IMG/VR virus record: IMGVR_UViG_3300047392_000113
Span: 1 to 55,151 of that record
DNA length: 55,151 nucleotides
Reading direction: 5' to 3' (one strand)
From: a virus
Shown here: piece after piece, positions 1-55,151 of the stretch
How positions within the stretch are numbered: the first letter of the stretch is position 1
Layout of the letters: each line of letters starts with the position of its first letter
The notes under the pieces: generated by a model
Seen by the model: only the letters and a program-made list of their open reading frames with translations
What the model was told of the DNA's origin: nothing
Database searches by the model: none
Program-made: the position numbers and the translations under genes

Positions 1-122
1 ACACCTTGGGTGCATTTAGTGTCCTGATTGCAGACATCGCTGCAGACCTGCCTAAGCACAAGCAAGCCGAAGTGATTCGCCAGCTGGAATCTCTCAAGGC
101 TCGACTGGCCACTATCGAATAA
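1..122 (+). CDS. 3' end of an unidentified protein
   Basis: An open frame enters from the left edge and stops at TAA 120-122; about 39 residues are visible. They are largely helical, with Ala, Lys, Gln and Leu (for example AEVIRQLESLKARLATIE), as in the C-terminal helix of a small structural or regulatory protein. The start lies outside the window and I do not recognise the family. A weak inverted repeat (ACCCC/GGGGT) just after the stop could be a terminator, since a new promoter follows. Confidence 0.5.
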   Translation, partial: TLGAFSVLIADIAADLPKHKQAEVIRQLESLKARLATIE

Positions 123-154
123 CCCCCACAGGTTAGGGGTCATCCAGAAAACCC

Positions 155-182
155 TTGTCTTTTTGCACCACTGATGTATAAT
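155..182 (+). promoter_or_regulatory. sigma70-like promoter
   Basis: TTGTCT (155-160), a 16-nt spacer and a perfect TATAAT (177-182) precede the gene starting at 209. Unlike several other promoters here, it leaves a leader of about 20 nt with an AAGGAAG ribosome binding site. It would be read by the unmodified host RNA polymerase, which suits an early transcript. Confidence 0.75.
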
Positions 183-208
183 AGACTCATAGTTTGAAAG
201 GAAGCAAA

Positions 209-448
209 ATGTCAGTAGAAGGTTTGATGTTGGATCTGGGAATGGAATTGTCCTTTGAGGACACGGTGCTGAATGTGGTAGAGAGTGTTACCAGCACCCG
301 TGCTTACTTTTTCAGTGGTACACTGTTCTTGGAGACTGAAGACTCTAAGATTGCAACTGATGTGTTTACTGCCTTGTGTGACCGTGTGACCCCTGCCATC
401 TCCTACGGCTTGTGTGGTCAATCTGAAACCTCTTACGATTTTATCTAA
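209..448 (+). CDS. small hypothetical early protein
   Basis: A 79-residue acidic protein. ATG 209 is chosen over an upstream in-frame TTG because AAGGAAG lies just upstream at normal spacing. It is the first gene after the promoter at 155-182, and the same AAGGAAGCAAA leader precedes the next gene at 458, so the two look like one unit with repeated ribosome binding sites. No motif or membrane segment is recognised; function unknown. Such short genes at the head of a T4-like early operon often act in host takeover, but nothing in this sequence shows that. Confidence 0.65.
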   Translation: MSVEGLMLDLGMELSFEDTVLNVVESVTSTRAYFFSGTLFLETEDSKIATDVFTALCDRVTPAISYGLCGQSETSYDFI

Positions 449-457
449 GGAAGCAAA

Positions 458-667
458 ATGAACGTAGTATACAAGACCAAGTCGGAGCAGCGAGTAGAGA
501 CCTCCGAGGCTATCCAAGCATTCCTAGCTAAGGGTGGATCTATCCAAGTCGTGCCTGCAAAGAAGCAACGTGGACGCACTAAGCAAAAGATGGCTACAAA
601 GTCATCTCGTGGTTTTCAAACTGGAAGTGCTGGTTTTGCTGTAGGTTATCCCACTCGCTCACTCTAA
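458..667 (+). CDS. small basic protein, possibly RNA-polymerase-binding SutA-like
   Basis: A 69-residue protein with a strong AAGGAAG ribosome binding site. The centre reads EAIQAFLAKGGSIQVVP followed by a basic tail (KKQRGRTKQK). The 'AFLAKGG-I-V' pattern resembles the short RNA-polymerase-binding segment of SutA-like regulators, which occurs in many small phage proteins; I make this link by eye and hold it loosely. The next gene lies 13 nt downstream. If the link is right it would touch host polymerase early in infection; otherwise it is a hypothetical basic protein. Confidence 0.6.
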   Translation: MNVVYKTKSEQRVETSEAIQAFLAKGGSIQVVPAKKQRGRTKQKMATKSSRGFQTGSAGFAVGYPTRSL

Positions 668-680
668 TGGAGATTGCAAT

Positions 681-842
681 ATGGTTGGTTCTATTCGTAC
701 TTTTCTTGGCTTTCTTATTTGCTGGGGCGCAGTTGGTGGCATTGATAATAATAATGCCCTTGTTCCTTGCATGGCATTTGCGCTGGTTGGTCTTGGGATT
801 ATGTATAATGGTGTACTTGCTATGAATAGGCTAAACTCATGA
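681..842 (+). CDS. small membrane protein
   Basis: A 53-residue protein starting at ATG 681, with GGAG 8 nt upstream. Two hydrophobic stretches (about residues 6-22 and 30-48) flank a polar GGIDNNN turn, predicting a two-pass inner-membrane protein. Similar 50-residue proteins with this 'GAVGGID ... GLGIMY-GV-AMN' pattern are common in phages; their role is unknown. An alternative overlapping frame starting at ATG 667 (52 residues, also hydrophobic) is less likely because it lacks a good ribosome binding site. Confidence 0.6.
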   Translation: MVGSIRTFLGFLICWGAVGGIDNNNALVPCMAFALVGLGIMYNGVLAMNRLNS

Positions 843-941
843 AAATGTATTGAAGGGACTCCTACCCTTCGATCCAAAACGGTATAAACCAACGAGACTC
901 TTTTTTACAAAGGGACTCCTCTAAGATACACGGGACTCCTT

Positions 942-1181
942 ATGAAAAAGAAACTAACTGTAATAGACCATGGAACGATGGTTTTTACGCTAAAAGAAAA
1001 CATGGTTAAATGCGAACTTTTCGAGGGATATCTCTCGAATAAACTTGCTGCAACATTCTATGTACCTAGGGACTCCTACGATAAAATTTCTGTTCCCTCG
1101 GACATTGTACGGTACAGACTAAAGCACGATTTTAATATCGAGATCGGGCACTATTCTGTAACCAACAAAATTGAACATTAA
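942..1181 (+). CDS. hypothetical protein
   Basis: A 79-residue protein, mostly beta-strand-like by eye, with no recognised motif. ATG 942 follows a GGGACTCCT copy by one base and has no purine-rich Shine-Dalgarno sequence, unlike most genes in this genome. Another copy lies inside the gene (1069-1077, read as R-D-S). The 99 nt upstream are non-coding and hold three repeat copies and a small hairpin. Function unknown. Confidence 0.6.
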   Translation: MKKKLTVIDHGTMVFTLKENMVKCELFEGYLSNKLAATFYVPRDSYDKISVPSDIVRYRLKHDFNIEIGHYSVTNKIEH

Positions 1182-1208
1182 GGGACTCCTCCCTAAGAAA
1201 GGCGATAT

Positions 1209-1472
1209 ATGACAGGATTTAAATCTAAAGTTGCAATGGCAAATTCTCGGGCGGGGACTCCTGCTCCACATTACTCTAATACTGATAATCCAGTAGATTT
1301 TCCTGTAGGGACTCCTGAGGATATTAACAGTGAATACTACTCATATCTCGACGATCTTCGAGATTCGGGGGTTACTAATATGTTTGGGGCTGCACCGTAT
1401 CTGGAACGTGAATTTGGTCTAGACCGTCGGGAAGCTAGGGATATTCTTCGTCAATGGATGGATTCATTTTAA
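1209..1472 (+). CDS. conserved small phage protein
   Basis: An 87-residue protein with an AAAGG ribosome binding site. The C-terminal half (about residues 43-87) has the pattern YLDDLRDSGVTNMFGA-PYL followed by a helical segment ending WMDSF. I recognise this as a recurrent domain of unknown function in small proteins of many tailed phages. The N-terminal half is polar and contains two GTP tripeptides encoded by GGGACTCCT repeat copies (1254, 1308), so the repeat appears to have been tolerated in the linker. No enzymatic residues are evident. Confidence 0.7.
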   Translation: MTGFKSKVAMANSRAGTPAPHYSNTDNPVDFPVGTPEDINSEYYSYLDDLRDSGVTNMFGAAPYLEREFGLDRREARDILRQWMDSF

Positions 1473-1483
1473 GGGACTCCTCT

Positions 1484-1582
1484 ATGGATGATCGAGCATT
1501 CTTTGCAGCTATTATAGCAATTTGCTTAGTGTTTACTGGGCATCCTATATTAGCAGTGTTGTTATTTTTATTTGTAGCGTAG
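1484..1582 (+). CDS. 32-residue single-pass membrane peptide
   Basis: ATG 1484 to TAG 1580-1582. After a short polar MDDRA head the peptide is almost wholly hydrophobic (residues 6-31), predicting one or two short membrane helices. GGGACTCCT ends 2 nt before the start codon and another copy overlaps the stop. There is no classical ribosome binding site. Small peptides of this type are often missed; reality rests on composition and the snug fit between neighbours. Confidence 0.45.
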   Translation: MDDRAFFAAIIAICLVFTGHPILAVLLFLFVA

Positions 1583-1590
1583 GGACTCCT

Positions 1591-1824
1591 ATGAGTGACG
1601 AGGATTTGGGGCTTGTCCCTAGACACAAGATCGATATTGTACTGTTGCGTGCTCAGATTGAGTTGCTGCAGCGAGTAAATAAGTTGGTAGAATTATTGGA
1701 GAGTGAATATGGCAAACGTAAAGCAAGGGAATCTGACCAAGAGCCCACAGTGGTGGCGTCATCTAAAGGATTGGAAGCGAGTGTTTTGGAAGACAGAACG
1801 CAAGGCACAAAAGCGAGACATTAG
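1591..1824 (+). CDS. hypothetical coiled-coil protein
   Basis: A 77-residue protein starting at ATG 1591, directly abutting a GGGACTCCT copy. Residues about 13-45 form a Leu-rich heptad-like helix (IDIVLLRAQIELLQRVNKL); the tail is polar. No family recognised. The frame is open upstream to 1522, but the start at 1591 fits the end of the preceding membrane-peptide gene. Confidence 0.55.
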   Translation: MSDEDLGLVPRHKIDIVLLRAQIELLQRVNKLVELLESEYGKRKARESDQEPTVVASSKGLEASVLEDRTQGTKARH

Positions 1825-1835
1825 GGAGAGACAGA

Positions 1836-2189
1836 ATGAGTCTTGATATTGATTTAATGGTAGTAAAACCAGTGTCAGTTTATGACGCTAATATTACGCA
1901 CAATCTTGGTCGTATGGCTGAGGCAGTTAAAATTGGTGCAGACTTTGGTAGTGAACTAACTCTCTACGATGTGATGTGGCGACCAGATGAACATGGGTTT
2001 AAGTTTGCCCGAGAAATTGCAGATTGGTTGGACTACGGATTTAATATGTTGTTGGCTGAACCCGAGACGTATAAGCAGCACAATCCTAGCAACGGCTGGG
2101 GTTCATATGACGGACTAGTGGACTTTGTTTACAAGTATCGTAACGCATGCTGGGATAATCCAGATGCAGAATTGCGGGTGTCACGATGA
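1836..2189 (+). CDS. conserved phage hypothetical protein
   Basis: A 117-residue acidic protein with a GGGAGAG ribosome binding site. It shows the pattern D-DL---V----NITHNLGRMAE, then TLYDVMWRP, NPSNGWGSYDGLV-FV and a terminal VSR. I recognise this as a widespread phage protein of unknown function, often near nucleotide-metabolism genes. It has no membrane segment or known catalytic motif. Its stop overlaps the start of a possible 23-residue frame (ATGA at 2186-2189). Confidence 0.75.
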   Translation: MSLDIDLMVVKPVSVYDANITHNLGRMAEAVKIGADFGSELTLYDVMWRPDEHGFKFAREIADWLDYGFNMLLAEPETYKQHNPSNGWGSYDGLVDFVYKYRNACWDNPDAELRVSR

Positions 2190-2257
2190 GACGTGGAATA
2201 TTTCGGGGACTTCTCCGTGAATTTTTTAGAGGATATAAAGATGGCAAAAGGTCTTGA
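2186..2257 (+). CDS. possible 23-residue basic leader peptide
   Basis: An ATGA overlap with the preceding stop opens a 23-codon frame rich in Arg, Phe and Gly, ending TGA 2255-2257. It carries a degenerate copy of the GGGACTCCT repeat and overlaps the start of the next gene (2241). Coupled termination could drive translation of that gene. No other evidence supports it as a real gene. Confidence 0.25.
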   Translation: MRRGIFRGLLREFFRGYKDGKRS

Positions 2258-2441
2258 ACTTGACTTTGAGGTTGCAGATAAAATTGCATTGGCTTCTATG
2301 AAGGATCATCTAAAGTATCTTAATAAAGAAGTGCGTGATCATGAGACAAGGGGTTCATATATGCACCCAGAAGATTATGCTAATTCTAAGTTAAAATTGA
2401 TTCCTTCACTAGAGACTCTTATTTCATACTACGGTGGATAG
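2241..2441 (+). CDS. hypothetical protein
   Basis: A 66-residue mixed-charge protein. ATG 2241 is preferred over an upstream in-frame GTG (2193) because AGAGGAT precedes it at proper spacing. It is predicted mainly helical and ends LIPSLETLISYYGG. No family recognised. Its stop is followed within 4 nt by the -35 box of the next promoter, so the transcription unit is read through or restarted here. Confidence 0.6.
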   Translation: MAKGLELDFEVADKIALASMKDHLKYLNKEVRDHETRGSYMHPEDYANSKLKLIPSLETLISYYGG

Positions 2442-2444
2442 TGC

Positions 2445-2473
2445 TTGACTTTTGTAAAGAGTTGAGGTATAAT
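2445..2473 (+). promoter_or_regulatory. sigma70-like promoter
   Basis: TTGACT (2445-2450), a 17-nt spacer and TATAAT (2468-2473). Only one base separates the -10 box from ATG 2475, so a normal start site near 2480 would fall inside that frame. The promoter may mainly serve the HAD gene at 2591. Confidence 0.75.
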
Positions 2474-2474
2474 A

Positions 2475-2594
2475 ATGACTTATAGAAAGTATTACTGGAC
2501 ACATGCTCGTCGTCAGATTAGCGTGGCTCTAGAAATGATTTGGTACGGGGTGATTCTTGATCGAGGTCACCACTCAACTTGGAAAAAGAAATGA
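2475..2594 (+). CDS. 39-residue hypothetical protein
   Basis: ATG 2475 to TGA 2592-2594. Basic and aromatic-rich (MTYRKYYWTHARRQ start), with a short amphipathic centre. Its stop overlaps the start of the HAD gene (ATGA), the same junction style used throughout this genome, which favours a real gene. However, the promoter just upstream would probably initiate after its ATG, so it may be translated only from read-through transcripts. Function unknown. Confidence 0.4.
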   Translation: MTYRKYYWTHARRQISVALEMIWYGVILDRGHHSTWKKK

Positions 2595-2908
2595 ACATCG
2601 CTATTGATTTTGATGACACTTATACTCGTGACCCAGCAATGTGGGACAAGTTTATTGGCTTGGCTCAACTAAGTGGTCACAAGGTATATTGCGTAACTGC
2701 TCGTGCACAAGATTACGATGCAGAAGTTCTTGGATCGATTGGTCGAGTTGTTGGTGTAGGTAATTGTTACTTTACTGCAATGCAAGGCAAGCGTGCATAC
2801 ATGTACGCCAATAACATTAACATCCATGTGTGGATTGACGACACTCCAGATATGATTGTTCGTGGTATCGAAGTTGAACATAACGATGGACAGATTTATC
2901 TACCATGA
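2591..2908 (+). CDS. HAD-like phosphatase
   Basis: A 105-residue protein beginning IAIDFDDTYTRDP: the DxDxT motif I of the haloacid dehalogenase superfamily lies at residues 5-9, with the nucleophile and acid/base aspartates in place. Motif IV appears as WIDDTPDM near residue 83. It lacks a large cap domain, which is typical of the short phage HAD proteins that probably act on nucleotides or polynucleotide ends; the substrate is not evident. ATG 2591 is chosen over an upstream TTG because DFDD then sits at the usual position and the start overlaps the previous stop. The next gene overlaps by ATGA. Confidence 0.75.
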   Translation: MNIAIDFDDTYTRDPAMWDKFIGLAQLSGHKVYCVTARAQDYDAEVLGSIGRVVGVGNCYFTAMQGKRAYMYANNINIHVWIDDTPDMIVRGIEVEHNDGQIYLP

Positions 2909-3060
2909 GCGACGAAGAAGTAATTAAATTCTACAATGAACTAGAAGAACACTACGGTGATCGTCTAGTAAACTTTGAGCATCATCCAAGGCAATTTGCC
3001 CATCAGGTTCTACTTTATCGTTATTACATAAATAAAGAATCTAACACGGAGCAATCATGA
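2905..3060 (+). CDS. small acidic hypothetical protein
   Basis: A 51-residue protein running from an ATGA overlap with the HAD gene to an ATGA overlap with the next gene. It is helical, rich in Glu, His and Tyr, with the segment NFEHHPRQFAHQVLLYRYY. The double overlaps suggest translational coupling in one operon. No family recognised. Confidence 0.6.
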   Translation: MSDEEVIKFYNELEEHYGDRLVNFEHHPRQFAHQVLLYRYYINKESNTEQS

Positions 3061-3314
3061 AGAGTTTAACCAGCTGGAAAGTATATGAGTACACTACGAA
3101 TACTGGCGTAGTAAATAGAGTTGTTGTGGGGCTTGATACCGACATTGGTGCAGGTATCGTTGAAGACGTAACTTCTAGTGGTGAAGGAACTATCAATGAC
3201 TATAAGTTGTATGGTGGAGCCAATCATTATTTTGAAGGCGCTCAACAGTTGTGGTTAGAATATTGCACCAAGCATGATGTTAATTCTATCAAGGATGTTT
3301 CCGATAATTATTAA
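3057..3314 (+). CDS. hypothetical protein
   Basis: An 85-residue protein with alternating beta-like N-terminal strands (WKVYEYTTNTGVVNRVVVGLDTD) and an acidic helical tail. It starts within the stop of the preceding gene and is followed by a 16-nt gap before the metallophosphatase. No motif recognised. Confidence 0.55.
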   Translation: MKSLTSWKVYEYTTNTGVVNRVVVGLDTDIGAGIVEDVTSSGEGTINDYKLYGGANHYFEGAQQLWLEYCTKHDVNSIKDVSDNY

Positions 3315-3330
3315 GTGAAAAGAGTTTGTT

Positions 3331-4263
3331 ATGAAAATTGGTGTTTGCTCAGATCTCCATCTAGAGTTTGGTGATCTGAATATAAAGAATGAAGATAATG
3401 TTGATGTTCTGATTCTGTCAGGTGACATCCTTGTCGAACGAGACCTGTCTATGTACGATCGTCGTCAGATGGAGATGGGTTTTATGCAGGCACGTTCAGT
3501 TCGTTTCCACGAATTCTTCCAACGTGTTTGTTTCCAATTCCCCCATGTAATCTACGTTGCTGGCAATCATGAGCATTACCATGGCGACTTCAAGTTCACA
3601 ATCAGCGAACTAAAGCGTAAGTTGGGTCATCATAAAAACCTACACATCTTGGATCGTGAAGTATTCGAACTTGATGATGTGCGTTTTATCGGCTCTACTC
3701 TTTGGACTGATATGAACAAAGAAGACCCATTGACGCTGCATGCGATGAAAAAGATGATGAACGATTTTCGTTGCGTTCAGAATTCTAACAAAGAAGTCAA
3801 CTTCAGAACAACTGAACCTGTTGATAAGCCTGTTGGAATGACTGACGCTGAATGGATTGCACAACCTCATGAGAAACGTGTCAAGACAGTCTTTAAAACA
3901 CGCACTGCTACATTCTCTCCAGAGGATGCAGTTGAAGAACACAAAAAGTGTCTTGGTTACATCAAGACTGTGTACGAAGACACGCCTCCTTGGAAGTCTA
4001 TTGTAGTTGTTGGTCACCATACTCCATCTCATACTTCTTGCCATCCACGTTACAAGGATGACCAGATTATGAATGGTGGATACCACAGCGACTTGTCTGA
4101 GTTTATCTTGGATCGTCCAGGAATCAAACTTTGGACACATGGTCATACACATGAGTTGTTTGACTACATGATTGGCAGTACTCGTGTTGTTTGCAACCCA
4201 CGTGGTTACGATGGTTACGAAGATATTGCTGATACTTTTAAATTGAAAGTGGTTGAATTATGA
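3331..4263 (+). CDS. calcineurin-like metallophosphoesterase
   Basis: A 310-residue protein with the full metallophosphoesterase signature: SDLHLE (D8, H10), GD (31-32), GNHEH (N79, H80), GHH near residue 228 and GHTH near 271-274. These residues bind two metal ions and catalyse phosphoester hydrolysis. There is no signal peptide, so it acts in the host cytoplasm. Substrates in this superfamily range from nucleotides and cyclic nucleotides to protein phosphates; the sequence does not decide between them. An insertion at about residues 130-220 is longer than in minimal members. The 3' end overlaps the next gene by ATGA. The superfamily call is firm, the role unknown. Confidence 0.85.
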   Translation: MKIGVCSDLHLEFGDLNIKNEDNVDVLILSGDILVERDLSMYDRRQMEMGFMQARSVRFHEFFQRVCFQFPHVIYVAGNHEHYHGDFKFTISELKRKLGHHKNLHILDREVFELDDVRFIGSTLWTDMNKEDPLTLHAMKKMMNDFRCVQNSNKEVNFRTTEPVDKPVGMTDAEWIAQPHEKRVKTVFKTRTATFSPEDAVEEHKKCLGYIKTVYEDTPPWKSIVVVGHHTPSHTSCHPRYKDDQIMNGGYHSDLSEFILDRPGIKLWTHGHTHELFDYMIGSTRVVCNPRGYDGYEDIADTFKLKVVEL

Positions 4264-4604
4264 GTACATATACACCCGACAGTTGGGTTATGCTTAAGAT
4301 AACCTATAAAGGTGAACCTACCTACAAAATTCTTGCAGGATGGGGTGGTAGTTATCTTTATGGTGCATCTTGGAAATTAAACAGTGGAGTCACCCGAGTT
4401 GAAGACAACGGTGATTTCTACTCGTTCTATGGTTACAGTGGCAGCGTCTACGAATGTCGTAAAAATTCCTATGGTCTTTCTGGGTACACTGCTGGTATAT
4501 TAGATTCCTTCTATAAACAAGCAGAAGACAATGATGACGTCAAAATTGAGTGTCTGCACGAAGACCAGACCGATTTTATGAACATTCACTATGCCGACAA
4601 TTAA
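4260..4604 (+). CDS. conserved hypothetical protein
   Basis: A 114-residue protein rich in Tyr, Gly and Ser (WVMLKITYKGEPTYKILAGW at the N-terminus, then SYLYGASWKLNSGVTRV). It looks like an all-beta fold seen in several T4-like and other phage genomes as a hypothetical protein. It overlaps the metallophosphatase stop (ATGA) and its own end overlaps the next gene by 14 nt. No catalytic motif. Confidence 0.65.
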   Translation: MSTYTPDSWVMLKITYKGEPTYKILAGWGGSYLYGASWKLNSGVTRVEDNGDFYSFYGYSGSVYECRKNSYGLSGYTAGILDSFYKQAEDNDDVKIECLHEDQTDFMNIHYADN

Positions 4605-4887
4605 ACTAGAGACTGATCCATCCACTGGAGATTTAATTTTACCACTTTCTGATGAATTAATGAAGGAAGTTGGTTGGAAAATCGGTGACACGATCCGTTG
4701 GACTGAAAAGAAAGACGGATCGTGGCATTTAACTAAGGTAAATGAGCAGTTAGATTTGTTTGATGAGAAAGATGAAGCTGTTTTAGAGTTGCTAAAAGAA
4801 AATCAGCGACTAAAAACACAAATTGAACACCTTAATAGTGAAATTACCGAATATAAAAAGACACTTGACATTGATGATTGGAAATAA
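4591..4887 (+). CDS. AbrB/MazE-like DNA-binding protein with coiled coil
   Basis: A 98-residue protein. Residues about 13-40 (LILPLSDELMKEVGWKIGD) match the swapped-hairpin pattern of AbrB/SpoVT/MazE-type domains ('LP-P--L---LGW--GD'). Residues 62-92 form a strong Leu/Glu/Lys coiled coil. Such domains bind DNA as dimers, often as transition-state regulators or antitoxins. No toxin gene is next to it, so a regulatory role is more likely. Start overlaps the previous gene by 14 nt. Confidence 0.55.
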   Translation: MPTIKLETDPSTGDLILPLSDELMKEVGWKIGDTIRWTEKKDGSWHLTKVNEQLDLFDEKDEAVLELLKENQRLKTQIEHLNSEITEYKKTLDIDDWK

Positions 4888-4888
4888 A

Positions 4889-5260
4889 ATGAGCAAAACA
4901 TTCACAGACGTATCAGTTTTTCTTACTGCAGTTGGTCAAAGCACCCCATCCAAGCCGATTGGTGAGACTGATCAGTCAAAATTGTATAAAAAACTGATTG
5001 ATGAGGAATATCAAGAGTTTTTAGAAGCATTTTACACTGCTGACACTGCTGAAGAGATTGATGCATGCTTCGATATGATGTGGGTTATCATTGGATATAT
5101 GAAATCACGTGGTTGGGATTGCGAAAATATCTGGGATGAGGGTGCAAAATCCAATTTATCCAAAATTGACCCCACTACTGGGCTTGTTCGTCGTCGTGAA
5201 GACGGTAAAATCCTGAAACCAGAAGGCTGGCAACCACCAAACTTCAAAAAATTCGTCTAA
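4889..5260 (+). CDS. MazG/PRA-PH-like nucleotide pyrophosphohydrolase
   Basis: A 123-residue protein starting at ATG 4889, 1 nt after the preceding stop. The segment KLIDEEYQEFLEA followed by EEIDACFDMMW fits the EExxE...ExxD metal-binding motif of all-alpha NTP pyrophosphohydrolases (MazG, HisE-like, dUTPase family 2). The C-terminus 'SKIDPTTGLVRRREDGKILKPEGW-PP' is the signature of the phage/bacterial phosphoribosyl-ATP-pyrophosphatase-like subfamily. Such enzymes hydrolyse (d)NTPs to monophosphates and are often carried by lytic phages to adjust nucleotide or alarmone pools. Substrate is inferred only at family level. Confidence 0.8.
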   Translation: MSKTFTDVSVFLTAVGQSTPSKPIGETDQSKLYKKLIDEEYQEFLEAFYTADTAEEIDACFDMMWVIIGYMKSRGWDCENIWDEGAKSNLSKIDPTTGLVRRREDGKILKPEGWQPPNFKKFV

Positions 5261-5264
5261 GGTG

Positions 5265-5293
5265 TTGTCTTGCAAGATTTTACACGGTATAAT
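5265..5293 (+). promoter_or_regulatory. sigma70-like promoter giving a near-leaderless transcript
   Basis: TTGTCT (5265-5270), 17 nt, TATAAT (5288-5293). ATG 5300 follows the -10 box by 6 nt, so transcription would begin at or next to the start codon of the 5'-nucleotidase-like gene. Confidence 0.75.
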
Positions 5294-5299
5294 TACCCT

Positions 5300-5788
5300 A
5301 TGATTACACTTTACCTTGATATGGACGGTGTCCTTGCTGACTTCAACAAGGAATACACCAAATTTGACCCCAAAAAAGAAGATCGAAAGAAATTTCGTGA
5401 CTCTGTTTTTACTCACAAAATCTTCGAAAAGCTGGATTTCATGCCAGATGCGCAAGAATTGCTTAATCACGTGTCAAAACTGCATGGAATTGACATTCAG
5501 ATTCTTACTTCGATGGGCACTCATGAGGCTCAACAAGCAAACGAAGCAAAAAGCCAAAAATTGGTTTGGTTGAATATGAAAAATATTCCCTACAAAGCCA
5601 ATTTTGTTCATAACAAAGAAGAAAAGGCGAAATACGCTACACCTACATCAATCCTTGTTGATGACTCTTCTGGTTGTATTGGTCCATTTATTGCTGCTGG
5701 TGGACATGGTATTCTACATTCCCATTCTAGCGAGACAATTCGTATTCTCGACTCTACCATTCTCCAACTGAAAGCAATTAATGCTTGA
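5300..5788 (+). CDS. 5'(3')-deoxyribonucleotidase-like HAD phosphatase
   Basis: A 162-residue protein beginning LYLDMDGVLADFN: the DxDGVxADF form of HAD motif I is typical of the 5'(3')-deoxyribonucleotidase (NT5C) family. ILTSMGT (about residue 70) is motif II-like and ILVDDSSGCIGPFIAAGGHGILH is the motif IV region. It probably dephosphorylates (deoxy)nucleoside monophosphates in phage nucleotide metabolism. The start is placed at ATG 5300 because the -10 box ends at 5293; an in-frame TTG at 5270 lies within the promoter. The 3' end overlaps the next gene by 8 nt. Confidence 0.8.
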   Translation: MITLYLDMDGVLADFNKEYTKFDPKKEDRKKFRDSVFTHKIFEKLDFMPDAQELLNHVSKLHGIDIQILTSMGTHEAQQANEAKSQKLVWLNMKNIPYKANFVHNKEEKAKYATPTSILVDDSSGCIGPFIAAGGHGILHSHSSETIRILDSTILQLKAINA

Positions 5789-6068
5789 TCTTTTTAAACC
5801 TACTTTTGACTGGATTCGTGATGATTTTAAGTCTAACCCAGTTCGCTTTGCTATTGAGTTGCTTGCTTGGGCTATTAGTATTGGATGTAGTATTACTATG
5901 GCGAGCACAGTCCCAAACCCACCGTTGCTTACTCTTTATCCTATTTGGATTACTGGTTGTGCCTTGTATGCTTGGGCTGCTTGGACTCGGAAATCTTTTG
6001 GCATGTTGGCTAACTACATTTTGTTGACAACTATTGATACTATCGGTTTGATTAGGATGTTATTCTGA
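5781..6068 (+). CDS. membrane protein, conserved in phages
   Basis: A 95-residue protein. After an amphipathic N-terminus (FKPTFDWIRDDFKSNPVRFA) there are three hydrophobic segments at about residues 23-43, 50-66 and 76-94. The pattern 'MASTVPNPPLLTLYPIWITG' followed by 'AWAAWTRKSFGMLANY' recurs in T4-like marine and freshwater phages as an unnamed membrane protein, somewhat reminiscent of PnuC-type small transporters. I infer inner-membrane location; function unknown. It overlaps both neighbours. Confidence 0.7.
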   Translation: MLDLFKPTFDWIRDDFKSNPVRFAIELLAWAISIGCSITMASTVPNPPLLTLYPIWITGCALYAWAAWTRKSFGMLANYILLTTIDTIGLIRMLF

Positions 6069-6331
6069 TGCAATTAACTAGTAAAAAACTTTATCCATCT
6101 GTCCCACAACTGCAAGTGCCACTACCTGTGATTCCTGTTGACTTTGTTAAACCATTGTCATACGAATTTCGTGTAGCAGAAATTATTAACGATGAAGGTA
6201 AGATTGAAACTGTCAAGCTGCAAATGCAAATTTGGGAGCATGACGAATTTGGATCTGGTACAGTAAAACAATATTGGTCTGATGTGCCTCGACAAAAATT
6301 TGATAAAAATGGCGTGTTGTTAATGCCATGA
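6068..6331 (+). CDS. hypothetical protein
   Basis: An 87-residue protein starting inside the previous stop (TGATG). The N-terminus is Pro-rich (PSVPQLQVPLPVIPVDFVKP), followed by a beta-like segment IKLQMQIWEHD-type pattern and YWSDVPRQKF. No known domain. Coupled on both sides by 1-4 nt overlaps. Confidence 0.55.
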   Translation: MQLTSKKLYPSVPQLQVPLPVIPVDFVKPLSYEFRVAEIINDEGKIETVKLQMQIWEHDEFGSGTVKQYWSDVPRQKFDKNGVLLMP

Positions 6332-6501
6332 ATAAGTGGTCCATATCTAAGTGGTGGAGATTGTGGGCAAAAGCGATAGGTGAGAAAAGTAGTTCCCACG
6401 ATTGGGAAGCAGATAAGATTGCTTATATTCGTACTGCTATTGTTCTCTGTTATATTATCACAAATTTTTTTATTATCGCAGGTGTTATACATCACTGGTA
6501 A
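6328..6501 (+). CDS. small membrane protein, conserved in phages
   Basis: A 57-residue protein opening at an ATGA overlap. The N-terminal half is basic and aromatic (KWWRLWAKAIGEK), then DWEADKIAYIRT leads into one transmembrane helix (about residues 36-54) ending IAGVIHHW. The pattern is familiar from many phage genomes as an unnamed single-pass membrane protein. Function unknown. A strong promoter follows immediately. Confidence 0.6.
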   Translation: MNKWSISKWWRLWAKAIGEKSSSHDWEADKIAYIRTAIVLCYIITNFFIIAGVIHHW

Positions 6502-6508
6502 TTAGTCC

Positions 6509-6537
6509 TTGACTTTAATGCAATTTTCAGGTATAAT
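6509..6537 (+). promoter_or_regulatory. sigma70-like promoter giving a near-leaderless transcript
   Basis: TTGACT (6509-6514), 17 nt, TATAAT (6532-6537). The start codon of uvdE (6544) follows the -10 box by 6 nt and there is no Shine-Dalgarno sequence between them. Confidence 0.8.
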
Positions 6538-6543
6538 AAACCT

Positions 6544-7581
6544 ATGACTACATTACACACACCAAAAATCGGTTTTGCCTGCAAGTGGATTGATAACGCT
6601 ACTCAAGTTGATGGCATTGGTCCAAAAGATGACGCACGCAAATACAGCACTGGCACTACAACTATTGCGTGGCTCAATCGTCAAAGCGTAGACGTTGCTG
6701 AACAAAAACTCTGGGATTTGACCAAACAAAACCTTCAGAATGTATTGAACCTTGTACTCAAAGTTTCAACCTTGCCAGAAGGTTTACGCATGGTTCGCCT
6801 TTCCAGCGAAATTTTACCAGTCTACACCCATGCTGACTGGAGTTACTTTTACAAACGTCCAGATATCCTAAAACTTATGGAATACTGCTTTGCTAAAATT
6901 GGCGAAGTAGCACGCACGAACAATGTTCGTCTTTCTTTCCATCCTGGCCAGTTCACTGTGCTTGCTTCTGAAAATGCTGGTATTGTTAATAACTCTATTG
7001 ACGAATTCGAGTATCATGCAGACATGGCACGTATGATGGGTTACGGTAAAACATTTCAAGACTTTAAAATTAACGTTCACATTTCTGGTAAACTTGGTCC
7101 AGAAGGTATTCGTGCAGCTTACAAACGTCTTTCTCCAGAAGCACGCAATTGTATCACTATCGAAAACGAAGAAAATGCTTGGGGTCTTGATGATGCATTA
7201 TCTCTCAGCGATCTACTTCCTATTGTGTTAGATGTTCACCATCACTGGTGTCGTGAAGGTGAATACATTGCGCCTACCGACGATCGTGTTAAACGTGTTA
7301 TTGATTCTTGGCGTGGTGTACGTCCAACTATGCATTACAGCGTTAGTCGTGAGGATTATCTGGTCGGTCACAGCAAAGATGTTGAGCCTGACTATGCCTC
7401 TTTATTAGCTAGTGGTTATAAAAAAGCAAAGCTGCGTGCTCATAGTGACTTCTACTGGAACAATGAAGTAAATGCTTGGGTTCTTGGTTTCTTACCAACA
7501 CACGATATTATGTGCGAATCAAAAGCAAAAAATCTAGCTAGTTTTTCTTTGTATGAGGCATCAAAACAATTTTACGCATAA
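6544..7581 (+). CDS. uvdE: UV-damage endonuclease UvdE
   Basis: A 345-residue protein matching the UvdE/UVDE TIM-barrel family along its length: IGFACKW at the N-terminus, MVRLSSEILP, LSFHPGQFTVL, VNHIS-like INVHISGK, ITIENEENAWG, VLDVHHHW and HYS near residue 260. The His, Glu and Asp residues in these motifs are the metal ligands of the family. UvdE nicks DNA 5' to UV photoproducts and some abasic sites, starting excision repair. Length is normal for the family. In a phage it would repair the incoming genome in sunlit water; T4 itself uses the unrelated DenV. Start codon is dictated by the promoter at 6509-6537. Confidence 0.92.
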   Translation: MTTLHTPKIGFACKWIDNATQVDGIGPKDDARKYSTGTTTIAWLNRQSVDVAEQKLWDLTKQNLQNVLNLVLKVSTLPEGLRMVRLSSEILPVYTHADWSYFYKRPDILKLMEYCFAKIGEVARTNNVRLSFHPGQFTVLASENAGIVNNSIDEFEYHADMARMMGYGKTFQDFKINVHISGKLGPEGIRAAYKRLSPEARNCITIENEENAWGLDDALSLSDLLPIVLDVHHHWCREGEYIAPTDDRVKRVIDSWRGVRPTMHYSVSREDYLVGHSKDVEPDYASLLASGYKKAKLRAHSDFYWNNEVNAWVLGFLPTHDIMCESKAKNLASFSLYEASKQFYA

Positions 7582-7584
7582 ATA
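7577..7584 (+). promoter_or_regulatory. T4-late-like promoter CATAAATA
   Basis: CATAAATA lies 17 nt before the gene at 7602 and spans the uvdE stop. It resembles the T4 late -10 element TATAAATA recognised by the gp55/gp33-modified polymerase. The partial overlap with coding sequence lowers confidence. Confidence 0.45.
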
Positions 7585-7601
7585 CAGTGTAAGGAGATAT
7601 T

Positions 7602-7844
7602 ATGCCGACGTATGAATTTCGTAACAAATTAACTGGCGAAGTCACAGAGCACTTTATGAAGATGAGTGCTAAGGATGATTTTCTCGCCACAAACCCCCAT
7701 CTTGAACAAACATTAACGCAAGCACCTGCGTTTGCGGGTGATCATATCACGCTCAAGAAAGATACAGGGTTTAAGGAGGTGCTACAAAAAATTAGTGAAA
7801 GAAACCCACGCAACGATTTACACAAAACTTCTTCTCAATTATAA
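7602..7844 (+). CDS. conserved T4-like small protein (FmdB-like N-terminus)
   Basis: An 80-residue protein with a strong AAGGAGA ribosome binding site. It begins MPTYEFRNKLTGEVTEHFMKM, the opening of FmdB-type zinc ribbons, but has no cysteines, so no zinc site can form. The C-terminal half (GDHITLKKDTGFKEVLQKISERNP) matches a small protein found widely in T4-like cyanophages and pelagiphages. Function is unknown; a virion or assembly role is possible given the late-type promoter. Confidence 0.7.
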   Translation: MPTYEFRNKLTGEVTEHFMKMSAKDDFLATNPHLEQTLTQAPAFAGDHITLKKDTGFKEVLQKISERNPRNDLHKTSSQL

Positions 7845-7852
7845 GGAGTAGT

Positions 7853-7984
7853 ATGGCAGTTAATAAAAAAACTGGTAAGATAGTCCGACCAAAAACTCTT
7901 GGGCAGAAAATTAAAGCTGCTTCTACCAGAGCATCAAATAGAATCTCTGGTAAAACAAAACCAAGAAAACCAAAAACGAAATAA
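7853..7984 (+). CDS. 43-residue highly basic protein
   Basis: ATG 7853 with AAGGAG upstream, ending TAA 7982-7984. About a third of residues are Lys or Arg, with Pro-Lys repeats at the C-terminus (TKPRKPKTK). Such peptides may bind nucleic acid. It sits between two well-supported genes with 8- and 9-nt gaps. No family recognised. Confidence 0.55.
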   Translation: MAVNKKTGKIVRPKTLGQKIKAASTRASNRISGKTKPRKPKTK

Positions 7985-7993
7985 GGGGATTAA

Positions 7994-8773
7994 ATGGCTC
8001 GTAAAGCAGCAGCAGTGGCTGTAAAGGCAGTAAAAGATAATGAACAAAGTGAGCCAACAAGATTAAAGGCAGTTAACAATCATTTAAAATTAAGAATTGA
8101 TGATCTACTAACGTTTGATCCGTTAACTGAAAACCAACGATTATTTTTTGATGCGTATAAAAGAGGAGACTATTTTGTAGCACTCCATGGAGTAGCTGGA
8201 ACGGGTAAGACATTCTGTGCATTGTACAAAGCTATTGAAGAAGTCTTAGATAAATCAAATCCATTTAACAAAATTATCGTTGTTCGTTCAGCGGTACAAG
8301 GTCGTGAGATCGGACATCTTCCAGGTGATGTGAATGAGAAGATGGAAATTTATGAGCAACCATATCGTCAAATTTGCGAAACTTTATTTAAGCGCAAAGA
8401 TGCATGGGATAGATTAGAAGAACAAGGTCATATCCAATTCATTTCCACATCTTTTATTCGTGGTATGAGTTTCGATGATGCTATCATCATCGTTGATGAA
8501 ATGCAAAACTTGACCTATGAAGAGATTGATACCGTTATGACTCGTGTCGGTTATCGATCTAAGATTATTTGGTGTGGCGATTATCGTCAGACAGACTTGA
8601 ATAAAAGAAAGAACGATGTAACAGGAATCTTAAAATTCTTCGACATCGCTCAACACATGGGTGCTTTTACTCGTATTGAGTTTACTGTTGACGATATCGT
8701 GAGATCTTCTCTCGTTAGAGATTATATTTTGGCTAAACTTAAATATGAGGATTTCTATGAGAAGAAACAATGA
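7994..8773 (+). CDS. phoH: PhoH-like ATPase
   Basis: A 259-residue P-loop ATPase. Walker A is GVAGTGKT (about residues 68-75) and Walker B IIIVDEMQN (about 164-172), followed by the PhoH-typical WCGDYRQTDL sensor region and a C-terminal VRDYI segment. 'FDPLTENQRLFFDAYKRGDYF' is the usual pre-Walker A segment. Phage PhoH proteins are common in T4-like aquatic phages; the bacterial versions link to phosphate starvation and RNA metabolism, and some are ATP-dependent RNA helicase-like. No regulatory pho box is evident. The stop overlaps the endolysin start (ATGA). Confidence 0.93.
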   Translation: MARKAAAVAVKAVKDNEQSEPTRLKAVNNHLKLRIDDLLTFDPLTENQRLFFDAYKRGDYFVALHGVAGTGKTFCALYKAIEEVLDKSNPFNKIIVVRSAVQGREIGHLPGDVNEKMEIYEQPYRQICETLFKRKDAWDRLEEQGHIQFISTSFIRGMSFDDAIIIVDEMQNLTYEEIDTVMTRVGYRSKIIWCGDYRQTDLNKRKNDVTGILKFFDIAQHMGAFTRIEFTVDDIVRSSLVRDYILAKLKYEDFYEKKQ

Positions 8774-9390
8774 TAACAGCGGAGCAATTTCACAAGCTAT
8801 TTCCACGTAATCCTGAGCCAGCTGTATGGGCAGAGGCAATGGCAAATGTTTTTCCAACTTATGATATTAACACACCACAACGTATTGCTGCTTTCTTAGC
8901 GCAATGTGGTCACGAATCAGGGGGTTGGACTACATTTGAAGAAAACTTGAACTATTCAGCGCAAGGATTGAGAAAGATTTTTGGTAAGTATTTCCCTAAC
9001 GATGAGTTAGCTTTAGCTTACCAGCGTCAACCTGAGAAGATTGCGAATCGTATCTATGCTAACCGTATGGGTAATGGACCAGAGGAATCTGGTGATGGAT
9101 TCAAATATCGTGGACGTGGACCAATTCAGTTAACTGGTAAATCAAACTATACATTATTCGCCAAGGATATGTTCGATGACTGGGAAAATGTAGTTGAGAA
9201 TCCAGATTGGGTTACGTATGACAAAGACTTCGCATTGATGTCTGCTATTTGGTTCTGGAATAAAAACAAACTGAACCATGAAGCTGATATTGGCGATATT
9301 AAAACTATGACTCGCAAGATCAACGGTGGTTACATCGGTCTTGAAGATCGTATCAAACATTATAATGAGTGCATTCACGAATTGACTTAA
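8770..9390 (+). CDS. GH19 chitinase-like endolysin
   Basis: A 206-residue single-domain GH19/lysozyme-superfamily enzyme. AFLAQCGHESGGW gives the catalytic Glu (E49) and YRGRGPIQLTGKSNY (about residues 115-129) is the GH19 hallmark. It has no signal peptide, so it would need a holin such as the one encoded at 18432-18926 to reach peptidoglycan. It cleaves the glycan strand, probably releasing the virions at lysis. The same domain type occurs inside the gp5 needle (about residues 275-450 of that protein). The next gene starts within its stop codon (TAATG). Confidence 0.9.
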   Translation: MITAEQFHKLFPRNPEPAVWAEAMANVFPTYDINTPQRIAAFLAQCGHESGGWTTFEENLNYSAQGLRKIFGKYFPNDELALAYQRQPEKIANRIYANRMGNGPEESGDGFKYRGRGPIQLTGKSNYTLFAKDMFDDWENVVENPDWVTYDKDFALMSAIWFWNKNKLNHEADIGDIKTMTRKINGGYIGLEDRIKHYNECIHELT

Positions 9391-10043
9391 TGAAAACTTT
9401 TATACATCATGATTTTCCCAAACTGGAACGTGACACAAGCCCCGATGGCACAAGAGTCTACAAGACGCCATCGGGTCGAGCTTATCCAAGCGTTACAACC
9501 ATTACAGGGCAAGCCACCGCAGAAGGAATTAGAAAGTGGCGATTACGAGTCGGAGAAGAAGAAGCGAACCGAGTCTCAGGTAGAGCATCAGCACGTGGAA
9601 CGAGAATCCACCAGTACTGCGAAGACTACCTACGAGGAAACGTATTCGAAGCAGACATGTTCGACCTCGAAATGTTTAACTCGATCAAGTTCTTACTCGA
9701 CGACATCGACAATATTCACTGTTTGGAAACTCCGCTCTATTCTGATCACTTACAAGTTGCAGGAACAGTCGATTGCATCGCAGAGTTTCAAGGTAAACTT
9801 ACTGTTATAGATTTTAAGACAGCAAGTAAACCAAAAGACCGTGATGATATTTACCACTACTTTATGCAGTGTGCAGCTTATGCTGTTTCATTTGAAGAAC
9901 GTACTGGCATTCCTATCGGTAGGCTTGCAATTTTGATGGCAGTCGAGAACGACGATCCTCGTTGGTTTATCGAAAAACGTGATAATTGGATCGGTGGTTT
10001 TAGAAAATTGAGACTTGACTACAAGAACAAGTTTGGGATATAA
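9390..10043 (+). CDS. PD-(D/E)XK exonuclease (RecB/Cas4-like)
   Basis: A 217-residue protein. GTVDCIAEFQGKLTVIDFKTASK (about residues 122-144) contains the D...D-x-K active site of PD-(D/E)XK nucleases, and YHYFMQCAAYA is the following QxxxY motif of the RecB/Cas4 subgroup. 'GRAYPSVTTI' near residue 30 is typical of phage exonucleases of this type. It probably processes DNA ends during replication, recombination or host DNA breakdown. ATG 9390 overlaps the endolysin stop; an upstream in-frame TTG is less likely. The first ~300 bp look less A+T-rich than neighbours. The tmRNA promoter lies in its last codons. Confidence 0.85.
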   Translation: MKTFIHHDFPKLERDTSPDGTRVYKTPSGRAYPSVTTITGQATAEGIRKWRLRVGEEEANRVSGRASARGTRIHQYCEDYLRGNVFEADMFDLEMFNSIKFLLDDIDNIHCLETPLYSDHLQVAGTVDCIAEFQGKLTVIDFKTASKPKDRDDIYHYFMQCAAYAVSFEERTGIPIGRLAILMAVENDDPRWFIEKRDNWIGGFRKLRLDYKNKFGI

Positions 10044-10044
10044 T
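10015..10044 (+). promoter_or_regulatory. sigma70-like promoter of the tmRNA gene
   Basis: TTGACT (10015-10020), 18 nt, TATAAT (10039-10044), overlapping the stop codon of the nuclease gene. Transcription would begin near 10051, just before the acceptor part of the tmRNA. Confidence 0.75.
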
Positions 10045-10050
10045 TAGGTT

Positions 10051-10370
10051 ATGGTTGTATGAAGCAACTAGAAAAGTGTTCTGGACGGGAGTTCGATTCT
10101 CCCCACCTCCACCAAAAGCGTTAGTTCGGTAGCAATAGTGTGAGTAACTACATTCTTGTGCGAGTCAAGAGCGTTTTTGATGGGGGTGACTAGGTTTCGA
10201 CAGGGCAACAAGTACAGAAGTGGACAACTAGGCAATGCGAAAGCCTTTAGGATTGGGGTAACTCGGTCGAAGAAGCAAACAAAGTAAATGCAAACGACTC
10301 TGTCTACGCATTAGCAGCCTAAACGCTGCTTAGGGTTTCGGTTGGTTTCCTCGTAACAGAATAACCAACC
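10051..10370 (+). ncRNA. ssrA: tmRNA in circularly permuted order
   Basis: The 3' (acceptor) part precedes the 5' (coding) part. T arm: stem GGGAG 10087-10091, loop TTCGATT, stem CTCCC 10099-10103. Acceptor strand CACCTCC 10104-10110 is followed by A and encoded CCA (10112-10114). About 67 nt later GGGGGTG (10182-10188) starts the coding part and pairs with CACCTCC over 7 bp (one G-U); it is followed by the tmRNA-typical ACTAGGTTTCGACA. The tag frame, GCA at 10290 to TAA 10320-10322, encodes ANDSVYALAA. An 8-bp hairpin (GGTTGGTT 10340-10347 with AACCAACC 10363-10370) and a T-run lie at the 3' end. The precursor would be cut into two pieces. It rescues stalled ribosomes and tags proteins for proteolysis. 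Exact mature ends are estimates. Confidence 0.9.
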
Positions 10371-10390
10371 ACTTTTAACAAGGAGAAGTT

Positions 10391-10570
10391 ATGAAGACAT
10401 CTAGTTTAATTTTAGCAGCACTTTTAGCAACTGCTGGTGCTGTAAATGCAGCAGAACCTGCTAAAGCACCAGCTAAAGCTGAGAAGAAGGTTGAAAAGAA
10501 AGAAGTAAAGCCAAAAGCTCCACCTTCTGCCACAAAACCTACTCCGAAGAAAAAAGCAGAAGCTAAATAA
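10391..10570 (+). CDS. secreted Ala/Lys/Pro-rich peptide
   Basis: A 59-residue protein with AAGGAGAAG upstream. Residues 1-20 are a classical Sec signal peptide (MKTSSL, hydrophobic core, then AVNA with cleavage before AEPA). The mature ~39 residues are almost only Ala, Lys, Pro and Glu, predicted disordered and basic. There is no lipobox cysteine, so it is not a typical o-spanin. It would enter the periplasm, where it might bind anionic envelope polymers. It follows the tmRNA directly and precedes a terminator-bound gene pair. Function unknown. Confidence 0.65.
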   Translation: MKTSSLILAALLATAGAVNAAEPAKAPAKAEKKVEKKEVKPKAPPSATKPTPKKKAEAK

Positions 10571-10631
10571 TACAGAGGGTTGGAAGACCCCTAAAACTTC
10601 CATTTTACACACATCACAAAAGGAGAAACCT

Positions 10632-10910
10632 ATGGCAAACTTAACGCCATTTGAAATCCGTCTTGAACTTCTCAAGATGGCAAAAGAAATGTTGGAGCAA
10701 GACTACTATGGTCTGCGAGAAAAGGTGAGCAACGAGTACGCATCTAAATGCGACTTTGCTAAATTGAATGGGCAACCCATTCCAGAACACCCAGGATTCC
10801 CAGCATTCCCAAATGAATCTGAAGTTATTGCGAAAGCAATTCAATTGAACGGATTCGTTTCACAAATCCCACAAACTACAATAGAAAAGACTAGCAAAAA
10901 GTCCACCTAA
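10632..10910 (+). CDS. conserved T4-like hypothetical protein
   Basis: A 92-residue protein with an AAGGAGA ribosome binding site. The N-terminal helix TPFEIRLELLKMAKEMLEQDYY is a pattern I associate with a small protein of T4-like cyanophages and related aquatic phages. The C-terminal half is Pro-rich (PIPEHPGFPAFP) and polar. Function unknown. A UUCG-loop terminator follows 8 nt after the stop. Confidence 0.65.
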   Translation: MANLTPFEIRLELLKMAKEMLEQDYYGLREKVSNEYASKCDFAKLNGQPIPEHPGFPAFPNESEVIAKAIQLNGFVSQIPQTTIEKTSKKST

Positions 10911-10918
10911 TGGGATTA

Positions 10919-10942
10919 GGGTGCATTCGTGCACCCTTCTTA
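10919..10942 (+). terminator. Rho-independent terminator with TTCG loop
   Basis: GGGTGCA (10919-10925), TTCG, TGCACCC (10930-10936), then TTCTT. A 7-bp G+C-rich stem with a stable tetraloop. It separates the gene ending at 10910 from the hydrolase starting at 10958 and argues against any start codon for that hydrolase upstream of the hairpin. Confidence 0.8.
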
Positions 10943-10957
10943 ACTCAAGGAGATATT

Positions 10958-11464
10958 ATGCGAAGTATATACTTACCTCTCATAACAATAGGTATTTGTT
11001 TGTTAACACTGTTAACTATAACAGAACAAACTGATAAACTATTAGAAATTCGTTATACACATTTAACAAAAGATACTCAAAAACAGATTGACTGTTTAGC
11101 TGATAACATTTATTATGAAGCTGGATTTGAACCATATAATGGACAAGTTGCTGTTGCTTTGGTTACGCTTAACAGAACGCAAGACCCACGTTTCCCAAAA
11201 GATATTTGCTCTGTAGTGAAACAAAAGGTAAAATCAACTTGTCAGTTTACTTGGTTCTGCGAAAACTTCAAAACAAAATCTAAGGAAGTATACGATAGAG
11301 CGAGGGAAATCGCCATTCATGTATATGTAAACTACGAGAAGTTACCAGATATCACTAATGGTGCGTTATTCTACCATGCTGATTATGTTAACCCTCGATG
11401 GAAACTGGAACGAACTGCTGTTATTGGCAGACATATTTTTTATAAAGACAAGGATCGTATATGA
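10958..11464 (+). CDS. SleB-like cell wall hydrolase
   Basis: A 168-residue protein. Residues 5-24 are an uncleaved-looking hydrophobic segment (signal anchor). The rest matches the Hydrolase_2/SleB family: CLADNIYYEAGFEPYNGQVAVALVTLNR with the catalytic Glu in YYEAG, a CQFTWFC segment and ALFYHADYV near the C-terminus. SleB-type enzymes are lytic transglycosylases acting on peptidoglycan. With its own membrane signal it could reach the periplasm without a holin, as SAR endolysins do. ATG 10958 has AAGGAGA upstream; an earlier in-frame ATG (10910) would translate through the terminator. The 3' end overlaps the ClpP-like gene. Confidence 0.82.
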   Translation: MRSIYLPLITIGICLLTLLTITEQTDKLLEIRYTHLTKDTQKQIDCLADNIYYEAGFEPYNGQVAVALVTLNRTQDPRFPKDICSVVKQKVKSTCQFTWFCENFKTKSKEVYDRAREIAIHVYVNYEKLPDITNGALFYHADYVNPRWKLERTAVIGRHIFYKDKDRI

Positions 11465-12018
11465 TGAACAAACTAAACCTCCAATTGAAAGAGGAATCTT
11501 CACGACACTCATTCATGCTGTTAATGGAGGAAATTAGTTTACAGTCAGTTAAAACTGCTGTTGAATGGATTTTCGAAGCTAACTTTACTGAAGAACGTCC
11601 AGAGATGCTTAACTTAGTTATTACATCTCCAGGTGGTGATCTAAATGCAGCATTTGCATTGATTGATGTTATGCGTGGTTCTGCCATCCCAATTCGTACA
11701 ATCGGGCTTGGACAAATTGCTTCAGCTGGTTTAATGATCTTTATCGCTGGAGATAAAGGTATGCGTATCTTAACGCCAAATACTTCTATTCTTTCTCACC
11801 AGTACTCATGGGGTGCTATTGGTAAAGAACACGAACTCTTTGCTACGGTTAAAGAGTTTGATTTGACAACTAAAAAGATGATTCAACATTATAAGAAATC
11901 AACTGGTCTTTCAGAGGCGAAGATTAGAGAGATTCTACTCCCACCACAGGATGTGTGGTTAAGCCCTCAAGAAGCTAAAAAACTAGGATTATGTGATGAT
12001 GTCAAGGATCTTACTTAA
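11461..12018 (+). CDS. ClpP-like serine protease
   Basis: A 185-residue member of the ClpP/crotonase fold. ITSPGGDLNAAFALID corresponds to the oxyanion-hole region, S88 (in IASAG) is the nucleophile, H113 (in LSHQYS) the base and D164 (in QDVWLSPQEAKKLGL) the acid: spacing S-H of 25 equals that of E. coli ClpP, so the triad is intact. It lacks ClpP's propeptide. It may join host ClpX/ClpA or form its own peptidase and change host proteolysis; a head-maturation protease role is also possible, though capsid genes are not adjacent. ATG 11461 overlaps the upstream stop (an alternative ATG is the next codon). Confidence 0.88.
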   Translation: MMNKLNLQLKEESSRHSFMLLMEEISLQSVKTAVEWIFEANFTEERPEMLNLVITSPGGDLNAAFALIDVMRGSAIPIRTIGLGQIASAGLMIFIAGDKGMRILTPNTSILSHQYSWGAIGKEHELFATVKEFDLTTKKMIQHYKKSTGLSEAKIREILLPPQDVWLSPQEAKKLGLCDDVKDLT

Positions 12019-12034
12019 ACTCAAGGAATATACT

Positions 12035-12250
12035 ATGAAGACTGAGAATATTTTTATTATTTCTGCAACTTTGTCTCTTCTTGCTATTGTTGGTGCAATT
12101 ACATATCATAATAGCAATGAATTGAAATCTATTGAGAGAAACGTGGAAAGTGCAATTGTAAAGGGAATTGATCCAATTGCAGTTAGGTGCGCTTATGAAA
12201 GCAACTCGACGAATGTCTGTGTTGCTTACGCCTCTAGCCCCAAGCGTTAA
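12035..12250 (+). CDS. small membrane-anchored protein
   Basis: A 71-residue protein starting at ATG 12035 with AAGGAA upstream. Residues 5-24 form one transmembrane helix, followed by a soluble segment ending AVRCAYESNSTNVCVAYASS with two cysteines. 'AVRCAY------C' recurs in T4-like aquatic phages near the same genes. The two cysteines could form a periplasmic disulfide if the C-terminus is outside. A terminator follows the stop by 5 nt. Confidence 0.65.
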   Translation: MKTENIFIISATLSLLAIVGAITYHNSNELKSIERNVESAIVKGIDPIAVRCAYESNSTNVCVAYASSPKR

Positions 12251-12255
12251 TAAAG

Positions 12256-12281
12256 ACCCCACCTAGAGTGGGGTTTCTTTT
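12256..12281 (+). terminator. Rho-independent terminator
   Basis: ACCCCAC (12256-12262), loop CTAGA, GTGGGGT (12268-12274), then TTCTTTTT. It closes the operon ending at 12250 and sits just upstream of a new promoter. Confidence 0.88.
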
Positions 12282-12287
12282 TAGGTG

Positions 12288-12316
12288 TTGACTTTTTTCT
12301 CGTTTTGTTGTATAAT
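12288..12316 (+). promoter_or_regulatory. sigma70-like promoter with very short leader
   Basis: TTGACT (12288-12293), 17 nt, TATAAT (12311-12316). ATG 12325 follows by 8 nt, so the transcript would have 0-2 leader bases. Confidence 0.8.
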
Positions 12317-12324
12317 TAAGTTCT

Positions 12325-12672
12325 ATGCAGATCTTACACACCTCTAGTCGTTCAAAGAAAAAGCGCAAGCCCAATGCAAAGCAACGTGAGTTGCAATCTG
12401 AGTGGGAAGCTATGCTTAAGAAGTATGAACCCAAGAAACCGATAGCGAAGGCTAAGGATGAGGGTTGGTCATACTCACTTGGATCACCTGCTCGTCGTGA
12501 GACGCCTAAGATTCCAAGTCATCCATTTACAGCTGGTGCCTGTACTAAAGCACCCGATAAAGTGTATACAGGTAATGCAATTAAGGGTATTGGAACTATG
12601 CACAAGTCTAATGCCATTCCAATTTTTACTGATGAACAAGCAATAGAAATTGCAACTATGAGGAGAGGATAA
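12325..12672 (+). CDS. conserved phage hypothetical protein
   Basis: A 115-residue basic protein. The N-terminal half (SRSKKKRKPNAKQRELQSEWEAMLKKYEPKK) is highly charged and helical; the centre SPARRETPKIPSHP and the C-terminal KGIGTMHKSNAIPIFT are motifs I recognise from a common phage protein of unknown function. Possibly nucleic-acid binding from its basic head. It is the first gene of the operon leading to gp33-gp59-gp32 and its transcript is predicted nearly leaderless. Confidence 0.75.
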   Translation: MQILHTSSRSKKKRKPNAKQRELQSEWEAMLKKYEPKKPIAKAKDEGWSYSLGSPARRETPKIPSHPFTAGACTKAPDKVYTGNAIKGIGTMHKSNAIPIFTDEQAIEIATMRRG

Positions 12673-12857
12673 TGCCACCTAAAAGTTATTATAGTAGCAT
12701 AAGTTATACATACACACTACCCAAAGATTCTGGATTTATTGAATTATCACCAAAACAATTTACTAGTCTTTATGAACCTGGAGTTGATATTGTTGAGAAA
12801 CTGTTGGAATACTCAGATTATAAAGATGCAAAAGAATTGATTGCGAGGATTAAATGA
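12672..12857 (+). CDS. hypothetical protein
   Basis: A 61-residue protein starting in the previous stop (TAATG). N-terminus rich in Tyr and Ser, C-terminus a charged helix (ELSPKQFTSL-EPGVDIVEKLLEY). No family recognised. Its stop overlaps the next start (ATGA), pointing to a coupled operon. Confidence 0.55.
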   Translation: MPPKSYYSSISYTYTLPKDSGFIELSPKQFTSLYEPGVDIVEKLLEYSDYKDAKELIARIK

Positions 12858-13042
12858 GCGAGTTTTGTGATAAGTGCGTTGAAAAAGAAGCACAGATGGA
12901 AATCATTATGAAGAAATTCTCTGATGAGATTGCTGTTCTTAAAAAGCGCATCGAGAAATTAGATTCAGAGAATGAAGCATTAGTAATGGATGTTGCTTTT
13001 TATGGTGGCGGTGTGATTAACTTGTCTTGTGACGATAAATGA
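12854..13042 (+). CDS. small coiled-coil protein with CxxC
   Basis: A 62-residue protein: CDKC at residues 5-8 followed by a heptad-rich helix (about residues 14-48) and a short hydrophobic C-terminus with one more Cys. A single CxxC could bind metal only as a dimer. Its last codons contain the -35 box of the next promoter. Function unknown. Confidence 0.55.
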   Translation: MSEFCDKCVEKEAQMEIIMKKFSDEIAVLKKRIEKLDSENEALVMDVAFYGGGVINLSCDDK

Positions 13043-13050
13043 TGTATAAT
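13022..13050 (+). promoter_or_regulatory. sigma70-like promoter giving a leaderless transcript
   Basis: TTGTCT (13022-13027), 17 nt, TATAAT (13045-13050), with ATG 13057 6 nt after the -10 box. The promoter lies inside the end of the preceding gene and across an alternative upstream in-frame ATG (13039), which it therefore excludes as the start for this transcript. Confidence 0.75.
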
Positions 13051-13056
13051 ACTAAT

Positions 13057-13275
13057 ATGACCCTAATTGAAAAACGTAACTCTCTTTTCGCTGAACGTAT
13101 GAAGATGGACAAATTCTTCACTATGTTTTTAGATAAATTTGATCGCAAGATGGATCCAGAAAAACCAAACACACCCATTTGGAAATTGTATCGCCAAAAG
13201 CATGATGAATATTGTAAATTAACTAAAGAAATTAACTATGTGAATTATTGGATTGCAAAGGAATCTAATGTTTAA
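13057..13275 (+). CDS. hypothetical protein
   Basis: A 72-residue charged helical protein. ATG 13057 is selected over in-frame ATGs at 13039 and 13042 because those fall within the promoter. The sequence MTLIEKRNSLFAERMKMDKF continues into two further helices with Lys/Tyr richness. No family recognised. It overlaps the gp33-like gene by 8 nt, so it shares the promoter with gp33-gp59-gp32. Confidence 0.55.
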   Translation: MTLIEKRNSLFAERMKMDKFFTMFLDKFDRKMDPEKPNTPIWKLYRQKHDEYCKLTKEINYVNYWIAKESNV

Positions 13276-13486
13276 GACAGCGAACGAATTCTCACTTCAT
13301 ATTGAGAAGATTGTTAAAGAAAAACGATTAAATTATATGGACGCAGTATTACATTACTGCAAAGAAAATTATCTTGATCCAGCGGATGTTTCTTCTCTCA
13401 TCAATAAGTCATTAAAAGATAAACTTGAAATGGATTTTCGTGAAGCGAATTATCTACCCAAACAAGCAAAGTTAGAAGATGTTTAA
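13268..13486 (+). CDS. 33: late-transcription coactivator, gp33-like
   Basis: A 72-residue protein with the helical pattern of the phage late-transcription coactivator family: NEFSLHIEKIVKEKRLNYMDAVLHYCKENYLDPADVSSLINKSLKDKLE. In T4, gp33 bridges the sliding clamp and RNA polymerase together with sigma factor gp55 to fire late promoters. Position immediately before gp59 and gp32 matches T4 order 33-59-32. It is shorter than T4 gp33, as in other aquatic T4-like phages. This fits the late-type promoters TATAAATA/CTAAATA seen before structural genes. ATG 13268 is used; an upstream TTG is less likely. Confidence 0.75.
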   Translation: MFKTANEFSLHIEKIVKEKRLNYMDAVLHYCKENYLDPADVSSLINKSLKDKLEMDFREANYLPKQAKLEDV

Positions 13487-13667
13487 ACATATCTGGTTAA
13501 TTTTCCCTGTAGCTGTTTATATTATTATGATGGGTTCTCTTTTTTATGTTGTTGCTAAACAGGAAAATAGAACTGTTCGAATAGACTGTACATGGGTAGA
13601 AATATCTCCAGATATTCCTCCAAAAGCAAAAGAAGAATGTAGGAAAAAATTAAGTGGACGGCTATAA
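13479..13667 (+). CDS. small single-pass membrane protein
   Basis: A 62-residue protein with one transmembrane helix (about residues 5-25) and a polar C-terminal domain with two Cys (IDCTW, EECRKK). It overlaps gp33 by 8 nt and gp59 by 14 nt, interrupting the T4 33-59 pair. The cysteines could be disulfide-bonded in the periplasm. Function unknown. Confidence 0.55.
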   Translation: MFKHIWLIFPVAVYIIMMGSLFYVVAKQENRTVRIDCTWVEISPDIPPKAKEECRKKLSGRL

Positions 13668-14256
13668 AGCATATCGTTATTATCTTGCAATTAAACTGCA
13701 CTTTACTACCGAAAAGTTCAATGTCTTTGAAAATCGTGGAAATGTAAAGGGTACACGTGATACTTTTAATGCAAGAAATGACAGATACATTTTCGAAAAG
13801 TTAGCAAACAAATATGAAACCGACAGAGAGATTATTCAATTCTTTGTTGCAAATTTTGCGTATGGTAGTGATACCGCAATTTATGAAGGCAAAGAAGCTA
13901 CCGATAATTTCTTACTTTGGAATAAACGCAAACAAAGTATAACGCAAATTTTCATTGATGACTTAGCTAATATACTCAACTACATAGAAACAAATAAAAC
14001 ATCTGTGTTTGAATTTGTTGATGATAAATACCCTGCCCTTATGCAACTTTATATGGGCAATAAAATAACAATAGAAACTCTTAAAATTATTGATGAAATT
14101 CATCCATTTTTAGAATCATGGGCTAAGAATACTTCAGTTAAGTATATGTGGTCTGCAGAACTTTTGCGAATTAAAAAGTTGACTGGATTTGTTAAATACG
14201 ATAGAATTAAAATTCAAAAGATCTTCAATCACTTCTTAGAAGAAATTACAATTTAA
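13654..14256 (+). CDS. 59: DNA helicase loader gp59-like
   Basis: A 200-residue all-alpha protein starting at GTG 13654 with AGGA upstream. The N-terminus GYKAYRYYLAIKLHF followed by a long charged linker and RNDRYIFEKLANKY matches the T4 gp59 pattern (YKLYLMIKQH ... RRDKYFFQKLSEKY). gp59 loads the replicative helicase gp41 onto gp32-coated forked DNA. It sits just before gp32 as in T4. Length is close to T4's 217 residues. The GTG start lies inside the preceding membrane-protein gene; there is no ATG candidate nearby. Confidence 0.82.
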   Translation: MDGYKAYRYYLAIKLHFTTEKFNVFENRGNVKGTRDTFNARNDRYIFEKLANKYETDREIIQFFVANFAYGSDTAIYEGKEATDNFLLWNKRKQSITQIFIDDLANILNYIETNKTSVFEFVDDKYPALMQLYMGNKITIETLKIIDEIHPFLESWAKNTSVKYMWSAELLRIKKLTGFVKYDRIKIQKIFNHFLEEITI

Positions 14257-14261
14257 GTATC

Positions 14262-14504
14262 ATGGGCAAGACCTTTCTAAAGAATTCTCGTCGCTTTGAC
14301 GATGAAAATCCCTCTGGTCGTTCAGGGAAATCTACCAAGCATGCAAACAACCGCAAAACTGGTGGAATGAGAACGCTAAATAGTTATGTTGAAGAAGATT
14401 ATGATGACTACGACTTGAACGATGATTCGTTCGATGACCAGTTTGAAGTTGGTGATGAGATTTCAATACAACGTAACAATACTACGCAATACAAAGGAAA
14501 ATAA
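14262..14504 (+). CDS. acidic hypothetical protein conserved near gp32
   Basis: An 80-residue protein: basic N-terminal half (GKTFLKNSRRF, GRSGKSTKHANNRKTGG) and very acidic C-terminal half (EEDYDDYDLNDDSFDD). Small proteins of this bipolar type accompany gp59/gp32 in several T4-like aquatic phages. The acidic tail resembles the protein-interaction tail of SSBs. No start ambiguity: ATG 14262 lies 5 nt after gp59. Confidence 0.6.
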   Translation: MGKTFLKNSRRFDDENPSGRSGKSTKHANNRKTGGMRTLNSYVEEDYDDYDLNDDSFDDQFEVGDEISIQRNNTTQYKGK

Positions 14505-14505
14505 A

Positions 14506-15423
14506 ATGGATATTCAAACACTACGTAAAATGCGCAACTCTGATTTCGGTAGCATCGCTAACGCATTCGAGAAAATCGCAAACCCGCAAACTGAATCTAA
14601 GTCATACAATGACGACCGCTTCTGGCGTCTTGAAGGTGACAAGGCTGGTAACGGCACTGCAACGATTCGTTTCCTCCCACGTGTAGAAGGTGATGAACTC
14701 CCATGGGTTCGTATCTTTTCACACGGCTTCCAAGGTCCAACTGGTAAATGGTACATCGAAAATTCTCTAACCACTCTTGGTGAGAATGATCCTGTCGGTG
14801 AACTTAACACTCAGCTATGGAACTCTGGTTCTGATGCCAACAAAGAAATTGCACGTAAACAAAAGCGTAAGCTGAGTTTCACTGCCAACATTCTTGTTGT
14901 TTCTGATCCAAAACATCCAGAGAACGAAGGCAAGGTATTCTTGTTTAAGTTTGGTAAGAAAATCTTTGATAAGATTATGGATAAAGCACGTCCTACTTTC
15001 GAAGATGAAAAGCCAGTCAACGTGTTTGACTTCTGGGAAGGTGCTAACTTCAAACTGCGTATGCGTAAGAAGGATGGTTATGCGAACTATGACGAATCTG
15101 CGTTCATGGAACCAGCAGCTATTACTGAAGACGACGATCGTCTTTTGAGTATTGCTAATGCTCAGTATAAATTGTCTGAGTTCTTGGATCGTAAGAACTT
15201 CAAGTCTTATGACGAATTGAAGAAAAAGCTAAATGATGTTCTGTCTGGTGACAGCTATGTTGGTAAGTCTGCTGCTCAAATGGCAGAATCTGAAGTAGAT
15301 GAACCTATTTCAAAACCAGCACCATCAATTAAGTCTGCTGCTGCACCTGCTCCAAAAGCAGTGAGCAATGACGACGACGATGATGTGTTGTCTTACTTCC
15401 AGAAGATTGCTAAGGAAGACTAA
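14506..15423 (+). CDS. 32: single-stranded DNA-binding protein gp32
   Basis: A 305-residue protein. Domain A-like N-terminus (residues 1-20, LRKMRNSDFGSI), then an OB core with GNGTATIRFLPR, FSHGFQGPTGKWYIEN, ANILVVSDPKHPENEGKVFLFKFGKKI and WEGANFKLRMRKKDGYANYDES, and an acidic tail ending DDDDDVLSYFQKIAKED. These correspond directly to T4 gp32 segments. It coats ssDNA and organises replication and recombination. Unlike T4, the zinc-binding Cys residues are absent: the segment equal to T4 Cys77-Cys90 reads SLTTLGENDPVGELNTQ. Only the His of FSHGF remains. An AAGGA site precedes ATG 14506. A terminator follows the stop. Confidence 0.92.
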   Translation: MDIQTLRKMRNSDFGSIANAFEKIANPQTESKSYNDDRFWRLEGDKAGNGTATIRFLPRVEGDELPWVRIFSHGFQGPTGKWYIENSLTTLGENDPVGELNTQLWNSGSDANKEIARKQKRKLSFTANILVVSDPKHPENEGKVFLFKFGKKIFDKIMDKARPTFEDEKPVNVFDFWEGANFKLRMRKKDGYANYDESAFMEPAAITEDDDRLLSIANAQYKLSEFLDRKNFKSYDELKKKLNDVLSGDSYVGKSAAQMAESEVDEPISKPAPSIKSAAAPAPKAVSNDDDDDVLSYFQKIAKED

Positions 15424-15430
15424 AAGTTAA

Positions 15431-15455
15431 AGGGGACTGAAAAGTCCCCTTTTTT
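15431..15455. terminator. bidirectional terminator between convergent operons
   Basis: AGGGGACT (15431-15438), loop GAAA, AGTCCCCT (15443-15450), flanked by T5 on the + side and an A-rich tract giving U-runs on the - strand. It ends gp32 transcription from the left and the tape-measure operon from the right. Confidence 0.9.
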
Positions 15456-15456
15456 A

Positions 15457-17097
15457 TTATGTAGCGTATCTGCCTCGCATATAAGACCCAGCAGATGAGT
15501 CTTGATTTCTAATTGGTGCTCTAATGACTTGGTTCTGAGTCGTGTTGTTAACAACTGGTGCATTAACAACGTTAGTCTTATTACCACCAGTAGTTTCAGG
15601 AATCGCAGCAGCAGCGTTATCAGCAGATTTCTGCTCAACAGCAGATGCCGTTGTTGGAGCAGCTGCTTCAGGTTTTGCGCCAGAAGCGAGATCCTTAAAT
15701 GGATACCATGGACCAATCTTTTCTGGAACACCAGGAAGTTTTGATAGCGCACCCAATTTGATTTCTGGGATGCCAATGTTAGACAAGAGATTCAAGAAAC
15801 TGTTCTTCATTTCTGAGAAGAATCCACTGATAGGTTTAACAATATGATCGCCAACCCAATCAGCCATATTACCGATAACTTCTTTAATCTTTTCTTTATC
15901 GAATAGACCGAACGTTAAGAAATCAACGATACCAGCAAGACCAGCAACTAATGCTTTGCCAATATCACCAGTTGCCATAAATTCATCAAAGCCATCTTTG
16001 ATACCTTCCCACAACGCACCAACGATCGCACCAATAGCAAATACTTTTAGTAAACCTTTAAGTAATCTGGCAGGACTAAAAATACTTTTTAGTGTTTTCA
16101 TCAATCCTTCGCCCAAGAAACTAGTAATGGTATCAAGTAATCCACCACCCTCAGCTGGTTTTACTTTTTCTGGAGTTGCCCCACCCTTCTGCCCCACAGG
16201 TTTGGTATTTTCTGCAATTTTAGTCAGCAACTCTTTCATCTCACCTTGAGCACGAACACCTTCTAGTTGCGCTTCTTCATTTTGAGTTTCTTTTGCAGCA
16301 TTTGCAGTTGGTGTTTTTGCATTTGGGTTTACATTACCAACAACCGTTGGGTCAACACGTTGCGCACCACGATCGTACTTAGTTAGTTCATCACCTAATG
16401 CAGTTCGTTTATCTAATAAAGCAGCGCCAGCTGGAGTGCGACGCATTTCAGCTTCGTCAGTGATACCAGTTTTCTTTTGGAACTTTTCAACTTCTTTGCT
16501 GTGCTCTTGCATAGCTTTGCTTGCATTATATGCACCTTCAGCGTCCTCTTTAGATGGAGAGAATCCCATCGCTCTTTGTTTAGAAGACCATTCAGATTTA
16601 GCGATAGCTTTATTAAAAATGCCACCAACGTTCAATGAACCAAGAACAGTGCGCTTTAGACCACCATCTTTAATGCTAGTCTTTTCTTTAACACCTTGAA
16701 CTTTTTCCTTGAAAGACTTACCCATCTCTTGGAACATATTACCAGTTGTATTCATTGACTTGGCAATTTCTTCTAACTTCTTGGATTCACCGTCTGTTCG
16801 TTCAATTAGTTCTTTATATTGTTGTTCATCGCTCTTACGATGACGTTTTGCAGTCTCACCGTGTTCTTTAGCAACTCGTAATAGTTCCATTTGCATTTTA
16901 ACTGCATCAGCATTACCAGAAGATACCTGTTGGTTCTTTTGATACTCTTTGGATAACTCTAGAAGTTGTCTAATAGAAGACAGTTCTCCTAAGGACGCTT
17001 TTTGCGTTTCCAGCAGATTACCCAAACCCTCGTCATTAGACTTGGTCTGTTGTCTGATACTAGAATTAACTGAGCTATTACTGGTTCTTTTAGGCAT
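15457..17097 (-). CDS. tail tape measure-like protein (gp29 position)
   Basis: A 546-residue protein. Residues 1-260 are polar and rich in coiled coil (QLLELSKEYQKNQQVSS, LIERTDGESKKLEEIAKS). Residues about 325-410 contain Gly/Ala-rich hydrophobic helices (LLKVFAIGAIVGALWEGI; ALVAGLAGIVDFLTFGLF) as in tape measure proteins that form membrane channels. The tail is Asn/Thr-rich. It lies directly downstream of the gp26/gp51 pair, as the tape measure follows tail chaperones in contractile phages, and T4 gp29 has 590 residues. I infer tape measure from order, length and composition; direct similarity to gp29 was not confirmed. Confidence 0.6.
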   Translation of the reverse strand: MPKRTSNSSVNSSIRQQTKSNDEGLGNLLETQKASLGELSSIRQLLELSKEYQKNQQVSSGNADAVKMQMELLRVAKEHGETAKRHRKSDEQQYKELIERTDGESKKLEEIAKSMNTTGNMFQEMGKSFKEKVQGVKEKTSIKDGGLKRTVLGSLNVGGIFNKAIAKSEWSSKQRAMGFSPSKEDAEGAYNASKAMQEHSKEVEKFQKKTGITDEAEMRRTPAGAALLDKRTALGDELTKYDRGAQRVDPTVVGNVNPNAKTPTANAAKETQNEEAQLEGVRAQGEMKELLTKIAENTKPVGQKGGATPEKVKPAEGGGLLDTITSFLGEGLMKTLKSIFSPARLLKGLLKVFAIGAIVGALWEGIKDGFDEFMATGDIGKALVAGLAGIVDFLTFGLFDKEKIKEVIGNMADWVGDHIVKPISGFFSEMKNSFLNLLSNIGIPEIKLGALSKLPGVPEKIGPWYPFKDLASGAKPEAAAPTTASAVEQKSADNAAAAIPETTGGNKTNVVNAPVVNNTTQNQVIRAPIRNQDSSAGSYMRGRYAT

Positions 17098-17098
17098 T

Positions 17099-17287
17099 TT
17101 ACATTCTCTTCTTAGATTCTAATCTTTGTTTTTCTTCTTCCAAATACTGAATCAACATATGGACATAAACTTCTCGTTCGAACGGAATCATGTCCTCTAA
17201 TTCCGAAAGAGAGTATTTGTGATACTGCATCAAAGCGAAATTCATTTTATAGTAATTCGCCAAACTCTCATGACACAGATTTATCAA
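17099..17287 (-). CDS. 51: gp51-like baseplate hub assembly / tail chaperone subunit, probably made by frameshift
   Basis: A 62-codon frame with no ATG at its head; the first possible start is TTG 17287-17285 inside an eight-T run. The body (YYKMNFALMQYHKYSLSELEDMIPFEREVYVHML) followed by a charged helix is the short gp51-like pattern of T4-like aquatic phages. Gp51 is needed for hub assembly in T4. Since gp26 ends AGT TTT TTT TGA, slipping -1 on T-TTT-TTT would join gp26 to this frame. So it may exist mainly as the C-terminus of a gp26-gp51 fusion, like the G/GT chaperones of other phages. Confidence 0.65.
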   Translation of the reverse strand: MINLCHESLANYYKMNFALMQYHKYSLSELEDMIPFEREVYVHMLIQYLEEEKQRLESKKRM

Positions 17288-18006
17288 AAAAAACTTTGCA
17301 TTCCCTCCAACGTAACAGTATGGTGTTTAGCACAAACAGGGCAGTTGTATTCAACTGTCTTGGAGATCTTCGGCATCTTAGCGAAGAATGTCTGTAGCTT
17401 GTTAAACTGTTCGTTAGTTAGATTATACAAAAATTCTAATAATTCTTCTTTGGATTGTTCTTTTGCATAGTGTAGTTCTTCACCGTCATAAATGTATTCG
17501 ATTGATGTAGCGATAATATCAAAGATCGCCTCAACATTTTCTACATCTAAAGACTCCATCTTTGTTAACATTGCAAATGATGGATACTTCATAACTACAC
17601 CAACATCTCCAAACAGATCAATTTTCTTTGAGTGGTCTGCAGGAAATTCAACATCAATTTTAGTCAAGTCGATAGAAATTTTTAACTTGGCTTTTTCTTG
17701 ATCTTCTCCGTGATCTACATCACATGGGAATAGAAGTTCAATAATTTCACCAACAGACTTTGCACGGATTTGCGTGAAGATGTATTCGATATCGAAAATA
17801 GCTAGAGAGTCTACATCAATCTTATCTAATACACAACCACGGATAACTTGTTTTAAACTATCAACCATAACCTCGACATCTTCAGATTGTTGAGCGATCA
17901 ATAGTGCCTTTTCTTCTTTTACTAAGAAAGGACGGTATTTAATTTTTTCGCCAGTCGATGGAACTACAAGATTGTAGGTTGGCGTATTCATCATAGGTAA
18001 AGCCAT
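17284..18006 (-). CDS. 26: baseplate hub subunit gp26-like
   Basis: A 240-residue protein opening ALPMMNTPTYNLVVPSTGEKI-YRPFLVKEEKALLIA, the signature of the T4 gp26 family. An acidic central region follows and the C-terminus has CPVCAKHHTVTLEG, a CxxC...HH candidate zinc site also seen in the family. In T4 gp26 belongs to the hub assembly pathway. It ends in a slippery eight-T run with the stop overlapping the gp51 frame. An AGGAG-type site precedes ATG 18006. Located between gp16 and the tape measure candidate. Confidence 0.82.
   Translation of the reverse strand: MALPMMNTPTYNLVVPSTGEKIKYRPFLVKEEKALLIAQQSEDVEVMVDSLKQVIRGCVLDKIDVDSLAIFDIEYIFTQIRAKSVGEIIELLFPCDVDHGEDQEKAKLKISIDLTKIDVEFPADHSKKIDLFGDVGVVMKYPSFAMLTKMESLDVENVEAIFDIIATSIEYIYDGEELHYAKEQSKEELLEFLYNLTNEQFNKLQTFFAKMPKISKTVEYNCPVCAKHHTVTLEGMQSFF
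17286..17293 (-). promoter_or_regulatory. slippery T8 run, candidate -1 ribosomal frameshift site
   Basis: On the - strand the codons read AGT TTT TTT TGA, giving the heptamer T-TTT-TTT immediately before the gp26 stop. A -1 slip continues as TTG ATA AAT into the gp51 frame without interruption. Confidence 0.6.
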
Positions 18007-18008
18007 AA

Positions 18009-18428
18009 TTAATCTCCTTTAGTCATATTCTTTAACATTTTATTCAAATCAGCGGTGCTACCTGTAAAGATAACATTATTGTTCGTCACTTCTCTTTTCG
18101 CAACTTCCTTTGGTCCATCAAGTTTTTGTTTCTGGTGATGTACATCCATTAGTTGTTGGTTAACATCAGCTAGTTGTTTCATTAAGTTGCCAACAACCTC
18201 GAATGCTCGTGGGTGCTCGGAAGACTTTGCCACTTCTAGCGCATGCTCTAACGCAGCCTTACCTGTTGTTAGTAACTCACGAAGGTTTGTTCTTGCCATA
18301 TCGTAATCATTCTCCACCTTTTGATTTGGTGGAGTAATGATTTCGCCATCTTTAGTAATCACTTCAGTGTTATGGGCTGGAATAGTTTCCACCCCAAAAA
18401 CATTTGATAAAGAATCATCTACGTTCAT
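18009..18428 (-). CDS. 16: terminase small subunit gp16
   Basis: A 139-residue protein. The central helical region DYDMARTNLRELLTTGKAALEHALEVAKSSEHPRAFEVVGNLMKQLADVNQQLM matches the T4 gp16 family. The protein forms a ring that regulates and positions the packaging ATPase gp17 on concatemeric DNA. Gp17 is not in the window. Here gp16 sits between the holin and gp26 rather than beside gp17 as in T4, an arrangement also seen in aquatic T4-like phages. It precedes gp26 by 2 nt. Confidence 0.82.
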   Translation of the reverse strand: MNVDDSLSNVFGVETIPAHNTEVITKDGEIITPPNQKVENDYDMARTNLRELLTTGKAALEHALEVAKSSEHPRAFEVVGNLMKQLADVNQQLMDVHHQKQKLDGPKEVAKREVTNNNVIFTGSTADLNKMLKNMTKGD

Positions 18429-18431
18429 TGT

Positions 18432-18926
18432 TTAGTCGTTTCTTGTATTTCTCACAGGTGGATCATCTGGATGTAATTCATCAGAACTCACTGTTGTTGA
18501 GATTGGTTTTGGGATTGGTTTAGCTGCTTGAGGTACGCTTCCAGTTGTAGCTGTACTAGCACCTGCTGTGGAGAATCCTGCTGGCGCAGATAAGCTAGGT
18601 GTTGGAGAGACGCTTGTTGGTATGTTTGCTCCGCCATTATTTGCTCCTGCTAGTTTTTCTTGTGTACGACCCATTGCTGCGATACCTAGAACTGCACCCA
18701 TTGCAATGTGATACAACCCAGCGCCTTGTAGCGTTAGTGGTTGCCATTGAGAAACAGGTTGTTTTAGTGCTGCTTGTAGTAAAGACCATAGAATTGGAAA
18801 TAGCACAAAATCGCACAGGCAAGTGCCCATGTAAATCCATCCCATCATAGGACGCCATTTACTGTTCATCCAGTCTTCTTTTTTCTTTTCACTTGTACTC
18901 ATTTTTTCATATTCTTCTTGTGCCAT
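18432..18926 (-). CDS. holin (3-TM type)
   Basis: A 164-residue protein. After a charged head (TSEKKKEDW) comes WRPMMGWIYMGTCLCDFVLFPILW, then a second hydrophobic segment around LYHIAMGAVLGIAAMGRT. The 'WRP--GW-Y' motif marks the GTA/T4-like 3-TM holin family. The C-terminal 70 residues are Pro/Ser/Thr-rich and disordered. It would form the inner-membrane lesion that lets the GH19 endolysin (8770-9390) out. Holin and endolysin lie 9 kb apart on opposite strands, so lysis genes are not in one cassette. Confidence 0.78.
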   Translation of the reverse strand: MAQEEYEKMSTSEKKKEDWMNSKWRPMMGWIYMGTCLCDFVLFPILWSLLQAALKQPVSQWQPLTLQGAGLYHIAMGAVLGIAAMGRTQEKLAGANNGGANIPTSVSPTPSLSAPAGFSTAGASTATTGSVPQAAKPIPKPISTTVSSDELHPDDPPVRNTRND

Positions 18927-18936
18927 CTCTATTCCT

Positions 18937-19665
18937 TTAAAATCTAATTCTTGGTATTTTAGATGTTAAAGAAGGGATCTGAGTCACAGCCCAGCTTCCA
19001 GCTGCACCGATGGCGAAATTCATTAATTTATCTTGTGGTGTAGCTTTTGGTATTGTACTAAATCCGTCTGGAGCAGTTGTCGTAGCGTCAAACCACTTAT
19101 ATGCAATGGAAACAGATAACTTCATAACATCTCTCGAAGCATAATCTAATTGCACCGCCCCTATACTCTTTGGATAGCATTCGTATAAGGTTACATAGTA
19201 ATGGGTTTTATCACTGACATCTTGTACTTTGATTCGAATGTCAGTTACATAATTGTTGTAGTAATTAAATGTTCTTGTTTGTGGGTTATACATATGTTCT
19301 TGCCACAAGTCGAACAAATTCTTTACCTGCATGTCTTTATCAACGTAGAAAGACATAGTGATGTCTTCATACAACTTTTCATAAGGTGCATCTCTAAATT
19401 CACCGAATGTTCTATTCTGAGTAGTTGAGAAATTTGTCCCTGGAAGCTGAACCTGATCACAGAACAATAACGCTTTGCGTTTTACATTGTCATTGAATGT
19501 GAACGGTAGATCCATAACTACAGAGTATCGATTGGTGCGTGCCAACCCACCACTCTTTACGTGAGACACGAATTCTTTAATTGGGTTACGTTTAACCTTG
19601 TCCACAGACTTAGGAGAAATAAGGTTTCCTACGTTTCCACCTAGCGGTAAGTTATTAAAATCCAT
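18937..19665 (-). CDS. 54: baseplate tail-tube initiator, gp54-like
   Basis: A 242-residue protein of the T4 tail-tube (gp19/gp54) fold family: FVSHVKSGGLARTNRYSVVM, LFCDQVQLPGTNFSTTQNRTFGEFRDAPYEKLYEDITMSFYVD (read in parts) and LFDLWQEHMYNPQTRTF. The pattern 'PG--F-T-----G--R-AP' is shared by tube proteins. Since the main tube gp19 usually sits with gp18 outside this region, and the protein is near gp48, gp54 is the best fit. Gp54 sits on gp48 and starts tube polymerisation. Gp54 versus another tube-like protein is not settled. Confidence 0.62.
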   Translation of the reverse strand: MDFNNLPLGGNVGNLISPKSVDKVKRNPIKEFVSHVKSGGLARTNRYSVVMDLPFTFNDNVKRKALLFCDQVQLPGTNFSTTQNRTFGEFRDAPYEKLYEDITMSFYVDKDMQVKNLFDLWQEHMYNPQTRTFNYYNNYVTDIRIKVQDVSDKTHYYVTLYECYPKSIGAVQLDYASRDVMKLSVSIAYKWFDATTTAPDGFSTIPKATPQDKLMNFAIGAAGSWAVTQIPSLTSKIPRIRF

Positions 19666-19666
19666 T

Positions 19667-20275
19667 TTATGCTCTTCTTATTTTTCTTTGTGATTCTGTC
19701 CAAACTTCTTGTTTAGAAGCACCAACGAATCTCTCAACAGGAAGCATCATAGCAGTAACCCAGTCTTCAGAAGATACCTTTCTGAACTGAGTTTTTACGT
19801 GTCCTGTGAGATATTGTTTCACACAAGGAATGGCAGCATTAAATTTGGAGATACCGTCAATCGTCGCCCAAGAATATTTAAGGCGAGTTGTTTCATCCAT
19901 TCTATTGTTAGATCTAAACACCATCAATCTATCGAGCAGAGCGATTCTAAGATGGTATGGCAAATAGTGCATATTCAACCCAACGAATCCATCTTGAGTC
20001 TTTCTAAATGGAAAGACTAGAGGGAATTTGTCATAATATGGTAATTCCTTCTTCATTTTAGGATCATACCCGTATAGGTACAAGTTTCCTGGAATTAGGG
20101 TAGTTGTTAAATCAGATGGCACACCACCAATCACTTTTTGTGGAGTGAGGTTCTGCTTTGTCAGTAAAGCGACTTGTGTATCATACCACCCACGGGATTT
20201 CCTGATCGCAGTGGGAAGATCATACTGATTTCGTTCGAAAACGTCTTGCAGGGTTTTTGGTTTAGTTGTAGCCAT
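19667..20275 (-). CDS. conserved T4-like structural protein
   Basis: A 202-residue basic protein. The core TLIPGNLYLYGYDPKMKKELPYYDKFPLVFPF, then GFVGLNMHYLPYHLRIALLDRLM is a strongly conserved pattern I associate with T4-like aquatic phage virion or neck/tail completion proteins, but I cannot name it securely (gp2 or gp3-type roles are possible by neighbourhood). It lies next to gp4. Its ATG follows the - strand late-type promoter CCTAAATA by only 5 nt, predicting a leaderless message. Confidence 0.6.
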   Translation of the reverse strand: MATTKPKTLQDVFERNQYDLPTAIRKSRGWYDTQVALLTKQNLTPQKVIGGVPSDLTTTLIPGNLYLYGYDPKMKKELPYYDKFPLVFPFRKTQDGFVGLNMHYLPYHLRIALLDRLMVFRSNNRMDETTRLKYSWATIDGISKFNAAIPCVKQYLTGHVKTQFRKVSSEDWVTAMMLPVERFVGASKQEVWTESQRKIRRA

Positions 20276-20280
20276 TAAAT

Positions 20281-20288
20281 TATTTAGG
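20281..20288 (-). promoter_or_regulatory. T4-late-like promoter CCTAAATA
   Basis: On the - strand CCTAAATA ends 5 nt before ATG 20275. With T4 late geometry the +1 position coincides with the start codon. It overlaps the end of the gp4 gene. Confidence 0.5.
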
Positions 20289-20712
20289 ACTTAAGACCAA
20301 GTTCGTATTCAGTTATAATCTTAAATTCCCAGCGTCTTTCCTTACAATATTCTCTAGCTGCAGCCCATTTTGCTTGATTTTTGATATAAGTCATGGACTC
20401 AGTTATATACCTTTGAGTATTTCGCCCTGGATACACTGGTGGCTCTGTTTGCTTGTGTGGTTTAACCTCGACCAGATAAGTCTTGTTATCAGCTGTAGTT
20501 ATCTTGAAGTCTACAAAATAACGATGGATTCTACCATCAGTCGGGCATCTATATGGAACAATGGTTTCTTCTGAATTCCACTTGATAATCGAAGGGTTTT
20601 TATCGCACCAATTTGCAAATGTGCGTTCCCAAGAAGACCTGCAAATGATATTAGTTGGGTCTCCTACATACTTTTCAGGGAATACAGGAACGAACTTTGA
20701 TTTATGGAACAT
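20284..20712 (-). CDS. 4: head completion protein gp4 (TnsA-like nuclease fold)
   Basis: A 142-residue protein: FVPVFPEKYVGDPTNIICRSSWE, NPSIIKWNSEETIVPYRCPTDG, HRYFVDFKI, TYLVEVKP and NQAKWAAAREYC. This matches T4 gp4 (head completion), whose fold is a TnsA-N/PD-(D/E)XK nuclease with E-D-ExK residues here seen as E31-region, D in VDF and E-x-K in VEVKPH. In T4 it acts after packaging to prepare the head for the tail. Length equals the family's ~150. Confidence 0.85.
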   Translation of the reverse strand: MFHKSKFVPVFPEKYVGDPTNIICRSSWERTFANWCDKNPSIIKWNSEETIVPYRCPTDGRIHRYFVDFKITTADNKTYLVEVKPHKQTEPPVYPGRNTQRYITESMTYIKNQAKWAAAREYCKERRWEFKIITEYELGLKS

Positions 20713-20736
20713 AAATAAGTACTGGAAGTATAAATA
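20710..20736 (+). promoter_or_regulatory. tandem T4-late-like promoters
   Basis: CATAAATA (20710-20717) and TATAAATA (20729-20736, exact T4 late consensus) precede the baseplate operon starting at 20760. They face the - strand element at 20745-20752, forming a divergent late control region. Confidence 0.75.
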
Positions 20737-20744
20737 ACACCCAC

Positions 20745-20752
20745 TTATTTAG
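20745..20752 (-). promoter_or_regulatory. T4-late-like promoter CTAAATAA
   Basis: The - strand reads CTCTAAATAAG here, about 33 nt before the gp4 start at 20712. It would drive the leftward virion gene block. Confidence 0.5.
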
Positions 20753-20759
20753 AGAAACT

Positions 20760-21959
20760 ATGGGACTATTAGACACAATCTCCTCAGCGTATGGTAGCGC
20801 AAAATCAGCAGTAACTGGAGTCGTAGATCAGGTAAGATCTGATGTTAGCGCAGCCAAGTCGACTGTAAATCCACCAAACCTCTATACACCTAGAGGTAAA
20901 AATTCCCCCATGGATTCTGGTAAATATGACATCAAAAATCATTCTTATCCAAATGATCTAATGGCATCCGACGGTAGATATGGTGGAAGTTACGTTATGT
21001 TCTACATAAACGTATCTACTGCATCTAAACTTGTTAATGGAAAAAATGCAGCGGAGACTCTTGCTGTTGGAGATTATCCTGCAAGAGATCGTGGTGATCT
21101 TATTGGTATGAATATGTCTAAAACTGGTCTCGTCGCATCAGAGGCGGGTATTGCTGGAGTTGAGGCTCTTGTTGCTGGTGGTGTTTTATCTAGTGGTAAG
21201 GGTATTAAAGATGCTGCAAAAACTACAGGTAAACTTGTTGGAGCAGCAGCCGCTGCACCTGCAGTTGGATTGGGCATTACAGCTACTATGGCTCCAGACG
21301 CTAAACGATCTCAGAAGAGACTAAAGACAGCAATTGCCCTACATATTCCAAATCAGCTATCTGTTCGTTATGGAGTTCAGTGGTCTGAAGACGACACATC
21401 TGCTTTGGCTATGGTTAATGCTGGCGGTACTGAAATTTTGAAGGCTCTTTCTGGAGATAAAAAGTCAGACCCTGCAGGTACGGGTGCTGCTATTATTGCT
21501 AATCTTTCTCTTTCTAAACTGCCAGCAAATATGGCTGGTGGCGCTTCAGCTGCTCTTGGTTTAGCAGCAAACCCTAAAAAAGAACAAGTGTTTAAGGGTG
21601 TTGACTTTAGAACATTTAGTTTCGATTATCAATTTTTCCCAAGAAGTATAGATGAAGCTAACAATGTGTTGAGAATCATCGAAGAATTCAAATACCACAT
21701 GCATCCAGAGTTTAAGGATGCTAATAACTTTGTTTACTTGTACCCTTCTGAATTTGACATTATGTACTTTGCTAATGGTAAAGAAAACAAAAACCTACAT
21801 CGTCACACCTCTTGCGTATTAACTAGTATGAATGTAAACTATACGCCAAACGGTATGTTCACCACATTCGATAATGGTATGCCAACCCAAATCAATATCA
21901 CATTAGAATTCCGTGAATTGGCTCTATTGACAAAAGATAAAGTTAAGGACGGACTATAA
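20760..21959 (+). CDS. 48: baseplate tail tube cap gp48-like
   Basis: A 399-residue protein. The C-terminal half FKGVDFRTFSFDYQFFPRSIDEANNVLRIIEEFKYHMHPEF (in parts), then YLYPSEFDIMYF and a final ITLEFRELALL match the T4 gp48 family, which caps the hub and starts tube growth with gp54. The middle (residues 115-180) is Gly/Ala-rich and hydrophobic (VGAAAAAPAVGLGI), an unusual insertion that looks membrane-like. First gene of the rightward late operon; two late promoters lie just upstream. Confidence 0.78.
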   Translation: MGLLDTISSAYGSAKSAVTGVVDQVRSDVSAAKSTVNPPNLYTPRGKNSPMDSGKYDIKNHSYPNDLMASDGRYGGSYVMFYINVSTASKLVNGKNAAETLAVGDYPARDRGDLIGMNMSKTGLVASEAGIAGVEALVAGGVLSSGKGIKDAAKTTGKLVGAAAAAPAVGLGITATMAPDAKRSQKRLKTAIALHIPNQLSVRYGVQWSEDDTSALAMVNAGGTEILKALSGDKKSDPAGTGAAIIANLSLSKLPANMAGGASAALGLAANPKKEQVFKGVDFRTFSFDYQFFPRSIDEANNVLRIIEEFKYHMHPEFKDANNFVYLYPSEFDIMYFANGKENKNLHRHTSCVLTSMNVNYTPNGMFTTFDNGMPTQINITLEFRELALLTKDKVKDGL

Positions 21960-21960
21960 A

Positions 21961-22716
21961 ATGTACTTTAAAGAATTTCCTGCTATTCTTTATGACTTTG
22001 ATGTTAATGTTACATCAAGCAAAGGGGTTCAAGCTAAAGCAACTTCCAGTCTTTCTGCAGATGGTGTCGGTGCTGTAACTATTACAGATCAAGGATCTGG
22101 TTATACCACTGCCTCTGTTACCTTTTCTGAACCAGAGAATACTGGTGTTACAGCTTCTGCATATGCTGTTATTAGTAATGGTAAAATAACAAACATAATT
22201 ATGAAAAATGCTGGTGGAGGTTATATTCAGCCTCCATCAGTAGTTATTACCCCACCATACGGTAATCTGAAAAAAGAAACAAGAGCGTATGCATTAACTG
22301 ACATTAGTAGAAATATTCGTTTTCGTAAAGAACTTCTTTCTAATGTAACTGCATATGATGAATACGATATTGAAGATGGTGAGACTCCAGAAATTATCGC
22401 AGAAAAGATTTATGGTAATCCAGAGTATCATTGGATTATTATGCTTGCAAACGATATGTATGATTATAGAAAAGACTTTCCATTAACACAACTTCAATTA
22501 GAGAAATATGTTGATGATAAGTATGGTGTTAATGCAGACGCTATCCACCATTATGTAAATAGTAATGGTTTTGTTGTTAACTCTGACGCCACTGGTGCAG
22601 TATCTGTTTCTAATAGACAATATGAAGATATCGTCAATGAATCTAAACGCAGAATCAAAATTATTTCTAAAGACTTGGTTGGCGTAATTCTAAAGAACTT
22701 TAAAGAATTGTTATAA
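21961..22716 (+). CDS. 53: baseplate wedge subunit gp53-like with inserted repeat domain
   Basis: A 251-residue protein. The start (YFKEFPAILYDFD) and C-terminal half (IRFRKELLSNVTAYDEYDIEDGETPEIIAEKIYGNPEYHWIIMLANDM, in parts) match T4 gp53, which joins wedges to the hub. Residues about 20-100 are an insertion with two copies of a 'GxGY-----V-----G-ga-a----ng-i--i' unit (ITDQGSGYTTASVTF; KNAGGGYIQPPSVVITPP). The same unit recurs in the gp8-like and gp7-position proteins. It abuts gp48 (1 nt) and overlaps the next start. Confidence 0.82.
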   Translation: MYFKEFPAILYDFDVNVTSSKGVQAKATSSLSADGVGAVTITDQGSGYTTASVTFSEPENTGVTASAYAVISNGKITNIIMKNAGGGYIQPPSVVITPPYGNLKKETRAYALTDISRNIRFRKELLSNVTAYDEYDIEDGETPEIIAEKIYGNPEYHWIIMLANDMYDYRKDFPLTQLQLEKYVDDKYGVNADAIHHYVNSNGFVVNSDATGAVSVSNRQYEDIVNESKRRIKIISKDLVGVILKNFKELL

Positions 22717-23990
22717 TGGAATCCTCTTCAAGAGCAGCCAGATTTGCTGGTGATGTATCAATCGATAAAGTAAAGATTATAACAAGAAGCGGTCTTGCTC
22801 AAGATATCGCTGCTCAAGTCATTGCAATTCAAATTTTTGAAGATATATTCTCACCTTTTATTAGTGGTTCATTAATTGTTAGAGAATCGTTAGATTTAAT
22901 TAACTTATTCCCATTTGCAGGCGAAGAAAGATTGGAGTTAGAGATTAGTACTCCATCTTTAGAAAAAGGAAACATAAAATGCAATTTTTATGTTTACAAG
23001 CTAACAGATAGAGAATTACTTGGTGATAAAAGTGTTGTTTATCAATTACACTTTATTTCTGAAGAAGCTGTTATTGATATGAATAAGAAAGTTAGTCGAG
23101 TATTTGGTGATAAGCCAGAAGCTGTTATCGAGTATCTTTCTAAAGATGATATTAATGGTCTACAGACTAAAAAGAAAGTTACTATCGAGCCAACTGCAAA
23201 GATAGTTAAGTTTATTTCTAATTTTTGGTCCCCATCAAAAGCTATTCAATATGCTACTGCACAAGCAGTGAATAATAACAACTCTCCGAGTTATCTTTTC
23301 TTCGAGAATAGAGATGGGTTTAATTTTGTTTCTTTAGAAACTCTCTATTCTAATCAAGTATATCAAGAATTTGTTTACGACAAATATACTCGTGACAAGA
23401 TGCAAAATGGTGGGGATGTAAAGAACGTTGGCGCAGACTATAAACGAATTGACCTTGTTAGCATTCCATTCGGTTTCGATTATATTGATAGAATTAAAAA
23501 TGGAATGTTTGCTTCAAAGATGATTTCTTACGATTTGACCAAGAAACAATACAACGTAAAATCTTTTAATATGTTTGACCATTACGATGGCGCTAAACAT
23601 TTAAATGCGCATAATATTGCTTCCAATAAATCTATCTTTAGAACTAACTCTACGCTGTTTAACTATCCACGAGCTAATTCGACATTTAGTGGTTTTAGTG
23701 ATGCCACTAATTATAGAAACGAGCAAAAACGAATATCTTTAATAAAAGCATCAGAAGCTAATAAGATTCAGATCGTTGTCCCTGGAAGATGCGATTATAC
23801 TGTTGGCCAGAAAGTCAATATCAGGCTGTATAAGATTGAACCACTCAGCGAAAAAGATGATGATAATTTGGATAAAATGTTCTCTGGTAATTATATTATT
23901 GCTGCTGTGAACCACTACATTAACAGAGAAAGACACGAATGTAATATGGAACTTATCAAAGATTCCTTAATGATGAAGGTTGGAGAATAA
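22716..23990 (+). CDS. 27: baseplate hub protein gp27-like
   Basis: A 424-residue protein: IDKVKIITRSGLAQDIAAQVIAIQIFEDIFSPFISGSLIVRES is the N-terminal hub barrel signature, followed by LPFAGEERLELEI-type strands and PGRCDYTVGQKVNIRLYKI near the C-terminus. This matches the gp27-like hub of T4-related phages, a trimer that links the tube to the gp5 needle. It lies directly before gp5 with no gap, supporting the call. Confidence 0.78.
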   Translation: MESSSRAARFAGDVSIDKVKIITRSGLAQDIAAQVIAIQIFEDIFSPFISGSLIVRESLDLINLFPFAGEERLELEISTPSLEKGNIKCNFYVYKLTDRELLGDKSVVYQLHFISEEAVIDMNKKVSRVFGDKPEAVIEYLSKDDINGLQTKKKVTIEPTAKIVKFISNFWSPSKAIQYATAQAVNNNNSPSYLFFENRDGFNFVSLETLYSNQVYQEFVYDKYTRDKMQNGGDVKNVGADYKRIDLVSIPFGFDYIDRIKNGMFASKMISYDLTKKQYNVKSFNMFDHYDGAKHLNAHNIASNKSIFRTNSTLFNYPRANSTFSGFSDATNYRNEQKRISLIKASEANKIQIVVPGRCDYTVGQKVNIRLYKIEPLSEKDDDNLDKMFSGNYIIAAVNHYINRERHECNMELIKDSLMMKVGE

Positions 23991-26900
23991 ATGTTTTATA
24001 CTGGTGTTGTTGAAAATAGAATAGATCCATTACAACTTGGAAGATGCCAAGTGCGTATCGTAGGATTACACACGCACGATAAAACTCAACTACCAACAGA
24101 ACAGTTGCCATGGGCAATGCCAGTGCAACCAGTTACATCTGCTGCGATGAATGGTATTGGTTTCACACCAATTGGTCCAGTTGAAGGTAGTACTGTTATT
24201 ATTATGTTCGCTGACCCAGATCAGCAACAACCAATTATGTTGGGTACTGTTGGTGGTATCCCATCAATCCCAAAGAATATTGAAGATGATGATAGTGTTC
24301 TGCCTATTGACGGTGAACCGAGAACTAAAGATATTGTTCTTAGAACAATCGTTGGACCAGTATCAGGTAAACAACTAACCTTTTATGATCCAGAAGAAGG
24401 TAAAACTAATTTAACCAGAAATTTAAAAGCCAATATGAGAATTGTTGGCTTTGGATTGACAGATAACTGTTACATCGTTAGTATTGATGGACCACTACAA
24501 ATCACTATTAGTGAATTTGTTGCTGGTTACGGTGAGAACATCTTAACATTCAAAGATGCGCCTTCTAACTTAGATGCAGTTAATCGTGGAAATTTGATCG
24601 GTGTTCTGACAGACGGTAGCGGTAAACCAGTAACAGACGGTAGCGGTAAACCAGTTAAAGCTGCAGCAGAACCAGCGTCCGAGAATACTGGGGCTACACC
24701 AGTCGCTTCTGGCACTAATACATCTATTCCTATTATTCCTCCACCAAAAGCAACATCAAACTCTTCCAAAGCAACAGAAGGTATCAAGGCACTAATTGCT
24801 GCGTGCGATAAAGTTGGTTTGACTACTAAAGAACAAAAGTGTGCATTGTTGGGTATTGCTGGTGGTGAATCAGGATGGATCCCACAGAACGAATCATACA
24901 ATTATTCTAAGTCACGCATTAAACAAATCTTCTCGTTCTTAACAGACGAGGAAGCTGAAAAATATTCTGATGCTTCTAAGAAAGGCATCACACGTGAACA
25001 GTTCTTCACTGTAATCTATGGACCATCAAAGCGTGGTAAAAACTTCTTAGGAAATCAGACAGACGAAGATGGTGGTAAGTACTACGGACGTGGATTCATC
25101 CAGCTGACTGGTAAAGCGAACTATAAAAAGTATCAAGATATGGCTAACAAACTGGGTCTTAACTTAGACTTAGTCAATAACCCAGATTCACTTGACACTG
25201 ACATTAATGTATCTGCTTTAGTTGCTGCTCTATACATTAAGGATCGTGTACCAAAGGGAACAAAGGAAACTGACCATCCTGGATACTTTTATTCTGCAAA
25301 GAAAGCTGTTGGCGTAAACTCACCAGATATTGCAGCAAGAAAGTTAGCGTATTACGAGTATTTCTATGGAACACAGGCAACAGGTTCTGTAGATAAAGAC
25401 GCATCTGCTCCTCCTGCATCTCCTCCACCAGAATTTAGTGGAACTCCTGGTCCATCATCAGAATCTGTTAAACGTGGAACAGACAATACAGGTTTCCGTG
25501 ATCCAAATAACAAATATCCACTAAAGGATTACATCAATGAACCAGACACAAATCGTTTGGCACGTGGTATTATTGATGGTACTGTTGTTGAGAAAAAAGA
25601 CGCCAATGTAAAGAAGGGTATCCCTAAAGCATATGATAGTGGGTCTTGGGATCAGCCAGCTCCACCATTTGGCGCAAAGTATCCATACAATAAAGTTTTT
25701 GAAACAGAATCTGGACACATTCAAGAATTTGATGATACTCCAGGACAAGAGCGTATCCACACTTATCATCGTTCTGGTACGTATACTGAAATTGATGCAA
25801 ACGGCACTCAAGTAAATTATATCGTCGGCGATAGCTTTACATTGATGGAGCGTAACGGATGTATCCACGTAGCTGGTGAATGTAATATTACCGTTGAAGG
25901 TAATACAAACATCTTTGCCAGAACAGACGCTAACATTGAAGTCTCTCAGAACGCAAACATTCGAGTTGGAAACAATGTTGATCTTGGTGTAGCGAATGAT
26001 ATGTATATTGCTGCTGGTGGAGACATTTTAGTCAAAGCTGGTGGTGATTTTAATGTACAGGCTGCAAATATCCATCAAAAGGCTGATTCAGCGTTTGCTG
26101 TACAAGGTGGAGAAGGTATCAGTGTTAAGGGTAACACAGTAAATATGGAGTCTGCTGGATCTATGGATCTTCTTGCAGGTGGCACATTCTCTGCTGATTA
26201 CTCTCAAGGACAGTTTGGTAATGGTGCTGCTGGCGCTTCTGATGTTGAACCTGTTGAGTTGACACCTCCTACTGCTGGTGATCCACAGAATCCTACTGTT
26301 CCATATCTAATTCCACCCGAGAGACAAGCAGAGGCTCTTGCAGCTAACGAAACTCCAGAAGATTATGATACGCCAGAAGGACGCAGAAATTCTAAAGAAC
26401 AAGAAATACAAGGTGTTCCGAATGCACCTGCTCCAGTTGCTAGTGAAGAAGCTATTCCATCTAAAGGTGCAGCTGGTAAAGAAGTTCCTGTTGACTGTAA
26501 GATTATCTACACTACTAAAAACTTCACCAACGACTACACTATTTCCAAGAATTTCTCTCTTGGTATGTTGATGGATGGTGGTGTTAATGGCAAACATAAG
26601 TTAGTTGATCAGATCCTTAAAGATGGACCAAGTTCTGCTGAACGTGTATTCACTGTTCAGGAAATTGTGTGTAACTTGGCGATGTCTGCTCAAAACATCT
26701 TGGAACCATACACAGAGATTATGCCAGGAGGTATCGGTGGCTTCCGCAAACAATGGATGATCTCATCTGGTTATCGTCTAAAGGGAGTTGTTCCTACTGA
26801 GTCTCCATTCTCAGATCACTGTAAGGGACACTGTTTTGACGTGGCGTTAATGTTACCAGACCGTAACAATAAGACATTCCAGCTAGTTCAACAACTAGAA

Positions 26901-27101
26901 AAGGCTGTTAAATACGACCAGATTATCTTAGAATACCGCAATCCCGATTCAGTTTGGATCCATACTGCATATAAACCACAAGGTAATCGTGGTATGGCGT
27001 TCACTATGGTTAACGACTCAACATACAAACGTGACGCAAAGGGGATGCCAGCTGGATTCTTCTTGCTTGATACTATTCCTCCGAAGGCTAAGAAGGTATA
27101 A
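23991..27101 (+). CDS. 5: baseplate hub needle gp5 with GH19-like and M15 peptidase domains
   Basis: A 1036-residue protein, far longer than T4 gp5 (575). Residues 1-95: OB-fold gp5 N-terminus (YTGVVENRIDPLQLGRCQVR; GPVEGSTVIIMFADPDQQQP). Residues about 265-465: GH19/lysozyme-type domain with E293 in GGESGW and YYGRGFIQLTGKANY. Residues about 610-750: Val-Gly octapeptide beta-helix (NITVEGNTNIFARTDANIEV). Residues about 890-1020: M15 D-Ala-D-Ala peptidase-like domain with zinc ligands H943, D950 and H991 (SDHCKGHCFD; WIHTA). It would pierce the outer membrane and cut both glycan and peptide parts of the cell wall on entry. An 8-residue tandem repeat (TDGSGKPV) lies near residue 207. Confidence 0.88.
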   Translation: MFYTGVVENRIDPLQLGRCQVRIVGLHTHDKTQLPTEQLPWAMPVQPVTSAAMNGIGFTPIGPVEGSTVIIMFADPDQQQPIMLGTVGGIPSIPKNIEDDDSVLPIDGEPRTKDIVLRTIVGPVSGKQLTFYDPEEGKTNLTRNLKANMRIVGFGLTDNCYIVSIDGPLQITISEFVAGYGENILTFKDAPSNLDAVNRGNLIGVLTDGSGKPVTDGSGKPVKAAAEPASENTGATPVASGTNTSIPIIPPPKATSNSSKATEGIKALIAACDKVGLTTKEQKCALLGIAGGESGWIPQNESYNYSKSRIKQIFSFLTDEEAEKYSDASKKGITREQFFTVIYGPSKRGKNFLGNQTDEDGGKYYGRGFIQLTGKANYKKYQDMANKLGLNLDLVNNPDSLDTDINVSALVAALYIKDRVPKGTKETDHPGYFYSAKKAVGVNSPDIAARKLAYYEYFYGTQATGSVDKDASAPPASPPPEFSGTPGPSSESVKRGTDNTGFRDPNNKYPLKDYINEPDTNRLARGIIDGTVVEKKDANVKKGIPKAYDSGSWDQPAPPFGAKYPYNKVFETESGHIQEFDDTPGQERIHTYHRSGTYTEIDANGTQVNYIVGDSFTLMERNGCIHVAGECNITVEGNTNIFARTDANIEVSQNANIRVGNNVDLGVANDMYIAAGGDILVKAGGDFNVQAANIHQKADSAFAVQGGEGISVKGNTVNMESAGSMDLLAGGTFSADYSQGQFGNGAAGASDVEPVELTPPTAGDPQNPTVPYLIPPERQAEALAANETPEDYDTPEGRRNSKEQEIQGVPNAPAPVASEEAIPSKGAAGKEVPVDCKIIYTTKNFTNDYTISKNFSLGMLMDGGVNGKHKLVDQILKDGPSSAERVFTVQEIVCNLAMSAQNILEPYTEIMPGGIGGFRKQWMISSGYRLKGVVPTESPFSDHCKGHCFDVALMLPDRNNKTFQLVQQLEKAVKYDQIILEYRNPDSVWIHTAYKPQGNRGMAFTMVNDSTYKRDAKGMPAGFFLLDTIPPKAKKV
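24609..24656 (+). repeat. 24-bp tandem duplication in the gp5 linker
   Basis: Two copies of a 24-nt unit (24609-24632 and 24633-24656), differing at most at the last base, encode TDGSGKPV twice in the Pro/Ala linker between the OB fold and the GH19-like domain. It looks like recent slippage or linker extension. Confidence 0.85.
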
Positions 27102-27400
27102 TGGCTAGTCTGGCGTATTATGGAATCCTTAGTAAAGGGCAGGATGGTGGTCCACCAACTGCTCTTACACATAAACTCCAGTGCACGAAGACGTTTTTAT
27201 CTGGTGGTTTGGTTGGTGTAGTTGGAGACCAATTCGAAGCTCATACAGTTGGTAGAACTGTACATCAAGAATCACAAAGACAAATTGTTAGTGGTTCAAC
27301 TAAAACATTCTTCGAAGGTTTTGCTGCAGCTAGAACTGGTGACCCGATTGCTGATGGTGACGCTGTTGGTGAAGGCGATGCAAAAACTAAGGTAGGATAA
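27101..27400 (+). CDS. PAAR-like spike tip protein
   Basis: A 99-residue Gly-rich protein beginning LAYYGILSKGQDGGPPTA, containing VGVVGDQFEAHT and ending with GDPIADGDAVGEGDA. The repeated 'GD' turns and DPIADG motif are PAAR-like. In T4 the equivalent gp5.4 caps the needle beta-helix and carries a metal. The gene overlaps the gp5 stop and precedes gp25, the expected place. An Arg/His metal site cannot be assigned with certainty. Confidence 0.75.
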   Translation: MASLAYYGILSKGQDGGPPTALTHKLQCTKTFLSGGLVGVVGDQFEAHTVGRTVHQESQRQIVSGSTKTFFEGFAAARTGDPIADGDAVGEGDAKTKVG

Positions 27401-27408
27401 CCTAAATA
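27401..27408 (+). promoter_or_regulatory. T4-late-like promoter CCTAAATA
   Basis: CCTAAATA ends 6 nt before ATG 27415 of gp25. With T4 late spacing, transcription would begin at or one base before the start codon, giving a leaderless message. Confidence 0.55.
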
Positions 27409-27414
27409 ACTAAT

Positions 27415-27807
27415 ATGGCAAGAAATACAAGAACATTCTCAGATCTAGACTTCAATTTCACCGCTCACCCTGTGACTGGAGATCTTGTTCGCCGATTTGA
27501 CGAGCAGTCTATCAAAAATGCTCTTAAAAACCTAATTTTAACGTCTAACTACGAAAGACCATTTCATAGCGAGATCGGTAGCCCTATTAAACGACTTCTA
27601 TTCGAGCCAGCGACTCCTATGTTGCAGGTTATGATGGAAAGAGCTATCACGGACACAGTAAATAACTTCGAGCCAAGAGTAGAGTTATTAAACGTAGAAG
27701 TTGTTGTGAGTGAGGATGATTATACTGTTTACGTAGGTATTGAATTTAGAATCATTAACACTTCCCAACCTCTAACTCTTGAATTAACTCTAGAGAGAAC
27801 ACGATAA
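27415..27807 (+). CDS. 25: baseplate wedge subunit gp25
   Basis: A 130-residue protein of the gp25/lysozyme-like family conserved in phage tails, R-type pyocins and type VI secretion: SDLDFNFTAHPVTGDLVRRFDEQSIKNALKNLIL, then NYERPFHSEIGSPI and LLFEPATP. The E-R-P-F segment is the family hallmark. Gp25 contacts gp6 and the first sheath ring. It is followed directly by gp6 (1-nt overlap), as in T4 and most myophages. Confidence 0.92.
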   Translation: MARNTRTFSDLDFNFTAHPVTGDLVRRFDEQSIKNALKNLILTSNYERPFHSEIGSPIKRLLFEPATPMLQVMMERAITDTVNNFEPRVELLNVEVVVSEDDYTVYVGIEFRIINTSQPLTLELTLERTR

Positions 27808-29645
27808 TGGCAAACAATAAAAAGATCAATGTCACAGAGCTAGACTTTGATAACATTAAACAAAACCTTAAAGACTTTTTAAGCACACAAGATCAATTCC
27901 AGGACTATAATTTTGAAGGTTCTGCGATGTCTGTTATGTTGGATGTTCTAGCATATAACACCCACTATAATGCGCTGTATAACAATATGGCAATCAATGA
28001 GATGTTCTTGGACTCTGCTAGAAAGCGCAACAACATCGTTTCTTTGGCTAAGATGTTAGGATACACTCCACGTTCTGCTAAATGTGCACGTGCAGTAGTT
28101 AATCTGATTGTTTCTGGTGGTTCTTCTGCTCCATCTAATATTACAGTTCCTTCATTATCCCCATTCACAACTATCATTGACGGTAAACAGTACTCTTTCT
28201 ATAATACTGGTTCTCTAACAGTTAATCGTTCTTCCACTGCTGGAAGTTATTTGGTTTCTGATGTAGAATTGATTGAAGGTACTCCATTAAGTTTTAAATA
28301 TAATGTTACTGATGGTGCGAGATACATTATTCCAAATGCCAATGTAGACATTGACACACTAAAGGTTCGTGTTCAACAATCTGCTACATCTTCAGTTTAT
28401 GAGACGTGGACCAGATCAGACAGCATTGTTTCTGCTTCTGGCACAACCAAAGCATTTTGGGTTAAAGAAATCGATGATGGTTTATATGAAGTCACATTCG
28501 GTAACGACTTAGTTGGTCGTGCATTAGATAACGGTAACGTAGTTCACTTTGATTATTTTGTGACAAATATGGATGCAGCGAATGGTGCATCTAACTTTAT
28601 CTACAATGGACCAACGATTCTTTCTGGAGCTAACGTAGCAGTTGTTACTACTTTAGCAGCATCAAATGGAGACAATAAAGAATCTAATGATTCCATTCGT
28701 TTCAATGCTCCAAAATTCTATGCTGCACAAAACCGTGCAGTTACTCCAGATGATTATAAAGCTCTAATTTATGCTAACGTACCAGAAGCATACTCTGTTG
28801 CTGTATGGGGTGGCGAAGATAATAATCCACCAGTTTATGGTAAGACATACGTCTGCATTAAACCAAAGAGCGCATCAAAACTAACTACTGTTGAAAAAGC
28901 TAATATTATTTCTACAGTGCTATCTCAGCGAAATGTGGTTTCTGTTATTCCAGAACTTGTAGATCCAGAATATATTAACATCGCTTTAGAAGTTAACGTC
29001 TACTATAATGAACAAGAAACTACTAAGTCCACTTCTGACATCGCAACTCTAGTTCGTCAGTCTATTCTTTCTTATAACGACGCAGACCTGCAAAAGTTTG
29101 ATGGTATTTTCCGCTTCTCTAAGTTAAGTAAGATCATTGACGAAACAGATCCATCTATCGTTAGTAACATCACAAATGTGTTGTTGCGTCGAAACTTACA
29201 ACCAAGATATAACGTCTCAGCGCAATATCTGTTAAATATGATCAACCCGATTTATTATTCAGGTGTTGCAGAAGAAGCATTCACTAGCACTGGTTTTTAT
29301 ATCTCTGGTTCTCCAGATATTCATTACCTAGATGATGACGGTATACAATATGTTCGTTTGTTCAAATATGGAAGCAATGCTACTAAAATTTATGTAGATG
29401 AGCAGATAGGAACTATCGACTATGCTAAAGGTATTGTTGATATCAGAAATCTAAACATTGTTGCTCTTGCTGACGTTGACTTTGAAATCTCAATTAAGCC
29501 TCAATCTTATGATGTTGTTTCAGCATTAACTCAGATAGCTCAGATCGCAGTTGACCATTTGAAGGTTAATGCGATCGCAGACAAAACAGCATCTGGCGAC
29601 TTACGTGGCGGATATAACTTCGTATTCTCTAATAGCAGATCATAA
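27807..29645 (+). CDS. 6: baseplate wedge subunit gp6 (baseplate J family)
   Basis: A 612-residue protein. The N-terminus ELDFDNIKQNLKDFLSTQDQFQDYNFEGSAMSVMLDVLAYNTHYNALY (in parts) and MLGYTPRSAKCARA are strong gp6 signatures. A central YAAQNRAVTPDDYKALI segment and C-terminal strands follow. Gp6 dimers form the continuous inner ring of the baseplate wedge. Slightly shorter than T4 gp6 (660). One-base overlap with the next gene. Confidence 0.92.
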   Translation: MANNKKINVTELDFDNIKQNLKDFLSTQDQFQDYNFEGSAMSVMLDVLAYNTHYNALYNNMAINEMFLDSARKRNNIVSLAKMLGYTPRSAKCARAVVNLIVSGGSSAPSNITVPSLSPFTTIIDGKQYSFYNTGSLTVNRSSTAGSYLVSDVELIEGTPLSFKYNVTDGARYIIPNANVDIDTLKVRVQQSATSSVYETWTRSDSIVSASGTTKAFWVKEIDDGLYEVTFGNDLVGRALDNGNVVHFDYFVTNMDAANGASNFIYNGPTILSGANVAVVTTLAASNGDNKESNDSIRFNAPKFYAAQNRAVTPDDYKALIYANVPEAYSVAVWGGEDNNPPVYGKTYVCIKPKSASKLTTVEKANIISTVLSQRNVVSVIPELVDPEYINIALEVNVYYNEQETTKSTSDIATLVRQSILSYNDADLQKFDGIFRFSKLSKIIDETDPSIVSNITNVLLRRNLQPRYNVSAQYLLNMINPIYYSGVAEEAFTSTGFYISGSPDIHYLDDDGIQYVRLFKYGSNATKIYVDEQIGTIDYAKGIVDIRNLNIVALADVDFEISIKPQSYDVVSALTQIAQIAVDHLKVNAIADKTASGDLRGGYNFVFSNSRS

Positions 29646-31891
29646 TGATTACCAAACCTAAGCTGTCTTCTTTAGTCGCTTCTCAGGTACCAGAGTTTGT
29701 TCGCTCTGACTACCAGAGTTTCGTTGCATTCTTAGAAGCGTATTATGAGTATCTGGATAGCACTCAACAAAACTTAGAAGATCTTAGAGATCTGGATAAA
29801 ACACTAGGTTCGTTTATTCGCTATTTCAAAGATGAAGTTGCGAATAAGATGCCATACACAGCTATGGACGAACGTTTCTTGATGGAACATATCAAGGAAC
29901 ACTATGGTGCTAAGGGTTCCGAATCTTCTTATAAACTTTTATTCCGCATTTTATTCGGTAAAGAAGTTTCTATTGATTATCCAGCCAAGCAGATGCTTCG
30001 TGCTTCTGATGGTAAATGGAATCAAGACGTTTCTATTTTCTGTAAGATTCTTACTGGTAATCCTAACGACCCTATCGGTAAGATGGTTGACGTTGTTACC
30101 CCAACTAAAATTATTCGTGTTTTAGTTGATAGACGCCAATATGTTGAGATTGAAGTAGATCGTGCAGTTAAGGTTATGGATGGAGTTTATGAATACTTCA
30201 TCGATCGTCGCTTCTTCGGTAATATTGCGGTAGGAGACAGAATCAGATACCGTGATGATGTTAATGGAATCTACTTCACTGCTGAAATTCTATCTACTAC
30301 TTCTACTCTCGAGGTTCAAAAGCCTGGATCTGGATTTAAAGTAGGTGGTCTATACAACATTAAAAACTTCGATGGATATGGTTCCATTATGAAAGTTGTA
30401 CGTGTTGATAGTAACGGTGGAATCTTACAAGCACAGTTTATTAAGTATGGTATCGGATATACCACGGACTTTACAACTACATTATCAGCATCTTCTGGAC
30501 AAGATGTTGCTGGAACTGCTGGTACTACAATTCAACGTATCGACCAACCAGTAGGTAATGGTAACTTTTTGGTTAATCTTTCTATCACAGATAGAATGGA
30601 CGGTTTTGCAGAATCTGGTACAATTAACATGACCGATTACTGGACAACATATGCTGATGGTTCTTATGTTGGTCAGGTTATGCGTGAATTTGGTATTAGT
30701 AACATCGATGCAACAGCTGTTCTAACAGATCCTGCTATTATTAAGTGCTCTCTTGGTCCATTGGCTAAGTATCCTGGATACTATGTTAACAATGATGGAT
30801 TCTTAGATGACGCAATTTATATCCAAGATAGTCGTTATTACCAATCATATTCATACGTTGTTAAGATCGATGAAGCACTAGACTCATATAAGACTGCAGT
30901 TAAGAATTTGATTCATCCTGCAGGTATGGCGATCTTCGGTGAATACGACATCCGCAACGAATTCGATATTAGTGAACAACTAGAGTGTTTGATTAAGATT
31001 CTAAACATCAACACTAAGGATTCTGTAACTACGCAAGAAATTGGTCTGGCTCTGGATTTGACCAGAACTATGCCATATTTTAACATTACTAAGTATTTCG
31101 ACGATCAGTCGTTGAATGCAGATGGTAACGTTGAGGGTCAATATGTAACAATGCAGGAAATTGGTATCGCTCTTGATAATACAAGAACTATGCCATATCT
31201 TGATATTACAAAACCTATCAATAACACGACTCTGAATTATGATGGTGTAGCAGAAGTTCACCAAATTTCATTGTCTGATGGTGGAGATGTGACTAATTCT
31301 ACAAGAACTATGCCATATCTTGATGTTACCAAAGTATTTGATACAAATCACGTTATCGCCGATGGAGTCACTACAGACTCTGAATCTGTATTTACATTAG
31401 ATGAAACTGGTTCTGGTTCTACTAGAACTATGCCTTATTTTAATCAATCTAAGACCCTTGGTTATGTCGATGGCGTTAACACCCACCTAAATTTTGATGG
31501 TGTATTTGATACAGATTCTGTTTCTCTTGTAGAGAACGCTATCGGTTATGGCTATGGAGGACTAGTTCGTACTGGTCTAGATACATGGTCGATGAATAAG
31601 AGTATTTCTGCTGGACATTTATTATTTGATAACGTTACAGCAGATCCAGAGAGCGTTATACCTCTCGATACAGATGCATCTAGTGCAACTGACCTAAATA
31701 GAACGACACCCGCAATTTCTTTAACCACGACATTTGGTGTGCTTCTAAATGATGGTGTGACACCCGACACCAACATCGCTACTGCTTCAGACAGTGGCGG
31801 TACTATGGATTTGAATCCATATGCAGAAGCTGGTTGGTTCTTGAACGACGGTGGGTTGTTTGTAGGCAACCCAATTACATTCTCGGGTTAA
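29645..31891 (+). CDS. baseplate wedge protein at the gp7 position, with 40-residue repeats
   Basis: A 748-residue protein between gp6 and gp8, the place of gp7 in T4. The N-terminus VPEFVRSDYQSFVAFLEAYYEYLD then LRDLDKTLGSFIRYFKDE is widespread in T4-like aquatic phages. A 'GSGFKVGGLYNI ... YGIGYTTDF' unit sits near residues 220-280. Residues about 470-630 hold four copies of a unit containing TRTMPY-(D/N)-(T/S)K, spaced exactly 40 residues. The C-terminus is acidic and Gly/Asn-rich. Wedge role is inferred from order. Confidence 0.65.
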   Translation: MITKPKLSSLVASQVPEFVRSDYQSFVAFLEAYYEYLDSTQQNLEDLRDLDKTLGSFIRYFKDEVANKMPYTAMDERFLMEHIKEHYGAKGSESSYKLLFRILFGKEVSIDYPAKQMLRASDGKWNQDVSIFCKILTGNPNDPIGKMVDVVTPTKIIRVLVDRRQYVEIEVDRAVKVMDGVYEYFIDRRFFGNIAVGDRIRYRDDVNGIYFTAEILSTTSTLEVQKPGSGFKVGGLYNIKNFDGYGSIMKVVRVDSNGGILQAQFIKYGIGYTTDFTTTLSASSGQDVAGTAGTTIQRIDQPVGNGNFLVNLSITDRMDGFAESGTINMTDYWTTYADGSYVGQVMREFGISNIDATAVLTDPAIIKCSLGPLAKYPGYYVNNDGFLDDAIYIQDSRYYQSYSYVVKIDEALDSYKTAVKNLIHPAGMAIFGEYDIRNEFDISEQLECLIKILNINTKDSVTTQEIGLALDLTRTMPYFNITKYFDDQSLNADGNVEGQYVTMQEIGIALDNTRTMPYLDITKPINNTTLNYDGVAEVHQISLSDGGDVTNSTRTMPYLDVTKVFDTNHVIADGVTTDSESVFTLDETGSGSTRTMPYFNQSKTLGYVDGVNTHLNFDGVFDTDSVSLVENAIGYGYGGLVRTGLDTWSMNKSISAGHLLFDNVTADPESVIPLDTDASSATDLNRTTPAISLTTTFGVLLNDGVTPDTNIATASDSGGTMDLNPYAEAGWFLNDGGLFVGNPITFSG
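31061..31540 (+). repeat. four 120-bp in-frame repeats
   Basis: AGAACTATGCC (TRTMPY coding) recurs at 31063, 31183, 31303 and 31423, spaced exactly 120 nt. Protein units are about 40 residues and diverged apart from the TRTMPY core and a following DG turn. A degenerate fifth unit (NRTTP) may lie near 31700. Confidence 0.85.
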
Positions 31892-31914
31892 TTAAAAACG
31901 AATAGGAGATTTCT

Positions 31915-32376
31915 ATGGAACTTCAAGACAACAATATTAAAATGATCGGTGATGTTAATATCAAGATTTTTGCAGCTGATGGCTCTTTAAAAGAAGAGAA
32001 ACAGGTTAAAAATTTGGTAGTTACCGCTGGTAAAACTTATATCGCTAACCGCATGCAGTCAAATAGTTTGCAGAGTGTTATGAACACTATGGCTATTGGT
32101 ACTAGCTCTACCACTCCAGCAGTTGCCAATACAACTCTAGGTGTTGAAGCTGGTCGTGTTGCGTTGGCATCTTTCTCTGCTTCTGGTAACCAAGTTACTG
32201 CAACTGCGACTTTCCCTGCTGGTACAGGTACTGGCGCTATCACTGAAGCTGGTATTTTCAACCCAACTACTGCAGGTGGTTCTGGTGGTACTATGCTTTG
32301 CCGTACCACTTTCCCAACAGTTAACAAAGCAGCTGGTGACTCTATTGCTGTTACTTGGGTTATTACTGTAAGTTAA
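31915..32376 (+). CDS. small virion-type protein (tail/fibre associated)
   Basis: A 153-residue Ser/Thr/Gly/Ala-rich beta protein with an AGGAG site. The start MELQDNNIKMIGDVNIKIF, then VKNLVVTAGKTYIANRM and the C-terminal GGTMLCRTTFPTVNK followed by ITVS resemble a common phage tail-associated protein family. It sits between the gp7-position protein and gp8. No enzymatic motif. Role in the baseplate periphery or fibre attachment is inferred from context. Confidence 0.65.
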   Translation: MELQDNNIKMIGDVNIKIFAADGSLKEEKQVKNLVVTAGKTYIANRMQSNSLQSVMNTMAIGTSSTTPAVANTTLGVEAGRVALASFSASGNQVTATATFPAGTGTGAITEAGIFNPTTAGGSGGTMLCRTTFPTVNKAAGDSIAVTWVITVS

Positions 32377-32394
32377 TTTTCAGGGCTATTATAA

Positions 32395-34971
32395 ATGGCA
32401 ACTTCAGCGCTATTGAAGTCTCCTCTTCACAATTCTGTTGCTCAGGCGTTATACGATGAGATTCAGAATAGAAATGCGAGATACTACTACTTTTTAGGTA
32501 GAACATTGCAGTGGGATGATGACACATCCCCTCCATATCCTATCGATAGTTTTGCATACGAGGAAGCAACTCGTAACGAGATTATCACCCTAAAAGAAAT
32601 CAAATCAACCGATGTTGCATTCGTAACAAATCGTGTTGATTGGGTTTCTGGTCAAATTTGGGATATGTATGATGACCAATATAGCGATGAAGTTCAAGGT
32701 GTCAATTTAATTTCTGGTGGATATGGTTACTCAGATCCTCCTACTGTTACTATTTCTGGTGGCGGTGGTACTGGTGCTGTAGCTGTTCCAACCATTTCAG
32801 ATGGCGTTATTATTTCCATCGATATGGTTAATCGTGGCAGAGGATATACTTCTACACCAACAGTAACTATTTCTGGTGGTGGCGGTGAAGGTGCAAATGC
32901 AACAGCTAATGTTAAAATTGCATACTCTGGTGCACAAAGATCAGAAGATATTAGATGCTTAGTTATGACAGACGATTATAACGTCTATAAATGCTTGGAC
33001 AATAACAATAACGCAATCTCCACATATAAACCAATCGGTACTGTTGTAGATCCAGTTATTATGCCAGATGGATATATGTGGAAATACTTGTATAGTATTC
33101 CAATCGCTCTACGTAATAAATTCTTGACTGACGTTTACATGCCAGTTGTTAACTCTTTACGTGGACAGTTTTATTCTGGTGGTGAAATTCTTAACGTTGT
33201 TTTAGAAAATAATGGACAGAATTACACATATGCCAACATTATTGTTGCTGGTGATGGATATAGATCTAGCGATCCACTAGTTTTACAGAACGTGCAAATT
33301 AGTGCTGCTGGAACTGGCTATACTAGTGGTGCAACTTGCACTATTGAACCACCAGTTTCTGGTGCTAACGTATGGGTTAATGGTGTTGGTATTCTTGCAG
33401 GACAGCGAGTTGAATACAACAATAACTTATATGAAGCTACTATGTCTGGAACAATGGCTTCACCTGCTCCGACACACAAATCTGGAATCGTTGCAAACGG
33501 TACAGCTGCATTGAAATATGTTGGTACTCGTGCTACTGGTACAGTTGTTACTAGTGGTGGACAAGTTACAGGTATTACACTTAACGGATCAATTTATGAT
33601 ATTTTGATCACTAACCCTGGATCTGGATATACATCAGCACCTACGGTTTCCTTAAGTGGTGGCAGTGGTTCTAGTTTCGTTGGTGCATCTGTGATGCGTG
33701 GTACTGGTGTTGCTAGAGTTTCTATCTTAGATTCTGGTAACAACTACACTAGCGTTCCTACTGTTGTTTTTGGTACTCCATGGACAGCATCTACTGCATA
33801 TACGGTTGGTCAGCAAATTTATGCATCTAATCGTTTGTATACAGTTACAACTGCTGGAACGACTAGTGCTACTGCACCAACTCACGTAACTGGTGCTGCT
33901 ACAAATGGAACTGCAACTCTTACATATGTTGGTTCTCCAGCTACTGGCACAGCCTCTTTAAAATATGGTTCTGGTTACTCTGTTTTACCAGCAATCACTA
34001 TTGCAGCAACTTCTGGTGGATCTGGCGCTAAAGCATACTTCGTTGGTGTTAAGTCAGAAGCTAAGTTGATCCCAATTCTTTCAAATGGCCAAATTACTGG
34101 TGTTCAGATTGATGACGGTGGCACTGGATATACTTACGCTAACATCAGCGTTACTGGTGATGGTAATAGTGCATCTTTGAGAGCCGATCTTTCTCCAGGT
34201 GATATTAATACACTACAAGCTAATACAGAATTATTAACTGTAGATGGTAGAATTATGGCGTATGACGTCGTTTCTGGTGGTTACGGTTATGGCACAAACC
34301 CCACAGTGACTATTACTGGAGATGGCTCAGGAGCAACTGCTCATGCTGTTGTTGTTGGTGGTGCTATTAAGAAAATTGTAGTAGATACATACGGGCAAAA
34401 TTATCGTTGGGCTGATGTAACAGTAACTGGTGGTGGTTTTGGTGCTAAGGTTAGAGCCATTATGTCTCCTTATGGTGGCCATGGTAAAGACCCTATTGTT
34501 GGTTCTTTTGCAAGAACACTAATGTTCTACACTAATATTTCGAAAGATACAAATCAGGGATTTGATGTTAACAACGACTTCCGTCAGTTGGGTATTATTA
34601 AAAATCCTAGACAATATGGTTCATATGGAAACCTTAAGAGTTCTTTAGCGTCAGCTTGCTACGTTTTAATCGGCTCTGTTTCTGATTCGTTTACGCCTGA
34701 TATGTTAATTAGATTAGGTGATGCGAATGGACCACGCTTTAGAATTGTGTCAAAAACTAGCACAGGTATGTTAGTACAATCTATTGATAATGCTGTGCCG
34801 CAAACAGGTAACATTTTCTTAAATCCTAGCTCCGTGACATTCTCTGCTTCTGGAGTTACTCCTCCAACAGCAGATAAATATTCTGGTCATCTACTGTTTA
34901 TTGACAACAAACAAGCGTTTACACCAACAGCAGATCAGACAGTTACATTAAGAACTGTCATTAAGTTCTAA
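32395..34971 (+). CDS. 8: baseplate wedge subunit gp8-like with repeat insertions
   Basis: An 858-residue protein, much longer than T4 gp8 (334). The N-terminus LLKSPLHNSVAQALYDEIQNRNARYYYFLGRTLQW and the segment DVAFVTNRVDW are gp8 signatures; the C-terminus (GSFARTLMFYTNISKDTNQGF) is gp8-like too. Between them are many copies of a 'GYGYSDPPTVTISGGGGTGA'-type beta unit (at least six, about residues 105-690). Such insertions probably project from the baseplate and may bind host surfaces. Confidence 0.8.
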   Translation: MATSALLKSPLHNSVAQALYDEIQNRNARYYYFLGRTLQWDDDTSPPYPIDSFAYEEATRNEIITLKEIKSTDVAFVTNRVDWVSGQIWDMYDDQYSDEVQGVNLISGGYGYSDPPTVTISGGGGTGAVAVPTISDGVIISIDMVNRGRGYTSTPTVTISGGGGEGANATANVKIAYSGAQRSEDIRCLVMTDDYNVYKCLDNNNNAISTYKPIGTVVDPVIMPDGYMWKYLYSIPIALRNKFLTDVYMPVVNSLRGQFYSGGEILNVVLENNGQNYTYANIIVAGDGYRSSDPLVLQNVQISAAGTGYTSGATCTIEPPVSGANVWVNGVGILAGQRVEYNNNLYEATMSGTMASPAPTHKSGIVANGTAALKYVGTRATGTVVTSGGQVTGITLNGSIYDILITNPGSGYTSAPTVSLSGGSGSSFVGASVMRGTGVARVSILDSGNNYTSVPTVVFGTPWTASTAYTVGQQIYASNRLYTVTTAGTTSATAPTHVTGAATNGTATLTYVGSPATGTASLKYGSGYSVLPAITIAATSGGSGAKAYFVGVKSEAKLIPILSNGQITGVQIDDGGTGYTYANISVTGDGNSASLRADLSPGDINTLQANTELLTVDGRIMAYDVVSGGYGYGTNPTVTITGDGSGATAHAVVVGGAIKKIVVDTYGQNYRWADVTVTGGGFGAKVRAIMSPYGGHGKDPIVGSFARTLMFYTNISKDTNQGFDVNNDFRQLGIIKNPRQYGSYGNLKSSLASACYVLIGSVSDSFTPDMLIRLGDANGPRFRIVSKTSTGMLVQSIDNAVPQTGNIFLNPSSVTFSASGVTPPTADKYSGHLLFIDNKQAFTPTADQTVTLRTVIKF

Positions 34972-34977
34972 TAAATA
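34970..34977 (+). promoter_or_regulatory. T4-late-like promoter AATAAATA
   Basis: AATAAATA overlaps the gp8 stop region and lies 25 nt before the 6.2-kb structural gene at 35003. It deviates from consensus at one base. Confidence 0.4.
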
Positions 34978-35002
34978 AGAAATAACATAGAAGAGTAAAA
35001 GA

Positions 35003-38000
35003 ATGATTGATTTCAACACAGAACCGTATAATGACGACTACGACGAGAATAAAAAATTCTATCGTATTCTCTATCGTCCTTCGTTCGCTGTACAGGCTCG
35101 TGAACTTACTCAGATGCAGACTCTGCTACAAAAGCAGATTTCTCGTCATGGTAGCGCTGTATTCAAACAAGGCGCAATGGTTATCCCAGGACAGTGCTCT
35201 GTTGAGACAGTAACACAGCCAGGACAAGGTGCTGACTACGTTAAGCTACAAGTTAGCTATAATGGTGTAGCGGTTCAAACATTTATTTCTGCGCTGCAGG
35301 GTGCAACCATTATTAGTAGCAGTGGAGTAACTGCTACTATTATTAAAGCAGAGGACGCAGAGGGAACAGATCCTACTACTCTTTACGTTCGTTATACTAG
35401 TGGTGGCACTAATAACACAACTAAGACATTCTCTAATAACGAAGTTATCCATACTGCAGATGGAATCTATTATTTTCAAGCTGCTGCAACAGATGCGACT
35501 GGTAAGGGATCTCTAGCAACTATTCAGCGTGGTGTTTATTACATCAACGATCATTTCTGTTTGGTTGAAGATCAGGCTATCGTTCTAGACAAATACACCA
35601 ACACTCCTTCTTACCGTATTGGTTTATCTGTTAGTGAAGGTATTATTACTCCAGAACAAGACGAAACATTATTAGACAATGCACAAAATAGCTACAACTT
35701 TGCTGCTCCAGGTGCGCATCGTTACTATATTGAACTAACACTAACTAAACTTTCTCCAGATTCTACCAGCGACTTAAACTTCATCGAACTAATTCGTGTT
35801 GATGATGGTAGAATTAAGACTATCATCGACAAGACTGAATACTCTTTACTTGGAGATGAATTGGCTCGTCGTACATACGATGAATCTGGTGATTATACTG
35901 TTCGTGATTTCGCAATCGACATTCGTGAACACCGCAACAACAATCGTGGTCAATGGTTACAAAACACTGCGTATATTTCTGGTGATGTAGTGACTAACGG
36001 TGGTCAAATTTATGTTGCTAAAACTACAGGTTCTTCTGTAACAACTGCACCTGTTCATACTACAGGTACTGCATATGATGGTCCAGGTTCTACTGGTATT
36101 AAGTGGGAATGGACAGACTCTCCTGTATATAATCGTGGTATCTATCGCCCAGAAAATGGTGGAGATGAATCTAAACTTGCTATTGGTTTAGAGCCAGGAA
36201 AAGCATATGTGCGTGGTTATGAAATCCAGAAGGATTCTACTACATACATTGCTGTTGACAAGGCACGTGACTACGATCAACAAATAGCTGCAATTATTCA
36301 ACCTACTGCTGGTAACTATATCCTAGTTACCAACGTTAATAACTTGCCTCCAATCGATACATATGACACAGTTAAGTTATATGATCAAGTTACTAGCACT
36401 TCAGTTGGTACTGCGGTTGGTAACCAAGTTGGTACTGCTCGAATTCGTTTTATGGAATGGGCTAGTGGTGCGTCATATGGTTCTACTGCGGTTTATAAAT
36501 TAGGTTTGTTTGATATTCAAATGAATGCTGGTAAAGATTTTAACCGAACAGTTAAATCTTTCTATTACAACGTGAGTGGAGATTCAAACTTATCTTTCAC
36601 TGCAGACATTAACCCAGTTGCAACTGCATTAATCGGTTCTATTACTGCTGCTACTGGTACTGTTACTGGTACTGGTACATCATTCCAGACTGATCTAACT
36701 TCTGGAGATTATGTTCTTGTTGATGGAGTTATGTATCGTGTTACAGCTACACCGTCTTCACAGAACGCATTGACACTAAACACTGGTACATTTACTGGTA
36801 AAGCATACTCTCTAGCTACTACACAGCTAGTTGAGACACAAAATTCTGGTATGGTATTCTCATTACCAAATTATGCTATCCGTTCTAACAGATCAGCGGG
36901 AACATCTGGTGTCAACAATACAACTTATGTTTGCTACCAAAAGTTTACACAGAACGCTTCTGGTGTATCTTTATCTCTAAGCACTTCTGGCACATTTATG
37001 CCAGCTTCTGGTATCACAAACTATATTGTGGTAGATAACGACGTTGCAGTTGGTGGTGCTGTTATTCAGCCAGTTAGCATCGTACCGTTAGGTTCTTCTG
37101 TTACTATCACTCTACCATCAGCGCAATCTGGTCACTCAATGACAGTTATTGCAGCAGTTCAGCGTAATGGTTCTGGTTACGAGAAGAATAAGACCCTAAC
37201 TACTGTAACAGAACAGTTTAACACTGCTTCTCTTGCACAACAAACGTCATTGATTCTCGATAAGGCTGACGTATTCCGTATCACAAGTATTAAGATGGCG
37301 GGTGGTACTGCTTTCCAAGCAACTAATACTACTTTAGCTTCTAACCTATTCACGTTAGATATTTCTGATCGTTTCGATTTCGATAATGGTCAAAGAACTA
37401 CTCACTATGACTGGGGTCGTTTGAATCTAAAACCATCGTTCACAGTTCCAGCTGGTCCAGTTCAAGTAACATATGAATACTTTGAACACAGTGTTGGTGA
37501 CTATTTCGATGTAAACTCTTATAGCACTATTGACTATAACAAGATTCCAGCAGTACTGCGTGACTCTTTGGACTTCCGTCCTCGTGTTGCGAATAAATCT
37601 TCTGGTTCTACTAAAAATTTCATTGGAACAGGTTCTTCTTTAACTTGTGTACCAAAGCGTGGCGAAAACGTATCTTCTGACTACAGCTACTATTACGCTC
37701 GTAAAGATAAAATTGCCGTAGACTTCAACGGTAAGTTCTTCGACATTAAGGGCGTTCCTTCTATTGATCCAGGTGATCCACAAGACCCAGCATTAGGTAT
37801 GGTTCTTTACAGCCTAACACTAGAACCATACACTTACTCTACTAACTCAGTATCTGTTTCTAAAGTAGAAAATAAACGCTACACGATGCGTGATATTGGT
37901 AAACTAGAGAACAGAATTAACAACCTAGAATACTATACATCTCTTTCTCTTCTGGAACAAGAAACTCAGTCTCTGAAGATTACTGACACTAAAGGTCTAG

Positions 38001-41000
38001 ACAGAATGAAGAATGGTTTTATCGTTGATAACTTCAGCGGTAACAATATCGGTAACTCTAAGTCTGTAGATTATTTCTGTTCTGTTGATATGGAGAACAA
38101 CCAGCTTCGCCCATATTACACAATGCATAACGTTAACTTGATCGAGAAAAACTCGAACGATAGTCAACGTACATCTTCTAAGTATCAGTTAAATGGTGAT
38201 ATTATCACTTTACCTATCATTGATACTCCTGTTTTAATTAAACAAGATTACGCTTCTCGTTTAGAAAACATTAACCCATTTGCGATTTATACGTTCTTAG
38301 GTAACGTTTCTATCAACCCGCCTTCTGATGACTGGTTTGAAACTAATCGTTTACCAGATATCGTTCAGCAGTCAGAGGGTAACTACAGTATGATTCGTGA
38401 CTTGGCTATTCGCTCTGGTATTATCGGAGAGGGTGGTTATGGAACAGTTTGGAATCCATGGGAAACAGAATGGATCGGTAAACCAGTAACAGTCGGTAAC
38501 AACAGATATGAATCAGATCGTCGTTATGGCGATGGTGGTGCTGCTCTTGATAATGCTTTCGGTCTTGGACCAGAAGCTCCAGGTTGGGCACACCGTGTAG
38601 TTACAACTGAAGTGCAGGCAACTGCAATCGGACAGTCTCGTACTGGTGTTCGTTCTACTTTACAAACTAAGACTGATTACGAACAAGTTTCAGATCGTAC
38701 AGTTTCAACTGCAGTTATCCCTTACATCCGTTCTAGAAACGTTCTAGTTCAGATCAAAGGTCTAAAACCACAGACTCGTTTCTATGGTTATTTTGATGAT
38801 ATTGATGTTAACTCTTACATCACTCCAGCAACTAAGATTGTATACACTGCAGGAACTGGATCATTTAATACAGATACTAACGTTGGTGGTTCAGCATCTG
38901 AAACTAAGCGTCGTATCTCTGGCGATTCTCAAGTTTGTTTGAATCGTGGTGACGTTATCACTACTTCTAACAACTCTGGTTCTGCCGTTGTTGTAGGTAA
39001 ATCTGTTGATCCAGATACTGGTGCTACAACTCTAGATGTTGTTAACGTTATCGGAACTATCACTAGTGGTCAAACATTCACAGGTTCTATCTCTGGTGCA
39101 ACTGGTACAGCGATTTCTGTTACTACTGCTACTACTTTAGTTACAAATAAGCAGGGTTCGGTTAACTTCTTATTCTTTATTCCAAATACAGACTCTGTAC
39201 GCTTCCGTACTGGTTCTCGTGAATTAAAGTTGATCGATGCTTCTACTTCTACTGGGCAGTGGACTTCTCGTGGTCGTGGTATCTATCGTGCTGAAGGTAT
39301 TTTAGAAACTAAACAAGCTAATATCAACGCTGTTCGTAATGCGGAGATCGTTAAAGAAGTTATTGGTCCAAACGATGATCCAGCAGCTCGCCAAACAATC
39401 TACAGCACTTCTGAACGTGTTGTTTCTGATACAGGTTGGTATGACCCACTTGCTCAATCTTTCTTGGTTCAGCAAAAAGGTGGTGCGTTCTTAACTGGCG
39501 TTGATATTTTCTTTGCTACTAAAGACGATCGCATTCCTGTTACACTAGAAATCCGTGAAATGACGAACGGTACTCCAGGTAAGAATGTTCTTCCATTCAG
39601 CCGTGTTACTCTAGATCCATCTCAAGTTAGTTTGTCTACTAATATGGTAACTATTGGTGGAGATTCTACACAATATCCTAAGTTTGACACACCAACTCGT
39701 TTCAACTTCAAGACTCCAGTTTATGTTCAGGATAATGCTGAATACTGTTTCGTCTTGCAGTCTGACTCTAATAACTACAAGGTGTGGATCTCTCAAGTCG
39801 GCGATGATATTCCAGGAACTTCTGGAAGAACAATCTCTCAGCAACCATATGCTGGTGTAATGTTCAAGTCTCAGAACGCATCTACTTGGACACCAGATCA
39901 AAACCAAGATATTAAGTTTACTATCTACCGTGCGCAGTTCGACACTAGCGTTGTTGGTAATATTGAATTTGTTAATGACGTTCTACCATACGACAATATC
40001 GAACAAGATCCTGTTCAAACAGTTTCTGGTTCTAACACTGTTCGTATATGGCATTATGCCCACGGTATGTATGCAAGTTCTCGTGTAAACATCAAGGGAA
40101 TTTCTTCTGCGATTAATGGTATCCCAGCTGCAGAATTGAATGGTGAACATGTTATCGTTGCTATGGATGCAAACAGCTACACATTCACAACTACTACTAA
40201 TGCTACTTCTAGCGGTTATGGTGGTGGGTCTACTGTTTACGCAACTAGAAATATCACATACGATCTAGTTAACCCATCTATCCAGATGCAAACATTCTCT
40301 GATACTAAAGCTAGCTTTTCTATCAAGACTACTTCTGGTAAAGCTATCGATGGTTCACAGACACCATATGTTGCAGACACATCATTCACACCATGTTTGA
40401 TTAAACAGAACAACATGGTTCAGTCTCCAAGAGTTATCGCTTCTGAGATTAACGAAAACAACTCTATGGGTGGTTCTAAATCTGTAACATTCTCTGCTCA
40501 GATTTCTACTACTAATGATTCGGTGTCACCAGTTATCGATACTGCTCGTGCTAGCTTGGTTGCTGTTTCTAATAAATTGAACTGGCCAACTGAAAGCAAT
40601 ACAAATATTGCTGTGTTAGATCAGAAACAATTATTCACTGGCGCTTCTGGTGCATTTACGTTCACTTCTACTGGTTTCACTTCTACAAACTCTACAGTTC
40701 GTGGTTCTATGGCTGGTATCGGTATCGGACGTTATGTTACTATCGCTTCTGCTACAACAGCAGGTAACACTGGAACATTCCTAGTTACTGGTTATACAGA
40801 TGATGGTACTACTGGAACTATCATTCTTTCTGGATTCAGCGGAACAAGTGAATCTGCTGTTACTGCAACTACAGTCTCTGTTCGTGAACAATTCTTCGAC
40901 GAGATCACCCCAGAAGGTAGTTCTACTATCAGCAAGTACGTAACTGCTCCAGTTAAGTTTGCAAACCCATCTACATACCTACGTGTGAGATTTGCTGCAA

Positions 41001-41266
41001 ACATTCCTTCTGAGTCTGATATTCAAGTCTATTACAAGACTTCTTCTGGTGATACCAAGCAGTTGCAAACCACTAAATATACACTGTTGAACCCAGATTC
41101 TACTTTACCTAAAGTAGAGCTAGGTAATACAGCGTTCTCTGATGTCAACTATACTCTAACAGGTATGGCTGCGTTCGATGGCATTGTTGTTAAGATCGTA
41201 ATGCGTTCTACAAACAGCAGCGCTGTACCACTAATTAAAGACTTACGAATTATCGCTTGCCCGTAA
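35003..41266 (+). CDS. giant DUF4815-type baseplate/fibre-base protein
   Basis: A 2087-residue protein. The N-terminus MIDFNTEPYNDDYDENKKFYRILYRPSFAVQ-ARELTQMQTLLQKQI (in parts) is the DUF4815 signature of T4-like aquatic phages. Later segments are long Ser/Thr/Asn/Gly-rich beta regions; an AQSFLVQQKGGAFLTGVDIFFATKDD segment (about residues 1480-1505) is another conserved block of these proteins. By order it replaces gp9-gp10 type outer-wedge proteins that hold long fibres. It is the largest gene in the window. No stop-codon interruption or composition change. Confidence 0.75.
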   Translation: MIDFNTEPYNDDYDENKKFYRILYRPSFAVQARELTQMQTLLQKQISRHGSAVFKQGAMVIPGQCSVETVTQPGQGADYVKLQVSYNGVAVQTFISALQGATIISSSGVTATIIKAEDAEGTDPTTLYVRYTSGGTNNTTKTFSNNEVIHTADGIYYFQAAATDATGKGSLATIQRGVYYINDHFCLVEDQAIVLDKYTNTPSYRIGLSVSEGIITPEQDETLLDNAQNSYNFAAPGAHRYYIELTLTKLSPDSTSDLNFIELIRVDDGRIKTIIDKTEYSLLGDELARRTYDESGDYTVRDFAIDIREHRNNNRGQWLQNTAYISGDVVTNGGQIYVAKTTGSSVTTAPVHTTGTAYDGPGSTGIKWEWTDSPVYNRGIYRPENGGDESKLAIGLEPGKAYVRGYEIQKDSTTYIAVDKARDYDQQIAAIIQPTAGNYILVTNVNNLPPIDTYDTVKLYDQVTSTSVGTAVGNQVGTARIRFMEWASGASYGSTAVYKLGLFDIQMNAGKDFNRTVKSFYYNVSGDSNLSFTADINPVATALIGSITAATGTVTGTGTSFQTDLTSGDYVLVDGVMYRVTATPSSQNALTLNTGTFTGKAYSLATTQLVETQNSGMVFSLPNYAIRSNRSAGTSGVNNTTYVCYQKFTQNASGVSLSLSTSGTFMPASGITNYIVVDNDVAVGGAVIQPVSIVPLGSSVTITLPSAQSGHSMTVIAAVQRNGSGYEKNKTLTTVTEQFNTASLAQQTSLILDKADVFRITSIKMAGGTAFQATNTTLASNLFTLDISDRFDFDNGQRTTHYDWGRLNLKPSFTVPAGPVQVTYEYFEHSVGDYFDVNSYSTIDYNKIPAVLRDSLDFRPRVANKSSGSTKNFIGTGSSLTCVPKRGENVSSDYSYYYARKDKIAVDFNGKFFDIKGVPSIDPGDPQDPALGMVLYSLTLEPYTYSTNSVSVSKVENKRYTMRDIGKLENRINNLEYYTSLSLLEQETQSLKITDTKGLDRMKNGFIVDNFSGNNIGNSKSVDYFCSVDMENNQLRPYYTMHNVNLIEKNSNDSQRTSSKYQLNGDIITLPIIDTPVLIKQDYASRLENINPFAIYTFLGNVSINPPSDDWFETNRLPDIVQQSEGNYSMIRDLAIRSGIIGEGGYGTVWNPWETEWIGKPVTVGNNRYESDRRYGDGGAALDNAFGLGPEAPGWAHRVVTTEVQATAIGQSRTGVRSTLQTKTDYEQVSDRTVSTAVIPYIRSRNVLVQIKGLKPQTRFYGYFDDIDVNSYITPATKIVYTAGTGSFNTDTNVGGSASETKRRISGDSQVCLNRGDVITTSNNSGSAVVVGKSVDPDTGATTLDVVNVIGTITSGQTFTGSISGATGTAISVTTATTLVTNKQGSVNFLFFIPNTDSVRFRTGSRELKLIDASTSTGQWTSRGRGIYRAEGILETKQANINAVRNAEIVKEVIGPNDDPAARQTIYSTSERVVSDTGWYDPLAQSFLVQQKGGAFLTGVDIFFATKDDRIPVTLEIREMTNGTPGKNVLPFSRVTLDPSQVSLSTNMVTIGGDSTQYPKFDTPTRFNFKTPVYVQDNAEYCFVLQSDSNNYKVWISQVGDDIPGTSGRTISQQPYAGVMFKSQNASTWTPDQNQDIKFTIYRAQFDTSVVGNIEFVNDVLPYDNIEQDPVQTVSGSNTVRIWHYAHGMYASSRVNIKGISSAINGIPAAELNGEHVIVAMDANSYTFTTTTNATSSGYGGGSTVYATRNITYDLVNPSIQMQTFSDTKASFSIKTTSGKAIDGSQTPYVADTSFTPCLIKQNNMVQSPRVIASEINENNSMGGSKSVTFSAQISTTNDSVSPVIDTARASLVAVSNKLNWPTESNTNIAVLDQKQLFTGASGAFTFTSTGFTSTNSTVRGSMAGIGIGRYVTIASATTAGNTGTFLVTGYTDDGTTGTIILSGFSGTSESAVTATTVSVREQFFDEITPEGSSTISKYVTAPVKFANPSTYLRVRFAANIPSESDIQVYYKTSSGDTKQLQTTKYTLLNPDSTLPKVELGNTAFSDVNYTLTGMAAFDGIVVKIVMRSTNSSAVPLIKDLRIIACP

Positions 41267-41490
41267 TGGAATATCTGAAGGTTCAAGGACATAGTGGCTT
41301 AGTTAGAGATATCTCTAGCGGAGCCATTATTAATACGAATAAAGCAGAATACCATGAATATATGGAGAGAGTAAGAGCGTCCGAAGAAAAGGAAGCCCTA
41401 CTTTCTCAACATACGGTTGAGATAAATAATATAAAGAATGAGTTGCAAGACATTAAAGTCTTACTACTACAACTCGTCAATAAAGGTTGA
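41266..41490 (+). CDS. small conserved T4-like protein with coiled coil
   Basis: A 74-residue protein whose ATG overlaps the previous stop (TAATG). MEYLKVQGHSGLVRDISSGAIINTNKAEYHEYMERV is a pattern widespread after the giant DUF4815-type gene in T4-like aquatic phages; the rest is a heptad coiled coil (EINNIKNELQDIKVLLLQL). It may trimerise and act as a virion adaptor or chaperone between baseplate and fibres. Function not established. Confidence 0.7.
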   Translation: MEYLKVQGHSGLVRDISSGAIINTNKAEYHEYMERVRASEEKEALLSQHTVEINNIKNELQDIKVLLLQLVNKG

Positions 41491-41503
41491 CAAAGGATCC
41501 TAA

Positions 41504-42700
41504 ATGGCAAACATTTCAGCACCTTCAATCACGTTAAGAGCTACCAAAGGTAGTCCTTTAACGAATACAGAAGTTGATGCTAACTTTACTAATATTAGTA
41601 ATGCATTACAAACAGGCTTAACCGCAGCTTCTTACACTGCAGCCGACGTTTTAGCTAAACTTATTACTGTCGATGGTTCTGGCTCTGGTCTGGACGCTGA
41701 CCTATTAGACGGTTATACTCAAGATACAGCTAATACCGTTAGTACTATCGTTCGACGTGACGCATCTGGTAACTTTGCAGCGAATAACATCACTGCAGCT
41801 ACGTTTACTGGTACATTTTCTGGTACAGCTGCTATCACTAGCGGTTCTATTACACTAACAACTTCCCTAGCTATTGGTTCTGGCGGTACTGGCGCAACAA
41901 CTGCGGCAGGTGCTCGTTCTACTCTAGGTTTAGTTATTGGCACTGATGTACAGGCTTATGATAAAGAACTAGCTGCTCTAGCCAGCGTAACATCTGCTGC
42001 GGATAAAGTTCCATATTTTACTGGTGACGGAACAGCTGCAGTAGCAGCATATACTGCATACGGAAGAACATTAACTGGTCTTGCTGATGCAGCTGCAGGT
42101 CGTACAGCTCTTGCGTTAGTTATCGGTACGGATGTACAAGGTTATAGCGCTAACTTAACTGCCCTTTCTGGTCTAACTGCTACAACCGACAAAGGTTTGT
42201 ATACTAGAACTGGTGCTGGTACTGCCGTAGTTCGTTCTATTGCTGGTACAACTAGTCGTATCGTAGTGACTAACGGTGATGCGGTCGCAGGAAACCCAAC
42301 TATCGATTTGGGTGCTGACGTCCCTTCACTGTCTGCTAATAATACATTCGCTGGAACTTGTACATTTAACGGTGCAACTACTACCCTAAAAGCGGTTGTA
42401 GCTGATACATTTACACAGGCTTCTGATGCTCGTTTGAAACAAAACATTCAGACAATAAATAATGCGGTAGGCGTTGTTAATGGTCTTAGAGGGGTTTCTT
42501 ACACAAGAGATGGTAAAGAAGAAATTGGTCTTATCGCTCAAGAAGTCGAACTCATTTTACCTCAAGTCGTTTCTACCACAGAAAGCGGTATGAAAGGTAT
42601 CTCATATTCTAACATGGTCGGTTTGTTAGTTGAGGCTATTAAAGAACAACAAAAGACTATTGACGAGCTAAACGCTCGACTAATTAAACTGGAGAATTAA
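41504..42700 (+). CDS. tail fibre with S74 intramolecular chaperone domain
   Basis: A 398-residue fibre. N-terminal SAPSITLRATKGSPLTNTEVDANFTNI is a common fibre adaptor start, the middle is Ala/Gly/Thr-rich repeats (LVIGTDVQAYDKELAALASV twice-like at residues 145 and 206), and the C-terminal ~95 residues (SDARLKQNIQTI, GLIAQEVELILPQVV, YSNMVGLLVEAIKEQQ) are the peptidase S74 domain. That domain trimerises the fibre, then cuts itself off at the Ser of SDARLK. Next gene (Cys-rich) starts 2 nt after its stop. Confidence 0.85.
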   Translation: MANISAPSITLRATKGSPLTNTEVDANFTNISNALQTGLTAASYTAADVLAKLITVDGSGSGLDADLLDGYTQDTANTVSTIVRRDASGNFAANNITAATFTGTFSGTAAITSGSITLTTSLAIGSGGTGATTAAGARSTLGLVIGTDVQAYDKELAALASVTSAADKVPYFTGDGTAAVAAYTAYGRTLTGLADAAAGRTALALVIGTDVQGYSANLTALSGLTATTDKGLYTRTGAGTAVVRSIAGTTSRIVVTNGDAVAGNPTIDLGADVPSLSANNTFAGTCTFNGATTTLKAVVADTFTQASDARLKQNIQTINNAVGVVNGLRGVSYTRDGKEEIGLIAQEVELILPQVVSTTESGMKGISYSNMVGLLVEAIKEQQKTIDELNARLIKLEN

Positions 42701-42702
42701 AC

Positions 42703-43077
42703 ATGGCTATTCACGGAGCAACAGGACACAGACGTGCTGATGGAACAGACGTTGTAGACTTATTTTGGAATTACTACGACGCTGGTAACAGAGGTTATAC
42801 TGAACCTAACGCTAACTGCGCTTGGAACTGTGCATGTAACGGTGCTAACTGTAACTGCGGTAACTGCGACGCTGCTGACTTGGGTTGGGGTGCTACTACT
42901 GATCGTCGTATCAACATCTTCCGTAACACTTCTATCGGTGCTGCTGTTTCTGGTTCTACTGACGGTATCCGTCACGATAACCAAGATAACACAATGGGTG
43001 GTTTCCAGTGGTATAGAACAAACTGCAACTGTAACTGCGCTTGCAACTGCAACTGTAACTGCGCTTGCAACTGCTAA
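42703..43077 (+). CDS. Asn-Cys repeat protein, candidate modified virion peptide
   Basis: A 124-residue protein with GGAG upstream. Residues 1-37 (MAIHGATGHRRADGTDVVDL start) lead to a first cluster of six Cys (residues 38-56, NCAWNCACNG..). A Cys-free middle (residues 57-105) follows, then nine Cys in the final 18 residues, all as Asn-Cys or Ala-Cys pairs. Total 15 Cys, no His-rich site. Such density of Cys in a cytoplasmic protein is highly unusual for a phage. It is followed by an unknown gene and then a radical SAM/SPASM enzyme. I infer a RiPP-like substrate or cross-linked fibre component; metal binding is the alternative. Confidence 0.8.
   Translation: MAIHGATGHRRADGTDVVDLFWNYYDAGNRGYTEPNANCAWNCACNGANCNCGNCDAADLGWGATTDRRINIFRNTSIGAAVSGSTDGIRHDNQDNTMGGFQWYRTNCNCNCACNCNCNCACNC
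43021..43074 (+). repeat. tandem 24-bp repeat encoding NCNCNCAC
   Basis: Two identical 24-nt units (43021-43044, 43045-43068) plus a 6-nt partial copy before the TAA. Codons alternate AAC with TGC/TGT and GCT with TGC. Perfect identity at synonymous positions implies recent duplication or ongoing repeat-number change. Confidence 0.92.
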
Positions 43078-43090
43078 TTGAGGAAACATA

Positions 43091-44260
43091 ATGTTAAAAC
43101 TATTTAAAAGCGTAATTAGACCAAACGAAGGTGCAGAGATGTACCACCGTGATTCTAAACATAGAGTCACTATGGGTTATGATGCCGAAGCTAAAGTTAT
43201 TAAAGTTAAGGTTGAAGAAGTTAGATCTCCAAATCCAGACCTAAGTGAAGATTTGCCAGAGAATACTCCAACTATTCTTAGAGATGTTCATACTACTGCA
43301 GATTATATTTTGGTAGCTGAGCGTGGCTTCACAGAAGCAGACTTCGAATCAAAAACAGATAATAATAAATGGATTGTTGAGTATAATTCTAAGACTAAAA
43401 CAATCAGCGATCCTATTGATGTTTATGATATTGCTATACAATATATCAATGGTAGCGATTCTCATACAAAGATTTATTACAATCTAAACGAGTATCGTTA
43501 TCAGAATGATCCAACTCTAACTCCGTGTTTCGTTTTAGATAAATTTTATAAATCTCTAGGTTTCGATGGATCTACTGTACAATTCTTTGTCGAAGACTTA
43601 CAGGTTGATTTGTTAGACAGTATTCTAGAAATCCCAGCGGAACAAGTGACTGAAGTTAGTTCTAAGGAATATGAATTCTGGGTTCAGTATAATATGAGAC
43701 TGGCGATGAGTTTTGAGATTTTAGATGTTACTGGAAAGGTAGTATCATCTCCACTACAGTCAGTTTCTGATGAAGCAAAAAGCTCTACAACATATCCAAT
43801 GACATCTTTGTTTCCTAGAGATGACACTGGTATTGCAGCAGGTTTGATTGGTCCTAAGAATCTTGGTGTTGGTGCTTCTGGAACTAGATTTAAAGTTGTT
43901 TTACCTTCTTCTGAGACATACTATGTTCGAGTTAATACTAGTTCTAGAATTTGGAGATTTGTTGGAACTAATCCTCAAGCAACGTTTGATATAGAAACCA
44001 TCAACGGAGTATGTAACAAGTCTCGTATTACGTTACCTAACTATACTCCAGGGCAAACCGCTACTCCTACATTAGCCACTCAACAATTTATTGATGAACA
44101 TCCACCTGCAGAAGTTCTTACTGGACCAAATTCTAATTTAGCTGGTTCTGAAGATGTGACATTGAAATTGTATGGTCTAAAATCTGGCGATTATATTAAG
44201 ATGAAAGTTAACTGTGGTAAGTTCATTTCTTATGCAGAACTTTGGATCGAAATTCAGTAA
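43091..44260 (+). CDS. unknown protein, tail-module cassette
   Basis: A 389-residue protein with GAGGAAA upstream, 13 nt after the Cys-rich gene. Start MLKLFKSVIRPNEGAEMYHRDSK; the rest is mainly beta-like with acidic linkers and contains AIQYINGSDSHTKIYY, a central YNMRLAMSFEILDVTGKVV stretch and a final GDYIKMKVNCGKFISYAELWIEI. I do not recognise a family. Composition fits a virion or adhesin-like protein rather than an enzyme. Being between the Cys-rich protein and the radical SAM enzyme, it may be a partner or scaffold of the former. Confidence 0.65.
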   Translation: MLKLFKSVIRPNEGAEMYHRDSKHRVTMGYDAEAKVIKVKVEEVRSPNPDLSEDLPENTPTILRDVHTTADYILVAERGFTEADFESKTDNNKWIVEYNSKTKTISDPIDVYDIAIQYINGSDSHTKIYYNLNEYRYQNDPTLTPCFVLDKFYKSLGFDGSTVQFFVEDLQVDLLDSILEIPAEQVTEVSSKEYEFWVQYNMRLAMSFEILDVTGKVVSSPLQSVSDEAKSSTTYPMTSLFPRDDTGIAAGLIGPKNLGVGASGTRFKVVLPSSETYYVRVNTSSRIWRFVGTNPQATFDIETINGVCNKSRITLPNYTPGQTATPTLATQQFIDEHPPAEVLTGPNSNLAGSEDVTLKLYGLKSGDYIKMKVNCGKFISYAELWIEIQ

Positions 44261-44268
44261 CCTAAATA
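44261..44268 (+). promoter_or_regulatory. T4-late-like promoter CCTAAATA
   Basis: CCTAAATA immediately after the stop of the 389-residue gene and 32 nt before ATG 44301. It would give the radical SAM operon its own late start, with an AAGGAT ribosome binding site in the leader. Confidence 0.6.
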
Positions 44269-44300
44269 CTTTGATCTTCTCTATATTATAAGGATTTTTA

Positions 44301-45764
44301 ATGAGTAAATTTACGCTAGTCCTGCAAGGGGCTAATGATGTGAAAGTTAATATGGTTTATGACCCAATGACATCTGAGATGTATTGGGAACATAATCACG
44401 AAAGACCCTCGCTGGAACACGTCAGCAAGGGTCTTCAATACCAAATGAATGCAAAGGTGTGGGAGCCTGCAAATATTACAAACCCACACGACCCAGCACT
44501 CCACGGTAAGAAATCCCGCAAGCCAACTACACTTAAGATCACGATGGGTCTTAAGTGTAACTACGCATGTTCTTACTGTAACCAAGCCCACCAACCACAC
44601 GATCCAGTCGGCGGTCCAGATGACGCTGACGAATTAGTGCGCAAGATGCAAGAGAACTTCCAGTTCGGAATCTATGATAAATTTCGTCTTGAATTCTGGG
44701 GTGGGGAGCCAATGGTGTATTGGAAAACGTTGAAACCTCTTGCTGAAAAGGTCAAGAAGGTTTACCCAAATGCTCAGTTTATGATGGTTACCAACGGATC
44801 TCTATTAACAAGAGATAAGATTGATTGGTTCAATCGTATGGGGTTTTCTATCGGTATGTCTCACGACGGACCACTCCACGCACAGAATCGTGGACCAGAT
44901 CCATTAGATGAAGCACCAGCTAAAGATGCTGTTGTTTATGCTCTTAAGACTATGGGTGGTATGAGATTTACTTTTAACTGTGTATTGACTCGTGAGAACG
45001 TATCAATTCCATCAGTTAGAGAGTTTATTCTTAAGAAATTGAATAAATCTTTTACTGGGTATGAAAATCCAGGTGTAGATCAAAGAGAGATTCAAGTAAC
45101 TACAGAAGAGTTGATGCTTCCATATGATGATTCTGGTATGGCGCATTCTTTACAAACTACTGATGAGAAGAAAGAAATTCTTCACACATTGTTTGAAGAA
45201 ACTATCGACAATAAGAATCAGTTCAGCTGGACAGTATACCAAAAAGTTAAATCTTTCTACGAATCTATCGTATATGGTCGTCCAGCAGAAGCACTTGGCC
45301 AAAAGTGTGGTATGGATAAAGAAGACAACATTGCCATCGATATGAAAGGTAACGTTACCACTTGTCAGAATACTTCTTCCCTAACTAAACACAACATCGG
45401 TAATATCGAAGACTTCGATAATATCCGTCTAACTAATTCTTATCACTGGTCTACTCGTAAGGAATGTCCTTCTTGCCCAGTGGTTCAGTTGTGTCAGGGT
45501 GCTTGTTTGTTCCTAGAAGATAAACACTGGGAGCAGGCATGTGAAAACTTATTCTGGTATAATATGGCTATGCTCAGCGCTGCTCTGTTCAAAATGACCG
45601 ATGGACTGGTCTTGACTGAAATCCGTGGAGATCGTATTCGCTTCGATGGAGTTACAAGCATCCAAGTGATCGATAACGAATATATGAAAACTGGTGTAAA
45701 GTCTTGGAAAGTTCGTAAGCCTTTGAACATTCCAGTGGTGCAAGTTCCTGTGGAACCTAAATAA
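44301..45764 (+). CDS. radical SAM enzyme with SPASM domain
   Basis: A 487-residue protein. Cys86, Cys90 and Cys93 (KCNYACSYCNQ) form the CX3CX2C site for the S-adenosylmethionine-binding 4Fe-4S cluster; GGEP (134-137) is the SAM amino-group motif. The C-terminal SPASM domain has all seven expected cysteines: C336, C355 (in G-X4-C), C389-X2-C392-X5-C398-X3-C402 and C414, binding two more clusters. SPASM enzymes modify peptides or proteins (thioethers in ranthipeptides, formylglycine in sulfatases, PQQ precursor). Residues 1-75 are a beta-rich extension that could be a substrate-recognition domain. Neighbouring Cys-rich protein is the obvious candidate substrate. Confidence 0.92.
   Translation: MSKFTLVLQGANDVKVNMVYDPMTSEMYWEHNHERPSLEHVSKGLQYQMNAKVWEPANITNPHDPALHGKKSRKPTTLKITMGLKCNYACSYCNQAHQPHDPVGGPDDADELVRKMQENFQFGIYDKFRLEFWGGEPMVYWKTLKPLAEKVKKVYPNAQFMMVTNGSLLTRDKIDWFNRMGFSIGMSHDGPLHAQNRGPDPLDEAPAKDAVVYALKTMGGMRFTFNCVLTRENVSIPSVREFILKKLNKSFTGYENPGVDQREIQVTTEELMLPYDDSGMAHSLQTTDEKKEILHTLFEETIDNKNQFSWTVYQKVKSFYESIVYGRPAEALGQKCGMDKEDNIAIDMKGNVTTCQNTSSLTKHNIGNIEDFDNIRLTNSYHWSTRKECPSCPVVQLCQGACLFLEDKHWEQACENLFWYNMAMLSAALFKMTDGLVLTEIRGDRIRFDGVTSIQVIDNEYMKTGVKSWKVRKPLNIPVVQVPVEPK
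44402..44435 (+). repeat. inverted repeat within the radical SAM gene (first)
   Basis: AAGACCCT (44402-44409) and AGGGTCTT (44428-44435) pair over 8 bp; after one mismatch GCTG/CAGC adds 4 bp around an 8-nt loop. The hairpin lies about 100 nt into the coding region. No U-run follows, so it is not a normal terminator. Confidence 0.7.
44529..44558 (+). repeat. inverted repeat within the radical SAM gene (second)
   Basis: ACACTTAAGA (44529-44538) and TCTTAAGTGT (44549-44558) form a perfect 10-bp stem with a 10-nt loop, covering the codons just before the CX3CX2C motif. Confidence 0.8.
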
Positions 45765-45765
45765 A

Positions 45766-46098
45766 ATGAATGAAGCGTTTCTGGATTGTTATATCTGGGA
45801 TGTTAATAGATACCCGAGGTATGGGTCTATTACGGCGAAGCTGAATAAGAGAACTTTATCTGATGTTTTTCATCACAATTCTCTATCAGATTCCTTCCAA
45901 AATAATAACGTAAGTATACAAATTCCAGACTTTTTGTTGAATGCAACGCAGGAACAAAAAGAATTTGTTTATAAATATAAAGAGAGAATCATAAGATTAA
46001 AGCTCCCTATTATGGTCGTAGAAAAGACTGTTAATGGCGAAGAACGCTGGGGTTTAGATCTTAGATGTGCAGAACATCTTAAGTATTTAAGAAATTAA
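45766..46098 (+). CDS. unknown 110-residue protein of the radical SAM operon
   Basis: ATG 45766 lies 1 nt after the radical SAM stop, so the two are surely cotranscribed and coupled. The protein is mixed alpha/beta: MNEAFLDCYIWDVNRYPRYGSI at the start, then ATQEQKEFVYKYKERIIRLKLPIMVVEKTVNG and a final LDLRCAEHLKYLRN. Size matches small RiPP recognition or partner proteins, but the sequence does not show a recognisable RRE fold by eye. Function unknown. Confidence 0.65.
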   Translation: MNEAFLDCYIWDVNRYPRYGSITAKLNKRTLSDVFHHNSLSDSFQNNNVSIQIPDFLLNATQEQKEFVYKYKERIIRLKLPIMVVEKTVNGEERWGLDLRCAEHLKYLRN

Positions 46099-46110
46099 GG
46101 AGAAATAAAA

Positions 46111-47058
46111 ATGCAAAAAAAGCATGTTAAATGGGTTATCGCTCACGAGCCAATCGGTCTATTCTTGAAGGTAGCTGAATCCTTCTCTAAAGAAGTGAAC
46201 GAGCAAACTGGTGGTATGTTCGACATCGAAGTTCTATCTTTGTCTGACTACTCTGCAAAGTACAATGATGGTAAGAAAATCACTAAGAATGAACTAATGG
46301 AATTGGTTGATTCTGGTGCTATCGAAATGAGCCACATCTATACTACTTGGTTGGCTGATTACAACAAAGACCTACATGCGTTAGATCTACCATTCTTGTT
46401 CGAGAATCATGATCACGCTGACCGTGTTTTAGAAGGCGAAATCGGCACTGAGTTGCTAGCTGGCGTTTCTAAGAATAGCAATATCAAAGCTATGTCTTTC
46501 ACATACTCTGGTGGCTACCGTGTAGTTCCAGCAAACTTCCGTGCTGACACTGTTGCATCTTGGGAAGGTCAAACAGTTCGTACTTCTCGCAGCCCAGTTG
46601 CTGTTGAGACTTTCAAACTTCTTGGCGCAGTTCCAAACAAGGACATCGCTCTTGAAGAAATGAATGAAGCAGCTGACGCTGGTGTTATCGCTGCTGGTGA
46701 ATCTACATACGTTCGTATTTTCCCACTAAATCAGAACGAATCTTTCAAAGTTGTTAACGATACTGCTCACAGCTTGTTCTTGACATCTATCATTGTTAAC
46801 CAAGACTTCATGAAGCAGTTTGACGAACAAACTCAAGAAATCATGGCTACTGCTGCATTTAACGCTGCTCGTAAAGAGCGTCGTGAATCTGTTGCTAACA
46901 TCCCAGAAATCTTGGCTGAGTGTGAAGCAAAGGGTGTTGAAGTTGTTAAGATGTCTGCTGAAGAACAAAGCAAATTCAAAGCTGTTACTTCTAAAGTATA
47001 TGAGAAGTTCGCTGATTACTTCACTCCAGGTTTGGTTCAGAAGATTCAGTTACACTAA
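46111..47058 (+). CDS. TRAP-transporter solute-binding protein homologue (DctP family) without signal peptide
   Basis: A 315-residue protein with AAGGAGA upstream. It follows the DctP/TRAP P-subunit fold throughout: LKVAESFSKEVNEQTGGMFDIEVL, YNDGKKITKNELMELVDSGAIEMSHIYTTW (in parts), DLPFLFENHDHADRVLEGEIG, WEGQTVRTSRSPVAVETFKLLGAVPNKDIALEEM and the C-terminal helix YFTPGLVQKIQ. The Arg in TVRTSRSP is where the family binds the carboxylate ligand. Unlike cellular members it starts MQKKHVKWVIAHEP with no export signal and no DctQ/DctM genes follow. It therefore stays in the cytoplasm or is built into virions. Origin by transfer from a host gene is likely. Confidence 0.85.
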   Translation: MQKKHVKWVIAHEPIGLFLKVAESFSKEVNEQTGGMFDIEVLSLSDYSAKYNDGKKITKNELMELVDSGAIEMSHIYTTWLADYNKDLHALDLPFLFENHDHADRVLEGEIGTELLAGVSKNSNIKAMSFTYSGGYRVVPANFRADTVASWEGQTVRTSRSPVAVETFKLLGAVPNKDIALEEMNEAADAGVIAAGESTYVRIFPLNQNESFKVVNDTAHSLFLTSIIVNQDFMKQFDEQTQEIMATAAFNAARKERRESVANIPEILAECEAKGVEVVKMSAEEQSKFKAVTSKVYEKFADYFTPGLVQKIQLH

Positions 47059-47070
47059 TTAAAATTTAGT

Positions 47071-47078
47071 GCTAAATA
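47071..47078 (+). promoter_or_regulatory. T4-late-like promoter GCTAAATA
   Basis: GCTAAATA lies 13 nt after the DctP-like stop and abuts the terminator hairpin at 47079. A transcript would start near 47084, inside that hairpin, 34 nt before ATG 47118. Confidence 0.45.
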
Positions 47079-47102
47079 AAAGGGAGCTCAGGCTCCCTTT
47101 TC
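47079..47102 (+). terminator. Rho-independent terminator
   Basis: AGGGAGC (47081-47087), loop TCAG, GCTCCCT (47092-47098), followed by TTTTC; A-rich left flank extends the stem. It closes the radical SAM operon before the PP-loop gene. Confidence 0.82.
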
Positions 47103-47117
47103 ATTTTTGAGGATATT

Positions 47118-48221
47118 ATGAAACAACTGCTCTATTACAATATTGGTTTAATTAGATCACTAGACTTGATCAATAGTAAGCAAGAACCTATCGATGAGTA
47201 TCTTGCACCAAATCACAAAGAACTGTATGCGTTCTTTGAGAAACATAAAATGAACCTGAACGCTGTTTATGATAGAACAGGACAGACTCCCCATTTCTTA
47301 AACATCAAACCTGGTCTTTTACAGATTCCTAGTATTGATCCATCTTTCAATAAGTCTTTCAGACAGTGCGTCGAAGAAAGATGTAAAGAATTGGTTGCAC
47401 TAGATAAACCAATTACAGTTGTTTGGAGTGGTGGTATCGATAGTACGTTGGCGCTATTCGCCTTACTTCGCCATGTTAATGATCCAAGCCAGATTACTGT
47501 TTATGGCACATATAGTTCTATCTTAGAATCTGGTCCAATGTTCGATAAGAATATTAAAAACTCTGGCGTCAACTATAAGTTCAAAGTTTCTTCCACACGA
47601 GATTTTGACGATGGAGACCCAAACAGTATCTTCGTTACTGGATTTTATGGTAATCAGTTGTTTGGACCAGTAGACGATTTCATCACTGGTAAAATTAAGA
47701 CTCCAATTTCATTTTTCCACCACCAGTTTAATAACGATGATCCATTAATCGACTACACTAAGTGTATCGATGATGAACTTCACGAATTCTTACTACCTTC
47801 TATCAAGGCTAGCCCTAAGAAAATTGAGACTCTACGAGATCTCCGTTGGTGGTTAATTTTTAACTACGACTGGTATACTGCAGAATACTCTAGCCGTATC
47901 GCAACTAAACAGCAAGATAACCAGTATCACTTTTATAACACAGACGACTTCCAGCGTTATGTTATGACGACTAAAGAGCCGTTCACCAAAGACGTCGGTA
48001 AACCTCTAACTCATCGTTGGGTCATGAGAGAGTTGATTGAAGAGTATAGTGGAGACAGTTATTATGCTTGGAATAAACCAAAAGGGGTTTCCTCTCTTGG
48101 AAACCCCCTTGCTTCTTGGTTGTTTTTGCTAGATGACTATTCAGTCTACTATGCAAATAGAAACACTTTAAGTGATCATCAAGAAGTTTACTCTCACGTT
48201 GATGAGCACATGGGTTTCTGA
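47118..48221 (+). CDS. asparagine-synthetase-like PP-loop ATPase
   Basis: A 367-residue protein. VVWSGGIDSTLAL (residues 102-114) is the PP-loop of N-type ATP pyrophosphatases, and FVTGFYGNQLFGP (about residue 175) corresponds to the 'TG-GGDELF-G' motif of AsnB-type enzymes with the acidic pair replaced by Asn-Gln. The N-terminal ~95 residues are unlike a glutaminase: there is no Cys2 nucleophile. It would adenylate a carboxylate for amide or related bond formation. AsnB-like enzymes without glutaminase are known in lasso-peptide cyclisation and other peptide tailoring. A GAGG site precedes ATG 47118. Its last 54 bp overlap the convergent oxygenase gene. Confidence 0.78.
   Translation: MKQLLYYNIGLIRSLDLINSKQEPIDEYLAPNHKELYAFFEKHKMNLNAVYDRTGQTPHFLNIKPGLLQIPSIDPSFNKSFRQCVEERCKELVALDKPITVVWSGGIDSTLALFALLRHVNDPSQITVYGTYSSILESGPMFDKNIKNSGVNYKFKVSSTRDFDDGDPNSIFVTGFYGNQLFGPVDDFITGKIKTPISFFHHQFNNDDPLIDYTKCIDDELHEFLLPSIKASPKKIETLRDLRWWLIFNYDWYTAEYSSRIATKQQDNQYHFYNTDDFQRYVMTTKEPFTKDVGKPLTHRWVMRELIEEYSGDSYYAWNKPKGVSSLGNPLASWLFLLDDYSVYYANRNTLSDHQEVYSHVDEHMGF
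48082..48110 (-). terminator. terminator for the - strand oxygenase gene, embedded in coding sequence
   Basis: GGGGTTTCC/GGAAACCCC (9 bp, loop of 6) lies within the PP-loop gene. On the - strand it is followed by TTTTGGTTT, 58 nt past the oxygenase stop at 48168; on the + strand no U-run follows. So it most likely serves the leftward transcript. Confidence 0.65.
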
Positions 48222-48827
48222 TTCTAGGTTAGTTTCAACATAACGCTGAGCATAACCTGGAGTTACATAGATTTCTCCAATGCGACTCTTAATACCAAAA
48301 CTTGTGCTAACTAGGTTTTGCGCAGCCATTTTACGAATAGCTTGAACACCACCACGTGGGTCTGGGAAATATGTCGTAGGAGAATTTTCACCACAGTTAG
48401 CGATGAAAGTAAACACTAGAGTAGAAAACTCATAGTTGTGTGGTGGGATGTGTTCGCCACCTTGTTGGAATAGAGTATTAGAACCAACAATAACTGGTGT
48501 TCTACCAGCGTCATCTTTTGAAAGCTGGATAGATTCACAGATCTCGTAAATCACTTCTTTTAAGCGATTAACTGCTGGGTGATCTAATTCCATAATATCT
48601 TTACCAGAATCTTCTTCGGCAACGTTCCATCCGTTGGAAAGATTGATAAGAGGTTGTGCTACCTGTTCCCAGTCAGTGAATTTGTAACTCGCAAAAAGAG
48701 TTGGAAATAGGTGTTGTTGGAAGGTTTCTTCAACTGGCGAATAGTCGAAATTGTATTCTTCTGTTTTAGTTTCGCCGATTAAAGGGGCAGGGATGTTCCC
48801 GTTTTGTGGTGGATTGGTATTTTCCAT
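48168..48827 (-). CDS. 2OG-Fe(II) oxygenase-like protein
   Basis: A 219-residue protein; ATG 48827 has GGAGA upstream and a late promoter behind it. The C-terminal half follows the layout of the 2OG-Fe(II)_Oxy_5 family common in aquatic phages: GGEHIPPHNYEFSTLVFTF (H126, H130), TYFPDPRGG, GEIYVTPGYAQRYV and a terminal NVRVNF with a candidate 2OG-binding Arg (R212). The usual distal iron-ligand His (in 'FPS-L-H-V') reads Gln194, so the iron site is altered; it could be a divergent or inactive oxygenase. Related phage enzymes are thought to hydroxylate proteins. It is the only leftward gene between 20.7 and 55 kb. Confidence 0.65.
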   Translation of the reverse strand: MENTNPPQNGNIPAPLIGETKTEEYNFDYSPVEETFQQHLFPTLFASYKFTDWEQVAQPLINLSNGWNVAEEDSGKDIMELDHPAVNRLKEVIYEICESIQLSKDDAGRTPVIVGSNTLFQQGGEHIPPHNYEFSTLVFTFIANCGENSPTTYFPDPRGGVQAIRKMAAQNLVSTSFGIKSRIGEIYVTPGYAQRYVETNLESETHVLINVRVNFLMIT

Positions 48828-48873
48828 ATTATCTCCATGAAATTGATTTATATATCGCTTCGCAGCTAAGAAG

Positions 48874-48881
48874 TATTTATA
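48874..48881 (-). promoter_or_regulatory. T4 late promoter TATAAATA (leftward)
   Basis: The - strand reads an exact TATAAATA, about 47 nt before ATG 48827. It excludes the longer upstream start at 48887, which lies ahead of the promoter. Confidence 0.8.
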
Positions 48882-48917
48882 CGCCATCTATTTCAGGAAA
48901 TCGCAAATCCCTTCGTT

Positions 48918-48925
48918 TATAAATA
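48918..48925 (+). promoter_or_regulatory. T4 late promoter TATAAATA (rightward)
   Basis: Exact TATAAATA, 31 nt before the fibre-associated gene at 48957. With the - strand element at 48874-48881 it forms a 52-bp divergent late promoter pair. Confidence 0.8.
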
Positions 48926-48956
48926 AGAAGTATAAAAATAGTTTTCGGGGAATTGG

Positions 48957-49292
48957 ATGGCAACTGTTAGTAACCTTTTTGTTGACGCTGGGGCTAGTTA
49001 TAGCAACATCATTTCAGTTGCAGCGACCAACGGACAGCCTTTAAATTTGACAGGATATAGCGTGGCTTCTCAGATGAGAAAGTCATACCAGTCAAGTACA
49101 GCCTATAACTTTACTGCATCTATCTACGATGCAAATAACGGTAAAGTGCGCCTACAACTCACCCCACAACAATCTGAAGTCATCCCTGCAGGAAGATGGC
49201 TTTATGATGTCGAAATCACATCACCTTCTGGCTCTAAAACTAGAGTCGTTGAGGGTGTAGTAACAGTAAATCCTCAGATTACCCAAATTTAA
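48957..49292 (+). CDS. fibre-associated beta-sandwich protein
   Basis: A 111-residue protein with a GGGGAA site. It reads as a small Ig/BppU-like beta domain: LFVDAGASYSNIISVAATNGQPLNLTGYSVASQMRKSY (in parts), then RLQLTPQQSEVIPAGRWLYDVEITSPSG and VVEGVVTVNP. This is a common domain of T4-like aquatic phage fibre loci, used as an attachment or baseplate-binding module. First gene of the distal fibre operon. Confidence 0.72.
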   Translation: MATVSNLFVDAGASYSNIISVAATNGQPLNLTGYSVASQMRKSYQSSTAYNFTASIYDANNGKVRLQLTPQQSEVIPAGRWLYDVEITSPSGSKTRVVEGVVTVNPQITQI

Positions 49293-49293
49293 A

Positions 49294-49545
49294 ATGTCTG
49301 ATACAATTGCTATTGTACAAACCGATGAAGCTCTTCAGGTCGCAGTCGCCGAAGGTGTTCTTACACTTGCATCATCAACCGTGTCCAATCCTGCAGTGGT
49401 AGAATCTCTTGACAGCGTCGCAGACGTAGATACAGCTACTAATGGTAAGGTCGATGGGTCGATTTTAGTTTATAGAACAATAACAAATAGATGGACTTCC
49501 ACAACTACGCTCGATGCGCAGAACATGGAAGGTGGCGAATTTTAA
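49294..49545 (+). CDS. small fibre-associated protein
   Basis: An 83-residue protein starting 1 nt after the preceding stop. The C-terminal half DVDTATNGKVDGSILVYRTITNRWTSTTTLDAQNMEGGEF (in parts) matches a short module ('DGSVLVY---T--W--TT-L--Q--EGG-') often fused to or next to phage fibres. No enzymatic features. Likely a fibre tip or adaptor. Confidence 0.7.
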   Translation: MSDTIAIVQTDEALQVAVAEGVLTLASSTVSNPAVVESLDSVADVDTATNGKVDGSILVYRTITNRWTSTTTLDAQNMEGGEF

Positions 49546-49557
49546 CGGAGAACATAG

Positions 49558-52056
49558 ATGGCTTCTATTATTAGAATTAAACGTTCTAGCACATCTGGCA
49601 ACCCAAGTACGCTTGGCGCTGGTGAGTTAGCTTATTCAGCATTAGCAGATAACGGCGCTAACGGTGGTGATCGCTTATACATTGGTATGGGCACAGAAAC
49701 TGCAGGTAATGCGGTTAACCACGTTATCATCGGTGGTAAATACTACACTGGTCTAGTCGACGCAGGTGGTGCAGGTGGTACACTTAACACTACTGCTAAG
49801 TCTGTCCCAGTCCTTTCTGCTACAGGTACAATCGATAAATGGTTGGTTGGTAACCTACAACTTACAAGTAGCACCCTTTCTTCTACCAATACCAACGGTG
49901 ATATTAACATCACTCCAAACGGTACTGGTAAGTTAATCCTTAGCAATACATACATCGGTGATAGTGCTACTTCTCTTGCAGAGTATATCTACGATACAGT
50001 TGGTGGTGCAGTAACTGGCACTTCAGGGCAAATTGTTGTTACCAACTCTGATGCTGGTAATACATCTACAATTTCTTTAGCGACTACTGCAGTTACTGCA
50101 GGTTCTTATGGTTCTGCGACTTCTATTCCAACATTCACTGTTGATTCTTATGGTCGTTTAACTGCTGCTGGTTCTGCTTCTCTTGCTACTACTTTAAACA
50201 TTGCTGGTGATACTGGAACTTCAGCGTTTGCTCTGTTGACAGACACCATGACTTTTGTTGGTGGCACTGGTATTGATTCCATTGTCAATAAAGTTGGTGC
50301 AGCAACCAGTGTAACATTTAACATTGATTCAACTGTTGCCACTTTAGCTGGCACACAGACATTAACTAACAAGACTATTAACTTAGGAAGCAACACTCTA
50401 GTTGCTACTTCTGCTCAGTTGGCTGCAGCTGTAACAGATGAAACAGGTTCTGGTTCTCTAGTTTTCGCTACTAGTCCAACTCTTGTAACTCCTATCCTTG
50501 GTGTTGCTTCTGCAACATCTATCAACAAGGTTGCGATTACTGCTCCAGCTACTGGTTCTACATTAACCATCGCTGACGGTAAGACTCTAACTGCAAGCAA
50601 CACTTTAACATTCACTGGTACTGATACTTCTTCAGTAGCATTTGGTGCTGGTGGTACTGTTGCTTATGTAGCAAATAAATTAAACGCATTTGCAACCACT
50701 ACTTCTGCTGAATTATTAAGCATTATTTCTGACGAGACTGGTTCTGGTTCTCTAGTATTTGCTACTAGCCCAACATTGGTAACACCAACTCTTGGCGCAG
50801 CACTTGCTACTAGCATTACTGCCACTTCTGGTAGTCTAGCTCTTAATGCTGCAGCTGGTAATAACAGTGTTAACTTAGTGCCAACTGGTACTGGTACTGT
50901 TGACGTTGCCAACAAACGTATTACTTCTGTTGCTGAACCTACTCAGTCTACTGATGCTGCAACTAAGAACTATGTTGATGCAGTTAAGACTGGTTTGGAT
51001 CCTAAAGATTCAGTTCGCATCGCTACTACTGGTGCACTAACTGTCACGTATAACAACGGTACTTCTGGTGTTGGTGCTACTTTAACTAATGCTGGCACTC
51101 AAGCTGCATTCACTGTTGACTCTATCGTTGGTGTTGTTGGCGATCGTGTTCTTGTTAAAGATCAAGCGTCTGCTCTACAAAACGGTATCTATACTATCAC
51201 CACTGTTGGTACTGCTTCTACAAACTGGGTATTGACACGTTCTATTGATGCTGACCAAAACCCAGAAGTAACTCCTGGAGCATTCACTTTCGTTGAAGAA
51301 GGTACAGTTAACGGTAGCAACGGTTTCGTCTGCACATCAACTGGCACTATCACAATTGGTACTAGCAACATTAACTGGGTTCAGTTCTCTGGTGCTGGAC
51401 AGATTATCGCTGGTGATGGTTTAACTAAGACTGGCAATACATTAAATGCAGTTGGTACTGCAAACCGCATTTCTATCTCTGCGGATGCTATTGATATTGC
51501 TGCCACTTATGTTGGTCAGACTTCTATCACAACTCTTGGTACTATTGGTACTGGTACTTGGCAAGGCACGGTTATTGCTGGCCAATATGGTGGTACTGGT
51601 GTAAACAACGCTGGTAAGACTATTACTCTTGGTGGTAACCTTGTCACTTCTGGTGCGTTCTCTACTACTTTAACTGCAACTGCCAATACAACACTAACAC
51701 TACCTGTAACTGGTACTCTTGCTACTTTAGCTGGTGCAGAAACATTAACAAACAAGACGTTAACTGCTCCAGTTATCGCTACTATTGTTAATACTGGTAC
51801 TTTAACTCTACCAACTTCTACTGACACATTGGTTGGTCGTGCCACTACTGATACATTGACAAACAAGACATTGTCTGGTGCTGTTATCTCTGGCGGTTCT
51901 ATTAACAATACCCCAATCGGTGCAACTACTGCTTCGACTGGTGCATTTACAACACTAAGCGCAAGCGGTACTATTACTGCTTCTGGTAACATTACTGGTG
52001 CAGGCGCTGCAACTTCTACTCTTGATGGATTCAACATCGATGGCGGAACGTACTAA
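49558..52056 (+). CDS. long repetitive tail fibre
   Basis: An 832-residue protein. The N-terminus SIIRIKRSSTSGNPSTLGAGELAYSAL then GGDRLYIGMGTE is the standard attachment domain of such fibres ('IKRS--SG-P--L--GELA--'). It continues into Ala/Thr/Gly/Ser repeats with two near-identical units around VTDETGSGSLVFATSPTLVTPILG (about residues 295 and 395) and two LTNKT-type units later. Residues about 475-620 (VGDRVLVKDQASALQNGIYTI) are a globular domain shared with the gene at 52801. No S74 domain at the end. Confidence 0.82.
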   Translation: MASIIRIKRSSTSGNPSTLGAGELAYSALADNGANGGDRLYIGMGTETAGNAVNHVIIGGKYYTGLVDAGGAGGTLNTTAKSVPVLSATGTIDKWLVGNLQLTSSTLSSTNTNGDINITPNGTGKLILSNTYIGDSATSLAEYIYDTVGGAVTGTSGQIVVTNSDAGNTSTISLATTAVTAGSYGSATSIPTFTVDSYGRLTAAGSASLATTLNIAGDTGTSAFALLTDTMTFVGGTGIDSIVNKVGAATSVTFNIDSTVATLAGTQTLTNKTINLGSNTLVATSAQLAAAVTDETGSGSLVFATSPTLVTPILGVASATSINKVAITAPATGSTLTIADGKTLTASNTLTFTGTDTSSVAFGAGGTVAYVANKLNAFATTTSAELLSIISDETGSGSLVFATSPTLVTPTLGAALATSITATSGSLALNAAAGNNSVNLVPTGTGTVDVANKRITSVAEPTQSTDAATKNYVDAVKTGLDPKDSVRIATTGALTVTYNNGTSGVGATLTNAGTQAAFTVDSIVGVVGDRVLVKDQASALQNGIYTITTVGTASTNWVLTRSIDADQNPEVTPGAFTFVEEGTVNGSNGFVCTSTGTITIGTSNINWVQFSGAGQIIAGDGLTKTGNTLNAVGTANRISISADAIDIAATYVGQTSITTLGTIGTGTWQGTVIAGQYGGTGVNNAGKTITLGGNLVTSGAFSTTLTATANTTLTLPVTGTLATLAGAETLTNKTLTAPVIATIVNTGTLTLPTSTDTLVGRATTDTLTNKTLSGAVISGGSINNTPIGATTASTGAFTTLSASGTITASGNITGAGAATSTLDGFNIDGGTY

Positions 52057-52059
52057 ATA
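52052..52059 (+). promoter_or_regulatory. T4-late-like promoter ACTAAATA
   Basis: ACTAAATA spans the stop codon of the 832-residue fibre gene, about 60 nt before ATG 52120. Because Lys/Tyr-stop codons often produce this string, confidence is low. Confidence 0.35.
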
Positions 52060-52077
52060 GATTACGATTAGTAATAA

Positions 52078-52097
52078 CTGGGAGTTTTTACTCCCAG
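52078..52097 (+). terminator. hairpin between fibre genes, possible terminator
   Basis: CTGGGAGT (52078-52085), loop TTTT, ACTCCCAG (52090-52097), then TCTAACCTTTTT. The stem is stable but the U-run is 7 nt away, so it may be a processing or attenuation hairpin instead. Confidence 0.55.
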
Positions 52098-52119
52098 TCT
52101 AACCTTTTTAGGAAGATGA

Positions 52120-52791
52120 ATGAGTAATCAAATCATACTCAAGAAGTCATCAGTTGCGGCAAAAGTACCGCTTACTACTGACTTAGCATACGGTGAATTG
52201 GCATTAAACTATGCTGATGGCAAACTGTATTTCAAGAATTCTTCCAACACAGTCACTTCTTTCGGTTCTAACTCTGCAACCGAAACTCTCTCTAATAAAA
52301 CCCTCCAATCTCCATCTATTACTGGCACTGTTACTTTTAATGGTAGCACAGGTATTGCAGGACAGTTCTTAAAATCTACTGGAACTGGTCTAGAGTGGGG
52401 GTATCCTACAACTCTAGGTAACTCAGCTGGTAACAGTAGGCTGGAGTTTAGCGCTGATGTAAACAACAATCCGCTACTAAATATCATAATGAATAATGTT
52501 AGTGTCGCCACATTTGGTGGTGGACAGATAACATTTAACGTACCGTTGTCGATGAACGGCAACACAATCACAGGACTTGGTGCTCCACTAACGAACACTG
52601 ATGCAGTCACTAAAGCATACGCTGATGGTGCGACATCTTCAGGTTCTTATCCTAAGGGTGATTATGGCGGTTTAGATGCTGTTGCTGCATATGATGCGTT
52701 TGGTGTCTCTATCGTTCCGATTATCACATATGATAATATGACACCTGTTGGAATATTTTTAACTGCAGATTTTGGATCATCATTGACTTAA
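52120..52791 (+). CDS. short tail fibre protein
   Basis: A 223-residue protein. The N-terminus IILKKSSVAAKVPLTTDLAYGELALNYADGKLYFKNSS is the same attachment module as in the neighbouring fibres. The centre has short LSNKTLQSPSITGTVTFNG repeats and MNGNTITGLGAPLTNTDAVTKAYAD, a phage fibre motif; the C-terminal 50 residues are distinct and may be the receptor-binding part. An AGGAAGATGA site precedes ATG 52120. Confidence 0.78.
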   Translation: MSNQIILKKSSVAAKVPLTTDLAYGELALNYADGKLYFKNSSNTVTSFGSNSATETLSNKTLQSPSITGTVTFNGSTGIAGQFLKSTGTGLEWGYPTTLGNSAGNSRLEFSADVNNNPLLNIIMNNVSVATFGGGQITFNVPLSMNGNTITGLGAPLTNTDAVTKAYADGATSSGSYPKGDYGGLDAVAAYDAFGVSIVPIITYDNMTPVGIFLTADFGSSLT

Positions 52792-52800
52792 GGAATAACG

Positions 52801-55151
52801 ATGCCAACACAAATACAATTAAGACGTGGTACATATACCCAGCACCAAGCATTTACTGGTGCAGTAGCTGAACCAACGTTTGATACTACCAACTTAGTCT
52901 TTAGAATCCATGACGGTTCTTCTGCTGGTGGTATGGAAATGGTTATGGGTAACTCTATTTACAAGGGAACCCCAGTTAAAGCTGTTGCCACTTCTAATTT
53001 AACACTTTATGGTACTCAGACTATTGATGGCGTTTCTTTAGTTGCTGGTGACCGTGTTTTAGTAACCTCACAATCTAGTGCATTTCAAAACGGTATTTAC
53101 AACGTTTCTACTACAGCATGGACTCGTGCGTTTGATAGCGATAAAATTTACAACTTAAACCAACACCAGTTCATCTATATTTCTGGTGGGTCTACATATG
53201 CACAGTCTGTTTGGAGACAAACTAGTGCTGCACCTACAACTATTGGTGTTGACTCTATCAGTTATGAATTGTGGATGAGTGTAGAATCTCGTGGTCTGGC
53301 GCAGAACACAGTTTCTGGTTTAGTTACTCGTACTGCAAAGGGCACTTATACTGGGCGTGCAGTTACTGTTTCTGGTCAAGGTATTTCTGTTTCTAACGGA
53401 GATGGTGTTTCTGGTAACCCACTGGTTTCTGTTAACTCTACACCGAACAATACTGCCAGTGCTATTATGGCACGTGACGCTAACGGTGACTTCTCATCAA
53501 ATAATGCAACTCTAGCTGGCGACATCGCAGTTAATGGTGGTGACGTTACTACCACAGCAACGACTGCTACTCTATTCAACTCCACCGCTACCACTTTAAA
53601 TATTGGTAATGCTGCAACTACAGTTTCTATCGGTGCTGCTACTGGTACAACAACTGTTCGTAACGACTTGGTTGTTACTGGTACATTTACTGTAAATGGT
53701 ACAACAGAAACGATTAATGCGGTAACTGTTTCTGTTGATGATAAAAATATTGAGTTGGGTTCTGTAGCAACACCAACTAACGCTACAGCTGATGGTGGTG
53801 GTATCACTCTTAAAGGTACTACAGATAAAACCATTATCTGGGATCAAACTAACACTAACTGGACTTCTTCAGAAAACTGGAACATTGCTACTGGTAAGAC
53901 ATTTAAGATTAATAACGTACCAGTATTAACTTCTACTTCTGTTCTAAGTGATGCATCTCAAACATCTATTACAGTTGGTGGATCTGCCACTGCTGTATCT
54001 TTGGGCGCAAGTACTGGTACTCTAACAGTCAATAACCCAACTATTGTTGGTGCTAATGCTACTCAAAACTTATACAATACAGTAGCGACAACAATCAACG
54101 CATATGGTGCTGCGACTTCTCTTAACATCGGTACTAGTGTTACTGCAGCTCAAACTACAAATATTGCAACTGGCGCTACTGCCACTGCAACAACCAAGAC
54201 ATTAAACCTAGCTACTGGTGGTCTAACAGGTTCTACAACTAACGTAAACATCGGCTCTACTGCTGGTGGATTGTTAACCATTAGTAACCCAAACGTAACA
54301 TTCGATAACGGTATCGTAACTTATACCAATACTACAGACGCAACTACTTCTGCTAACGGATCCGTTCGTTTCGCTGGTGGTATCAGCGTTGTTAAGAATA
54401 TTGTCTGCGACGGAACATTCTCTATTTTCGGAGATATCTCTGTTAACGGTGGTGACATTCTAACTAACCAGACTAACGTAACAGTATTCAATACTACAGC
54501 GACTACCGCTAACCTGTTGGGTGCTGCTTCCACAATTAACTTGGGTGCGACTTCTGGTATTTTAACAATCAACAACCCAACAGTTGTAGGTTCTCAGACT
54601 ACCCAAAACTTATACAATACTGTAGCCACTACTCTAAACATTGGTGGTGCAGCTACTGCTATTAACTTGGGTAATGCTACTGCTGCAACTCTAACAGTAC
54701 GTCCAGGAACTGTCGTTGGTGCGAATACAACACAAGCTGTATTTGATACTGTTGCAACTACTGTTAATGCTTTCGGTGCTGCCACTACTCTTACTCTAGG
54801 TAACGCTACTCTTGCTACTCTGACATTGCGCCCAGGGACTGTTGTTGGTTCTAATACCACACAGAACTTGTTTAACACTGTTGCCACCACAGTTAACTTT
54901 GCTGGCGCAGCTACTGTTGTTAGCATTGGTGCTGCTACTGGTACTACAACTGTAAACAACAACCTATCTGTGACTGGCACTTCTAGCCACACAGGTAACG
55001 CCACATTCTCTGGAACATTAGGTGTAACTGGTGCTACTACTCTTTCTAGCACTCTAGGTGTAACTGGCGATTTAGCTGTTAACACTAACAAGTTCAACGT
55101 AACTGCTGCTTCTGGTAATACTGCCATCGCAGGAACTTTGGGTGTTACTGG
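52801..55151 (+). CDS. long tail fibre, runs off the window
   Basis: Opens at ATG 52801 (AAGGAA upstream) and is open to the right edge: about 783 residues visible, no stop. The N-terminus PTQIQLRRGTYTQHQAF resembles other fibre attachment ends. Residues about 60-165 (VAGDRVLVTSQSSAFQNGIYNV) resemble a domain in the 832-residue fibre. From about residue 215 it is Thr/Ala/Asn repeats, including at least three ~43-residue units (TQNLYNTVATT--N--GAAT, then TLT-RPGTVVG). The C-terminal receptor-binding part is missing here. Confidence 0.85.
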   Translation, partial: MPTQIQLRRGTYTQHQAFTGAVAEPTFDTTNLVFRIHDGSSAGGMEMVMGNSIYKGTPVKAVATSNLTLYGTQTIDGVSLVAGDRVLVTSQSSAFQNGIYNVSTTAWTRAFDSDKIYNLNQHQFIYISGGSTYAQSVWRQTSAAPTTIGVDSISYELWMSVESRGLAQNTVSGLVTRTAKGTYTGRAVTVSGQGISVSNGDGVSGNPLVSVNSTPNNTASAIMARDANGDFSSNNATLAGDIAVNGGDVTTTATTATLFNSTATTLNIGNAATTVSIGAATGTTTVRNDLVVTGTFTVNGTTETINAVTVSVDDKNIELGSVATPTNATADGGGITLKGTTDKTIIWDQTNTNWTSSENWNIATGKTFKINNVPVLTSTSVLSDASQTSITVGGSATAVSLGASTGTLTVNNPTIVGANATQNLYNTVATTINAYGAATSLNIGTSVTAAQTTNIATGATATATTKTLNLATGGLTGSTTNVNIGSTAGGLLTISNPNVTFDNGIVTYTNTTDATTSANGSVRFAGGISVVKNIVCDGTFSIFGDISVNGGDILTNQTNVTVFNTTATTANLLGAASTINLGATSGILTINNPTVVGSQTTQNLYNTVATTLNIGGAATAINLGNATAATLTVRPGTVVGANTTQAVFDTVATTVNAFGAATTLTLGNATLATLTLRPGTVVGSNTTQNLFNTVATTVNFAGAATVVSIGAATGTTTVNNNLSVTGTSSHTGNATFSGTLGVTGATTLSSTLGVTGDLAVNTNKFNVTAASGNTAIAGTLGVT

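Follow-up and report, generated by a model that had tools for sequence, protein, structure and literature searches.

A radical SAM/SPASM enzyme linked to asparagine-cysteine tails of phage fibre proteins suggests chemical modification of the tail-fibre tip

Why should a phage carry, amid its tail-fibre genes, a protein with alternating asparagine and cysteine residues together with an enzyme of the kind that cross-links peptides? This question was raised by a stretch of viral DNA of 55,151 nucleotides (hereafter the window; positions 1 to 55,151 of IMG/VR record IMGVR_UViG_3300047392_000113, a 170,832-bp virus with one such enzyme). The original prediction placed a RiPP-like protein-modification cassette here, in which a radical SAM/SPASM enzyme and further tailoring-type enzymes act on a Cys-rich protein that is then built into the virion or released, with late-type promoters fitting expression alongside structural genes. 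To assess this, we first re-examined the open reading frames of the window with Pfam, PHROG and NCBIfam profile searches and with AF2 structure models, which gave the following features.

41504 to 42700, plus strand: tail-fibre protein of 398 aa ending in a Peptidase_S74 intramolecular chaperone domain (PF13884, 7.3e-13; tail-fibre PHROGs).
42703 to 43077, plus strand: Asn-Cys protein of 124 aa with 15 Cys, the proposed substrate.
42817 to 42867, plus strand: first Cys cluster of that protein, residues 39-55 (CAWNCACNGANCNCGNC).
43021 to 43074, plus strand: its C-terminal Asn-Cys tail, residues 107-124 (NCNCNCACNCNCNCACNC), the proposed site of modification.
43091 to 44260, plus strand: partner protein of 389 aa, modelled (pLDDT 81.5) as an N-terminal alpha/beta part and a C-terminal Ig-like beta-sandwich.
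44301 to 45764, plus strand: radical SAM/SPASM enzyme of 487 aa (PF04055, 1.1e-9; TIGR04085 SPASM, 2.8e-9; phrog_1802, 1.1e-62), with C86, C90 and C93 for the SAM cluster and C336, C355, C389, C392, C398, C402 and C414 for two auxiliary clusters.
45766 to 46098, plus strand: 110-aa protein of an optional cassette, without a Pfam, PHROG or NCBIfam match.
46111 to 47058, plus strand: DctP-type solute-binding protein of the optional cassette (PF03480, 5.8e-43), starting directly at the mature domain without a signal peptide.
47078 to 47101, plus strand: terminator-like hairpin, found by pattern scan, between the DctP and PP-loop genes.
47118 to 48221, plus strand: AsnB-like PP-loop ATPase of the optional cassette, with an SGGIDS motif, no glutaminase domain and only weak Asn-synthase scores (PF00733, 0.12; TIGR01536, 0.002).
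48168 to 48887, minus strand: 2OG-Fe(II) oxygenase-like protein, convergent with the cassette (phrog_81, 5.3e-12).

All seven genes of the predicted cassette were found where they had been placed, and the observation is thereby confirmed. The Asn-Cys tract is not a chance or DNA-repeat artefact, since across 12 orthologues the Cys residues are conserved while their codons (AAC/AAT, TGC/TGT) drift and Asn swaps with Ala. By contrast, the late-type promoters were not confirmed: CTAAATA and TAAATAC occur 12 and 11 times in the window against about 12 expected, which is not above chance. The same-strand genes from 41257 to 47058 are separated by at most 40 bases, which suggests one transcription unit.

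To test whether the Cys-rich protein and the enzyme belong together, we searched with each alone and looked for the other beside it; loss of linkage in related phages had been named at the outset as an outcome that would overturn the idea. Since the Cys-rich protein alone gave no match among annotated phages, a DNA pattern for Cys-Asn-Cys-Asn-Cys-Asn-Cys was used to search viral contigs; loci from this and the other searches are referred to below by L numbers. Of 59 stretches with the motif at a protein's C-terminus, 44 carried this enzyme, against 1 of 61 in which the motif was not so placed (Fisher 1.2e-18, although loci are not independent). Most of the misses are cut off by the end of the stretch, and two others (L128 and L131) are spurious small ORFs. 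Conversely, when viral contigs were searched with the enzyme alone, all but one (L335) of 52 loci with at least 3.5 kb upstream had a Cys-rich Asn-Cys protein beside it. Of these, 36 were called by a strict rule that gave 0 of 675 background viral genes; as this rule missed short tails with 3-4 Cys and internal tracts, the rest were read by eye, a subjective step. Because the PHROG profile phrog_1802 also gave matches in all 14 control genomes, our own profile was used for the enzyme. Some contigs are shared between the forward and reverse searches, so that lineages rather than loci are the fair count: of 29 enzyme lineages (60% identity), all 27 with informative flanks have an Asn-Cys protein. 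In line with this, T4-like relatives in which no enzyme was found (BUCT-ZZ01, Melnitz) lack the Asn-Cys protein in their tail regions.

The same DNA pattern in bacterial and archaeal genomes returned 118 stretches, mostly out-of-frame repeats, none with the enzyme within the stretch. One of them (L229, in Acidaminococcus fermentans) nevertheless proved real when the whole genome was searched, and prophage copies were found in Negativicutes genomes. We also considered whether the linkage might reflect hitch-hiking of two independent accessory genes, since tail loci are hypervariable and radical SAM cassettes are reported to have been gained in such a region of pelagimyophages (PMC7029224). However, the linkage holds over the 27 informative lineages, in T4-like myoviruses, a siphovirus, prophages and others, while the other neighbours change, and this explanation is very unlikely and already close to refuted.

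Next, we asked where the tail resides. It sits on otherwise unrelated fibre proteins. In the sister phages L312, L313, L328 and L332, orthologues of the window's own fibre gene (54-65% identity over 267-279 aa) end in the Asn-Cys tail instead of the chaperone domain, so the product is a virion tail protein; this supports the idea that the tail is built into the virion. No support was found for a released peptide: no protease or exporter was seen next to the module, although a Hint domain starts right after the tail in four proteins (in Achromobacter phages JWF and 2-1 and in L056 and L161) and would expose it as a new end, observations that leave the matter of leader removal and release undecided. 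In JWF this fibre-Hint protein is the product of gene PJWF_00028. Across the tails, 431 Cys-Cys spacings are exactly 2, the residue between the two Cys is Asn in 318 cases and Ala in 54, and 63 of 92 tails end in Cys. Such a pattern at a fibre C-terminus would also suit a metal-binding needle, in which alternation in a trimeric fibre puts all Cys inward and Asn outward so that the Cys coordinate iron, zinc or an iron-sulphur cluster, as the HxH motifs of the T4 gp37 tip hold iron, while the enzyme modifies something else or only prepares the site. We regard this as unlikely, since it does not explain why a SPASM peptide-modifying enzyme is almost always next to the tail, nor why the tail also occurs internally (L345, L327) or before Hint domains.

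The remaining genes were then compared across loci. The 389-aa protein, unassigned in the original prediction, is part of the core in most lineages: an iterated profile joins it to the short partners beside other copies of the enzyme, in a divergent family in which no conserved stretch was found. Foldseek searches with its model returned only Ig/PapD-like folds in the PDB and seven uncharacterised phage proteins in BFVD. The 110-aa, DctP and AsnB genes form an optional cassette, absent in L292 and L328, which keep the core. Homologues of the 110-aa protein at 28.7-51.5% identity occur in L334, L010 and L016, in L334 next to AsnB. The DctP protein has no evident modifying role, but is 68-82% identical in phages whose radical SAM enzyme is only 36-37% identical. 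The motif SGG[ILV]DS is present in 20 of 20 homologues of the PP-loop protein. The 2OG gene is on the other strand here, although 2OG genes lie in line with the enzyme in many other copies, and extra radical SAM genes and a halogenase also occur in other copies.

To investigate what the enzyme might do, its cluster ligands and predicted fold were examined. Both radical SAM and SPASM assignments exceed their cut-offs (PF04055, 39.1 bits over 29.5; TIGR04085, 37.3 bits over 27); the CxxxCxxC motif is invariant in 62 of 62 sequences and the seven SPASM Cys are conserved in 61-62 of 62. The AF2 model (pLDDT 86.4) is nearest to CteB, a thioether-forming peptide maturase (5why, 2.8e-16). An anti-phage viperin was ruled out, since NF038283 scored 55.4 bits against a cut-off of 180, the pVip hit covers only the core, and a SPASM domain is present. 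The sulfatase-maturase reading was likewise not supported: the layout of the first two SPASM Cys matches CteB rather than anSME, which has one more Cys, and the residue after the second is Gln where anSME has its catalytic Asp (Asp277), making sulfatase-type Cys oxidation unlikely. It also remains possible, though unlikely, that the enzyme makes a change other than a thioether, such as epimerisation of alternate residues (an alternating D/L beta-helix, as in polytheonamide), carbon-carbon links or Cys oxidation. A strictly alternating sequence suits alternate-residue epimerisation, and there is weaker fold similarity to the epimerase EpeE and to ChlB, TigE and SuiB; however, epimerases such as EpeE matched worse than CteB.

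Taken together, these data partly support the interpretation originally put forward: its core, the pairing of enzyme and Cys-rich protein, is strongly supported in both directions and passes the linkage test named at the outset, whereas the promoters, the released peptide and a modifying role of DctP are not supported. The explanation we favour (probability about 0.7) is a tail-fibre tip maturation module. In this view, before or during virion assembly the enzyme binds the C-terminal Asn-Cys run of a fibre or fibre-associated protein, probably helped by the partner protein, and makes carbon-sulphur cross-links from the Cys thiols, giving a rigid, permanently cross-linked cap at the free end of the fibre that meets the host; 2OG oxygenase, second radical SAM, halogenase or AsnB-like genes would add further changes in some phages. 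The gene linkage, the shared C-terminal motif on unrelated fibre proteins, the fusions of fibre and tail, and the enzyme's fold class and cluster ligands come from the computation itself, whereas it is by inference that the tail is the substrate (likely), that the link is a thioether with a loss of 2 Da (a reasonable prediction, about as likely as not) and that the product acts at the receptor-binding tip (somewhat more likely than not). No chemistry or virion proteomics was seen, and an enzyme-installed modification on the peptide was not tested; linkage shows joint function rather than which protein is modified, L335 has the enzyme without an Asn-Cys protein, and neighbouring CXC residues leave little room for the ring sizes of known thioether peptides.

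We found no description of such a system in literature on radical SAM enzymes with phage tails, RiPPs, the NCNCNC motif or phage JWF, within openly licensed papers and excluding preprints. Phage tail fibres are thought to gain specificity through sequence and, at times, glycans or metals. A modifying enzyme dedicated to the fibre end, found in 29 enzyme lineages, would mean that the part of a phage that touches the host is chemically altered in ways that genome sequence does not show. It would change how receptor-binding proteins are predicted and expressed, as recombinant fibres made without the enzyme would be incomplete, and it offers a new radical SAM family that acts at the C-terminus of large proteins. 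The system is carried by cultured phages and a bacterial isolate and is thus open to direct testing. A more far-reaching and tentative possibility is that phages of several families run a dedicated radical-chemistry pathway that rebuilds the receptor-facing fibre tip after translation, with exchangeable add-on enzymes (oxygenase, halogenase, further radical SAM enzymes, AsnB-like ligase) that diversify it chemically rather than by sequence, as a new layer of phage-host recognition or tip armour.

Among known systems, the closest are the ranthipeptide/SCIFF thioether maturases PapB and CteB. The enzyme shares with these a radical SAM domain plus a SPASM domain with the seven-Cys layout of CteB, and a Cys-rich protein gene next door; as in a RiPP system, a ribosomal precursor with a conserved motif is encoded beside the modifying enzyme in diverse genomes. 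However, the proposed substrate is the C-terminal end of a virion fibre protein of up to 646 aa rather than a short precursor, the motif is alternating Asn-Cys, and the enzyme falls below every curated cut-off for maturases such as PapB, DynA and CcpM (best PapB, 73.9 bits against 340). No exporter was found, nor a PqqD-like recognition domain, an element that is common but not universal in RiPP systems: there is no Pfam match, the modelled N-terminus is three strands and a short helix without the helix trio, and the partner has no such fold match. The anaerobic sulfatase-maturating enzyme likewise modifies a residue in a full-size protein, gives a significant sequence and fold match, and is the annotation of the copy in JWF, but it has an eighth auxiliary Cys and Asp where this family has Gln, and neither a sulfatase gene nor a CxPxR motif in the Cys-rich protein was found. 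QhpD of quinohaemoprotein amine dehydrogenase, whose profile TIGR03906 matches the enzyme studied here at 3.9e-15, is a radical SAM enzyme that makes thioethers inside a subunit of a larger protein, there an enzymatic redox protein rather than a virus particle, and with an unrelated substrate. Finally, the T4 gp37 fibre tip, with its HxH iron sites, also carries alternating metal-ligand-type residues at a fibre end, but with His rather than Cys and no modifying enzyme.

The virus record to which the window belongs is 170,832 bp long, and its long structural protein is most like those of T4-like phages such as Synechococcus phage BUCT-ZZ01 and the Methylophilales and Pelagibacter phages, at 38-46% identity over the part searched. 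The genes at the locus lie in the following order, with all those from the tail-fibre gene to the PP-loop gene on the same strand:

35003-41266, long structural protein
41504-42700, tail-fibre gene with an S74 chaperone end
next gene, 124-aa protein with 15 Cys
next gene, 389-aa protein
next gene, radical SAM/SPASM enzyme
next gene, 110-aa protein
46111-47058, DctP homologue without signal peptide
next gene, PP-loop protein
other strand, converging, 2OG-oxygenase-like gene

These data confirm the gene arrangement described in the original prediction. The exception is its late-promoter motifs, which are no commoner than chance.

Co-occurrence of the Cys-rich protein and the radical SAM enzyme in other phages had been put forward in advance as a point on which the prediction would stand or fall. 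To assess this in the forward direction, viral contigs were scanned for DNA encoding CNCNCNC, with no reference to the enzyme. Of 120 stretches (loci are numbered with the prefix L), 59 have the motif within 60 residues of the C-terminus of an ORF of at least 60 aa, and 44 of these carry the enzyme, versus 1 of the 61 others. Most of the 15 without it end too soon after the tail, while L128 and L131 are chance ORFs, and L066 ends before the distance at which its close relatives have the enzyme. In bacterial and archaeal genomes the same pattern gave no enzyme inside 118 stretches, but the one phage-like case, L229 of Acidaminococcus fermentans, has the enzyme 1.7 kb further on.

To complement this analysis, viral contigs were searched with a profile of 23 diverse enzymes, which gave 77 further loci. 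Of 52 with at least 3.5 kb upstream, 36 have an Asn-Cys protein by a strict rule that fires on 0 of 675 background viral genes. Of the other 16, all but one (L335) have an Asn-Cys protein by inspection, in the form of short C-terminal tails such as HNCNCNC or, in one case, a 14-Cys homologue of proteins with internal tracts. Such tracts inside a protein, followed by a C-terminal domain starting SKIIC[AT]KL, were seen in L345, L327, L329, L350 and L046. At 60% identity the enzymes form 29 lineages, and all 27 with informative flanks have an Asn-Cys protein. Two T4-like relatives that did not appear in the enzyme searches lack such a protein in their tail regions.

The tail is the only thing that these proteins share. 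It ends small proteins (60-130 aa) and fibres of up to 646 aa, some of them collagen-like. Cys-Cys spacing is 2 in 431 cases, the residue between being Asn in 318, Ala in 54 and Asp in 30, and 63 of 92 tails end exactly in Cys. In L312, L313, L328 and L332 the orthologue of the window's fibre gene itself ends in the tail, whereas in the window the fibre ends in S74 and the tail is on the next gene; this is the best evidence that the product is a fibre part. In Achromobacter phages JWF and 2-1, and in L056 and L161, a Hint domain starts right behind the tail, which we infer could expose it by self-cleavage. The JWF and 2-1 tails (L024 7679-9127, L354 2853-4295) differ by one Cys-Asn unit, just before the Hint domain. 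Several phages have two to four tailed proteins for one enzyme.

Among 62 full-length members of the enzyme family, the three SAM-cluster Cys are invariant and the seven SPASM Cys are kept in 61-62. The AF2 model (pLDDT 86.4) is nearest to CteB, then to anSME, ChlB, TigE, SuiB and SkfB, nearly all of which are peptide or protein modifiers. The first two SPASM Cys are laid out as in CteB; anSME has an extra Cys there, and Asp where this family has Gln. In CteB, the free site on auxiliary cluster I is held to bind the substrate Cys, and by analogy thioether formation is the best guess. No curated family cut-off is reached, so the enzyme represents a new family within a known class.

The 389-aa protein is one long form of a very divergent family that lies with the enzyme in most lineages. 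Its model has an N-terminal alpha/beta part and a C-terminal Ig-like sandwich, without full-length relatives in the PDB but with seven uncharacterised phage proteins; a chaperone or tip component is plausible. The ~105-aa, DctP and AsnB-like genes follow the enzyme in the same order in phages whose enzymes are only 36-37% identical, are absent in L292 and L328, and occur in part in L334 (110-aa and AsnB) and L019 (AsnB). The DctP gene, whose role is unexplained, is the best conserved of this cassette, at 68-82% identity in the phages in which the enzyme beside it is 36-37% identical. 2OG oxygenases are the commonest other enzymes, with at least 10 of 75 neighbouring proteins matching one 2OG model. 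A tryptophan-halogenase-like gene also occurs in L141 (5871-7073; PF04820 1.3e-31), about 2.5 kb after the start of the radical SAM gene, as do second radical SAM genes in L025 and L070. In L038 (3051-11662) a 79-aa protein with an Asn-Cys tail is followed by four radical SAM genes; a T4-like ocean contig with 12 radical SAM genes has been reported (PMC5332604).

Named carriers of the enzyme are Achromobacter phages JWF, which is temperate and inducible (PMC3899368), and 2-1. Close enzyme homologues lie in 9 of 61 genomes around A. fermentans, and most of the ten stretches fetched have Cys-rich Asn-Cys or Gln-Cys proteins and the partner (the 389-aa protein's family) beside them. Some copies look decayed. 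In the prophage copies L368, G001:C2 and G009:C7 the matched enzyme stretch contains stop codons, a natural test of whether the tail decays when the enzyme is lost. In L365, L366, L370 and L373, from prophage regions of Negativicutes genomes, there are extra Cys-rich proteins with long CQxCQxC runs, several ending in NCNCS-DDS, which lie with two radical SAM genes and a partner. In L372 a 161-aa protein with CDCSSDCDC repeats lies next to a radical SAM gene (5022-5507 and 6158-7231), with no obvious phage genes around, possibly representing the same idea outside phages.

Taken together, these analyses support in part the interpretation in the original prediction, in that the linkage of enzyme and Cys-rich protein and the fusion of the tail to fibre proteins were found in the sequences. 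No modification has been observed; which protein is modified, the bond type, the timing and the effect on infection are inferences. We regard the locus as a real, widespread and apparently undescribed module for modifying the end of phage tail fibres. In kind it belongs with radical SAM/SPASM peptide maturation, from which it differs in its setting, the virion, where we know of no such system.
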